Below the pieces are notes generated by a model. The model was not told the origin of the DNA. It worked only from the letters and a program-made list of their open reading frames with translations, and searched no databases. Positions 1 to 38,259 of a stretch of DNA of 38,259 bases are shown here, piece by piece (positions within the stretch are counted from its first letter, which is position 1; the number at the start of each line of letters is the position of its first letter). The DNA lies in NCBI GenBank assembly GCA_009377605.1, contig WHTT01000061.1:1-38259 (forward strand). The letters are read 5' to 3'. The DNA is from Luteitalea sp. (lineage in GTDB: Bacteria > Acidobacteriota > Vicinamibacteria > Vicinamibacterales > Vicinamibacteraceae). The translations under genes were made by a program, and so were the position numbers.

Positions 1-1
1 G

Positions 2-2217
2 GCGCGATACGCGGCGCTGCGCGCGATGGGTGCCATCGGCAAGAGCAAAGAAGAGTGCCGCGACCTCCGGAGTGTGACCTTCGTCAAGGATGTGCTTCGC
101 GACCTCCGGTATGCAGCGCGGACGTTGCGTCGAAGTCCGAGCTTTGCGGTGCTCGCCGTCTTGGTCATGGCGCTCGGCATCGGCGCGAACACAGCGGTGT
201 TCAGTGTCGTGAACGCGGTGCTTCTGAGCCCGCTCCGGAGGATGTCACGTCGGGCCCCAGGCCCGTCACGGCGCTGATCAGCCATCGGTACTGGCAAACC
301 CGCTTCGGCGGGGACCCTGACGTGCTCGGGCAAACCGTTCGCCTCTATAGCAACGCGCTGTCGATCGTGGGCGTGCTGCCACCGGGCTTCCAGTTCCCGG
401 ACGAGACGGATCTCTGGTTTCCGGAAACGACGATCTCCGACAACCGCGGGGGACATAATTACAGCGCGGTCGGACGACTCAAACCGGGTCTGCTACTCGA
501 CCAGGCGCAAACCGAGATGACGGCCATCGCTGCTCGCCTCGAGCGGCAGCACCCAGAGAGCAACGAAGGCGAAAGCGTGGCCGTGACACGACTGCAGGAC
601 GACATGGTGGGGGATGTGCGTCTCACGCTTTATCTCTTGTGGGGCGTGGTTGGCGTTGTGCTCTTGATCGCGTGCGCCAACACCGCCACGCTGCTGCTGG
701 GAAAGGCGATGGCACGCACCCGTGAGTTGGGGCTGCGCGCGGCACTGGGCGCCGGTCATGCTCGGATCGTCCGGCAATTGATTACCGAGAGCGTCCTGCT
801 GGCACTCGTCGCCGGCGCTGCCGGATTGCTGCTGGCTTACTGGGGAACGAGAGCATTGGTCGCGCTCGCTCCGGCCGACCTGCCCCGGCTCGCTGAAACC
901 GGCATGGACATGGGGGTGCTCGCGTTCACGCTGGGCGTTTCGCTTGCCACCAGCCTGCTGTTCGGTCTGGTTCCAGCACTCCACGCATCGAAGATCGATT
1001 TGATTGGTGCGCTCAAGCTGGGAGGCACGCAGGTCCTGATGGGGGGACGCGTCATCCGTACACGTGGAGTGCTCGTCGTATCTGAGATTGCGCTGGCCGT
1101 CGTCTTGCTGACCGGAGCGGGCCTCCTGATGAAGAGCCTTGTGGCTTTGCGCAATGTCGAGTTGGGCTTTCAACCTGAGAACGTGCTCGTGATGAAGGCA
1201 ACCGGGGTCGCCGCGCGGCAGGAAAACAACGCGTTCTTCAGGGAGACCCTCTCCCGAATCGCGGCGCTCCCCAGGGTCATCGCCGTCGGCGCCACGTCGA
1301 CACCGCCGGGGGACTTGTCCATTGCCGGGTCGGGGCCCTATTGGAGGCCGGGGCGGCGTGACCGCGCGAGCGAGACGCAGGCGCTGATGACTATCGTGGC
1401 CCCGGGTACGTTTCGAGCGTTGGGAATTCCCCGAAAGAACGGGCGCGACTTCGACCAGAGCGATACCGCTGACGCGTCTCCGGTCGCCATCGTCAATGAG
1501 GCGCTCGCTCGGGACTCCTTCGGCGGCGAGAACCCGATCGGAAGGACGATCTTCTGTGCGTTCGATACAGACGCCGGGATGACGATCGTCGGTGTGGTCG
1601 GTGACGTGCGCCAGGACAATCCGTCCATCGAACCGGGGCCGGAGTGCTACATGCCGTATCAGCAGCACCAGTACAACAACAGCACACTCAACGTTGTCGC
1701 GCGAACGCTCGGCGATCCAACGGCGCTCGCGGGAACATTGCGGCGCGTTGCGGCGAAAAGCTCGCCCGATGTACCGGTCTCGTTCACGACCATGGAGGCG
1801 ACGGTTTCCAAAGGGGTGGCAGACCCCACATTCCGTGCCTTGTTGTTCGGGCTGTTTGCCGGACTGGCCGTATGTCTTGCCATGGTGGGCGTCTATGGTG
1901 TGATGGCGCACGCCGTCGAACAGCGATCGAACGAGATCGGTCTGCGGATGGCGCTCGGCGCCAGCAGGGGTTCCGTGCTGCGGCTCATTCTCGGACGGGG
2001 GCTAGTCCTGGCCGCTGCTGGATTGGCACTCGGCATGGCGGCCGCAGTTGCAGCCACGCGGCTGCTGACAACCGTGCTCTTCGAGGTGCGGCCACTCGAT
2101 ATTCAGGTGTATCTGGGAGTGGCCGCCCTGCTGGCTGTGGTGGCACTGGTCGCCAGCTACGCTCCGGCGCGGCGTGCGGCAGTCGTGGATCCGGTGGAAG
2201 TTCTCAAGGCGGAGTGA
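2..2217 (+). pseudogene. ADOP-family FtsX/MacB permease, internally deleted and frameshifted (5' end outside window)
   Basis: ADOP proteins are large inner-membrane permeases with two MacB-periplasmic/FtsX halves and no attached ATPase; their substrates are mostly unknown. The gene is already open at the left edge ([24 protein letters not shown]). The first transmembrane segment, ending NAVLLSPL, is read in frame 2 up to about base 240, where that frame soon stops at 277. Coding resumes in frame 1 at about 241 ([18 protein letters not shown]) and continues without interruption to the typical end VVDPVEVLKAE. Comparison with the complete copy at 29425-32040 shows that roughly 100-130 residues of the first periplasmic domain are missing at the junction. 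The FtsX segment with VLLIACANTATLLLGKAMARTRELGLRAALGAG, the second periplasmic domain and the last three membrane helices remain. A frame-changing deletion makes a functional product unlikely. Confidence 0.88.
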
Positions 2218-2305
2218 GGACGCTTGTCGGTACCACGCGGGTCAGCGTGACCAACGGCGGCGCACAGACAGGGAATGGTGGCTCGGGCTGGCCGTCCCCG
2301 GGCCG

Positions 2306-2350
2306 AACTGGCCGCGCGGCCAGTTGCGATATATCGCGACGTATCGTACG
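2306..2350. repeat. Three back-to-back palindromes
   Basis: Bases 2306-2325 are a perfect 20-base palindrome (AACTGGCCGCGCGGCCAGTT). Bases 2326-2337 are a perfect 12-base palindrome (GCGATATATCGC) that begins at the next base. Bases 2340-2350 form a third (CGTA-TCG-TACG). No gene covers them. They lie about 90 bases after the ADOP stop codon and just beyond the HNH relic. The first could act as a transcription terminator stem, but no T run follows. The AT-centred second palindrome is more like an operator. Function unknown. Confidence 0.75.
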
Positions 2351-2396
2351 CCCGGCCGTCCCGACGGGCGACCGGCTCGCTCTCCGAGGGCACCAC

Positions 2397-2734
2397 GCCG
2401 AACATGCAGTCGCGGACGCGCTGAGTGCTAACAGAGCGTAGACCGACGCTGCGAGGTGTGTCAGCGAGGACTGGCGCGTGCTGCATCATCACGGTCGACG
2501 CATCGCAGGCAATGCGCCGAGACGTTTCAGCGGAAACGCGCGCGCCGTCGACATCCTCCAGCACCGCCTGGCCGGCGTCCGATGCGACCGCCTCCTCGGT
2601 GCCCGATCCAGCGTCGGCGTTCAGCATGTCCTGGTCGACGTGAATCACGACTTGACAGCGATCGCCCTCTTCCCGCGATCCAAATCACTGGCGAGGGCGC
2701 TCTCGGCGAGGAGTCCGAGCGCGTCCGCACGGGC
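2397..2734 (-). pseudogene. Degraded DUF222 / HNH endonuclease (13E12-repeat family) relic
   Basis: On the minus strand, from base 2734 down, one frame reads ARADALGLLAESALASDLDRG. After a frame change at about 2660-2677 it continues GDRCQVVIHVDQDML, then QAVLEDVDGARVSAETSRRIACDAS. These match the order and wording of the C-terminal part of DUF222 proteins (RADALxLLAESAL, DRYQVVVHVD, VSAETxRRLACDAS), which normally lead into an HNH nuclease domain. Further down, RVRDCMF at about 2397-2420 resembles the start of the HNH part (ARDRxCxFPGC), but no HNH histidines can be read after it. The N-terminal part is absent: the frame is closed by TAA just before ARADALG. This is therefore a fragment broken at both ends and by at least one internal frameshift. 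The family is often multi-copy and mobile. Assignment is by remembered family motifs, not by search. Confidence 0.7.
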
Positions 2735-2738
2735 TTAG

Positions 2739-2786
2739 TTGACAGTGATACCAATCCATGGCATTCTCCCATCGACAGACGATGGG
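2739..2786 (+). promoter_or_regulatory. Candidate promoter/operator of the downstream ADOP pseudogene
   Basis: A consensus -35 box TTGACA lies at 2739-2744. The spacer that follows carries the imperfect palindrome ATACCA-ATCCA-TGGCAT. A weak -10 candidate CATTCT lies at 2762-2767 after 17 bases. Bases 2768-2786 form a perfect 7-bp stem, CCCATCG-ACAGA-CGATGGG. The arrangement, with a palindrome between -35 and -10, recalls the padR promoter at 29227-29256. The -10 is poor, so only the -35 and the inverted repeats are firm. Confidence 0.35.
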
Positions 2787-2827
2787 TATCTAATTAGCGC
2801 TGTTTTCACACACAGGAAAAGGTCGCA

Positions 2828-4112
2828 GTGCGCCGACTCATCCGCCGTCTCTGGTATGCGCTCCGAAGCCATCGGCTCGACGCTGATCTTGCGGAGGAGA
2901 TCGCCTTCCACCGCGAGATGAAGCGAAGCGAGATCGAGAAGCAAGGCGTCGCACCGGCAGAAGCCGCCGTCGACGCTCGACGTGCGCTCGGTCCCGTCCT
3001 GTTGGCGCGAGAGGCCGCCCGCGACGTTTGGATCGGGCCGTGGCTCCAAAGCATCTCGCAGGACGACGATGAGGTTGACCTTGCCTGTTCAGACGTACGA
3101 GACGCCTGAACAGTGGGCCGCGTTCTATCAGCGCCTCGACGAGCGGCTCAACGCGATCCAGGGGATCGCGTCCGTGACGATGACGGACAACCGTCCTGGT
3201 GGAGGCGGGGTCGCCCGCCAGCTCGTGATCGACGGACGTTCGCCTGCGGCCGGCGACAAGCTGCCGCGTGTGCCGGTTGTCACGGTTGGCTTGCGCTACT
3301 TCGACACGCTTGGCCTGCGACTCGTTCGCGGCCGATCGTTCCTGGCCAACGATGGCACAACCGGGCAGGAGGCGGCCATCGTCAACGAGCCTTTCGTGAG
3401 CACGTACTTGCCACACAAGACTGCGCTCGGGCAGCGCATTCGCCTTGCGAGCGAAGACGAGCCAATGACCTCCGCGCCCTGGCTCACAATCGTCGGCGTC
3501 TCGCCGACCGTCTCTCAGAACACAGACGGGCCGCCGCAGCCAGTGGTGTACGTCCCGCTTCGCAGTGAGCCAACACGCTCCGTGACGCTGGTCGTTCGCA
3601 CCGAGACGGCGCTCGAGACGGTCGTGCCACGACTTCGACAGGAGGTCCGAGCGCTCGATCCTGATCTTCCACTGTTCCAGGTCCAAATGCTGGATGAGTG
3701 GTTGGCATTCACGCGCTGGCCGCAGCGGGTGTTCGGCATTATGTTCACGATCTTCGCCGGCGTAGCGTTGCTCTTGTCGGCGGTTGGCTTGTACGCCCTC
3801 ACCGCGTATTCCGTGACGCAGCGGACGCACGAAATCGGTGTCAGAATGGCATTAGGCGCGCCTCCTCGGCAGGTTCGGTGGCTCGTCGTGCGGCAAGCCG
3901 TCGTGCAGCTGGCTATCGGTCTCGCCTTGGGCCTTCCAGCTGCGGCCATCGTGGGACCGTTGTTGCCCTTTGCCTCGCACGAGCCTGTGACAGCCGCCTC
4001 AGTCGTCCCTGCTCTCGTGCTGGTGCTCGTGCTGGTCTCACTCGCCGCGTCCCTGTGGCCCGCACGACGCGCGACCCGGCTGGACCCTGTCGAAGCATTG
4101 CGACACGAGTGA
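2828..4112 (+). pseudogene. ADOP-family permease, first half deleted and frameshifted
   Basis: The N-terminus is intact. GTG at 2828 follows an AGGAAAAGG ribosome-binding sequence and opens MRRLIRRLWYALRSHRLDADLAEEIAFHREMKRSE, the cytoplasmic N-terminal segment typical of ADOP proteins, reading as far as WIGPWLQSISQD at about 3064. The sequence then jumps to another frame at LTLPVQTYETPEQWAAFYQRLDERL, which belongs to the second periplasmic domain. The entire first periplasmic domain and first FtsX half, about 400 residues by comparison with the 870-residue complete copies, is missing. The remainder runs in one frame to the C-terminal signature ATRLDPVEALRHE and keeps three membrane helices, including FGIMFTIFAGVALLLSAVGLYAL. 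The N-terminal frame ends at 3109. A translated product would be a short soluble fragment. Confidence 0.88.
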
Positions 4113-4131
4113 GCCAACACGACACTCCGTC

Positions 4132-4151
4132 AGCTCGCCCCGGGGCGAGCT
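4132..4151. repeat. Dispersed palindrome, family A, copy 1
   Basis: Perfect 20-base palindrome AGCTCGCCCCGGGGCGAGCT, 20 bases after the ADOP pseudogene stop. The flank continues TTGGCATGAATCATGCGC, which resembles the flank of the copy at 29286-29342 (CTCGGTACCATTCTTGCGCC). Probably a REP-like intergenic element that may also end transcription. Confidence 0.7.
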
Positions 4152-4244
4152 TGGCATGAATCATGCGCAGCCGGATCGCGACCGACTCCGTGTCGCCTGA
4201 TGCCAGTGATTCAGCAAGCACCGCACAGGCGTCGACCAGCTAAC

Positions 4245-4290
4245 AAGACGACTGGCCCCGGAACGAGCTCGGCGTGAATTCCTGCACGAT
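4245..4290. repeat. Dispersed palindrome, family A, degenerate copy 2
   Basis: The sequence GACTGGCCCCGGAACGAGCT followed by CGGCGTGAATTCCTGC matches copy 1 and its flank with several changes that break the perfect symmetry. It sits at the 3' end of the WYL-like gene. Apart from these repeats, nothing was recognised in 4113-4289. Confidence 0.5.
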
Positions 4291-4601
4291 TACTCCACTC
4301 TAGCGAACAGCACATCCCAGGACTTGTGATGGCGATGCGCGGCGCCTCGGCTGCCACGGAACGCCTGGTCCAAAACGACGAGCCGTTCGATCTTCGCAAC
4401 GTCGAGATGTTTCCAGCCAGGGATTCGACTCGAGCTCTCCCCGCCAACCTGATATACCAACAGCTTGGCTGCGCCTTTCTGAATGCCGTAATCGTGCGGC
4501 TCGGCAACACGCCGCTTCGATTCGTAGAGGAGCTCGATCAACCGCTTGTTGGCGATCGCGCGCCTGATGTCACGATCCAGCGCGGCAAGATCTTGCGTCA
4601 T
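4290..4601 (-). CDS. Small WYL-like protein coupled to an SDR
   Basis: 103 residues. The start ATG at 4601 overlaps the stop of the upstream SDR by four bases (ATGA), which indicates translational coupling and one transcript. The sequence [32 protein letters not shown], followed by [31 protein letters not shown] and KSWDVLF, resembles the core of WYL domains (Y..RxVEPH.YG.....L..Y........L..I..L.VLD). There is no DNA-binding domain. Stand-alone proteins of this size and pattern occur as hypothetical proteins in many bacteria. WYL domains are ligand-sensing modules, but here neither ligand nor partner is evident. The link to the SDR might point to a small regulatory or binding role, which is inference only. 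Confidence 0.75.
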
Positions 4602-5350
4602 CCCCGTCCGATGAATGGCATCTTCGTGGCCATGACGGTGAGGAACTGCACGTTCGCATCCAGCGGAAGACTGGCCATGTAGAGCACCGCCCCGACGACG
4701 TGCGTGACGTCCATCACCGGCTCCACCACGATCTCGCCGTTGGCCTGCCGCGCCCCGGTCTCGTATCTCGCCGTCATGTCCGTGGCCGCGTTGCCGATGT
4801 CGATCTGCCCACAGGCGATGTCGAACGGCCGGCCGTCGAGCGCCGTCGACTTCGTGAGACCGGTGATCGCATGCTTCGTCGCCGTGTACGGCGCCGAGCT
4901 CGGCCGTGGCACGTGGGCCGAGAGAGAACCATTGTTGATGATGCGCCCACCCATCGGACGCTGGCGTTTCATACACCGAAACGCCTGTTGGATGCAAAGA
5001 AACGCGCCCGTCAGGTTCACGTCGACCACCGACCGCCATTGCTCGAGAGTCAACTGCTCGAGCGGGACGGCAGGCGCACCAAGGCCGGCATTGTTGAACA
5101 CGAGGTCGACGCGTCCAAACGTGTCGCACGTCGTGTCGAACAGCCTGCGCACCGACTCCGGATCGGTGACGTCGGTCGGAATCGCGAGCGCCTTCGTCGC
5201 ACCTGACTCTGTCACGGTCTCCTGCAGCCGATCCGCGCGCCGTCCCGCAAGGGCGACGGCATAGCCCTGCCTCAGGAGGCCAATCGCCACGGCCCTGCCG
5301 ATGCCTGTCCCCGCACCAGTTATGATTGCAACCCTGAGTGGTGTGCTCAC
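4598..5350 (-). CDS. SDR-family NAD(P)-dependent oxidoreductase
   Basis: 250 residues, GTG start at 5350 ([19 protein letters not shown]). It has a Rossmann nucleotide-binding motif TGAGTGIG at residues 11-18, the NNAG motif at 86-89, a catalytic-type asparagine in VNLTGAF, and the catalytic Ser142-Tyr155-Lys159 set ([19 protein letters not shown]). This is a complete classical short-chain dehydrogenase of normal length. The family interconverts alcohols and ketones, and the substrate cannot be read from the sequence. It is transcribed away from the D-erythronate dehydrogenase-like gene, with 59 bases between them, and into the WYL-like gene. Cytoplasmic; no signal peptide. Confidence 0.9.
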
Positions 5351-5409
5351 GTCGCGAACGATAACATGACAGTCGGCTCAGCGGGCGCCTCCCCCGCGCT
5401 CTACGCTCC

Positions 5410-6360
5410 ATGAAGATACTCATTACTGGTGCCGCCGGATTTCTGGGTAACCGTCTCGTCAACGCGCTTCTTTCGGGAAGCGACAGCCTGTCGGCGGTTT
5501 CGACGATCGTCACAGCCGATTCGACCGCATGCCCGACAGAGGATCCTCGAGTCGATTGCCGAACCGGAACCATCATCGACCCTGCGTTCATCCACGCCAT
5601 CGTCGAGCGCGACGTGGACGTCGTCTACCACTTGGCAGCGGTCGTGAGCGGGCAGGCAGAAGCGGAGTTCGACCTCGGGATGCAGGTCAACGTCGACGGG
5701 ACGCGTTACCTGCTCGAGGCTTGCCGGTGCCTGCCGCACGCGCCACGTTTCATCTTCGTCAGCACCGCCGCCGTTTTCGGAGGCCGCCTCCCGGACGTCC
5801 TGCCGGAAGACATCGCGCTCGCGCCAGAGTCCTCGTATGGGGCTGAGAAGGCGATCGCCGAGATCCTGGTGAACGAGTATTCCAGGAGGGGCTTCATCGA
5901 CGGGGTCATCTGCCGGCTGGCCACGATTGCGGTTCGGCCTGGGAAGCCGAACGCGGCGGCATCGTCGTTCGTCAGCGGCATCGTCCGCGAGCCGCTTGCC
6001 GGCATCGACAGCCTGTGTCCCGTGCCGCTCGACACCCGGCTGTGGGTCTGCTCACCCGAGGTAGTGATCCAGAACCTGGTGCACGCGGCTCGCCTTCCGA
6101 CCTCGGCACTGGAAGGCAGGCGGGCACTGAACTTGCCTGGCTTGTGCGTTACGCCGTTGGAGATGCTCGACAGCCTCGAACGGCTCGGCGGTGCCGAAGC
6201 GCGAGCGCGTGTTCGCTGTGAGCTGGATCAACGCCTCATGCGTATCGTGTGCAGTTGGCCGGGCGCCTTCGATATCAGTCGGCCGCTCAGCCTCGGCTTC
6301 CGCGTCGACTCCGACATCGACTCCATCGTCCGCCAGTTCATCGCCGAACAGCGATTTTAA
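5410..6360 (+). CDS. denD: NAD-dependent epimerase/dehydratase, D-erythronate dehydrogenase-like
   Basis: 316 residues starting MKILITGAAGFLGNRLVNALL. It is an extended SDR with the GxxGxxG dinucleotide site at residues 7-13, DVVYHLAAVVSG at 71-82, catalytic Ser119/Thr120 and a YGAEK motif (Tyr144, Lys148). The wording (VYHLAAVVSGQAEAEFDLGMQVNVDGTRYLLEACR) is that of the DenD group, which oxidises D-erythronate at C2 in four-carbon acid sugar catabolism. The usual DenD partners, the four-carbon acid sugar kinase OtnK, the aldolase OtnC and the isomerase OtnI, are not in this window, so the substrate may differ. Its stop lies two bases from the convergent stop of the fucose isomerase-like gene. 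The symbol is provisional. Confidence 0.75.
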   Translation: MKILITGAAGFLGNRLVNALLSGSDSLSAVSTIVTADSTACPTEDPRVDCRTGTIIDPAFIHAIVERDVDVVYHLAAVVSGQAEAEFDLGMQVNVDGTRYLLEACRCLPHAPRFIFVSTAAVFGGRLPDVLPEDIALAPESSYGAEKAIAEILVNEYSRRGFIDGVICRLATIAVRPGKPNAAASSFVSGIVREPLAGIDSLCPVPLDTRLWVCSPEVVIQNLVHAARLPTSALEGRRALNLPGLCVTPLEMLDSLERLGGAEARARVRCELDQRLMRIVCSWPGAFDISRPLSLGFRVDSDIDSIVRQFIAEQRF

Positions 6361-6362
6361 CG

Positions 6363-7814
6363 CTAGTGCAGGAGACGACACTCGATGCCGAGCACATCAC
6401 ACACGCCTTGTAGCTCGCGCACCCAGTCGCCATATGCGCCGTGGATGTGGTTGGAGCTGAACTCCTGAATGAAGGTTTCGATCGAGCAGTCGAACTTTGC
6501 AAAGGCATGCGGCCAGTTGTCCTGCGAGATGGCAGCGATTTCGTGGTTGCGCTCCCCGAAATCGACGAATTCCGCCTTCAGAACGTGCATCACGTATCGG
6601 CCATCGTCGCGCGTCAGACGCGCCAACGTCACCTCGCCTGGTGCAGCAATGTGATAGACGGACGCGCCGCCCGCCGGAAAGTAGAACCCTTGCGGCCTGA
6701 GCTCCGTCCGCGCGAGGTTCACGGCCGGATCCTGGCTGCGGCCCGCGAAGAACGTGGGATGCTGGCCGCTGTTGCAGAGGTCCCACACTCCCAGGTCCGC
6801 ATGATAGTGCCGCACGTCGGCGAACAGCGCTGGCTCGCCCGCGAGCTGCTTGAAGATCTGCATCGTCAATGCGGCATCGGAGTCTGCTTCCGTGGCGCAG
6901 ACGATCGGCGGCTTCGACGTACCGTCGGGCCCATAGGGATCGTTCAGAAACGCTTCCGCGATGTCCGCCGTGGCAAAGTGCTCCGTCAGCTCGCGCTGGC
7001 CCTTGATACCACAGAAGTCGTACTTGAAATCGCTCATCAGATCCAGCGCGGCGTAGTACATGGCGATTTGTCGGCGCAGCAACTCCTCGGTCAGCCGGAA
7101 CGTCGCGTCCGGCGCCGTCCAGTGGACCTTCGCCACGGCACCCTTCAAATATGCAAGCGCGGGATCGACGCGCGTGCCGCGCGCCAGCTCCAGCTCGGCA
7201 CGCCGCACCAGCTCGAATTGGTCGACATGGTCGACATCGATCCCGAACTGCTTCATCCACTGCGCCGGGTCGATGACCGTGGTGTCGATGCCCAGTGAGC
7301 GCCCCCCGATCAGGCAGTACGTCAATCCCTTGAGTCGCCGCGCCGCCGCAACCGCCACCAACTGTGAACGCAGCCGCGCGTACACGGCCGGATCGTCCAC
7401 GTCCCCGAACATCTTCGTATGGCGAATCCCCGCCTGCTTGAGCGATCCGCCGTTCGCGAGCATGCCGACCAAGCCCGGATACTGCGGGTTGACCGTGGAG
7501 AACAGCACGATCGGCTGCGGGCAGAACTGTCCGGCCACGCGCGCGTACTGCGGCCAGGCCCACACAGAGAAATTGAAGAGGGCGACGTCCACGTTCTCGG
7601 CGGCCATGCGGCGGCCGTTCCGCACAGCGATCTCGTTCTGCCAGATCACCTCGTCGCCGAGGAGGACGTCGAAACCGTCAGCGGTCAAACATGCGACCAG
7701 CTTTTCACGAAACTCCCGGTTGACCGGTTCGAGCGGCTGCTGCAGAAAGCTTCGGCCATCGCCGAAATCGAGCAGGCCGACGCGGATGGGACGCGGATTC
7801 AGATGCGCGAACAC
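6363..7814 (-). CDS. L-fucose/L-arabinose isomerase-like protein
   Basis: About 483 residues from GTG at 7814 (VFAHLNPRPIRVGLLDFGDGRSF). This start has GAGG five bases upstream and lies seven bases after the sialidase stop. An in-frame GTG at 7832 would overlap that gene instead. The protein shows the FucI/AraA-superfamily layout: an N-terminal Rossmann-like part (VDVALFNFSVWAWPQYARVAG, QPIVLFSTVNPQYPG), a middle domain with YDFCGIKGQRELTEHF and CATEADSDAALTMQIFKQLAGEPALFADVRHYHADLGVWDLCNSGQHPTFFAG, and a C-terminal domain ending GDWVRELQGVCDVLGIECRLLH. The family interconverts aldoses and ketoses with a divalent metal. The Glu/Asp-rich middle segment is where metal ligands would fall. It is co-transcribed with the upstream BNR hydrolase, so it probably isomerises the released sugar. 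Substrate unknown. Confidence 0.8.
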   Translation of the reverse strand: MFAHLNPRPIRVGLLDFGDGRSFLQQPLEPVNREFREKLVACLTADGFDVLLGDEVIWQNEIAVRNGRRMAAENVDVALFNFSVWAWPQYARVAGQFCPQPIVLFSTVNPQYPGLVGMLANGGSLKQAGIRHTKMFGDVDDPAVYARLRSQLVAVAAARRLKGLTYCLIGGRSLGIDTTVIDPAQWMKQFGIDVDHVDQFELVRRAELELARGTRVDPALAYLKGAVAKVHWTAPDATFRLTEELLRRQIAMYYAALDLMSDFKYDFCGIKGQRELTEHFATADIAEAFLNDPYGPDGTSKPPIVCATEADSDAALTMQIFKQLAGEPALFADVRHYHADLGVWDLCNSGQHPTFFAGRSQDPAVNLARTELRPQGFYFPAGGASVYHIAAPGEVTLARLTRDDGRYVMHVLKAEFVDFGERNHEIAAISQDNWPHAFAKFDCSIETFIQEFSSNHIHGAYGDWVRELQGVCDVLGIECRLLH

Positions 7815-7821
7815 GGATACC

Positions 7822-9104
7822 TCACTGGTCACCTTGTTTGATCCATGCCTCGTTGAAGTGGGCGTGTTTGATGCTCTTCCGAATGGAACGCTCCTCGGCG
7901 TCACGCTGCGAGTCGGCCGCCGGCTGGAAGTAACTGTAGCTGGCGTGCAGCGTCCCGTCGCGTGCTTCGATGATCGACGGGTAATGATACTCGCCCCACT
8001 CGTCTCGGTTCTCGCTCTTCGGCCGGTTGCGCTCCAGGTGACGCGTCCATGGCCACGTCCGCCCCTCGTCTTCCGAGAGCGACACCGCCAAGCTGTAGCG
8101 GCCCCGCTCGAGATCGTTATAGATCAACACCCAGTGCCCGCTGCTCAGGGTGATCACCTCGGCACCAGAGCCCGGGTTGAAGAATGGTGAGTCGACGACG
8201 GGAGACCAGGTTTCGCCGCGATCGGTCGAGGTGCTCATCATCAGGCGCTTCGGCGGCGGGCCATTGTCGCGCATGTACGTGACCAGCGTGCCATCCTTGC
8301 GCCGCGCGATCGACGGTTGGATGTTGCCAGCGCCCACCAAGGGTGTGCTGGTCTTCCAGGTCTCGCCCCAATCGTCCGAAATGGCCATCAGCGAGAAGCT
8401 GAAGCCGTCAGAGTACAGCGGCACGATCAGTCGTGTCTGGTCCAGCACCAGAGGATGCGCCCGCGTCATCCACCCGAGCCGACGGGTCAGCTTGTTGGCC
8501 GCGTCCTGCCGAATCTGGGAGATGTGCCCTCCGCGTAGGCGCGCGCCCCTGGGGAAGCCGTCGCACGCCACTCGTCCGTCACGCGGTCTGTAACGGACTC
8601 GAATCGGTCGCCGGGCGTCACGTGGAGCACCTCGCTGGTGTCCCACGCTGGTCGGCCGTCGCCCTCGGCCGTTGGCGCGCGCTTGTATTTCATCAGGGCG
8701 GACTCCCACCGGTTCGCAAGGATGGTCGGCCAGAAGAGCCACAGACGCTGCTGAGGGTCGATGAGCATCGTCGCGTTGGTGTCGGGATAGCCGGGCGTAT
8801 CGGCCATCAAGAAGCGCTCGGTCCATTGCCGGCGCCCTTGCTGGAGCCTGGCGCCTTGGATGACGACATCATCCGCCGTCCGCTCTCCGGATCCATGGAA
8901 CCAACACACCAGCAGGTCGCCACGCGGCGTCTCGACGATCGATGACGCGTGGTTGTGCCAATGCTCCACTGGAAAGATCAGCTCGGACCTCAGAAATGGC
9001 GCGGCGTCCCCTTCGATCGGCTGCTTCGCCTCTCCCAGCCCAACAGCCACGACCGCTGCCGGCGCCCACACGGCAAGCGTCAGCGCGCTCCATCTTTTCT
9101 TCAT
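7822..9104 (-). pseudogene. Secreted BNR-repeat exo-sialidase-like hydrolase with a one-base frameshift
   Basis: Start ATG at 9104 (KKRWSALTLAVWAPAAVVAVGLGEAKQP, a signal peptide) follows GGAGG. The N-terminal part reads to ARAYAEG, and the reading then shifts at the CCC run 8527-8529 (GGG on the coding strand) to HISQIRQDAANKLTRRLGWMTRAHPLVL. Adding one G to the run restores a single frame. Three Asp-box motifs (SxDxGxTW) typical of sialidase-fold six-bladed propellers are present: SDDWGETW, STDRGETW and SEDEGRTW. Length after repair, about 427 residues, is normal. In related bacteria such proteins often act on sugars other than sialic acid. Given the intact remainder, this may be a recent mutation, a programmed shift or a sequencing error. 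The gene faces the TonB receptor across a shared promoter region and precedes the isomerase gene. Confidence 0.8.
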
Positions 9105-9147
9105 GAGCTTCGAGCCTCCGTTAACGATCGACGTGCACCAGAAACCA

Positions 9148-9217
9148 TAAACCACGTTTCATTTTATACGTGACGTTTCATAATTGTATTGACTTTGGAA
9201 TGCGACCGCGCTGTACT
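9148..9217 (+). promoter_or_regulatory. TonB-receptor promoter with two ACGTTTCA operator-like repeats
   Basis: Promoter candidate: -35 TTGACT at 9189-9194, a 17-base spacer, and -10 TGTACT at 9212-9217. Upstream, ACGTTTCAT occurs twice in direct orientation (starting 9154 and 9173, 19 bases apart), each followed by an AT-rich tail. The first copy sits in a partial inverted repeat TAAACC-AC-GTTTCA, close to the TGAAACnnGTTTCA pattern known for several IclR/KdgR-type sites. The same ACGTTTCA occurs at 15888-15895 (minus strand). Placement between the divergent sialidase and TonB genes suggests joint control. Confidence 0.5.
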
Positions 9218-9325
9218 TTGCCAACCACGATTTGGCCGCGTCGCGCGATCAACGACGTGGCCCAGGCTCCCGCATGTGTCTGCGGCCTCGTGCGCCGCAT
9301 TGCCCTGACCGAACGAGGAGGAGAC

Positions 9326-12300
9326 ATGAATCTCTGGCGCTTCATCACGGCCGCCGGCCTCGCCGCCCTGCTGTGCGCCGGTTCACAGGCATCCGCCCAA
9401 ACTACGACCGGTAGCATCGTCGGGATGGTGCGCGACGCCGATGGCGGCATCGTGCCTGGCGCCACCGTGACCGCCACGAACACCGCCACCGACACGACGC
9501 TCACTGCCGTCACGTCGCAAAGCGGCCAGTACGTCCTGCGCGGTCTGCCGGTCGGCTCGTATACCGTCTCCGTCGAGCTCACGGGATTTCAGATCCTCAC
9601 GACGCCGGACGTTACCGTCCGTGTGAACGAGGAGGTGCGGCTCGACGCCACGCTCGAGGTGGGCGACGTCACCGAGAGCGTCACGGTGAGCGGCCTCGCG
9701 CGAACCGTCGACACAACCACCAGCACCCTGAAGACCATCGTCGATCAACAGCGCATCGAAGGTCTGCCGCTCAACGGTCGCAACCCCACGCAGTTGATGC
9801 TCGTCGTGCCCGGCATGCAGCCAGATCCGGAGACCAGCCTCACCTCCGGCGCGACGTACCCTGGCGTGCAGCCGGTGTCCTCGGCTGGTGCGCGCGGCAA
9901 CACGACGAACTACGTGCTGGACGGCGGCTCGAACAACGACCACTACAGCAACGCGCCGAATCCCATGCCCAACCCTGACGCGCTGCAAGAGTTCAGCGTG
10001 CAGACCAACAACTTCAGCGCCGAATACGGCCGTCAGATGGGAGCGATTGTCAACGCGGTGACACGCTCGGGCACCAACGACTTCAAGGGGCTCGCCTTCG
10101 GCTATGTGCGCGATCACAGTCTCAACGCGACGAACTTCTTCACGCCCGGTCAAGACGATGGCTTGAAGCGCCAGCAGATCGGCGGCACGTTCGGCGGGCC
10201 GATCAAGCAGGGGCGCACCTTCTTCTTCGGGTCCTATCAGCACACGTCGGAGGATAGCCAGCCTCAGACGGACACGGTGCTGGTGCCCACCTCTGCGCAG
10301 CGCGCCGGCGATTTCTCAGCGCTGTCACAGCCACTCACTGATCCGCGCACGGGCACGCCGTTCCCCAACAACCAGATTCCCGCCGGCCGCCTGAGCCCCG
10401 TGGCGCTCGGGATACTGAACGATTGGGTCCCGCTGCCGAACGCGGGCCCGACCGACAGTCCCAATCTGCTGCGCTACGCGCAGCCAGAGTCGTTCGACGA
10501 TGACCAGTGGCTGGGGCGCGTCGACCATCGCTTCAGCGACAGGCATCAGATCTATGGCCGGGTCTGGGTCTCGCGCGCCTCGGTGCCGGCGTATCTGGAA
10601 GAGAGCAATGTCTTCACCAGCGCCTTTGGCCGCACCTGGCAGAACACGGTCGTTTCCGTGAACGACAGCTACATGCTGTCGGATCGGATGCTGAACAACC
10701 TCGTGGTCACATTCAACCGGACGAACAACGACAACTTCCAGGTCTACCCGCCCGACTATGCCTCGATCGGCATCTCGAACGTCTACAACGACGCGACGCC
10801 TCAGTGGTACTTCAACGTCGAGGGCTATTTCAACGCCAACACGGGCGACACCAACACCTTCCTGCGCGACGAGCTCCAAATCATCGATACCGTCCGGTGG
10901 ACCACGGCGCGCCACGAGCTGGCCCTCGGCGTGGACTACGCCTACGGCACGGGGGACGTCGTCAACAATTTCCGCGGCAACGGGCGGTACACGTTCAATT
11001 CCTCCGCCCCGTTCACGGGCGACGCGCTCGCAGATTTCATGCTCGGTAAGTTCCAGCGCTTCGAACAGGGCGTGGGCGAGTACAAGGGCACGCGCATGCA
11101 CTCGCTGGCCACCTTCATCCAGGACACGTTTCGCCTGAACGCGAAGCTGACGCTGAACCTCGGTCTCCGCTGGGAGCCGTTCTTGCCGTACACGGACGCC
11201 AACAACCGAATCGCCGGCTTTCGGCCCGGCCAGCAGTCGACGGTGTATGAGCACGCGCCCGAAGGCGCGCTCTATCCGGGCGATGCCGGCTTCCCCGACG
11301 GCGCCTACGACGCGGACTGGTTGCAGCTCGGACCGCGCGTGGGCCTGGCGTACGACCCGTTCGGCGATGGCAAGAGCAGCCTACGCGCCGGCTACGGCAT
11401 CTTCTACGACCGCCCGAATACGATCACGACCAACAGCCAGGCCACGCAAGCGCCGTTCGGCACGCTGCTCCGCTTCGACGGTGCAGCCCAAGACGACATG
11501 CGAGATCCGTACGGAAGCCGCACGAACCCGTTCCCGATCGATCCCTATGCGCCGGTCGCCAGCGACGTCGAGTTCGTGCTGCCGATGACCATGTTCAGCT
11601 ACGACCAGGACATGGCAAACGGCCGGCTACAGTCCTGGCACCTCACGCTCGAGCGAGAGATCTTCCCCTCGTCTCTCCTGCGCCTGGCCTACGCGGGGTC
11701 TCGCGGCGATCGCCTCGCCGTCGGGCGTGAGCTGAACCCCGCCGTCTACATACCAGGCGCAACGACGTCGACAACCGATGAGCGGCGGCCGCTCAATCCG
11801 AGCTTTGCGAGCATCATCAGCATCGAGCCAACCGGCGCTTCGGAGTTCCACTCGTTGCAGGTCACGCTGGACAAGCGCTTCAGCCGAGGCTTCACGGTGC
11901 TCGCCACCTACTCGCTCTCGAAGAGCCTGGACCACTCGTCCGCCAACAAGCAGAACGGCCAATCGGTGACGAATCCGGCCGATATCGATTTCGACTGGGG
12001 ACCAGCGAACTTCGATCGCCGGCATCGCCTGGTGACGTCCTGGCTCTGGGAGCTGCCTGGCCACTATGAGCATCCGGTGCTCCAAGGTGTCCTTGGCGCC
12101 TGGTCGATGAGCGGCATCCTGACACTGCAGAGCGGGCTGCCGTTTACGGTGGGCAGCGGCGTGGACAACGCACGTACGGGCACAGGCGGACAGCGCGCGG
12201 ATCAGATCGGCGACCCGTCGCTGCCGTCCGACCGCAGCCGTGACGAAGAGATCCGCGCGTGGTTCGACACTGAAGGCTTCGTCGAGAACGAGCTCGGAAC

Positions 12301-12544
12301 GTTTGGCACCGCCGGCCGCAACGCGCTCAGAGGTCCCGGCTTCGCGTCGCTGGACATCGGGCTCCAGAAGACGTTCTCCCTGACGGATCTGGTCAAGCTC
12401 CAGTTCCGCGCCGAGGCGTTCAACGTGCTCAATCGCGTGAACTTGGATCTCCCCGAGGGCAATCTCGGCTCGGGCAACTTCGGCCGCATTCTCACTGCGG
12501 CGGATCCACGAATCCTGCAGTTTGCATTGCGGGTGTGGTTCTAA
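9326..12544 (+). CDS. Oar-like TonB-dependent outer-membrane receptor with carboxypeptidase-regulatory domain
   Basis: 1,072 residues. ATG at 9326 is preceded by GAGGAGGAG. A signal peptide (MNLWRFITAAGLAALLCAGSQASAQ) is followed by an Ig-like CarboxypepD_reg domain at about residues 28-115 (GSIVGMVRDADGGIVPGATVTATNT...GSYTVSVELTGFQ), a plug domain (LPLNGRNPTQLMLVVPGMQ, NTTNYVLDGGSNNDHYSNAPNPMPNPDALQEFSVQTNNFSAEYGRQMGAIVNAVTRSGTNDFKG) and a long beta-barrel ending in an aromatic residue (FALRVWF), as outer-membrane proteins do. Such receptors are expanded in Acidobacteriota and import oligosaccharides or other bulky ligands using TonB energy. Neighbouring hydrolase, isomerase and aldolase genes suggest a saccharide or sugar-acid ligand. 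Intact; followed by a strong hairpin and then the DapA-like gene on the same strand. Confidence 0.93.
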   Translation: MNLWRFITAAGLAALLCAGSQASAQTTTGSIVGMVRDADGGIVPGATVTATNTATDTTLTAVTSQSGQYVLRGLPVGSYTVSVELTGFQILTTPDVTVRVNEEVRLDATLEVGDVTESVTVSGLARTVDTTTSTLKTIVDQQRIEGLPLNGRNPTQLMLVVPGMQPDPETSLTSGATYPGVQPVSSAGARGNTTNYVLDGGSNNDHYSNAPNPMPNPDALQEFSVQTNNFSAEYGRQMGAIVNAVTRSGTNDFKGLAFGYVRDHSLNATNFFTPGQDDGLKRQQIGGTFGGPIKQGRTFFFGSYQHTSEDSQPQTDTVLVPTSAQRAGDFSALSQPLTDPRTGTPFPNNQIPAGRLSPVALGILNDWVPLPNAGPTDSPNLLRYAQPESFDDDQWLGRVDHRFSDRHQIYGRVWVSRASVPAYLEESNVFTSAFGRTWQNTVVSVNDSYMLSDRMLNNLVVTFNRTNNDNFQVYPPDYASIGISNVYNDATPQWYFNVEGYFNANTGDTNTFLRDELQIIDTVRWTTARHELALGVDYAYGTGDVVNNFRGNGRYTFNSSAPFTGDALADFMLGKFQRFEQGVGEYKGTRMHSLATFIQDTFRLNAKLTLNLGLRWEPFLPYTDANNRIAGFRPGQQSTVYEHAPEGALYPGDAGFPDGAYDADWLQLGPRVGLAYDPFGDGKSSLRAGYGIFYDRPNTITTNSQATQAPFGTLLRFDGAAQDDMRDPYGSRTNPFPIDPYAPVASDVEFVLPMTMFSYDQDMANGRLQSWHLTLEREIFPSSLLRLAYAGSRGDRLAVGRELNPAVYIPGATTSTTDERRPLNPSFASIISIEPTGASEFHSLQVTLDKRFSRGFTVLATYSLSKSLDHSSANKQNGQSVTNPADIDFDWGPANFDRRHRLVTSWLWELPGHYEHPVLQGVLGAWSMSGILTLQSGLPFTVGSGVDNARTGTGGQRADQIGDPSLPSDRSRDEEIRAWFDTEGFVENELGTFGTAGRNALRGPGFASLDIGLQKTFSLTDLVKLQFRAEAFNVLNRVNLDLPEGNLGSGNFGRILTAADPRILQFALRVWF

Positions 12545-12562
12545 CGGGCTCAATGGATGGAG

Positions 12563-12584
12563 CGAGGGGCCTTCAGGCCCCTCG
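12563..12584 (+). terminator. Hairpin terminator after the TonB receptor
   Basis: Perfect 9-bp stem CGAGGGGCC/GGCCCCTCG with a TTCA loop, starting 19 bases after the stop codon. No T run follows directly, so it may attenuate rather than end transcription, or protect the message, before the downstream aldolase gene. Confidence 0.6.
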
Positions 12585-12597
12585 GCCCGCAGCCTGG

Positions 12598-12618
12598 AAA
12601 ACGGGCCTGTCCCCTTTT
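12598..12618 (+). repeat. Dispersed hairpin, family C, copy 1
   Basis: AAAACGGG-CCTGT-CCCCTTTT forms an imperfect hairpin ending in a T run and matches the perfect version at 33085-33105. It ends 12 bases before the DapA-like start codon. It may be a second terminator, or part of the leader of the next gene. Confidence 0.55.
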
Positions 12619-12629
12619 CTCTCGCGCCT

Positions 12630-13595
12630 ATGACAACGACCCAGGACTCCATCGAACGCTCACCGAACGCCGCCTTGTCTGGCCTCTTCGCGGCAGTGAC
12701 CACGCCGAGGCTCGCAAGCGGCGCGATCGACCTCGCCACATTCGACCGTCATCTCGAGCTATTGCTCGATGCCGACGTGGACGGCATTTGCCTCGGCGGT
12801 GCGACCGCGGAGTATCCGCACCTGGAGGTGCGCGAGCGCATCGATCTGCTCCGCCATGCGGCGCGTATGCTGCCTCGCCACAAGACGCTGCTCGTCGGCA
12901 TCGGCGCCTCGTCTATATGGCGTGTGCTGGAGCTCGGAGCCCACGCGTTCGAGCACGGAAGCCGCGCGGTCTTGGTCCCCATGCCGATGTTCTTCCGGTA
13001 TGAGCAGGAGGATCTCTATGCCTACGTCGCTGAGGTCGCACGAACGCTCCAGGCCCCCTGCCTGCTGTACGATTTGCCGGACTTCGCGAGCCCCCTCGCG
13101 CCAGAAACCGCCATCGCGCTACTCGAGCAGGAACCGCACGTGCGCGGGATCAAGGACAGCAGCGGCCGACCCGATCGGCTCGCGCGCTTCGCCGACGCGC
13201 GCGGCGCACGCGGTTGGACGCTACTCATCGGCGATGATTCAAAGCTGGCCGATGGGCTCGCGCTTGGCTGGAACGGCGGCGTGTCCGGTCTGGCGAGCTT
13301 CTGTCCGGAGCTGCTCGTAGCGCTCGTGCGCGCGGCGACGTCGGGCGACGCCACACGTCTCGCCCATGTTCGCGCCCTGATCTCGGAGCTGATCGCCGCG
13401 CTTGCAGCCTTTCCGGTCCCGTGGGGTATCCGCATCGCGCTTGAGGCGCGTGGTCTACCTACTGGGCCGCTCCCCTGGCCCGTGTCTGACGAACGCCGTG
13501 CCCACGCCGCGAAACTGAAGTCCTGGCTTCCCGCCTGGCTCGAGCGTGCCGAGGCCGCAGACTGGTCCCGCGTCTCCTCCAGTAGCCAAGGGTAA
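12630..13595 (+). CDS. Dihydrodipicolinate synthase (DapA)-family lyase/aldolase
   Basis: 321 residues from ATG at 12630. A TIM-barrel class I aldolase: the substrate carboxylate-binding motif reads GGATAE (residues 56-61, equivalent to GTTGE), the catalytic tyrosine is in LLYDLP (Tyr147), and the Schiff-base lysine is in GIKDSSG (Lys175). The family includes N-acetylneuraminate lyase, 2-keto-3-deoxy-sugar-acid aldolases and dehydratases. The YDLPDFASPL segment differs from the YN.P of true DapA, so a role in lysine synthesis is unlikely. Given a sugar isomerase, a sugar-acid dehydrogenase and hydrolases nearby, cleavage of a 2-keto-3-deoxy acid to pyruvate plus an aldehyde is the likely role (inference). 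No clear Shine-Dalgarno is visible (CTCTCGCGCCT precedes the start). It converges with the GH67-like gene. Confidence 0.85.
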   Translation: MTTTQDSIERSPNAALSGLFAAVTTPRLASGAIDLATFDRHLELLLDADVDGICLGGATAEYPHLEVRERIDLLRHAARMLPRHKTLLVGIGASSIWRVLELGAHAFEHGSRAVLVPMPMFFRYEQEDLYAYVAEVARTLQAPCLLYDLPDFASPLAPETAIALLEQEPHVRGIKDSSGRPDRLARFADARGARGWTLLIGDDSKLADGLALGWNGGVSGLASFCPELLVALVRAATSGDATRLAHVRALISELIAALAAFPVPWGIRIALEARGLPTGPLPWPVSDERRAHAAKLKSWLPAWLERAEAADWSRVSSSSQG

Positions 13596-13614
13596 GACCG
13601 AAGACCGGCTCACC

Positions 13615-15864
13615 TCATTGGCTCACCTCTTCGCGAATCAGCCACACCTCGGCAACCTGCACCCCGCGGCCGGCGCCGCGCAATCCAGGCGTCGGCAGAA
13701 AATTCAGCGTCAGCGAGCCGCCGCGTGTCGCTTCGTGCGGGATCGGCCACTCCAGCGGTGCAATCGGCGACGGCTTGGCCGTGTAGGGGGCGATCTCAAT
13801 CCCGTCGTTTGCCGTCAGCCGAACCTTCGGTGGATTGCTGGAGACATCGCCGGCGTAGACGACGCGCACCCGGGAGAATTGATCGTAGAGCCACGAGCGG
13901 TTGTTCACGGGGGTCTCGACGCCGTCCAACGTCGCGCCACGCTCCCGACCGATGGCCCCATACTGTTCGACACTCAGTTGCATGCGCGTGCTTTGATACA
14001 ACGCTTCGGCGAGCGCGTAGACCCGCCGCTGCCAGTCCTCCGCGGGCGTCTCCGCATCCGCGCGGCGCAGCACGGCTTCCGCCTGTGCGAGCGCCGCCAG
14101 CGAGCCAATCGGCTTCGCCGCTCGCAGCCGCTCCACGGCTTCTGCTTCCTGCGCAGTCTCGATGACGAGGCGTGCGCGGACGTACGCGTCGTAGTACGCG
14201 CGATAGAGCGCCTGCTGAAACCGCCAGTTGAGCAGCGTCTGCGGCGCAGCCGCGCGCTCCATGTCTTGGAACTGCTGGAGCGTCGTGTAGACACCGTCGT
14301 TCGCCAACAGCGAGCCTCGCCAGTTGCGCTCCAACGCAAGCAGCCCCTGCGCGAACGTCTCGGTGTAGCGCTCGCCGATGAAATAGCGACTGTACTGGCG
14401 CAGGATGTCGAGCACCTCGGTATCGCGATCCCACCCGAGCGCGCTCCACACGATCTTGTTCACGTCTTCGTTGACGCCCTCGGAGTAGGTGATGAAGTCC
14501 GACGCGTGCTCGTCCAGCGTGCGGAAGATGGTCGCCTGATCCGTGGGACGCGGATTGATCGGCTCACGCCCCGACGTCAACATGTGCGCCACATCCCAGT
14601 CGGGCACGCCGTATTCCGCGCGAATGGTGTGCGTGATGTCTGGATAGCGGCGGATACGATACTGCGTCGGCACGCGCTTGCGGAACAGGGGCAAATCGTC
14701 GCGGTTCTGCGGGCCGAAGACGACACCGGTCAGCCAGGGCGGCCGCTGGGCAATCAGGCCGTAGAACTCCTCCATCCACGCCTTCGAGAAACCTTGCGGC
14801 GACAGCCACATCGTGGCGTCAGGGTGATACTTGCGGAGCGACGCGGTCTGCTTCTCGAGGAGGGCGAACATGACGTCTGGCTCGGTGTGGCCCGGATCGC
14901 CGCCGGGCACCATCACGGCATCGATCCGCGGAAGCCGACGAAACACCTCCGCCCACTCCTTCAGCGCCTGCTCAACCTGCGCCGGCTTGGTATAGTCGGG
15001 ATCGAGCGCGGGATACCAGATCCACACGTCGAGCCCATAGCGGTCGAGGATGCGCGACATCTCGACCATCATCTCCATCTGCGGGAGTGGAAAGTGCGGA
15101 CTCTCTGCCTCATCGTCCGATCGCGGCGGAATCAGCTCGACGGCGTTCGTCCCGAAGATTGCGAGGTCTCGGATGTACTGCTCCCACATCGCCACGGTAA
15201 AGCCGTCGTACGAGTTCGTCTTGGGACGGTAGCCCAACTGATGGCCGCGGAGCGCCACTTCTGGGGCGGCGGCGATCTGCACGTCGCTCCTGAGGGACAA
15301 CTGACCGGGTGTCATGCGCATCTCGCGCAGCAGCCGCCCCACACCGAACAACGTGCCGCGGTCGTCGGCGCCGATCACGAACACGGTTGCCGGCGTCCGG
15401 TCCGCGTCGACGCGCAGCACGTAGCCTTCCGCGCCGGGCGGCGCCACCGACGGCAGACCACCAGGAATGTCACGGGCGCGTCCCTGCAGCGACGCACGAG
15501 TGCCGACAACGAGGCGGGGCCGCGCAGCCGCGTTACTCTCTGCCCGGAGCGGAAGGCGGATACGTGTGCGCTTCTCGACCTCTTCGACCAGGACGCGCAG
15601 CGCAGTGTGCTGTCGCTCGTTGGTGGTGGCCGGCCCGACGATCACGGCTTCAGTCAGATCGAGGGTCCCGGGAACCGCAGAGGTGCCGGCCCCGGCAGAC
15701 GACGCACCCGCATGGGCCGACTGGAGCGGCTGCGGCTCAGCGACCAGTCCCGGCGCCGCCGCGATCACCGCGATCACGACCCTGCCGAATCCGGACCTCA
15801 TCAGACCGGTCGTCCCCATCACCCGCCCGCGCGGCCGCAGCCGCGCTCCAACGCTCCTCGTCAT
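13615..15864 (-). CDS. Secreted glycoside hydrolase, GH67 (alpha-glucuronidase)-like
   Basis: 749 residues from ATG at 15864 (GGGAG upstream). The next in-frame ATG upstream, at 15918, would place the operator-like TGAAACGTGTTCCA inside the gene. A basic N-terminus and hydrophobic stretch (GFGRVVIAVIAAAPGLVA) suggest export. Residues of about 60-190 have the GH67/GH20-type N-terminal fold (RPRLVVGTRASLQGRA, EGYVLRVDADRTPATVFVIGADDRGTLFGVGRLLREMRM). A TIM-barrel-like domain follows (ALRGHQLGYRPKTNSYDGFTVAMWEQYIRDLAIFGTNAVELIPP, DRYGLDVWIWYPALDPDY, VMVPGGDPGHTEPDVMFALLEK). The C-terminal part is helical. Acidic residues in GGDPGHTEPD could be catalytic, but I cannot assign them. GH115 or an undescribed family is possible. 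It diverges from the RraA-like gene. Confidence 0.65.
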   Translation of the reverse strand: MTRSVGARLRPRGRVMGTTGLMRSGFGRVVIAVIAAAPGLVAEPQPLQSAHAGASSAGAGTSAVPGTLDLTEAVIVGPATTNERQHTALRVLVEEVEKRTRIRLPLRAESNAAARPRLVVGTRASLQGRARDIPGGLPSVAPPGAEGYVLRVDADRTPATVFVIGADDRGTLFGVGRLLREMRMTPGQLSLRSDVQIAAAPEVALRGHQLGYRPKTNSYDGFTVAMWEQYIRDLAIFGTNAVELIPPRSDDEAESPHFPLPQMEMMVEMSRILDRYGLDVWIWYPALDPDYTKPAQVEQALKEWAEVFRRLPRIDAVMVPGGDPGHTEPDVMFALLEKQTASLRKYHPDATMWLSPQGFSKAWMEEFYGLIAQRPPWLTGVVFGPQNRDDLPLFRKRVPTQYRIRRYPDITHTIRAEYGVPDWDVAHMLTSGREPINPRPTDQATIFRTLDEHASDFITYSEGVNEDVNKIVWSALGWDRDTEVLDILRQYSRYFIGERYTETFAQGLLALERNWRGSLLANDGVYTTLQQFQDMERAAAPQTLLNWRFQQALYRAYYDAYVRARLVIETAQEAEAVERLRAAKPIGSLAALAQAEAVLRRADAETPAEDWQRRVYALAEALYQSTRMQLSVEQYGAIGRERGATLDGVETPVNNRSWLYDQFSRVRVVYAGDVSSNPPKVRLTANDGIEIAPYTAKPSPIAPLEWPIPHEATRGGSLTLNFLPTPGLRGAGRGVQVAEVWLIREEVSQ

Positions 15865-15887
15865 GCGCACGCTCCCAGGCCCATATT

Positions 15888-15901
15888 TGAAACGTGTTCC
15901 A
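15888..15901. promoter_or_regulatory. Operator-like inverted repeat between the GH67-like and RraA-like genes
   Basis: TGAAAC-GT-GTTCCA is a near-perfect inverted repeat with one unpaired position per arm, fitting the TGrAACnnGTTyCA pattern of several IclR-family sites. Read on the minus strand it contains ACGTTTCA, the same 8-mer found twice before the TonB receptor. It lies 23 bases upstream of the GH start, so it could control both divergent genes. Confidence 0.5.
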
Positions 15902-15986
15902 TTTTCTATCACGTACATTCCGTGGGTTACAATACCGGCGCGATCAATAGAGATTCAGCGCTCGCATCTCTTGGAGGACCGCCATC

Positions 15987-16736
15987 GTGAGAGAGTCGAC
16001 CGAGTTCCGTTCTGACAGCCGAGCCTCGCGGGGTGATTCCGGCAGTGCCGACACGCTGACGCGCGAGCAGATCGAGGCACTTCGCGCCCTTGATAGTCCC
16101 ACCGTCGCCAACGCAATCGAGCGCTTCGAGATCCGTCCGCGCTGTGAGGGCTACGCGGGCTACGATCTGCGCTGCGCGTTTCCGCGCCAGGGCAGCATGG
16201 TCGGATACGCGGTCACCTGCACCGCGGACAGCACCACCGAGGGACGCGAGCGCCCGCGTGGACTGCTCCCCCTCTGGGAGGCGCTCGAAGCAGCGCCCAA
16301 GCCCGCAGTGCTGGTGATCAAAGACGTCGGACAGGATTCACGCCGATCCTGCCACATGGGTGAGGTGATGGCGACCATCGCCAAGGCGCTCGGCGCCGTG
16401 GGCTGTGTGAGCGACGGCGGCCTCCGCGACGTCCTGGAGGTGGAGGCGCTGGGCGAATTCCAGTACTTCTGTCCCGGGTTCGTGGTGTCCCACGGCAACC
16501 CGGTCATCTGCGACGTCGGTCTGCCGGTCACGCTCAGCGGCCTGGCGGTACAACCGGGCGACCTGCTGCACGGCGACGTCAATGGCGTCGTCGCGGTGCC
16601 CTCGGCGGTGGCGGCGCGCGTGGCCGACGAAGCGATGCGCGTGCGTGACCAAGAGCGGGTGATCCTCGATCTCGCGAGGCAGCCGGGCTTCTCGGTGGCG
16701 AAGCTCCGCGATGCGATGGCTCGCTTTACGCACTGA
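15987..16736 (+). CDS. RraA-family protein (HMG aldolase-like)
   Basis: 249 residues. GTG at 15987 with GGAGG nine bases upstream. The RraA/HMG-aldolase fold signatures are present: an N-terminal DSPTVANAIERF, then PAVLVIKDVGQDSRRSCHMGEVMATIAKALGAVGCVSDGGLRDV with the metal and substrate residues Asp143, Arg147 and Asp148 (GGLRD), and HGDVNGVVAVP. Members with the complete GGxxRD motif are usually class II pyruvate aldolases or oxaloacetate decarboxylases, not RNase E regulators. In sugar-acid loci they act on keto-acid intermediates. It diverges from the GH67-like gene and its stop is two bases from the convergent IclR stop. A candidate -10 TACAAT lies at about 15927-15932. Confidence 0.85.
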   Translation: MRESTEFRSDSRASRGDSGSADTLTREQIEALRALDSPTVANAIERFEIRPRCEGYAGYDLRCAFPRQGSMVGYAVTCTADSTTEGRERPRGLLPLWEALEAAPKPAVLVIKDVGQDSRRSCHMGEVMATIAKALGAVGCVSDGGLRDVLEVEALGEFQYFCPGFVVSHGNPVICDVGLPVTLSGLAVQPGDLLHGDVNGVVAVPSAVAARVADEAMRVRDQERVILDLARQPGFSVAKLRDAMARFTH

Positions 16737-16738
16737 CG

Positions 16739-17569
16739 TCAGGCGGTGGCGCGCGACGTGGCGGTGATCCGCGCGCCGATCTCGTCGGCGCCGCGACGAA
16801 CGGTGTTGACCAGCCGCGCTTCCACCTGCTTATCGCGGACACGCATCTTCGGCACCGAGATGCTCAACGCCGCGAACACCTCCTGTTTCGGAGCAAAAAC
16901 GGGGGCGCCAAAGCAGCGGCCCTCGAGCACGCTCTCCTCCGCGTCGATACTGTAGTTGCGATTGCAAATCCGCTCGTACTCCGCCTTCAGCGCGATCTCG
17001 TCGACGATGGTGTGGCTCGTGAACCGGCTCAGGCCATAGCTGCGAATCAAGCGCTCTCGAACGCCGTCCGTCTGGTACGCGGTGATGGCTTTGCCCAGCG
17101 AGCTGGCGTGTGGCGGCAGGATGCGACCGACCGTGTTGCCCATCCGGATGAGCTGTGGGCTCTCGATCGACGAGACGACCTCGATGCGGTTGTCGAAGCG
17201 CATCGCCAGGCTGACCGTCTCGCCCAGCTCGGCGATCAATCGGCGCATGATCGGCTGCGCCGCCTCGATCAAGTCCGCGAGGAACTGCTCGCGGCCCCAT
17301 GCTCGCACGCCGGCGGAGACCGAATAGCGCCCCACGGGATCGCGCTCGAGATAGCCGGACACCTCCAAGGTGTGCACCATGCGGAAGACGGAGCTCTTCG
17401 CCAAGCCGACGGCCAACGTCAGCTCATTGAGCGACAGCGGCTGCGAGGAGACCCGCAGGATGGCCATGATGTCGAGCGCCTTCCCAATGACCTTCGAGAA
17501 GTACTTGTCGTCTCGCTCGGTCTCGGCTCGGCGGATGATCCGCGCTGCCTTTGCGGGGGGACGAGTCAT
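16739..17569 (-). CDS. IclR-family transcriptional regulator
   Basis: 276 residues from ATG at 17569 (MTRPPAKAARIIRR). The N-terminal winged helix-turn-helix (KALDIMAILRVSSQPLSLNELTLAVGLAKSSVFRMVHTLEVSGYLERDPVGRYSVSAGVRAWG) is followed by an IclR effector domain (AQPIMRRLIAELGETVSLAMRFDNRIEVVSSIESP, GRILPPHASSLGKAITAY, GRCFGAPVFAPKQEVFAALSISVPKMRV). Typical length. No Shine-Dalgarno precedes this ATG, but a -10-like TAGAAT ends eight bases before it, so the message may be leaderless. The palindrome TTTCGAAA (17571-17578) between the two could allow autorepression. IclR proteins often control sugar-acid and aromatic catabolism. Its position at the end of the catabolic block makes it the obvious local regulator, and the ligand is probably an intermediate. 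Confidence 0.9.
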   Translation of the reverse strand: MTRPPAKAARIIRRAETERDDKYFSKVIGKALDIMAILRVSSQPLSLNELTLAVGLAKSSVFRMVHTLEVSGYLERDPVGRYSVSAGVRAWGREQFLADLIEAAQPIMRRLIAELGETVSLAMRFDNRIEVVSSIESPQLIRMGNTVGRILPPHASSLGKAITAYQTDGVRERLIRSYGLSRFTSHTIVDEIALKAEYERICNRNYSIDAEESVLEGRCFGAPVFAPKQEVFAALSISVPKMRVRDKQVEARLVNTVRRGADEIGARITATSRATA

Positions 17570-17583
17570 GTTTCGAAATTCTA
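17570..17583 (-). promoter_or_regulatory. Possible leaderless promoter and autoregulatory site of the iclR gene
   Basis: On the minus strand TAGAAT (17578-17583, extended by an upstream TG) is followed by eight bases and then ATG. GTTTCGAAAT here resembles the GTTTCATAAT of the TonB operator. No convincing -35 was found (TTCAAT is the nearest at the right distance). Confidence 0.35.
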
Positions 17584-17726
17584 CACCTCGTTGCGACATA
17601 TTGAACGGATGACGCCGGGGCCAGTTTGATTGAGTCGCGCCGTGTCAACTTGTGCCGCCGGGGCGAGGTCACCGCAACCCAGGACGGGACGAATCGGGAT
17701 ACACTCCGTCGCGAGTGAACCGAACC

Positions 17727-19385
17727 ATGACGCGACAGACTCTTCTGACGGCAACCCTCGCCGGGCTGGCGACCGCAGCGGTTCTCTTCGCACGACAACC
17801 GGACGCGGCGGCGCCCTCGTTCGATCTCCTCATCCGCCACGCCCGCATCGTCGACGGCAGCGGAAGCCCGTGGTACCGGGGCGACGTGGCGATCAGCGGC
17901 GACACGATCGTGCAGATCGCTCCGGTGATCGAGGCCCCGGCGGCGAGTAGCACGGACGGACGTGTCATCGACGCCAAGGGGCTCATCCTCGCTCCGGGGT
18001 TCATCGACATCCACACTCACGCGCGGCGCGGCATCTTCGACGTGCCCACGGCCGAGAACTACGTGCGCCAAGGCGTCACGACGGTCATGGAAGGGCCGGA
18101 CGGCAGCTCGCCCCTGCCGCTGCAGGCCTTTCTCGAGAAGCTCGAAGCGCTGGGCACGAGTGTGAATATCGGCAGCTTCGTGGGTCAGGGATCGATTCGA
18201 CGGGAGGTGATGGGAGAGGTCGATCGCGAGCCCAGCGCCGGCGAGATCGAGCGCATGCGCCGGCTGGTCGATCGGGAGATGCGCGCGGGCGCCTTCGGCC
18301 TGAGCACCGGCTTGTTCTATGTCCCCGGCACCTTCTCCACGACGTCAGAGGTGGTCGAGCTCGCCAAGGTGGCCGGCCGCTACGGCGGCCTTCACATCTC
18401 ACACATGCGCGACGAAGCCTCGAGGGTGGCCGACAGCGTGAAGGAAACCATCACCATTGGCGAGCAAGGCGGCCTGCCCACGCAGGTCACCCATCACAAG
18501 GTCGTGGGTGTCGCCAACTGGGGGCAGAGCGTCGAGACACTGCGCCTGGTTGACGAGGCACGGGCACGTGGCGTGGACGTCACGATCGATCAGTATCCGT
18601 ACACGGCGTCGAGCACCAGCGTGCAAGCGGCGCTGCTGCCCACCTGGGCGCAGGAGGGCGGAGAGGAGCGTATCCGGGCGCGACTACGCGACCCAGCCAC
18701 ACGCGCCAAGATTCGCGCGGAGACCGTCAGGATCATCCGCGACGAGCGTGGCGGCGGCGATCCAAAGAACGTGCAGCTTGCGCGGTGCGACTGGCAGCCG
18801 TCACTGGCCGGCAAGACGCTTGGCGACGTGACGCGCGAGCGAGGGCAGGAGCCGACCCTCGAGCAATCCGCCGAGACGGCGCTCTGGATCATCGAGCAAG
18901 GGGGCTGCCAAGGCATCTTCCACGCAATCGGCGAGGAGGATCTGGTGCGAATCCTGCAGCATCCGGCGACGATGATTGCGTCGGATGGCGAGGTGCCGAT
19001 CTTTGGCGAGAACGTCCCGCACCCGCGGAGCTATGGCACCTTCGCACGCGTGCTCGGCGTGTACGTCCGCGAGAAGCGCGTGCTCACGCTCGAAGAAGCG
19101 GTCCGCAAGATGAGCGCGTTGCCAGCGCAGCGCCTGTCGCTGGGCGATCGCGGGCTGCTTCGTCCTGGGCTACGCGCCGATCTCGTGCTCTTCGATCCGG
19201 CCAGCGTCCGCGCGTCCGCGACCTACGAACGTCCCCATCAGTACGCCGAGGGTGTCTCCCTCGTGGTTGTCAACGGTGAGATCGTGTTCGAGCAGGGTGC
19301 CATGACGAGCGCTCGTCCCGGCCGTGTGCTCTACGGGCCCGGTCGGCCAGCGGAGGCACCGACAGGATCGTCCGGTGCGCGCTAG
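17727..19385 (+). CDS. Secreted N-acyl-D-amino-acid deacylase (D-aminoacylase) family amidohydrolase
   Basis: 552 residues from ATG at 17727, with a hydrophobic N-terminus (TLLTATLAGLATAAVLFARQPDAAAP) indicating export. It shows the amidohydrolase pattern: a beta-sandwich start (FDLLIRHARIVDGSGSPWYRGDVAISGDTI), the metal motif DIHTHAR (His96, His98), GLHISHMRDEA and PTQVTHHKVVG with further metal ligands, and ASDGEVP with the catalytic-type aspartate. The C-terminal sandwich strands read RADLVLFDPASVRASATYERPHQYAEGVSLVVVNGEIVFEQG. The family removes acyl groups from D-amino acids and related compounds and is common in Acidobacteriota as periplasmic enzymes. Complete. It stands alone on this strand and converges with the DUF6454-like gene. 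True substrate not determinable. Confidence 0.9.
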   Translation: MTRQTLLTATLAGLATAAVLFARQPDAAAPSFDLLIRHARIVDGSGSPWYRGDVAISGDTIVQIAPVIEAPAASSTDGRVIDAKGLILAPGFIDIHTHARRGIFDVPTAENYVRQGVTTVMEGPDGSSPLPLQAFLEKLEALGTSVNIGSFVGQGSIRREVMGEVDREPSAGEIERMRRLVDREMRAGAFGLSTGLFYVPGTFSTTSEVVELAKVAGRYGGLHISHMRDEASRVADSVKETITIGEQGGLPTQVTHHKVVGVANWGQSVETLRLVDEARARGVDVTIDQYPYTASSTSVQAALLPTWAQEGGEERIRARLRDPATRAKIRAETVRIIRDERGGGDPKNVQLARCDWQPSLAGKTLGDVTRERGQEPTLEQSAETALWIIEQGGCQGIFHAIGEEDLVRILQHPATMIASDGEVPIFGENVPHPRSYGTFARVLGVYVREKRVLTLEEAVRKMSALPAQRLSLGDRGLLRPGLRADLVLFDPASVRASATYERPHQYAEGVSLVVVNGEIVFEQGAMTSARPGRVLYGPGRPAEAPTGSSGAR

Positions 19386-19390
19386 GCGGA

Positions 19391-19437
19391 CGCCTCGGCG
19401 AGGCGCCGGGGTCCCCAGCGCGGCAGCCGCGCTGGGG
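19391..19437. terminator. Double hairpin, probably a bidirectional terminator
   Basis: Two consecutive perfect hairpins lie between convergent genes: CGCCTC-GGC-GAGGCG (19391-19405) and an 11-bp stem CCCCAGCGCGG-CAG-CCGCGCTGGGG (19413-19437). The first shares its core with the family B palindromes at 20524-20544 and 29400-29420. No T run follows on either strand. Confidence 0.6.
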
Positions 19438-19447
19438 TGGCCCGTCC

Positions 19448-20488
19448 CTAGCGGTTGACCCACGGTGTCGCGTCGTACACGAGCAGGTCGGCTTGATTGT
19501 CGCTCTCCGTCATGAAGTAGGCGCGCATCGAGCCATTGCCGAGCGGCTCCAGCCAGAACGCATTGTGCGTGAGGGCGAGACCGGGATTGTCCCCTGCGCC
19601 TTCATCGATGAAGAGATTGACCGGGATTTGGTGCTCCGAACGAGCGCGGCGCAAGTCGACGAGCTCCAAGCCGCCGAACGCGATGTCGCCACGCGGCGTA
19701 GTGTAGCCGCCGACGCCGGCGCACAACATGTACTCGACGCCCTGATAGTGGCAGTCTTGATAGTCGATGTAGAACTGCGCGTTCGGTGTCCAGCCGGAGG
19801 ACACGACCTTCGGGTCATGCGTCCGCTCAATGAGCTTCCACGTATACAGGCGCCGTGAGCCCCAGCTGACGCCGTGGAGTATGCCTCGGTGAACGTTGTG
19901 CACGATACCGCCGATGTGATCGTTCTCGCTGAAGACGCGCTCGACCGCGAGTGTCTTCGGATCGACGCGGTAGATGTTGCTCTTGCTGTTCGGCCGGTAC
20001 TCGGCCACGGGTACCCACAGGTGCTTGCCGTCGTAGTCGATGCCGCCGGGATGATACGTTGTGCCGTTGGTGAGCTCGACCTTGCCGATCAAATGGCCAG
20101 CGGCGTCGAACTTGAACAGCCACGCACGTCCAGCGCCCGTGGAACGATCGAGTGAGAAGTCGTAGACGGCGTCGGTCTCGGTGCCGTTACGTTCGGTGCT
20201 CTCGAGCACCTCGACGGCAGACACATAGAAGGTCTGCCCGATCTTGACGAGCCCCTGCGTGTGAAACGTCGGCCAATCCATCTCCACGGTATCGACGTGC
20301 GTCCAGATCGTATTCTTTCCCATGAGACGGAACAGTCTCGTCGTGTCGTTGTCGCGTGACGGTGGCCATCGCCTCTCGGGAGCATCGCGCCGCGTGCCGC
20401 TCGCCACACCACCGACGTCTTGGCCCGCCGTGGCGCAGATGGTGCTGGTCAGGAGCAAGCCAAACGTGAGGAGTCGAATGGGTATCAT
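19448..20488 (-). CDS. Secreted DUF6454-like protein, probable beta-propeller
   Basis: 346 residues from ATG at 20488. A signal peptide (MIPIRLLTFGLLLTSTICATAG) is followed by repeated strand-rich motifs: MDWPTFHTQGLVKIGQTFYVSAVEV, AWLFKFDAAGHLIGKVELTNGTTYHPGGIDYDGKHLWVPVAEY, SNIYRVDPKTLAVERVF, DHIGGIVHN, FGGLELVDLRR and ADLLVYDATPW. The wording fits a YVTN/SMP-30-like propeller, and the order fits what I remember of DUF6454 proteins. No catalytic residues can be named. The 5' leader contains a complete family B palindrome between the start codon and any promoter further upstream. Family name is from memory and uncertain; extracellular or periplasmic location is well supported. Confidence 0.7.
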   Translation of the reverse strand: MIPIRLLTFGLLLTSTICATAGQDVGGVASGTRRDAPERRWPPSRDNDTTRLFRLMGKNTIWTHVDTVEMDWPTFHTQGLVKIGQTFYVSAVEVLESTERNGTETDAVYDFSLDRSTGAGRAWLFKFDAAGHLIGKVELTNGTTYHPGGIDYDGKHLWVPVAEYRPNSKSNIYRVDPKTLAVERVFSENDHIGGIVHNVHRGILHGVSWGSRRLYTWKLIERTHDPKVVSSGWTPNAQFYIDYQDCHYQGVEYMLCAGVGGYTTPRGDIAFGGLELVDLRRARSEHQIPVNLFIDEGAGDNPGLALTHNAFWLEPLGNGSMRAYFMTESDNQADLLVYDATPWVNR

Positions 20489-20501
20489 GATGTTCCCCGA
20501 T

Positions 20502-20550
20502 GGTAGGGCACGCGCGCCGTCACGGCCGCCTCGGCGAGGCGGCCCTACCT
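20502..20550. repeat. Dispersed palindrome, family B, complete copy
   Basis: Outer arms GGTAGGGC (20502-20509) and GCCCTACC (20542-20549) enclose the perfect inner hairpin GGCCGCCTC-GGC-GAGGCGGCC (20524-20544). Bases 20522-20550 are identical to 29398-29426. It sits in the 5' leader of the DUF6454-like gene, unlike the copy at 29398, which abuts a stop codon. Confidence 0.75.
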
Positions 20551-20562
20551 TGAGCTGCAAGT

Positions 20563-20591
20563 ATGGCAAATGTGTGACGCGCCGGTAATAT
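20563..20591 (+). promoter_or_regulatory. Candidate promoter of the dinB-like gene
   Basis: -35 ATGGCA (20563-20568), 17-base spacer, -10 TAATAT (20586-20591), followed 46 bases later by the start codon with a strong GGGAGGG ribosome-binding sequence. Confidence 0.35.
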
Positions 20592-20636
20592 TTCCGTAAA
20601 TGCCAATGAGTGAGTGTTTCGAAGGGAGGGTCTGAG

Positions 20637-21245
20637 ATGGCGATAGAACGATCGGATGGTAACCGCGCGATGCGGAGATCTCGCCGTTCATGGCGGTGCT
20701 CGGTCGGTGCTCCTGCTCTTTTGGTCGCCGGTCTGACGATGGGCGGGGTGATGCTTTCGCAGGTCGCGGCAGCACAGGCGCCAGAGCTCGGGCAGGGTTG
20801 GCTGGCCGAGTTCAATATGGCCGCGCGCCAGCTCGGAGAGCTCGCCGACGCCACACCTGCGGAGAAGTTCGGCTGGCGGCCTGCAGCGGGCGTCCGCTCC
20901 ATGAGCGAGGTCTACGTGCATGTTGCGGTGGGCAACTTCTGGCTCCTCGAACAGGCGGGCGTCAAGGTGCCGGACGGCCTGTCGAAGCTGCCCAAGGATC
21001 CCGAGAAGAGCATCACCGACAAGGCGGAGGTGCTCAAGTGGCTCCAGGCGTCGTTCGACGCGGTCCGTAAGAGCTATCCGACCACGGACAGAGAGAAGAA
21101 GGTGGAGTTCCGTGGTCAGGAGACAACGTCCGAACAGGTGTTTCTGCGCATCCTCGTCCACAACCACGAGCACATGGGACAAGCCATCGCGTACGCTCGT
21201 ATGAACGACATCGTCCCTCCCTGGTCGAAAGCGAGTGGCGATTAG
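20637..21245 (+). CDS. Exported DinB-superfamily protein
   Basis: 202 residues from ATG at 20637 (GGGAGGG six bases upstream). A long arginine-rich N-terminus and a hydrophobic stretch (APALLVAGLTMGGVMLSQVAAAQA) form a signal peptide; Met12 is an alternative start. The mature part is a four-helix DinB bundle: EFNMAARQLGELADATPAEKFGWRPAAGVRSMSEVYVHVAVGNFWLL and ILVHNHEHMGQAIAYARMNDIVPP. The likely metal-binding histidines are His95, His175 and His179. DinB-fold proteins include metal-dependent thiol transferases, but exported acidobacterial members are uncharacterised. The stop overlaps the convergent araC-like stop by four bases. Confidence 0.85.
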   Translation: MAIERSDGNRAMRRSRRSWRCSVGAPALLVAGLTMGGVMLSQVAAAQAPELGQGWLAEFNMAARQLGELADATPAEKFGWRPAAGVRSMSEVYVHVAVGNFWLLEQAGVKVPDGLSKLPKDPEKSITDKAEVLKWLQASFDAVRKSYPTTDREKKVEFRGQETTSEQVFLRILVHNHEHMGQAIAYARMNDIVPPWSKASGD

Positions 21246-22210
21246 GAGGCCGCGCCCGCCGAGGGTGCTGCGCCGTTCAGCCGGGACTGCCGGTACGCGC
21301 TGGGCGCCACGCCCGCCCAGCGCTTGAACGCCTTGTGGAAAGCGCTCTCGGTCTCGTAACCGACCTGCGCGGCAATGTCACCGACCCGAGCATGGGTGGA
21401 GGCGAGCAGGCGACGGGCACGATGCATCCGCCAGCGCGTGAGGTACGTCAGTGGCGGCTCGCCGACAAGGGCCGAAAATCTGGCGGCAAACGCGGATCGT
21501 GACATGGCAACGCGAGCAGCGAGCGACTCAACGGTCCAGCCGTCCGATGGACGCGCGTGGATCAAGCCGAGCGCCTCACTGATCTGCGGATCGAGCAACG
21601 CGCGGAGCCAGCCCTGTACGCTCTCGCCGCCTTGCGCCAGGTGCGCGCGCACAGCCTGCACGAGCAGGATGTCCGCAAGGCGGCCTACCACCGTAGCCGC
21701 GCCGAGCTGGCCGGAAGACATCTCCGTCGCCATGAACTGGAGACTCGCTTCGAGCCACATCGGCGGCGGGCCCTGGTCGCCCGTGACATGGATGATGGGC
21801 GGGAGCGCAGCAATCAACGGATTGTCCGCATCATCGAACGCAAAGCAGCCGTTTACGAGCGTCGTCCGCGCGCCGCCGCCGCCGTACTCGAACACGCCTC
21901 CAGGTTGACAGTCTCGCCGCGCCGGGTTGCGACACAAGATGTCCTTTGCGGGCAGCGGCACCGTGGCGGCGTTGTCCTTGATCACATGTCGTTGGCCCTT
22001 CGCCAGCAGGACGAAGTCGCTCCCAGCGACGTGCAGCGGCGCCTCCCTCCCGTCCACCTCGATCCAGGCCGTCCCACGCGTCACGACATAAAAGCAGGCA
22101 TGCGCCCGCCAGCCCTCCATGACGAGCCCCCATGGCGCGGAGAACTCCCATCGGCCATGCACATCGTTCCGAAACCCTACTGACTGGACGACGTCGGTCA
22201 AGACATCCAT
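21242..22210 (-). CDS. AraC-family regulator with N-terminal cupin
   Basis: 322 residues from ATG at 22210. The N-terminal cupin_6-type sensor domain (GLVMEGWRAHACFYVVTRGTAWIEVDGREAPLHVAGSDFVLLAKGQRHVIKD) is followed by a helical linker (MWLEASLQFMATEMSSGQLGAATVVGRLADILLVQAVRAHL) and a C-terminal double helix-turn-helix (PSDGWTVESLAARVAMSRSAFAARFSALVGEPPLTYLTRWRMHRARRLLASTHARVGDIAAQVGYETESAFHKAFKRWAGVAPSAYR). Typical length. It diverges from the Old Yellow Enzyme gene across 154 bases. In other bacteria this AraC type is commonly placed next to and controls an oxidoreductase, so it probably activates that gene in response to a small electrophile or similar ligand (inference). Confidence 0.9.
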   Translation of the reverse strand: MDVLTDVVQSVGFRNDVHGRWEFSAPWGLVMEGWRAHACFYVVTRGTAWIEVDGREAPLHVAGSDFVLLAKGQRHVIKDNAATVPLPAKDILCRNPARRDCQPGGVFEYGGGGARTTLVNGCFAFDDADNPLIAALPPIIHVTGDQGPPPMWLEASLQFMATEMSSGQLGAATVVGRLADILLVQAVRAHLAQGGESVQGWLRALLDPQISEALGLIHARPSDGWTVESLAARVAMSRSAFAARFSALVGEPPLTYLTRWRMHRARRLLASTHARVGDIAAQVGYETESAFHKAFKRWAGVAPSAYRQSRLNGAAPSAGAAS

Positions 22211-22364
22211 AGCAGCACCGCTATTACTCTACACGCTCCTGATCAATTGAGACGAATGGACATATATTTGCGACTCTTGACGGTCGACACTCCATTGTAG
22301 CGGGTCTATCGTCGTTTCCAGCCCTCGAGGATCTCGATGAAAGAGGGCGGAGGGACGATAGACG

Positions 22365-23456
22365 ATGGAGCTGTTCACTTCATATCAGTTGGGCGATCTC
22401 GCCGTGGCGAATCGGATGATGATGTCGGCCATGACGCGGAATCGGGCGGTGGCCGGCAACGTGCCGACTCCCCTTGCAGCGACCTACTACAGTCAGCGCG
22501 CCACGGCTGGCGTGATCGTGACCGAAGCGTCACAGGTGAGCCCGCAAGGCGTGGGTTACGTCCGCACGCCGGGGATTCACTCTGCGGAGCAAGTTGCCGG
22601 GTGGCGCATGGTCACCGACGCGGTGCATCGGGCCGGCGGCGTCATGTTTCTACAGTTGTGGCATGTCGGGCGTATCTCGCATCCCGACTTCCACGGCGGT
22701 GAGTTGCCAGTGGCACCGTCGGCCATCGCGCCGGAAGGTCAGAGCTACACATACGCCGGACCGAAGCCCATGGTCGCGCCGCGTGCGCTCGATCTCGCAG
22801 AGTTACCGCACATCGTCGACCAGTTCCGGTGCGGCGCCGAGCAGGCGAAGCTCGCGGGATTCGACGGTGTGGAGATCCATGGGGCGAACGGATACTTACC
22901 CGACCAGTTCCTGCGGGACGGCGCCAACCAGCGCACGGATGCGTACGGGGGCAGCATCCCGAATCGCGCCCGTCTCCCGCTCGAGATCGTGGAGGCTGTC
23001 GCCAGCGTTTGGGATGCCGGTCGCGTCGGCTACAAGATCTCGCCGACGAGCGCCTTCAACTCGATGAGCGATTCGAACCCGCTGGCCACGTTCTCGTATC
23101 TGGTGAAGGAGCTCTCGGCCCGCGGTGTGGCGTATCTCGCGGTCAACGAAACAATCGGCGGCCAATGGGCCGTCCCAGCCCATCAGCGGATCACGCCCGC
23201 GCTTCGCGCGCTGTTCCGAGGGACGCTCATCGTGAACGGCGGCTACGAGGACACGTCTGGACAGGCCGCTATCCGCGCCGGCGGTGCCGATCTCGTGGCG
23301 TACGGGGTCAGGTTTCTGGCGAACCCAGATCTTCCACGACGGTTCAAAGAACAGGCGCCGCTCAACGCACCTGACCCTGCGACGTTCTACGGTGGTGAGG
23401 GGGCGGGGTACGTTGACTACCCGTTTCTGGATCCCATTGCGGCCGAGCCCGTGTAA
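22365..23456 (+). CDS. Alkene reductase, Old Yellow Enzyme family (NemA-like)
   Basis: 363 residues, ATG at 22365 with GGAGGG upstream. An FMN-dependent ene-reductase: it reduces activated C=C bonds of enones, maleimides or nitroesters with NAD(P)H. Visible motifs are FTSYQLGDLAVANRMMMSAMTRNRA (FMN-binding start), QLWHVGR (residues 97-103), HGANGYLPDQFLRDGANQRTDAYGGS with the substrate-binding His172/Asn175 and the catalytic Tyr177, NGGYE and VAYGVRFLANPDLPRRF (phosphate-binding end). Length is normal, cytoplasmic. It is probably controlled by the divergent AraC protein. Intact. Confidence 0.93.
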   Translation: MELFTSYQLGDLAVANRMMMSAMTRNRAVAGNVPTPLAATYYSQRATAGVIVTEASQVSPQGVGYVRTPGIHSAEQVAGWRMVTDAVHRAGGVMFLQLWHVGRISHPDFHGGELPVAPSAIAPEGQSYTYAGPKPMVAPRALDLAELPHIVDQFRCGAEQAKLAGFDGVEIHGANGYLPDQFLRDGANQRTDAYGGSIPNRARLPLEIVEAVASVWDAGRVGYKISPTSAFNSMSDSNPLATFSYLVKELSARGVAYLAVNETIGGQWAVPAHQRITPALRALFRGTLIVNGGYEDTSGQAAIRAGGADLVAYGVRFLANPDLPRRFKEQAPLNAPDPATFYGGEGAGYVDYPFLDPIAAEPV

Positions 23457-23491
23457 CGACGATGGTGGCCGACACCGTGGACCATTGGCGG

Positions 23492-24215
23492 CTATTCGCG
23501 GCGCTGTTTAAGGAACCAGGAATAGAGGTCCTGGCCTTCGTAGACACGCGTCCACACATTGTGCCCGAGATCTTCGTGGACGGTAAGACGGACGTCGGGA
23601 TGTCCGGCGGCTTCGAGCGCGACGGCCATCTCGAGTGAGCGCGACGGCTGCACGACCGTATCGCGGCCGCCATGAAAGATCCAAAGCGGCAGCTTTTGCG
23701 CCGCCAGGCGATCGACCATCTTCGGATCGCCGCTGCCGCAGATGGGCGCGATGGCGGCCCAGCGCTCGGGACGTCGCGTGCCCAGAAACCATGTGCCGTG
23801 GCGGGGCGGTCCCCTCCGGCGAACGTTCCGGCAGCGGCGGACGCTCCTCTGGCGGTGGCGTGAACATCGGCATTTGCGGGTTGATGATGATGAACGGAAG
23901 ATCGCGTCCCTGAATCCAGGCTTCCGCCAACGGGCCGTACCTTAGGGTGTACTCGAGCTCCTCGAGTCCGTCGCCACGCTCGCCTCCGCCGTGAAGAAAC
24001 AGAATCACCGGCCACTTCTTCCCGGTCTCCGACTGATACCCCACGGGCAGGTAGAGAAAATACTCCCGCGGCTCGCCGGCGGCCTTGCTGTCGTAGCGCT
24101 TGCGAACAAGCTGCGCGCCGGTGCGGACATCGACTTCGTCGGCCCTGGCGGGGAGATGGCCGAACAGCGCGACCGCGCCGGCGCTCATGGTCTGTAACAT
24201 GCGGCGTCTTTGCAT
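23492..24215 (-). pseudogene. Secreted alpha/beta hydrolase (PHB depolymerase/esterase-like), nucleophile region lost
   Basis: The ATG at 24215 opens MQRRRMLQTMSAGAVALFGHLPARA, a Tat-like signal peptide, then REYFLYLPVGYQSETGKKWPVILFLHGGGERGDGLEELEYTLRYGPLAE and LPFIIINPQMP, the oxyanion side of the fold. Where homologues have about 45 residues ending in the nucleophile elbow GLSMGGFGTW, this copy has only a proline-rich stretch, then HMVSGHATS, and the frame is lost. In other frames one reads RRPERWAAIAPICGSGDPKMVDRLAAQKLPLWIFHGGRDTVV and HPDVRLTVHEDLGHNVWTRVYEGQDLYSWFLKQRRE, with the acid and histidine. The serine motif is missing and at least one frameshift is present, so the gene cannot make an active enzyme. 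Confidence 0.85.
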
Positions 24216-24254
24216 GGATGGTGTTCCGTTCTCTCCTAAGCGTTCTATGCCTAG

Positions 24255-24283
24255 AGTAAACTATGTTACGAAATTGATGTCAA
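24255..24283 (-). promoter_or_regulatory. Promoter of the hydrolase pseudogene
   Basis: On the minus strand TTGACA (24278-24283), a 17-base spacer and TTTACT (24255-24260) form a good sigma-70-type promoter about 40 bases ahead of the start codon. It suggests the gene was inactivated recently enough for its promoter to persist. Confidence 0.55.
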
Positions 24284-24316
24284 CACTCGGGCACGCTTCG
24301 CATTAGCTCCGGGATT

Positions 24317-26953
24317 TCAGCTATGACGGAGTGCAGTAAGCGGATCGACGCGCGTGGCCCATCGCGCGGGTATGAAGCAGGCGGATGCGGCAACGACGAG
24401 AATGAGCGCGGCCGCGCCAGCGAAGGCCCAGTAGTCCAGAGGCTCAACACCAAAGAGCTGATTTGCGAGCACGCGGCTGAGGAACGCAGCCACCGCGAGA
24501 CCTATGGCCATACCGGTGGTGGCAAGTCGAAGACCATCGAGCAGTACACTGCCGAGAACCTGGCGCGGCTGGGCGCCCAACGCCATGCTGATGCCGATGT
24601 CGCGCGTGCGCCGCGTGACGTGGTACGCCATCACAGCGTAGATACCAATCGTCGATACGACGAGCGCCAGAAGCGCAAGCGCGCCGAGCAGCAAGGTCCT
24701 GAATCGCGGGACGGCAATCGAGTCGGCCACGAGCTGATTCATGGTCTTGACATCGTCAGCCGGGACGGTCCTGTCCGCCGACCAAATGGCCTGTCGTGTC
24801 TCGGGAACCAACATAGCCGGATCCACTGTCGTTCGAACCACGAGGAACGTGAGAAGGCCCTGGTTGGCGGATCCTGCGTCCTGATCGTACGGGACGTAGT
24901 ATTTCGGCTCGGCTGGCTGGTCGAGTCCCCAGTGCTTTTCATCATCGACGACGCCAACGACCGTCCGCGACATGCCGCCAGTGATGAGTCTCTGCCCCAC
25001 CGAGTCCACCGACGGCCACAACTGATGGGCAAGCCGCCGATTCACGATCGCAACAGGATCGCTGCCATGTCGGTCCCGGTCGCTGAAGTGCCGCCCCGTC
25101 AATAGACCGACCTTCATGACTTGGAAGTAATCGGCGCTCACGACGTTCGCCTCACCAAACTGCTCACCGTCGATGAAATCGCTCGAGATTCTCGCCTTCG
25201 TCGAGCGTCCACTCAGCGGCAACGTCATGACGAGCGCCGCTGACGACACGCCACGTTGAGATCGAACGTTGCGCAGCACCTCTCTGTGAAACCGACTGAT
25301 TTGCTCCCATGAGTTGTCTCGATGCCCAGGTGGCATCAGTCTCGCAGTCAACACCGAGTCCGGCGAAAAACCCATGTCGACACGATTGAGCGCCGACAGG
25401 CTTCGAATCGTCAACCCGGCACCAACCAGGAGCACGAGCGCCACCGCGACCTGGAAAACGACGAGCACGTTGGTCAGCCGCACCGAGCCGGGGCGCAGGG
25501 ATGGCGCGTTCTCGTCCGCCTGAATCGTCCTGGCAAGCTCCAGACGGTTCAGCGCGAGCGTCGGCACCACGGCAAGCAGCAGTGCGACGCCTACGGATAT
25601 CGCAAGAGCCGCGAACAGTACGGTCCCGTTGATGCCAATGTCCTCGATGCGCGGGATGTTGTGCGGAAAGAAGGGAATGATGGCGTGCAACGCCCAGTAG
25701 GTGCCGACCAGACCGGCGATGCTTCCGGAAACCGCCAGAACGAGGTTCTCTGACAGCGACTGCAGCAACACACGGGTACGGCTGGCGCCGAGCGACAGGC
25801 GCACCGCGGTCTCGCGCAACCGTATCGTGGAGCGCACGAGGAGGAGGTTTGCCACATTCGCGCAGGCGATCATCAAGACGAGGACAACGGCCCCGACCAG
25901 CAGCATCACGGCAGGGCGCAGGTGTCTCGTCACCCGATCGACGACCCGCGCGAGCAGCGGCCTCGCGCCTGGCGAGGTGCCGGCATCTGTCTGGTTCGGT
26001 TGGGACATCAAGCCGGTCAGCTCACTTCGGGCTTGCGCGACGGTGGCCCCGGCACCGAGCCGTCCCAACACCGTAACCCGGTGTCCCGGCGCGTCCGGTG
26101 CCGCCATCGGCTCCCACATCTCGCTCACCAGCCCAGGCACTTGAGAAGCGTCGGCTGGGTAGCGAAAGTCCGACGGCATCACGCCGACGATCTCGTACAA
26201 CTGGTCATCCAGAAGAACCGTCTTCCCGACAATGCGTGGATCCGCCCCGAAACGGCCAGTCCACAGACGATGGCTGATGACGACAACGCGGCGGCGAAGC
26301 CGAACATCGTCGTCCGCCAACGTTCGACCGAGTGCCGCACGGACGCCCAGCAGAGAGAAGAAGTTGTCGGCGACAGCGAGACCGAAGACATATGTGGGGA
26401 CGTTGTCTGCACGCAGATGGTGCCGCGTCCATTCCCAGGCCGTGAGCTCTTCGAAGGTCACACTCTGATCTTTCCAAACCGCCAGCTCCGCCAGCGAGGT
26501 ACCGTCCGTGTACCCTGGCGGCGCCTTGGGGCGACTCTGGGAGATATGAATGAGATTCTCGGGCGCGCGGAACGGCAGCGGTGCGAGCAGCAGCGCATGC
26601 AGGACGCTGAACACCGCCGTCGTGGCACCGATGCCGAGCGTCAACGACAGGAGGGCGGCGACGGTGAAACCGGGACTACGCCACATCATGCGCAACCCAG
26701 CCCGAAGATCACGCCCGAACATCTCGAGCGCGATCCCTCTCCAACCGTCTCTCACCTTCTCCTTCACCTGCTCGGAGCCTCCGAGCCGCAGCCTCACTGC
26801 TCGTTGTGCCTCCTCCCGCGTGAGCCCGCGCGCCATGCCGCGCTCCACCTGAATGTCGAAGTACGCCTGGACTTCATCATTCAGCTCCTCTTCCACCCGA
26901 AGGCGATCGAACCAACGCTCGAGGATGCGTGTGAGCCGCCAGAGCCACGACAT
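24317..26953 (-). CDS. ADOP-family FtsX/MacB permease (complete)
   Basis: 878 residues from ATG at 26953. Domains in order: cytoplasmic N-terminal helix region (MSWLWRLTRILERWFDRLRVEEELNDEVQAYFD), helix 1 (FTVAALLSLTLGIGATTAVFSVLHALLL), first MacB periplasmic domain, FtsX helices 2-4 (LLVGAVVLVLMIACANVANLLLVRS, then LVLAVSGSIAGLVGTYWALHAI and VLFAALAISVGVALLLAVVPTLA), linker helix (VLVVFQVAVALVLLVGAGLTIRSL), second periplasmic domain, and three C-terminal helices ending AARRWATRVDPLTALRHS-like (actual ARWATRVDPLTALRHS). All segments are present with no shift. It lies 34 bases after the shorter ADOP and, with padR, forms a three-gene operon. No ATPase gene is adjacent, as usual for the family. 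Transported substrate unknown. Confidence 0.9.
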   Translation of the reverse strand: MSWLWRLTRILERWFDRLRVEEELNDEVQAYFDIQVERGMARGLTREEAQRAVRLRLGGSEQVKEKVRDGWRGIALEMFGRDLRAGLRMMWRSPGFTVAALLSLTLGIGATTAVFSVLHALLLAPLPFRAPENLIHISQSRPKAPPGYTDGTSLAELAVWKDQSVTFEELTAWEWTRHHLRADNVPTYVFGLAVADNFFSLLGVRAALGRTLADDDVRLRRRVVVISHRLWTGRFGADPRIVGKTVLLDDQLYEIVGVMPSDFRYPADASQVPGLVSEMWEPMAAPDAPGHRVTVLGRLGAGATVAQARSELTGLMSQPNQTDAGTSPGARPLLARVVDRVTRHLRPAVMLLVGAVVLVLMIACANVANLLLVRSTIRLRETAVRLSLGASRTRVLLQSLSENLVLAVSGSIAGLVGTYWALHAIIPFFPHNIPRIEDIGINGTVLFAALAISVGVALLLAVVPTLALNRLELARTIQADENAPSLRPGSVRLTNVLVVFQVAVALVLLVGAGLTIRSLSALNRVDMGFSPDSVLTARLMPPGHRDNSWEQISRFHREVLRNVRSQRGVSSAALVMTLPLSGRSTKARISSDFIDGEQFGEANVVSADYFQVMKVGLLTGRHFSDRDRHGSDPVAIVNRRLAHQLWPSVDSVGQRLITGGMSRTVVGVVDDEKHWGLDQPAEPKYYVPYDQDAGSANQGLLTFLVVRTTVDPAMLVPETRQAIWSADRTVPADDVKTMNQLVADSIAVPRFRTLLLGALALLALVVSTIGIYAVMAYHVTRRTRDIGISMALGAQPRQVLGSVLLDGLRLATTGMAIGLAVAAFLSRVLANQLFGVEPLDYWAFAGAAALILVVAASACFIPARWATRVDPLTALRHS

Positions 26954-26987
26954 GGGTTATTTCTCCTCCGATGGACGAGAACGAAGA

Positions 26988-28883
26988 CTACTCCTGCCGC
27001 AGTGCCGACATCGGATCGATTCGCGACGCCCACCAGGCAGGGATGAAACAGGACGTCAAGGCGACGGCAAGGAACAATGTGCTCACTCCCAGCAGGGTCG
27101 GCCCATCGAGGGAGCTTGTCTCGAACAAAATCGACTGGATGACGCGCGACAGCGGAACGGTCGCGAGCAGGCCGATGGCAATTCCCACCAGAACAGGCTT
27201 TACACCCCCGGTGACCACCATGCGAATAAGATCGCGTCGTGTCGCACCGAGCGCCGCCCGGATCCCGAGCTCCTGTGTTCGTCGTGCTGTAACGAATGCT
27301 AGCAGACCGTAGATGCCCGCACAGGCCAGGAACATAGCAAGCGCTCCGAAGCCCGCCATGAGCAGCGCCATCAGCCGGCGCGGCATCGCCGCTTCCGTCT
27401 TGATCTGCTCCACGGTCATCGGGCGAAGCAGCGCTTGATGCTTGTTTACGTTCCAGACTGCATGTTGGACGGCTTTGATCAGCGCGCTGGCGTTGCCATG
27501 CCCCTTTGCCACGAGTCCGAGGCCGACGACCGGATTCTGCGCAAAGCTCGCATAGACGCCCACGTCGCTCGGGCGCTCCAAGCCGTTGGCTTTCTCGTCG
27601 GCGACGACGCCAATAATCTCCCACGACACTTCGGCTCCCACCCCGCGTCTCGAGGGAAGGATGCGCTCGACGAGAATGCGCTTCCCTACCGCGGGCTCGT
27701 CTGGTGAGTAGCGTTCGGCAAATGACTGGTTGACGACGACGACCGAGGGGGAGCCTGCCGTATCCTGCTCGTCGAGCAGACGCCCCTCGACCAAACGGAG
27801 CCCGAGCGCGGGAAAGTAGCCCGGCGTGACGATCTTGAATCCGGTTCCGCGGATTCGATCGAATTCATCTGGCAGACGAAACCGCACGCCGTTCCCCCAG
27901 CCGCGCAACGGCAGCGCCGTCGTCATGGCAGCCTCCTGCACGCCGGGCACCGCACGCACCGCGTCCAGCAGTCGATTGATGTACTGAGTCAATTCGCCCG
28001 GGTTCGGGTCGCGGTCCCTCGGCAGCGGCAGGGACGCTGACATCACCCCATCGGACACGAAGCCAACGTCGACGGTCATCAGCCGCTGGAGGCTGCGAAT
28101 CAACAGGCCGCCTGTGACGAGAAGGATGAACACCACCGCGACCTGTGCGGCGATGAAGGTCTGACGCGCACGAACGGGGCGGCGACCAGTCGAGCTCGTC
28201 CGCCCGCCTTCCGTGATCGCGTCGGCCGCATCGCCGCGCGCGGCCTGAATGGCTGGCGCTACACCACAGGCCAGGCTCGTGATGATCGTGATCGCAGCCA
28301 GAAACAGCAGCACGCGACCATCCATCGAGACGTTCACCTCGGACGGGAGAAAGAATGGTGGCAGCAGCTGTTGAATCCAGCGCAGCAGGCCATAGCCGAG
28401 CGCGAGGCCAATGGCCTGCATCTCCGCTCGTGCTTCTTGCACCGGGACACCGTGCTCCAGCCGCGCAAACGCAGTGAGGTAGTGATAGTTCCGGGGAGCG
28501 TCAGAGGGCAGCACGAGTGGAACCCACAGATCTGCCCATTGCCGATCGAATGGGCTCTCATCGGGCAGCACCCCGATGATCGTATAGGACTCTCCGTTGA
28601 GCAGGATGTCGCGGCCGATTACAGGGCGGCGAGCGCCAAGCAGGTTGTGCCATGAGCGATGACTGATGACCACCACCTTCTCGCTACCAGGTTGGTCTTC
28701 GTCTTCCGCGAAGGTTCGGCCGAGCATCGCGGTCATGCCGAACACGCGCGACAAACCTCGCGCCGTGCCGCGCTCGATCAGCGTCTCGAAGTACTCTCGC
28801 ACCTCGGCGTCCAGCTCCTCGTCGACGCGTTGCCGACGATATATGCGCTGATACAGATGCCTCAAGCGGCTCGTCCACACCAC
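26988..28883 (-). CDS. Short ADOP-family permease with two in-frame internal deletions
   Basis: 631 residues instead of about 870, yet one unbroken frame. GTG at 28883 (or the next codon) follows GAGGAGACC. The N-terminal segment ends at RGTARGLSR and joins directly to VFGMTAMLGRTFAEDE, skipping helix 1 and most of the first periplasmic domain. A second join, EMQAIG to LALGYGLLRWIQQLLPPFF, skips the VLLIACANVANLLL-type helix and the following one. The first half is thus reduced to part of the periplasmic domain plus two helices (VLLFLAAITIITSLACGVAPAI, TFIAAQVAVVFILLVTGGLLI). The second half is complete to WASRIDPMSALRQE. It starts three bases after padR. Either a pseudogene whose deletions happen to keep frame or a reduced but functional permease; the topology would be abnormal. 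Confidence 0.75.
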   Translation of the reverse strand: MVWTSRLRHLYQRIYRRQRVDEELDAEVREYFETLIERGTARGLSRVFGMTAMLGRTFAEDEDQPGSEKVVVISHRSWHNLLGARRPVIGRDILLNGESYTIIGVLPDESPFDRQWADLWVPLVLPSDAPRNYHYLTAFARLEHGVPVQEARAEMQAIGLALGYGLLRWIQQLLPPFFLPSEVNVSMDGRVLLFLAAITIITSLACGVAPAIQAARGDAADAITEGGRTSSTGRRPVRARQTFIAAQVAVVFILLVTGGLLIRSLQRLMTVDVGFVSDGVMSASLPLPRDRDPNPGELTQYINRLLDAVRAVPGVQEAAMTTALPLRGWGNGVRFRLPDEFDRIRGTGFKIVTPGYFPALGLRLVEGRLLDEQDTAGSPSVVVVNQSFAERYSPDEPAVGKRILVERILPSRRGVGAEVSWEIIGVVADEKANGLERPSDVGVYASFAQNPVVGLGLVAKGHGNASALIKAVQHAVWNVNKHQALLRPMTVEQIKTEAAMPRRLMALLMAGFGALAMFLACAGIYGLLAFVTARRTQELGIRAALGATRRDLIRMVVTGGVKPVLVGIAIGLLATVPLSRVIQSILFETSSLDGPTLLGVSTLFLAVALTSCFIPAWWASRIDPMSALRQE

Positions 28884-28886
28884 AGT

Positions 28887-29219
28887 CTAGGTCTCCTCGG
28901 CGAGCACCTGGTTTACGGCCGTCTGCACCTTGGCCCAGTGACGCTTCTCCTTGGCCAGTTGCGCCCGACCGGCCCGCGTCAAGGTGTAGAACTTGGCGCG
29001 GCGACCGTTCTCCAGCTCGCCCCACTGCCCGTCGATCCACCCCTTCTCTGCCAATCGGTGCAGCGCTGGAAACAGAGATCCCGGCCCAACCATGAACACG
29101 CCGCGCGTCACCTGCTCGATGCGATCGGCGATCCCGACGCCATGCAGCGGTTGCAGCTGGAGCGTACGGAGAATGAGGAGATCCAGCGTTCCTTGAAGAA
29201 GATCAGCGGCCTTCGTCAT
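28887..29219 (-). CDS. PadR-family transcriptional regulator
   Basis: 110 residues (MTKAADLLQGTLDLLILRTLQLQPLHGVGIADRIEQVTRGVFMVGPGSLFPALHRLAEKGWIDGQWGELENGRRAKFYTLTRAGRAQLAKEKRHWAKV). This is a short winged-helix PadR of the subgroup always seen in front of ADOP genes, with the LLQGTLDLLILRTL first helix, the recognition segment GSLFPALHRLAEKGWI and the wing NGRRAKFYTLT. First gene of the padR-adop-adop operon, with a three-base gap to the next gene. PadR proteins generally repress their own operon and are released by a small molecule or stress. A palindrome in its promoter spacer fits autorepression. Confidence 0.93.
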   Translation of the reverse strand: MTKAADLLQGTLDLLILRTLQLQPLHGVGIADRIEQVTRGVFMVGPGSLFPALHRLAEKGWIDGQWGELENGRRAKFYTLTRAGRAQLAKEKRHWAKVQTAVNQVLAEET

Positions 29220-29226
29220 GCGCTGG

Positions 29227-29256
29227 ACTATATCGACCGCCGATATCGGATGTCAA
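29227..29256 (-). promoter_or_regulatory. padR promoter with embedded operator; probably leaderless transcript
   Basis: On the minus strand: TTGACA (29251-29256), an 18-base spacer, and TATAGT (29227-29232), both close to consensus. The spacer holds the perfect palindrome CCGATATCGG (29240-29249) and an overlapping TATCG-ACCGC-CGATA. Only seven bases separate the -10 from the ATG at 29219, so transcription would begin at or next to the start codon and no Shine-Dalgarno is possible. A repressor on the palindrome would block RNA polymerase. Confidence 0.75.
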
Positions 29257-29285
29257 TAGACTTGAGCTGTGAGGAGGATCGGAAC

Positions 29286-29342
29286 TGGCACAAGTACCGT
29301 GCCAGACTCGCCCCGGGGCGAGCTCGGTACCATTCTTGCGCC
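29286..29342. repeat. Dispersed palindrome, family A, copy 3 (longest)
   Basis: The perfect core CTCGCCCCGGGGCGAG (29307-29322) is extended on both sides into 28-base arms, GGCACAAG... and ...CATTCTTGCGCC, that pair imperfectly, giving one 56-base palindromic element. It sits between the padR promoter and the end of the next ADOP gene. Confidence 0.7.
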
Positions 29343-29397
29343 TTTGAGTAGCTTGGAAGTTTCGTCGCGATTCGAACGTGACGCTGCGGGCCGAGTA

Positions 29398-29426
29398 ACG
29401 GCCGCCTCGGCGAGGCGGCCCTACCT
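29398..29426. repeat. Dispersed palindrome, family B, second copy / terminator
   Basis: Identical over 29 bases to 20522-20550. The hairpin GGCCGCCTC-GGC-GAGGCGGCC (29400-29420) follows the TAG stop codon of the complete ADOP gene (29425-29427) so closely that the repeat's GGTAGGG end overlaps the stop. Probably acts as a transcript end or stabiliser for that gene. Confidence 0.75.
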
Positions 29427-32040
29427 AGTCGGTTCGCAATGCGTCCACCGGATTGAGATGCGCCGCGCGGCGCGCCGGAAGGTACGAGGCGAGCAACCCC
29501 ACGGCACCCAGGAAGATGGCAACGCCAGCAAACACCCCCACATCGAGTGGCTCGACGTCGAACAGCAGGCTCGAAAGCGCCCGCGTGATGGCAACCGCAC
29601 CACACAGCCCCACGGTGATTCCTGCGAGTGCTATGCCGAGGCCCCGGCCGAGGAATTGGCGCAGGAGGTCGCGACGGCTGGCGCCGAGCGCGACGCGCAC
29701 ACCCATCTCCTGTGTGCGGCGGCTGACGGCGTACGCCATCACGCCGTAGATGCCGATCGCGCCAAGAAACAGCGCGATGCCCGCGAACACCATCAACACG
29801 CTCGCGGTGAATCGCGGCTGCGCCACGGATTCGGCGAGGAGCTCGTTCGCCGTGCGGATATCGCTGACCGGCGTGTTCTTGTCTAGCGAAGCGACCATGC
29901 CCCGAAGGTTTCTCGCGAGCAGCACAGGATCGCCCGTCATGCGAGCCACAATCTTCGTGGGAGCCCAACCATATTGCGCGGCAGGAAAATACAAGATCGC
30001 ACTTCCTTCGTCTGCCAGGCTGCTCCACTTGACGTCGTCCACGATCCCGACGATGGTGATCCAGGGTGAACCGGGGCCGGGGGTTCTGATACGTTGGCCA
30101 ACTGGATTTTCGCCTGGCCAGTACGTTTTCGCGAGGCTGCGACTGATCAGCGCGACCGGTTTGGCGCCCTCCCTGTCCTGCTCGGTAAACGCCCGTCCCG
30201 CGAGGAGCGGTACCCGTAAGACTCTCAAGTAGTCAGGGCTGATGGGCGCGAACGAGTGCGTCTGGCACCAAGCTCCTCCCGCAGTTTCTGGATCGGGTTG
30301 TCCCTCGATGGCGAAAACACCGCCGAGCCTTTCGCCTCCAAACGGGATCGCGGTGGCGAAAGCTACGGCATGGACATTGGGTAGCTGGCGGAGACGACTG
30401 ACGACCTGCTCGACGAAGCGTCGCTTCGCCTGCACATCGGGGTACTTGAGCTCAGGGGGAACGACCGTGGCGGAGACGAGCTGCTCCGCGTGGAATCCAG
30501 GATCGACGTTGGTGAGATTCCAGAGACTTTTCATGAGCAGGACCGCGGCAACGACCAGCACGAGGGCCAGCGCGTACTCCGCCCCGGCCAGAAGATCGGA
30601 GGCCCGGCGTTCCGGCCGTCCCGTCATCATTGACCGTCCGGCGCGAGACAGCGCGGCGCCAAGGCTAGAGACGGTCGCGTGCAATGCTGGCAGCAGACCA
30701 AACAAGAGTCCCGTCAGCACGGAGAGTCCGAGCGCATAGCTCAGCACTCGGACGTCCATCTGGATCTCCTCGATCCGAGGAATGTCCGGGGGAAGTAGCG
30801 ATACAACCGTCTGAAGACTGGCAAAGGCCAGCGCCGTCGCTAGCACGCCCGCGAGGAGTGAGAGCGTCAAGCTCTCAACCAGGAGCTGGCGGAACAGCCG
30901 CCCACGGCCGGCGCCGAGGGCGCCACGGATGGCGAGCTCTCTGTGCCGCGCCATTCCACGTGCGAGCAGGAGATTGGCGAGGTTGACACAGACGATCAGC
31001 ATCACGCTGCCGACAGCGGCCCAAAGCACGACTAACGTTCGTTCAATGTCGCCAACAAGTTGCTGCCGTAGGGGCATGACGTCTGCTCGCTGCTCCCAGC
31101 CCCGGTAAAACGACTCAGATGGAAACAGCTCGCGCAATGTGGGCGTGAATGACCGCACTTCCGTGCGAGCCTGCTCAAGACTTACGCCCGGATGTAAACG
31201 TCCAATGGTCCACGCATTGATCGCCCAAAGATCAATGCGGTCGGCTCGATCGATCGTGAGCGGTATCCAGAATCCTGTATCGCGAGATGGGAAGCGAAAT
31301 TCGGGGGGCATAACGCCGACGACGGATCGTGGCACGCCGTCGAGCACCAGCGATCGGCCGAGGATGCTCTCGTCGCCGCCAAAGCGTTGCTGCCACAAGC
31401 GGTGACTCAAGACGATAACCGCGTCGGCACCGGGGCGCATCTCTTCGTCACGAAACGTGCGACCAAGTACCGGCAGCGTGCCGAGCACGCTGAACAGCTC
31501 CGCGCTTGCCCTGGCTCCCATGAGGCGGACTGCCTCGTGGGATCCGGTCAGAGTGAGCTCCTGCCCGTCGCGGTAGGCACCGATACGCATCGTCTTGCCG
31601 CGCTCGCGAAATGCCAAGAACTGGCCTTGCGGTTGGTAACCGCCGAGGTGGGCATGAACGAGCCGGTCAGGATCCGGATACGGCAGCGGTCTCAGCAAGA
31701 CGCCGTTGACAACAGCAAAGATGGTGGTGTTCGAGGCAATACCAACGACGAGCGTCAACAGCGCCACGGTCGTGAAGCCCGGCTGCCGGCGAAGCTGCCG
31801 GAGCGCGTAGCGTATGTCCTGTGCGATGTGCTCCACCCACCGCGTCGGGCGCACATCACGGCACTCCTCCTTCATCCGCTCGACGCCGCCGAACGCGAGG
31901 TGCGCTTCGCGCCGCGCCTCGGCCTCGCTCATGCCAGCCCGCATGTAGTCCGCAACCTGGCGCTCGATGTGGTCACGGAGCTCCGCGTCGAGCTGCGCAT
32001 CGATCCGCCGGCGGCCGAGCAGTCGCTTCCACCAGATCAT
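29425..32040 (-). CDS. ADOP-family FtsX/MacB permease (complete)
   Basis: 871 residues from ATG at 32040 (MIWWKRLLGRRRIDAQLDAELRDHIERQVADYMRAGMSEAEARREAHLAFGGVERMKEECRDV). Complete architecture: helix 1 (FTTVALLTLVVGIASNTTIFAVVNGVLLRPL), first MacB domain with VIVLSHRLWQQRFGGDESILGRSLVLDGVPRSVVGVMPPEF, the VGSVMLIVCVNLANLLLARGMARHRELAIRGALGAGRGRLFRQLLVESL FtsX block, second periplasmic domain, and the C-terminal SVLMVFAGIALFLGAIGIYGVMAYAVSRRTQEMGVRVALGASRRDLL...AAHLNPVDALRTD. No deletion, so it serves as the in-window reference for the damaged copies. No padR directly precedes it. A -10-like TATAGA ends five bases before the ATG, again hinting at a leaderless start, though without a matching -35. 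Function unknown. Confidence 0.9.
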   Translation of the reverse strand: MIWWKRLLGRRRIDAQLDAELRDHIERQVADYMRAGMSEAEARREAHLAFGGVERMKEECRDVRPTRWVEHIAQDIRYALRQLRRQPGFTTVALLTLVVGIASNTTIFAVVNGVLLRPLPYPDPDRLVHAHLGGYQPQGQFLAFRERGKTMRIGAYRDGQELTLTGSHEAVRLMGARASAELFSVLGTLPVLGRTFRDEEMRPGADAVIVLSHRLWQQRFGGDESILGRSLVLDGVPRSVVGVMPPEFRFPSRDTGFWIPLTIDRADRIDLWAINAWTIGRLHPGVSLEQARTEVRSFTPTLRELFPSESFYRGWEQRADVMPLRQQLVGDIERTLVVLWAAVGSVMLIVCVNLANLLLARGMARHRELAIRGALGAGRGRLFRQLLVESLTLSLLAGVLATALAFASLQTVVSLLPPDIPRIEEIQMDVRVLSYALGLSVLTGLLFGLLPALHATVSSLGAALSRAGRSMMTGRPERRASDLLAGAEYALALVLVVAAVLLMKSLWNLTNVDPGFHAEQLVSATVVPPELKYPDVQAKRRFVEQVVSRLRQLPNVHAVAFATAIPFGGERLGGVFAIEGQPDPETAGGAWCQTHSFAPISPDYLRVLRVPLLAGRAFTEQDREGAKPVALISRSLAKTYWPGENPVGQRIRTPGPGSPWITIVGIVDDVKWSSLADEGSAILYFPAAQYGWAPTKIVARMTGDPVLLARNLRGMVASLDKNTPVSDIRTANELLAESVAQPRFTASVLMVFAGIALFLGAIGIYGVMAYAVSRRTQEMGVRVALGASRRDLLRQFLGRGLGIALAGITVGLCGAVAITRALSSLLFDVEPLDVGVFAGVAIFLGAVGLLASYLPARRAAHLNPVDALRTD

Positions 32041-32149
32041 CTCGCTCTATACACCTTTGACTTCGACATATACCAGATGAACGGTAGAAGGTCAAGGCGT
32101 TCAAAGAGTCGCTGCGAGACGACGGGGCGCCCTCTGCCCCTCCTCGCGA

Positions 32150-32178
32150 CAGTCCTCGTCGGTACTAGTCTTGCGCCA
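32150..32178. repeat. Dispersed palindrome, family A, remnant copy
   Basis: GTCCTCGTCGGTACTAGTCTTGCGCC closely follows the right arm of the copy at 29286-29342, but the left arm is not recognisable. Otherwise 32041-32218 holds no gene I can support. Confidence 0.35.
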
Positions 32179-32218
32179 TGGATTGGTCGAACAGAGACAA
32201 CGCGGTCACTCGCTAGAA

Positions 32219-32298
32219 ACGAATCGGCAGTTAGAATCGGACGAATCGGCAGCGACATCAGGGACGAATCGGCGATGAAGCGCTGGACGAATCGGCAG
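32219..32298 (+). repeat. Four direct repeats of ACGAATCGGC at 22-23 base spacing
   Basis: ACGAATCGGC begins at 32219, 32241, 32264 and 32287, three of the four followed by AG, and a partial copy (AGAATCGG) begins at 32232. The regular spacing is about two helical turns, which places the repeats on one face of the DNA. The array ends 15 bases ahead of the methyltransferase start codon. It resembles an iteron or multi-site operator, but decayed tandem duplication is also possible. Confidence 0.65.
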
Positions 32299-32312
32299 CA
32301 AGCGGTCAGACA

Positions 32313-32906
32313 ATGCAACACAACAAGGCGGTCGACCTCATCGGGAAGGGCGTGCAGCGAGGGGACACCGCGTGGGCCGACCTCGGGTCTGGCGACGGCA
32401 CGTTCACACGCGCGCTGCGCGAGCTGCTCGGACCCGACGCGGACATTTATGCTGTAGATGTGGACGGATCCACACTAAAAAGTCAGAAGAAGGTCCTGGG
32501 AAGTCACGCCGATCTATCGAAGACGCATCTCATCGAGGCAGACTTCAGACGGCCACTCGAGCTGCCGCCTCTCGACGGGATGCTCCTGGCAAACGCGTTA
32601 CATTTCGTCCAGGATCAGATCACAGTGCTGAGCCAGCTCCGCGGGCATCTCAAACCGTCGGGACGTCTTCTCGTCGTCGAGTACGACATCACGCGCGGCT
32701 CCATGTGGGTTCCGCATCCGCTTCCGTTCCGAACCCTGGTGCGGCTCGCGCCTGCCGCCGGCTTTCAACCACCCGTGCTCCTGGCAACGACGCCCAGTCG
32801 ATTCAGGAGCCAGATCTACTCAGCATTGGCCGTCACGGGTGAACGGCGTCATCGCGAGATGAGCCGGCCCGAAGCCAATTTCGCCGATCGCGGAGGTAGC
32901 CGATGA
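32313..32906 (+). CDS. Class I SAM-dependent methyltransferase
   Basis: 197 residues (MQHNKAVDLIGKGVQRGDTAWADLGSGDGTFTRALRELLGPDADIYAVDVDGSTLKSQ). The SAM-binding glycine-rich motif I is at residues 23-30 (DLGSGDGT), the acidic motif after strand 2 is AVDVD, motif IV is LPPLDGMLLANALHFVQDQ, and the later strand is GRLLVVEYD. Small-molecule methyltransferase type, substrate unknown, cytoplasmic. The ribosome-binding sequence is weak (AAGCGG). The stop overlaps the start of the truncated DUF1772 gene by four bases (ATGA), so the two were a coupled pair. The repeat array directly upstream is the only visible control element. Confidence 0.85.
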   Translation: MQHNKAVDLIGKGVQRGDTAWADLGSGDGTFTRALRELLGPDADIYAVDVDGSTLKSQKKVLGSHADLSKTHLIEADFRRPLELPPLDGMLLANALHFVQDQITVLSQLRGHLKPSGRLLVVEYDITRGSMWVPHPLPFRTLVRLAPAAGFQPPVLLATTPSRFRSQIYSALAVTGERRHREMSRPEANFADRGGSR

Positions 32907-33085
32907 TCGCCATAGTCCTGGCCACCCTATGTACAGGCGTCTTCGCGGGCGCCGCCATTTACATCACGCTGGTGGAGCACCCGGCCCGCTTGGCTTCTGG
33001 CACGGCGGCGGCGATCGCTGAGTTCCGTCCAAGCTATCGCCGCGCGGCGCCAATGCAAGCGTCACTGCGCTTACCTGTTTCGTAA
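32903..33085 (+). pseudogene. Truncated DUF1772 (anthrone oxygenase-like) membrane protein
   Basis: 60 codons: MIAIVLATLCTGVFAGAAIYITLVEHPARLASGTAAAIAEFRPSYRRAAPMQASL matches the first third of DUF1772 proteins, which are normally about 150 residues with four membrane helices. The match stops at about 33065; five further residues come from unrelated sequence, and the TAA stop at 33083-33085 runs into the family C hairpin. Only the first helix remains. Start overlaps the methyltransferase stop. The deletion has brought the hairpin against the truncated end. Confidence 0.8.
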
Positions 33086-33535
33086 AACGGGGGCTGTCCC
33101 CGTTTCTGTTTTCACCGCCCCGGGACGTTCGAGGTAAGTGTCGCCCGGTGGGGCGAAGCCGAACGGCTCGTAGAGGCCGTGCGCGTCCTGCGTGTGAAGC
33201 GCCCAGCGAAAGTGGGCACCGGAACCACGGTCGATCATGGTCCTGACGAGCTCCTTGCCAACGCCGCGTCCCCGGGCCCGCTCCAGCACGAAGACATCAG
33301 CAAGGTAGGCATACGCCTCGCCGTCGGAGATCGCGCGTGCGAAGGCCACCATCTGTCCGCTGGCCTTCTCGTACGCCCCCACGACACGCCAGGCGCTCGC
33401 GATCTGTCGCTCGACAATGTCGCGTGTGCGCCACTTACCCCAATACGCGTCGGTCGAGAGGTACGCCCAGACCGCATCGCGATCCACGCGTTGTGGATCG
33501 TCATCCAGTTCGACCTCACCGTGCTCGATCACCAT
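33071..33535 (-). CDS. GNAT-family N-acetyltransferase
   Basis: 154 residues from ATG at 33535. GNAT fold: AYWGKWRTRDIVERQIASAWRVVGAYEKASGQMVAFARAISDGEAYAYLADVFVLERARGRGVGKELVRTMIDRGSGAHFRWALHTQDAHGLYEPFGFAPPGDTYLERPG. The acetyl-CoA pyrophosphate-binding motif is RARGRGVGKELV. The likely original end is near YLERPG; the last residues VKTETGTAPVLRNR are encoded by the family C hairpin repeat at 33085-33105 and its flank. Third gene after the M16 pair with a three-base gap, so it belongs to that operon. Substrate unknown. Confidence 0.85.
   Translation of the reverse strand: MVIEHGEVELDDDPQRVDRDAVWAYLSTDAYWGKWRTRDIVERQIASAWRVVGAYEKASGQMVAFARAISDGEAYAYLADVFVLERARGRGVGKELVRTMIDRGSGAHFRWALHTQDAHGLYEPFGFAPPGDTYLERPGAVKTETGTAPVLRNR
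33085..33105. terminator. Family C hairpin, bidirectional terminator-like
   Basis: Perfect 8-bp stem AAACGGGG-GCTGT-CCCCGTTT with A/T-rich flanks, between the end of the DUF1772 remnant and the 3' end of the GNAT gene. Shape (GC stem, A and T flanks) fits a rho-independent terminator in both directions. A near-identical element is at 12598-12618. Confidence 0.7.
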
Positions 33536-33538
33536 GGC

Positions 33539-34927
33539 CTACTGCTCGACCACCTGACCAAACGGCGTCAGCTGTTCGCGGATCTGTGCGCGGTCGCCGA
33601 CGACGACGATGGTCATGGTCGGGTCCTGCAGGTAGTCCTTGGCGATGCGTTGGACATCTGTCGGCGTGACCGCGTAGACGTTCTTGACGTAGGTCGTCAA
33701 ATACGCGTCTGGCAGTCCGTGGAGGCCCAGAAACGCGAGCTGGCCGATCACGCCTTCACGGCTCGAGTTCCGCAGGACGAAGATCCCGGCCACGTAGTTC
33801 TGGATGCCTTCGAGCTCGTTTGCGGACGGCGCTTCCTCCTGCAGGCGCTGAATCTCGTTGAAGATCTCACGCATGGCCGCCCCAGTGTCCGCGGTGGTCA
33901 CGTCCGCGCTCTCCACCCAGTGCGCAGCGCGATAGCGCACGCCAACGGCGCTGGAAGGCGAGTACGTGTAGCCCTTGTCCTCGCGAATGTTGGACGTAAT
34001 GCGCGATCCAAACGAGCCGCCCAGCAGCGCGTTGGTGACCTGGAGTGCCATGTAATCCTCGTGCGATGGATCGACAACGGGCAAGCCGATTCGCAACGTC
34101 GACTGTGGAGCACCCGGGCGGTTGATGAGGTGCACCACCCGCTTGGTCACAGGCTTGGGAGGCTTGATCAAAGGCTCTTGTCCGCGCCCCCAATCGCCGA
34201 AGCTCTCGCGAATCGCCTCTTCGACGTCCCCTTCATCGAACATCCCAGCGACATAGACGTGCGTGCGCTGGGCACCAAAGTTCGTCTGGTAGAAGGTCTT
34301 GACTCGCTCGATGTCGTAGCTGCCGATCATCTCCTCGGTTGGGAACACGCGCCCATAGGGATGATTCGGATAGAGCAGCTCCATGAAACGCTCTTCCGCC
34401 AGCGGCTGGGCCTGGCTCTTGGCGATCGACAGATTCCGCACCATGTCCTTTTGCAGGCGGCCCAGCTCGGACGCCGGGAAGGCTGAGTGTCGGACGACGT
34501 CCGCGAGCAGGCGAACGAGGCCGCCGGCGTTCTCACTCAAGGCGTCGCTCGCAACCGTGGTCTCGTCCAATCCGGTGCTGATCGTCAGCTCGCCGCCCAT
34601 CGCCGCGACTTCGGACGCGAGCGCCTCCGCCCCGCGCGTGGCGGTGCCTTCCTTCATCAGGTCTGCGGTGAGATCGGCAAGCCAGGTTTCATCCGCACCC
34701 TCATTGAGGTTGCCCGAGCGCACGATGACCGAGACGGTGACCTTGGGCAGCGTTCCATAAGGCACGAGCGTCGCGCCCAGGCCGTTGTCCAACTGAAAGC
34801 TCTTCTTGGCGGGAAGCTTGAACGCCTTCGGCTCGCCACCCGGTGGGGGCTCTTGCTTTTGGGTAGAAACAGCGGAGACCGCCAACACACTTGCCAGAGC
34901 CGTTGCGACGCTCAGTCGAACCATCAT
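33539..34927 (-). CDS. M16-family peptidase, non-catalytic subunit
   Basis: 462 residues with signal peptide (MMVRLSVATALASVLAVSAVSTQ). It has the M16 two-domain fold (FQLDNGLGATLVPYGTLPKVTVSVIVRSGNLNEGADETWLADLTADLMKEGT), but where active members have HxxEH, residues 83-90 read LADLTADL, with no zinc ligands. The C-terminal domain keeps the arginine/tyrosine pair used for substrate binding (SRITSNIREDKGYTYS, Arg315 and Tyr322). This matches the regulatory partner of heterodimeric bacterial M16B peptidases. The start overlaps the stop of the catalytic subunit gene by four bases (ATGA), which implies coupled synthesis and a periplasmic complex. Confidence 0.9.
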   Translation of the reverse strand: MMVRLSVATALASVLAVSAVSTQKQEPPPGGEPKAFKLPAKKSFQLDNGLGATLVPYGTLPKVTVSVIVRSGNLNEGADETWLADLTADLMKEGTATRGAEALASEVAAMGGELTISTGLDETTVASDALSENAGGLVRLLADVVRHSAFPASELGRLQKDMVRNLSIAKSQAQPLAEERFMELLYPNHPYGRVFPTEEMIGSYDIERVKTFYQTNFGAQRTHVYVAGMFDEGDVEEAIRESFGDWGRGQEPLIKPPKPVTKRVVHLINRPGAPQSTLRIGLPVVDPSHEDYMALQVTNALLGGSFGSRITSNIREDKGYTYSPSSAVGVRYRAAHWVESADVTTADTGAAMREIFNEIQRLQEEAPSANELEGIQNYVAGIFVLRNSSREGVIGQLAFLGLHGLPDAYLTTYVKNVYAVTPTDVQRIAKDYLQDPTMTIVVVGDRAQIREQLTPFGQVVEQ

Positions 34928-36330
34928 TGCGCTCCTCCTTGCCCCTTCTCCGCTCCGGGTTCGATGGTGTAGATGGTGCGATCGGCCGCGCGCAAATAGC
35001 GTTTCGCCACCGTCTGGACCAGCTCCGGCGTCACCTCCCGCAAACGCTGATCGAGCGTATTGATTTGGGCCGGATCGTCATCGAACAGCGCAAAGCAGGC
35101 GAGCAGGTCCGCTCGGCCGAAGCCGAAGTCGCTGCCGACGGCGTCGTAGAAGCTCGAGCGCCACTTGGCCAGGGCCCGATCCAGCGCCGCCTGGTCGACC
35201 GGCGTGCTCTGGAGCGTTCCGATCGCTCCGTCGACCTCTCGCATGATCTGATCGCCCTTCACGCTCGAGTCGTGATAGAGCGACGCCATCCATAGAGTTG
35301 GGCCGTTGTAATTGAACATGTGCCCGAGCGGCCAGTTGATACCGCCTTCCACCTGGTCGGTGAACCCGTTACGTTGCACGAGTGCCTGGTGCAGCAGGCT
35401 GTCGTCTCCCTGGAGGAGAATCTGGTCGAGCACACCCAGAGCGAAGTATTCCGGGGAGCCTCGGTCCGGCATGCGATACGCGAAGGCGAGCGCGGGACGA
35501 TTCGCCTGCGGCGCCACGCGTGAGCCGTGCCGTTCCTCTTTTTGCGGCGGCTCGGAAATGTCTGGCAGCGCGGCCGTCTCGGCCCTCGGAATATCTGCGA
35601 AGTACTCGCGGATCCAGGTCAACGCCTGCTTCGACTCGAAGTCGCCCACGACGACCAGGGCAGCATTATTTGGCGCGTAATACGACTTGAAGAAGCGCTC
35701 GACATCCGACAAGCTCGCCGCATCGAGGTCTGCCATCTCGCCGTAGAAATTGTGTGAGTTGTACCAATTCGTGAACGCGACTTGCGGCACATCGAGCCAC
35801 GGAAAGCCGCCGTAGGGCTGATTGAGCACGTTGACACGCACCTCGTTCTTGACCACGTCGCGCTGATTCTTCAAGTTCTCCTCGGTGATGGCGAGGCCGC
35901 GCAGGCGGTCCGCCTCGGCCCAGAGCATGGTCTCGAGCTTGTGCGAAGGGACGATCTCGAAGTAGTTCGTGAAGTCGTATCGCGTGGAGCCGTTGAGAAT
36001 GCCCCCGTTCTGCTGCACGAGCTGAATGAACTCCATCTTCCCGAGGTTCGCCGATCCCTGGAACATCATGTGCTCGAACAGATGCGCAAAGCCGGTGCGT
36101 TCCTTCGGCTCGATGCGAAATCCAATGTTGTAATAGACGGCAACCGTCACGATGGGCGAGGTCGTGTCTGGCGAAAGCACCACCTTCAGCCCGTTATCGA
36201 GCGTGTGATACTCGACCGGCACGCTGAAGGCGTCCGTGGTCTCTTGGCTTTCCTCCTGCGTTGCGCAGCCGAGCGCCAGTGCGCTCAGCGCCGCGATGAG
36301 CGCAAGACGAGGCAGCTCGCTTCTTGTCAT
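34924..36330 (-). CDS. M16-family zinc peptidase, catalytic subunit (probable lipoprotein)
   Basis: 468 residues from ATG at 36330 (AGGGGG upstream). The N-terminus LALIAALSALALGCATQEES looks like a lipoprotein signal with Cys22, although alanine stands at the usual -3 leucine position. The inverted zinc motif HLFEH is at His83-Glu86-His87, with the third ligand Glu163 in VVKNEVR. The C-terminal domain (RPALAFAYRMPDRGSPEYFALGVLDQILLQGDDSLLHQALV) is typical. It probably degrades peptides in the periplasm with its partner encoded directly downstream. First of three genes with the partner and GNAT; it starts 34 bases after the HTH gene, which may share the transcript. Confidence 0.92.
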   Translation of the reverse strand: MTRSELPRLALIAALSALALGCATQEESQETTDAFSVPVEYHTLDNGLKVVLSPDTTSPIVTVAVYYNIGFRIEPKERTGFAHLFEHMMFQGSANLGKMEFIQLVQQNGGILNGSTRYDFTNYFEIVPSHKLETMLWAEADRLRGLAITEENLKNQRDVVKNEVRVNVLNQPYGGFPWLDVPQVAFTNWYNSHNFYGEMADLDAASLSDVERFFKSYYAPNNAALVVVGDFESKQALTWIREYFADIPRAETAALPDISEPPQKEERHGSRVAPQANRPALAFAYRMPDRGSPEYFALGVLDQILLQGDDSLLHQALVQRNGFTDQVEGGINWPLGHMFNYNGPTLWMASLYHDSSVKGDQIMREVDGAIGTLQSTPVDQAALDRALAKWRSSFYDAVGSDFGFGRADLLACFALFDDDPAQINTLDQRLREVTPELVQTVAKRYLRAADRTIYTIEPGAEKGQGGAQ

Positions 36331-36364
36331 GTCACCCCCTATGGAACCGCCGGAACCAGTCCGT

Positions 36365-36715
36365 TCAGACAGCGATCTTGGTCTCGATCGCGTCGTAATC
36401 GACACGCACGCCACGGTCTGTCGCGTCGAGAAGCCCCGCGCCTGTTAGAGCTTGGACATCCGCGTGCACGTTTCTGTAGTCGCGTCCCAGGGCCTGCGCC
36501 AGCGCTCGGACACTGGTGACCTTGTGCCGGCGTACATACCGCAGTAGCTCCATCCGCTTCCCTGTCAGGACGCGTGAGAGCGCCTCCCAACTTTCAAATG
36601 CCAAATGGCGCTCACGGAAGGACTCACCACGCTCCGCTCGGTGCCAGGCCTCGAGGAACCGGCGGCTCGCATCGTCTTCGATAGCGCCGCCTACCGTAAT
36701 CCTTGCTTTGCTCAT
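36365..36715 (-). CDS. Antitoxin-like HTH DNA-binding protein (HVO_A0114 type)
   Basis: 116 residues from ATG at 36715. SRRFLEAWHRAERGESFRERHLAFESWEALSRVLTGKRMELLRYVRRHKVTSVRALAQALGRDYRNVHADVQALTGAGLLDATDRGVRVDYDAIETKIAV matches the small winged-helix regulators annotated as HVO_A0114-family or MarR-like antitoxins. The HTH is SVRALAQALGRDYRNVHADVQALTGAGLL. They usually lie next to a small toxin gene such as DUF6516, and none is recognisable here. The reading frame stays open for some 165 bases upstream of the ATG without an obvious start, so a longer protein or a remnant of the partner cannot be excluded. It diverges from vapBC. Confidence 0.75.
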   Translation of the reverse strand: MSKARITVGGAIEDDASRRFLEAWHRAERGESFRERHLAFESWEALSRVLTGKRMELLRYVRRHKVTSVRALAQALGRDYRNVHADVQALTGAGLLDATDRGVRVDYDAIETKIAV

Positions 36716-36849
36716 GTGCCACCTCGAATCCCCATTAACAAGCTGGCGCAGCGGACCATATGGTGTCAACTGCCATATATATTGGCCTGGCGGCGAGATG
36801 CGGCCGCTGATGGTGGCAGATTCGCCGTTGACGCAGACGCGCGGTCCGG

Positions 36850-36894
36850 TTGATATTGTGACCTCACGCTGATATCTTCAGTAAAGTTGATATC
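36850..36894 (+). promoter_or_regulatory. vapBC promoter with three TGATAT repeats
   Basis: -35 TTGATA (36850-36855), 17-base spacer and -10 TATCTT (36873-36878). TGATAT occurs at 36851, 36870 and 36888, that is 19 and 18 bases apart and overlapping both promoter boxes; CTTCAG...CTGAAG adds an inverted repeat. Such sites fit autorepression by the VapBC complex. AAGGAGG (36897-36903) is the vapB ribosome-binding site. Confidence 0.6.
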
Positions 36895-36908
36895 TGAAGG
36901 AGGCCATT

Positions 36909-37124
36909 ATGTCTCGTACAGTTGTCGATATCGACGAGCAAGCTTTGATTGAGGCCATGAAAGAGTACGGCACCTCAACAAAGGTCGAGGCGGTAAACCG
37001 GGCACTCCGTGAGGTGGCCAACCGCCGTGCCAAGCGGCTCCGCAAGGCGTTCAAGGTCTGGGATCGAATGGCCGCCGATATGGTGGAGGTCGATTGGGAC
37101 GAGGCATGGCGGCGGCGCGGGTGA
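36909..37124 (+). CDS. vapB: Type II antitoxin, VapB family
   Basis: 71 residues: MSRTVVDIDEQALIEAMKEYGTSTKVEAVNRALREVANRRAKRLRKAFKVWDRMAADMVEVDWDEAWRRRG. The N-terminal ribbon-helix-helix (TVVDIDEQALIEAMKEYGTSTKVEAVNRALREVANRR) binds DNA, and the C-terminal tail with VEVDWDEAWRRRG is the toxin-binding part of DUF2191-type VapB proteins. AAGGAGG lies five bases upstream. It overlaps the toxin gene and is preceded by operator-like repeats. Confidence 0.92.
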   Translation: MSRTVVDIDEQALIEAMKEYGTSTKVEAVNRALREVANRRAKRLRKAFKVWDRMAADMVEVDWDEAWRRRG

Positions 37125-37618
37125 CCGGTGCGGAGTCGTCCGCTCAGGACGTGGTCGAAGAGCCAGAGAGCCCACTTTATCTCATCGATAAATCGGCCTG
37201 GGAACAACGCCAGCATAGCGTGACCGCAGGCCAGCGCATCAACCATCTGGTCATTGAAGGCCGGGCGGCAACCTGCTGGCTAGCGGCGCTGGAACATCTC
37301 TATTCGGCGCGCAACAGCGCAGACCTGTCCGACCGGCGCGACTCCCTCGACCTGCTCGTCTGGTTACCTGTCACGGCGGCGGTGGAGTCGACAGCGTTCG
37401 ATGTCATGGCGAGACTCGCCCGAAAAGGACAGCACCGCCTTCCCCTTCCGGATATCACCATCGCGGCGACAGCTCTCGTGCACGGGGCAATCGTCATGCA
37501 TTACGACAGTGATTTCGAACGCATCGCGGAGGCGACAGGTCAGCGACACGAATGGATCGTGCCGCGCGGTACCGGCCACGGCCGCAGGACCGAGGACACT
37601 GGCCGGCCGCCAGGATGA
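37106..37618 (+). CDS. vapC: Type II toxin, PIN-domain ribonuclease VapC
   Basis: 170 residues if started at ATG 37106; GTG at 37121, which overlaps the vapB stop as GTGA, is an equally good start and gives 165. The PIN domain acidic residues are present: Asp28 (YLIDKSAW), Glu63 (ALEHLYSAR), Asp116 (LPDITIAATA) and Asp134/Asp136 (HYDSDFERI). VapC toxins cut tRNA or rRNA with Mg2+ when the antitoxin is degraded. The C-terminal tail (PRGTGHGRRTEDTGRPPG) is longer and less conserved than usual. The pair appears intact. Confidence 0.92.
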   Translation: MAAARVTGAESSAQDVVEEPESPLYLIDKSAWEQRQHSVTAGQRINHLVIEGRAATCWLAALEHLYSARNSADLSDRRDSLDLLVWLPVTAAVESTAFDVMARLARKGQHRLPLPDITIAATALVHGAIVMHYDSDFERIAEATGQRHEWIVPRGTGHGRRTEDTGRPPG

Positions 37619-37734
37619 ACTCGTGGTACATGCGACCACCTTAGTGGTAGATTCCCTCCTACAACCCTCCGACAAGAGTAGCAACGGGAACACGCAGGGC
37701 ACCTACGGGGTCAAATCTCATTACGACGTGACAC

Positions 37735-38259
37735 ATGCTCGAGGCCCGCGCGCTGAGGAAGCGATACGGCGCCCATCTGGCCGTGCAGTCGGTCAGCTTC
37801 CACGTGCAGCGTGGCGAGATTCTCGGCTATCTCGGGCCGAACGGATCCGGTAAGACGACGACCGTCAACATGATCGTCGGGCTGTTGGAGCCGGGCGGCG
37901 GCTCCGTCTCGCTCGACGGGTGTCGTTTGTCCGAGAACCCGCTCGAGTACAAGCGGCGGATCGGCTACGTGCCTGAGGAACCGTATCTCTACACGCACCT
38001 CACGGCACCGGAGTACCTGACGCTCGTGGGCCAGCTGCGTGGCATGCCCCGCCGCCTGCTCGACGCGAAGATTGCACGTCTGTTGCAGCTATTCCTGTTG
38101 TACGAGAGCCGCTACGGCGCCATGTCTGGATATTCCAAGGGCATGCGCCAGCGCGTCATGCTGGCGGCCGCTCTCATGCACGATCCAGATCTGTTGGTGC
38201 TCGACGAGCCGTTCGCCGGCCTCGACGTCAATGCCGGGTTCCTCTTTCGCGCGCTCCTC
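37735..38259 (+). CDS. ABC transporter ATP-binding protein (ABC-2 type), 3' end outside window
   Basis: 175 codons from ATG at 37735 to the right edge, still open: MLEARALRKRYGAHLAVQSVSFHVQRGEILGYLGPNGSGKTTTVNMIVGLLEPGGGSVSLDG. Walker A GPNGSGKTT is at residues 34-42, the Q-loop region reads YVPEEPYLYTHLTAPEYL, the signature is MSGYSKGMRQRV and Walker B is LLVLDEPFAGLD. The YSKGMRQR signature is typical of ATPases that serve ABC-2 export permeases. A family of this type normally has its permease next, beyond the window. No strong ribosome-binding site is visible. The 116 bases between vapC and this gene show only a weak hairpin (ACCAC-CTTA-GTGGT at 37635-37648). Confidence 0.92.
   Translation, partial: MLEARALRKRYGAHLAVQSVSFHVQRGEILGYLGPNGSGKTTTVNMIVGLLEPGGGSVSLDGCRLSENPLEYKRRIGYVPEEPYLYTHLTAPEYLTLVGQLRGMPRRLLDAKIARLLQLFLLYESRYGAMSGYSKGMRQRVMLAAALMHDPDLLVLDEPFAGLDVNAGFLFRALL

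Follow-up and report, generated by a model that had tools for sequence, protein, structure and literature searches.

A PadR regulator of Luteitalea very probably represses its own gene and its exporter gene at a promoter interwoven with CGATAT boxes

Introduction

In some members of Acidobacteriota a single genome contains tens of PadR genes, a large share of which lie in padR-ADOP operons. Autoregulation of PadR proteins is already known. The locus described here raises the question of which sequence such a PadR would recognize in its own promoter, and whether the same sequence stands before its exporter gene. The DNA analysed, a 38,259-nt stretch of Luteitalea sp. (contig WHTT01000061.1; hereafter referred to as the window), carries a padR gene between permease genes that we take to be of ADOP type; the label is our assumption, while the MacB_PCD and FtsX domains were identified by a domain search. 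A first-pass annotation, made from the letters alone, had proposed that this padR is transcribed from a leaderless promoter with a perfect palindrome, CCGATATCGG, in its spacer, ideally placed for autorepression. The genes under consideration are as follows.

24317..26953, minus strand: second ADOP-type permease, 878 aa; the next gene, in the same direction
26988..28883, minus strand: MacB/FtsX permease of ADOP type, in which MacB_PCD and FtsX domains were found; 631 aa, directly behind padR
28887..29219, minus strand: padR, 110 aa, of PadR-s2 size; Pfam match; Val28/Phe50 by alignment
29425-32040: third ADOP gene, upstream of padR

The padR operon

The padR reading frame matched the Pfam PadR family (PF03551) with 72.3 bits over residues 16-90 of 110 (cut-off, 27), the winged-helix domain covering most of a ~110-aa protein as in PadR-s2 members, and 41 distinct solved chains matched this protein at E <= 0.01 (best, 4.9e-12). 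The 631-aa permease is likely to be co-transcribed with padR, and among the 9 closest relatives, 8 have an ADOP gene or a fragment of one behind padR. Compared with its 881-aa ortholog in Luteitalea sp. Dino_bin50 (genome G006, contig C97), this permease is without two in-frame stretches of ~151 and 98 codons, and a single FtsX stretch is seen in it, against two in the neighbouring ADOPs; it may represent a shortened, perhaps decaying gene with the frame kept, or else an assembly error.

PadR promoter collections

A PadR scan of the species-genome collection gave 75 loci, of which 32 are covered by the promoter listing. The window PadR and its nine closest relatives (66-93% identity) made up a clade set of ten members; the relatives belong to one Luteitalea, three Bryobacterales/Bryobacteraceae bins (five loci), two other Acidobacteriota bins and one bin labelled Acidimicrobiia. 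PadR matches numbered 59 in the window genome (G000) and 92 in G006, which is of the same genus as the window and carries a padR ortholog 93% identical; all 59 and 89 of the 92 were used (in-frame stop, n=1; under the cut-off, n=2). These 148 PadRs included 141 with a usable start and 64 nt upstream, and 101 of the 141 carried the G[TSA]L motif. After removal of L198, which duplicates L069, and of L268 and L272, which lack a start, the scan contributed 71 of its other 72 loci to the final set of 172 PadR promoters, 64 nt each, from G000, G006 and the scan. A divergent subset was formed by 92 promoters whose proteins are <68% identical, and 29 sigma-factor promoters, from 30 loci fetched of 38 matches, were used as the control.

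The padR promoter and its leaderless geometry

29220..29226, minus strand: CCAGCGC, the 7 nt between -10 and ATG, without a Shine-Dalgarno-like word; leaderless geometry
29227..29232, minus strand: -10 hexamer TATAGT, after an 18-nt spacer; first three bases common to the last CGATAT box
29230..29246, minus strand: dyad 2, ATATCG-GCGGT-CGATAT (ATATCG-N5-CGATAT), 17 bp, odd centre; overlaps the -10
29230..29248, minus strand: CGATATCG-GCGGT-CGATAT, conserved core of the putative operator, from box conservation in ten clade members
29240-29249: CCGATATCGG, where the inner half-sites of dyads 1 and 2 overlap; its outer C and G are not kept in the clade
29243..29259, minus strand: dyad 1, CTATTG-ACATC-CGATAT, 17 bp, imperfect; contains the -35
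29251..29256, minus strand: -35 hexamer TTGACA; its TTG doubles as the inner end of the left half-site of dyad 1

The near-consensus TTGACA-N18-TATAGT announced by the first-pass annotation was indeed found, ending 7 nt upstream of the padR ATG (29219, minus strand). With 11 of 12 hexamer bases matched, it is the strongest sigma-70-like site in 24000-38259, at the top of six promoter-like sites, the other five of which score 9 (shuffles average 2.5 sites). The 7 nt between the -10 hexamer and the start codon, without a Shine-Dalgarno-like word, agree with the definition of leaderless genes (6-8 nt), and the same geometry is shared by the clade, the start lying 6-7 nt past the -10 in nine of ten members and 9 nt past it in L201 (the start codons of L205 and L206 are GTG). 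The padR transcript is therefore likely, as far as promoter geometry indicates, to be leaderless with its 5′ end at or near the ATG. A survey of leaderless genes describes, in the part available, a TANNNT signal ~10 bp before the start and predicts such genes in all three Acidobacteria genomes covered (mean, 13.3%; PMC3160421); the padR promoter is alike in geometry, and on that portion of the source nothing differs in kind. As a rule for the PadR family the leaderless geometry was rejected, being found in only 6 of the 92 divergent promoters, two of these six coming from the window clade; a -35/-10 pair could be recognised in 20 of the 92, among which the six make up the same number; it is a trait of the window's PadR clade and a few others, and not of PadR promoters generally.

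Further upstream, several other elements were observed. Adjacent inverted repeats, CTCGCCCC/GGGGCGAG and TGGCAC/GTGCCA, occupy 29286-29322, the 150 nt at 29275-29424 have a folding z of -2.6, and a hairpin at 29395-29425 stands between the upstream ADOP gene and the padR promoter. This hairpin contains GGCGGCCCTACC (29414-29425, plus strand), which has 141 copies in the genome versus 5 for the reversed control, and is a REP-like intergenic element.

Conserved CGATAT boxes

The perfect palindrome CCGATATCGG was confirmed at 29240-29249 as the single exact copy in the window, but it is by itself not remarkable versus chance: it occupies 8 places in the 6.79-Mb genome, versus 4 for the reversed control pattern, and for the 64 nt upstream of padR, 21 of 100 dinucleotide shuffles gave a dyad as good as the best one there. 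It is the partial conservation of this region in the relatives that exceeds chance. The exact 10-mer, whose conservation in related promoters had been set as a test of the proposal, was found in the window only (1/10), and its core CGATATCG was retained in nine of ten, L201 having CGATATTG instead. The proposed autorepression site in the spacer was thus upheld in its location, where a probable repressor site lies, and lost in its unit.

The conserved unit, CGATATCG-N5-CGATAT, is larger than the palindrome, and the most suitable reading of it is two overlapping odd-centred 6-N5-6 dyads running from the -35 into the -10. The pattern TTGAC-N3-CGATAT-N-G-N5-CGATAT-NN-T is present in all ten clade members, with the start codon 6-7 nt on in nine and 9 nt on in one, and TTGAC-N3-CGATATNG-N5-CGATAT stands in register with TATNNT at the 18-nt spacer in 10/10; the -35 reads TTGAC in all ten and TTGACA in nine. 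Mean pairwise identity over the 45 pairs is 97% for the -35, 97% for the first box and 100% for the second, against 26% for the two bases before the first box, 33% for N5, 27-28% for the upstream blocks from -80 to -4 and 56% for the four bases just before TTG. Among the loci listed, the next match after the nine relatives (L207, 59% identity) is without CGATAT boxes. Dyads 1 and 2 have CGATATCG in common, and the palindrome noted at first is this overlap; since both spacers are N5, the whole array is roughly symmetric about CGAT/ATCG. As in an autoregulated PadR-exporter module, a dyad overlaps the padR promoter.

The boxes overlap or adjoin the promoter hexamers, as would be the case if only the -35 and -10 were conserved and the remainder reflected slow divergence without any operator. 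This explanation is scarcely credible: CGATATCG at 29241-29248 lies outside both hexamers and is yet 97% conserved, while the bases flanking it are at 26-33%.

The same boxes before an unlinked ADOP gene

In G006, padR (C88) and the ortholog of the window ADOP (C97) are located on different contigs. The C97 product, 881 aa in length, is 73% identical to the window ADOP over the last 474 residues of the latter and 74% over its first 46. Before this gene lies TTGACA-CT-CGATATAG-TTAGT-CGATATTG-TCTCT-CGATAT (C97:75772-75803), corresponding to the pattern TTGACA-N2-CGATAT-N7-CGATAT-N7-CGATAT, and little but a padR-like 3′ tail separates the array from the ADOP frame. The DNA similarity begins in what would be the last padR codons, and therefore the padR body is missing there. 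A site shared between padR and an unlinked exporter gene, another mark of such a module, was accordingly found, in one genome only. The occurrence of a CGATAT array before both padR and an unlinked ADOP is the best evidence that this PadR may control both genes, and it would extend the first-pass proposal past autorepression. Two observations in G006 count against such a reading: the gene behind padR (L198/C88) encodes an alpha/beta hydrolase, the padR-promoter cassette being kept, and another PadR, L131 (51% identical to the window PadR), lies ~2.3 kb from the split ADOP, although the dyad in the L131 promoter is a different one.

G000 and G006 contain one copy each of the full dyad ATATCG-N5-CGATAT, in either case in this padR promoter, and one copy in G001, of the same family, lies away from padR. 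When one mismatch was allowed, G006 gave three loci, namely padR, ADOP and the PadR paralog L128 (59% identity), and G000 gave five, with a suitable context seen only at the padR promoter. Inspection of the open reading frames within 120 nt of the four G000 places outside C61 (C15, C16, C75 and C184) gave no padR or ADOP frame, and a regulon beyond padR was rejected for this genome on that ground. Phylum-wide, occurrences of the bare CGATATCG-N5-CGATAT, found in 21 of 396 genomes, do not exceed chance, and among the sites read only that of the window precedes padR. The phylum-wide outcome, the four G000 places and the copy in G001 were weighed against the operator reading.

Spacing preference of dyads in PadR promoters

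Perfect 6-N5-6 dyads were detected in 20 of the 92 divergent PadR promoters, versus 1.3 expected from shuffles, and in 1 of the 29 sigma-factor control promoters. For perfect 6-bp inverted arms separated by 1, 3, 5, 7, 9 and 11 nt, the counts were 7, 20, 20, 10, 16 and 10 of 92 (shuffles, 1.2-1.6), while gaps of 0, 2, 4 and 6 nt gave 0, 1, 4 and 1 (1.7 expected at gap 0). Longer gaps are less enriched (6-7 promoters at each even gap from 8 to 20 and 5-10 at the odd gaps from 13 to 21; ~1 expected), which is what overlapping or multiple half-sites would give. At the 41 TTGAC-anchored places, the triplet before TTG was fully complementary to the closing triplet of the 6-N5-6 frame in 10, against 1.2 expected with partners permuted, and none of 10,000 permutations reached 10; nine of the 41 show no complementarity in these triplets at all, and in the window two of the three bases are complementary. 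The gap counts and this anchor test together indicate that the usual scaffold of such PadR operators is odd-centred and often includes the -35. Shuffle tests of single promoters are weak, because 5 of the 29 sigma-factor controls reached p 0.05, as did 11/40 (G000) and 18/61 (G006) of the ADOP-motif PadR promoters, and the main weight is on the spacing histogram and the clade conservation.

These counts bear on the alternative of one even-centred operator, either the palindrome CCGATATCGG of the first-pass annotation or some longer even palindrome with that centre, occupied by one PadR dimer. The palindrome is perfect and well positioned, its core recurs in nearly the whole clade, and even gaps of 8-20 nt are moderately enriched across the family; moreover, the top-scoring dyad of the G006 padR ortholog (L069), TATTGACAGCCGAT/ATCGTCTGTCGATA, is even-centred, a 28-bp imperfect palindrome with the same centre that none of 100 shuffles reached. 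This dyad would suit a symmetric reading of the array equally well and was counted against the odd-centred one. On the other side, the most conserved block is the second CGATAT, which lies outside the palindrome, zero-spaced dyads are absent from the 92 promoters where short odd gaps are strongly enriched, and the split ADOP promoter has CGATATAG and CGATATTG instead of the palindrome with the 13-bp CGATAT steps retained. The exact 10-mer was rejected as the operator unit on its single occurrence in the clade and the lack of zero-gap enrichment, and the even-centred proposal as a whole is unlikely.

Some PadR promoters showed palindromes of other kinds. In Gemmatimonadota and Opitutaceae, the PadRs L212, L213, L218, L221, L222 and L226 have very long promoter palindromes that include the -35, for example CGACAACA..TGTTGTCG, which appear to be another operator class. 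The promoter of L024 in G000 carries an inverted repeat with perfect arms of 14 bp and a 3-nt loop, ATTCTTACCTTAAG-aac-CTTAAGGTAAGAAT, whose end is two bases from the padR start, and the centre of this palindrome is partly kept in the ortholog L137.

Half-sites of PadR paralogs

The sequences suggest that PadR paralogs tend to carry their own half-sites, as exemplified by CTTTCG-N5-CGAAAG, CTGTGG-N5-CCACAG and ACATAG-N5-CTATGT. We checked 19 further PadR loci, ten with GSLF (53-64% identical to the window PadR) and nine without. Half-site variants at N5 were found for nine of the ten GSLF PadRs, with L191 as the exception; they include ATATAG-N5-CTATAT in L189 and CTATTG-N5-CTATAG in L192 and L197. 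For six other GSLF PadRs in G000 and G006, the half-site was recognized by eye in L009, L018 and L128 and was absent from L012, L115 and L136. Of the 7 PadRs in which HG is followed by W or V, 6 have the inner CG; a correspondence between the HGx residue and the inner bases of the half-site was nevertheless rejected, as L189, L195 and L082 have V yet ATATAG or GTATAG half-sites.

Could the boxes belong to a different transcription factor, with PadR acting elsewhere or through another operator? The point in favour is that the window PadR lacks both signature tyrosines of the wHTH (Y28 and Y48 of LftR), Val28 and Phe50 being found there by alignment; the first position is Val in all ten clade members, and the second is Phe in nine and Tyr in L206. 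Since the aligned tyrosines of LftR matter for DNA binding, according to the accessible part of that report (PMC6457526), this was counted against the operator reading. Among 172 aligned PadRs, Tyr occupies the first signature position in 95 and the second in 151, and therefore the missing tyrosines bear on how typical this protein is more than on its PadR-s2 membership. Against another factor, the boxes accompany this PadR clade across Acidobacteriota bins and change as PadR diverges. For PadR ortholog pairs between G000 and G006 (>=80% identity), furthermore, the ortholog promoter was the best match among 86 candidates in 29 of 33 cases, while the same test on the DNA at -160 to -96 gave 3 of 32. 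We consider the involvement of a different factor to be very improbable.

A tentative generalization, to which we would give slightly less than even odds in view of the rejected HGx code, is that dozens of PadR-operator pairs, largely insulated from each other, exist in the window genome on a common 17-bp 6-N5-6 scaffold, in which the half-site is rewritten as paralogs diverge while the spacing stays constant. In such a scaffold, the left half-site and spacer can absorb the -35, giving NNNTTG-ACANN-CNANNN.

Proposed mode of regulation

We propose, with a probability of roughly 0.8, that a sigma-70-type promoter and PadR's own operator are fused at 29227-29259 (minus strand), where PadR would repress its operon; in other words, both padR and its exporter gene are very probably shut off by PadR at the CGATAT promoter. 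From the promoter, the box conservation, the family spacing preference and the same boxes before the ADOP ortholog, all shown by comparison, we infer the start site, PadR binding, dimer number, repression and ligand relief as follows. RNA polymerase would use TTGACA-N18-TATAGT and probably start on the padR ATG or no more than two bases from it, producing a leaderless mRNA for padR and the downstream ADOP permease gene(s). PadR dimers would bind 17-bp sites, each composed of two 6-bp half-sites five bases apart, and the two dimer sites would overlap by one box, CTATTG-ACATC-CGATAT covering the -35 and ATATCG-GCGGT-CGATAT covering the distal spacer and the beginning of the -10. Bound PadR would hide both hexamers and repress its own operon, until a ligand, presumably a substrate of the exporter, releases it.

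Discussion

Our searches of the open-licence PMC literature gave no description of this half-site, of N5 spacing, of an operator fused with the -35 or of the many paralog-specific versions, nor of operators of ADOP-linked PadRs. The spacing preference and the named clade operator turn the presumed PadR control of ADOP into short testable probes. Many paralogs with their own conserved sites would represent a natural series for specificity change in winged-helix repressors, and they would also offer a source of insulated repressors.

The known PadR systems are compared here from those parts of the cited reports that were available. The operators of PadR (Pediococcus and Lactobacillus), LadR and LmrR are described as even-centred ATGT/ACAT with N8-10 (PMC3506622, PMC4517056), and LmrR binds its own promoter with several dimers for autoregulation (PMC4534193). 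The window system resembles LmrR and PadR in the small dimeric PadR, the inverted repeat in its own promoter, the exporter as target and autoregulation, predicted in the present case. Unlike ATGT-N8-ACAT, the window site is best read as the odd-centred ATATCG-N5-CGATAT; the canonical PadR-s2 operator was rejected as the window site, no match being found in the padR promoter even with one mismatch. LftR of Listeria is similar in its PadR-s2 size, in the partly palindromic site in its own promoter and in the wHTH mode, and differs in its dependence on Y28 and Y48, to which Val28 and Phe50 of the window PadR are aligned (PMC6457526).

The operator in the promoter of cdPadR1 from Clostridioides difficile, TACT-N11-12-AGTA (PMC5050560), is closer in arrangement: cdPadR1 is likewise a PadR-s2 protein with two inverted repeats in its own promoter, one of them over the predicted -35/-10, and the N11 form is odd-centred. 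The half-site is different, and cdPadR1 requires an AT-rich spacer, tolerates flexible spacing and has two separated sites, with 200 potential matches to the motif in the C. difficile genome (PMC5050560). The window dyads, in contrast, share one box, and their spacing is fixed in ten clade members.
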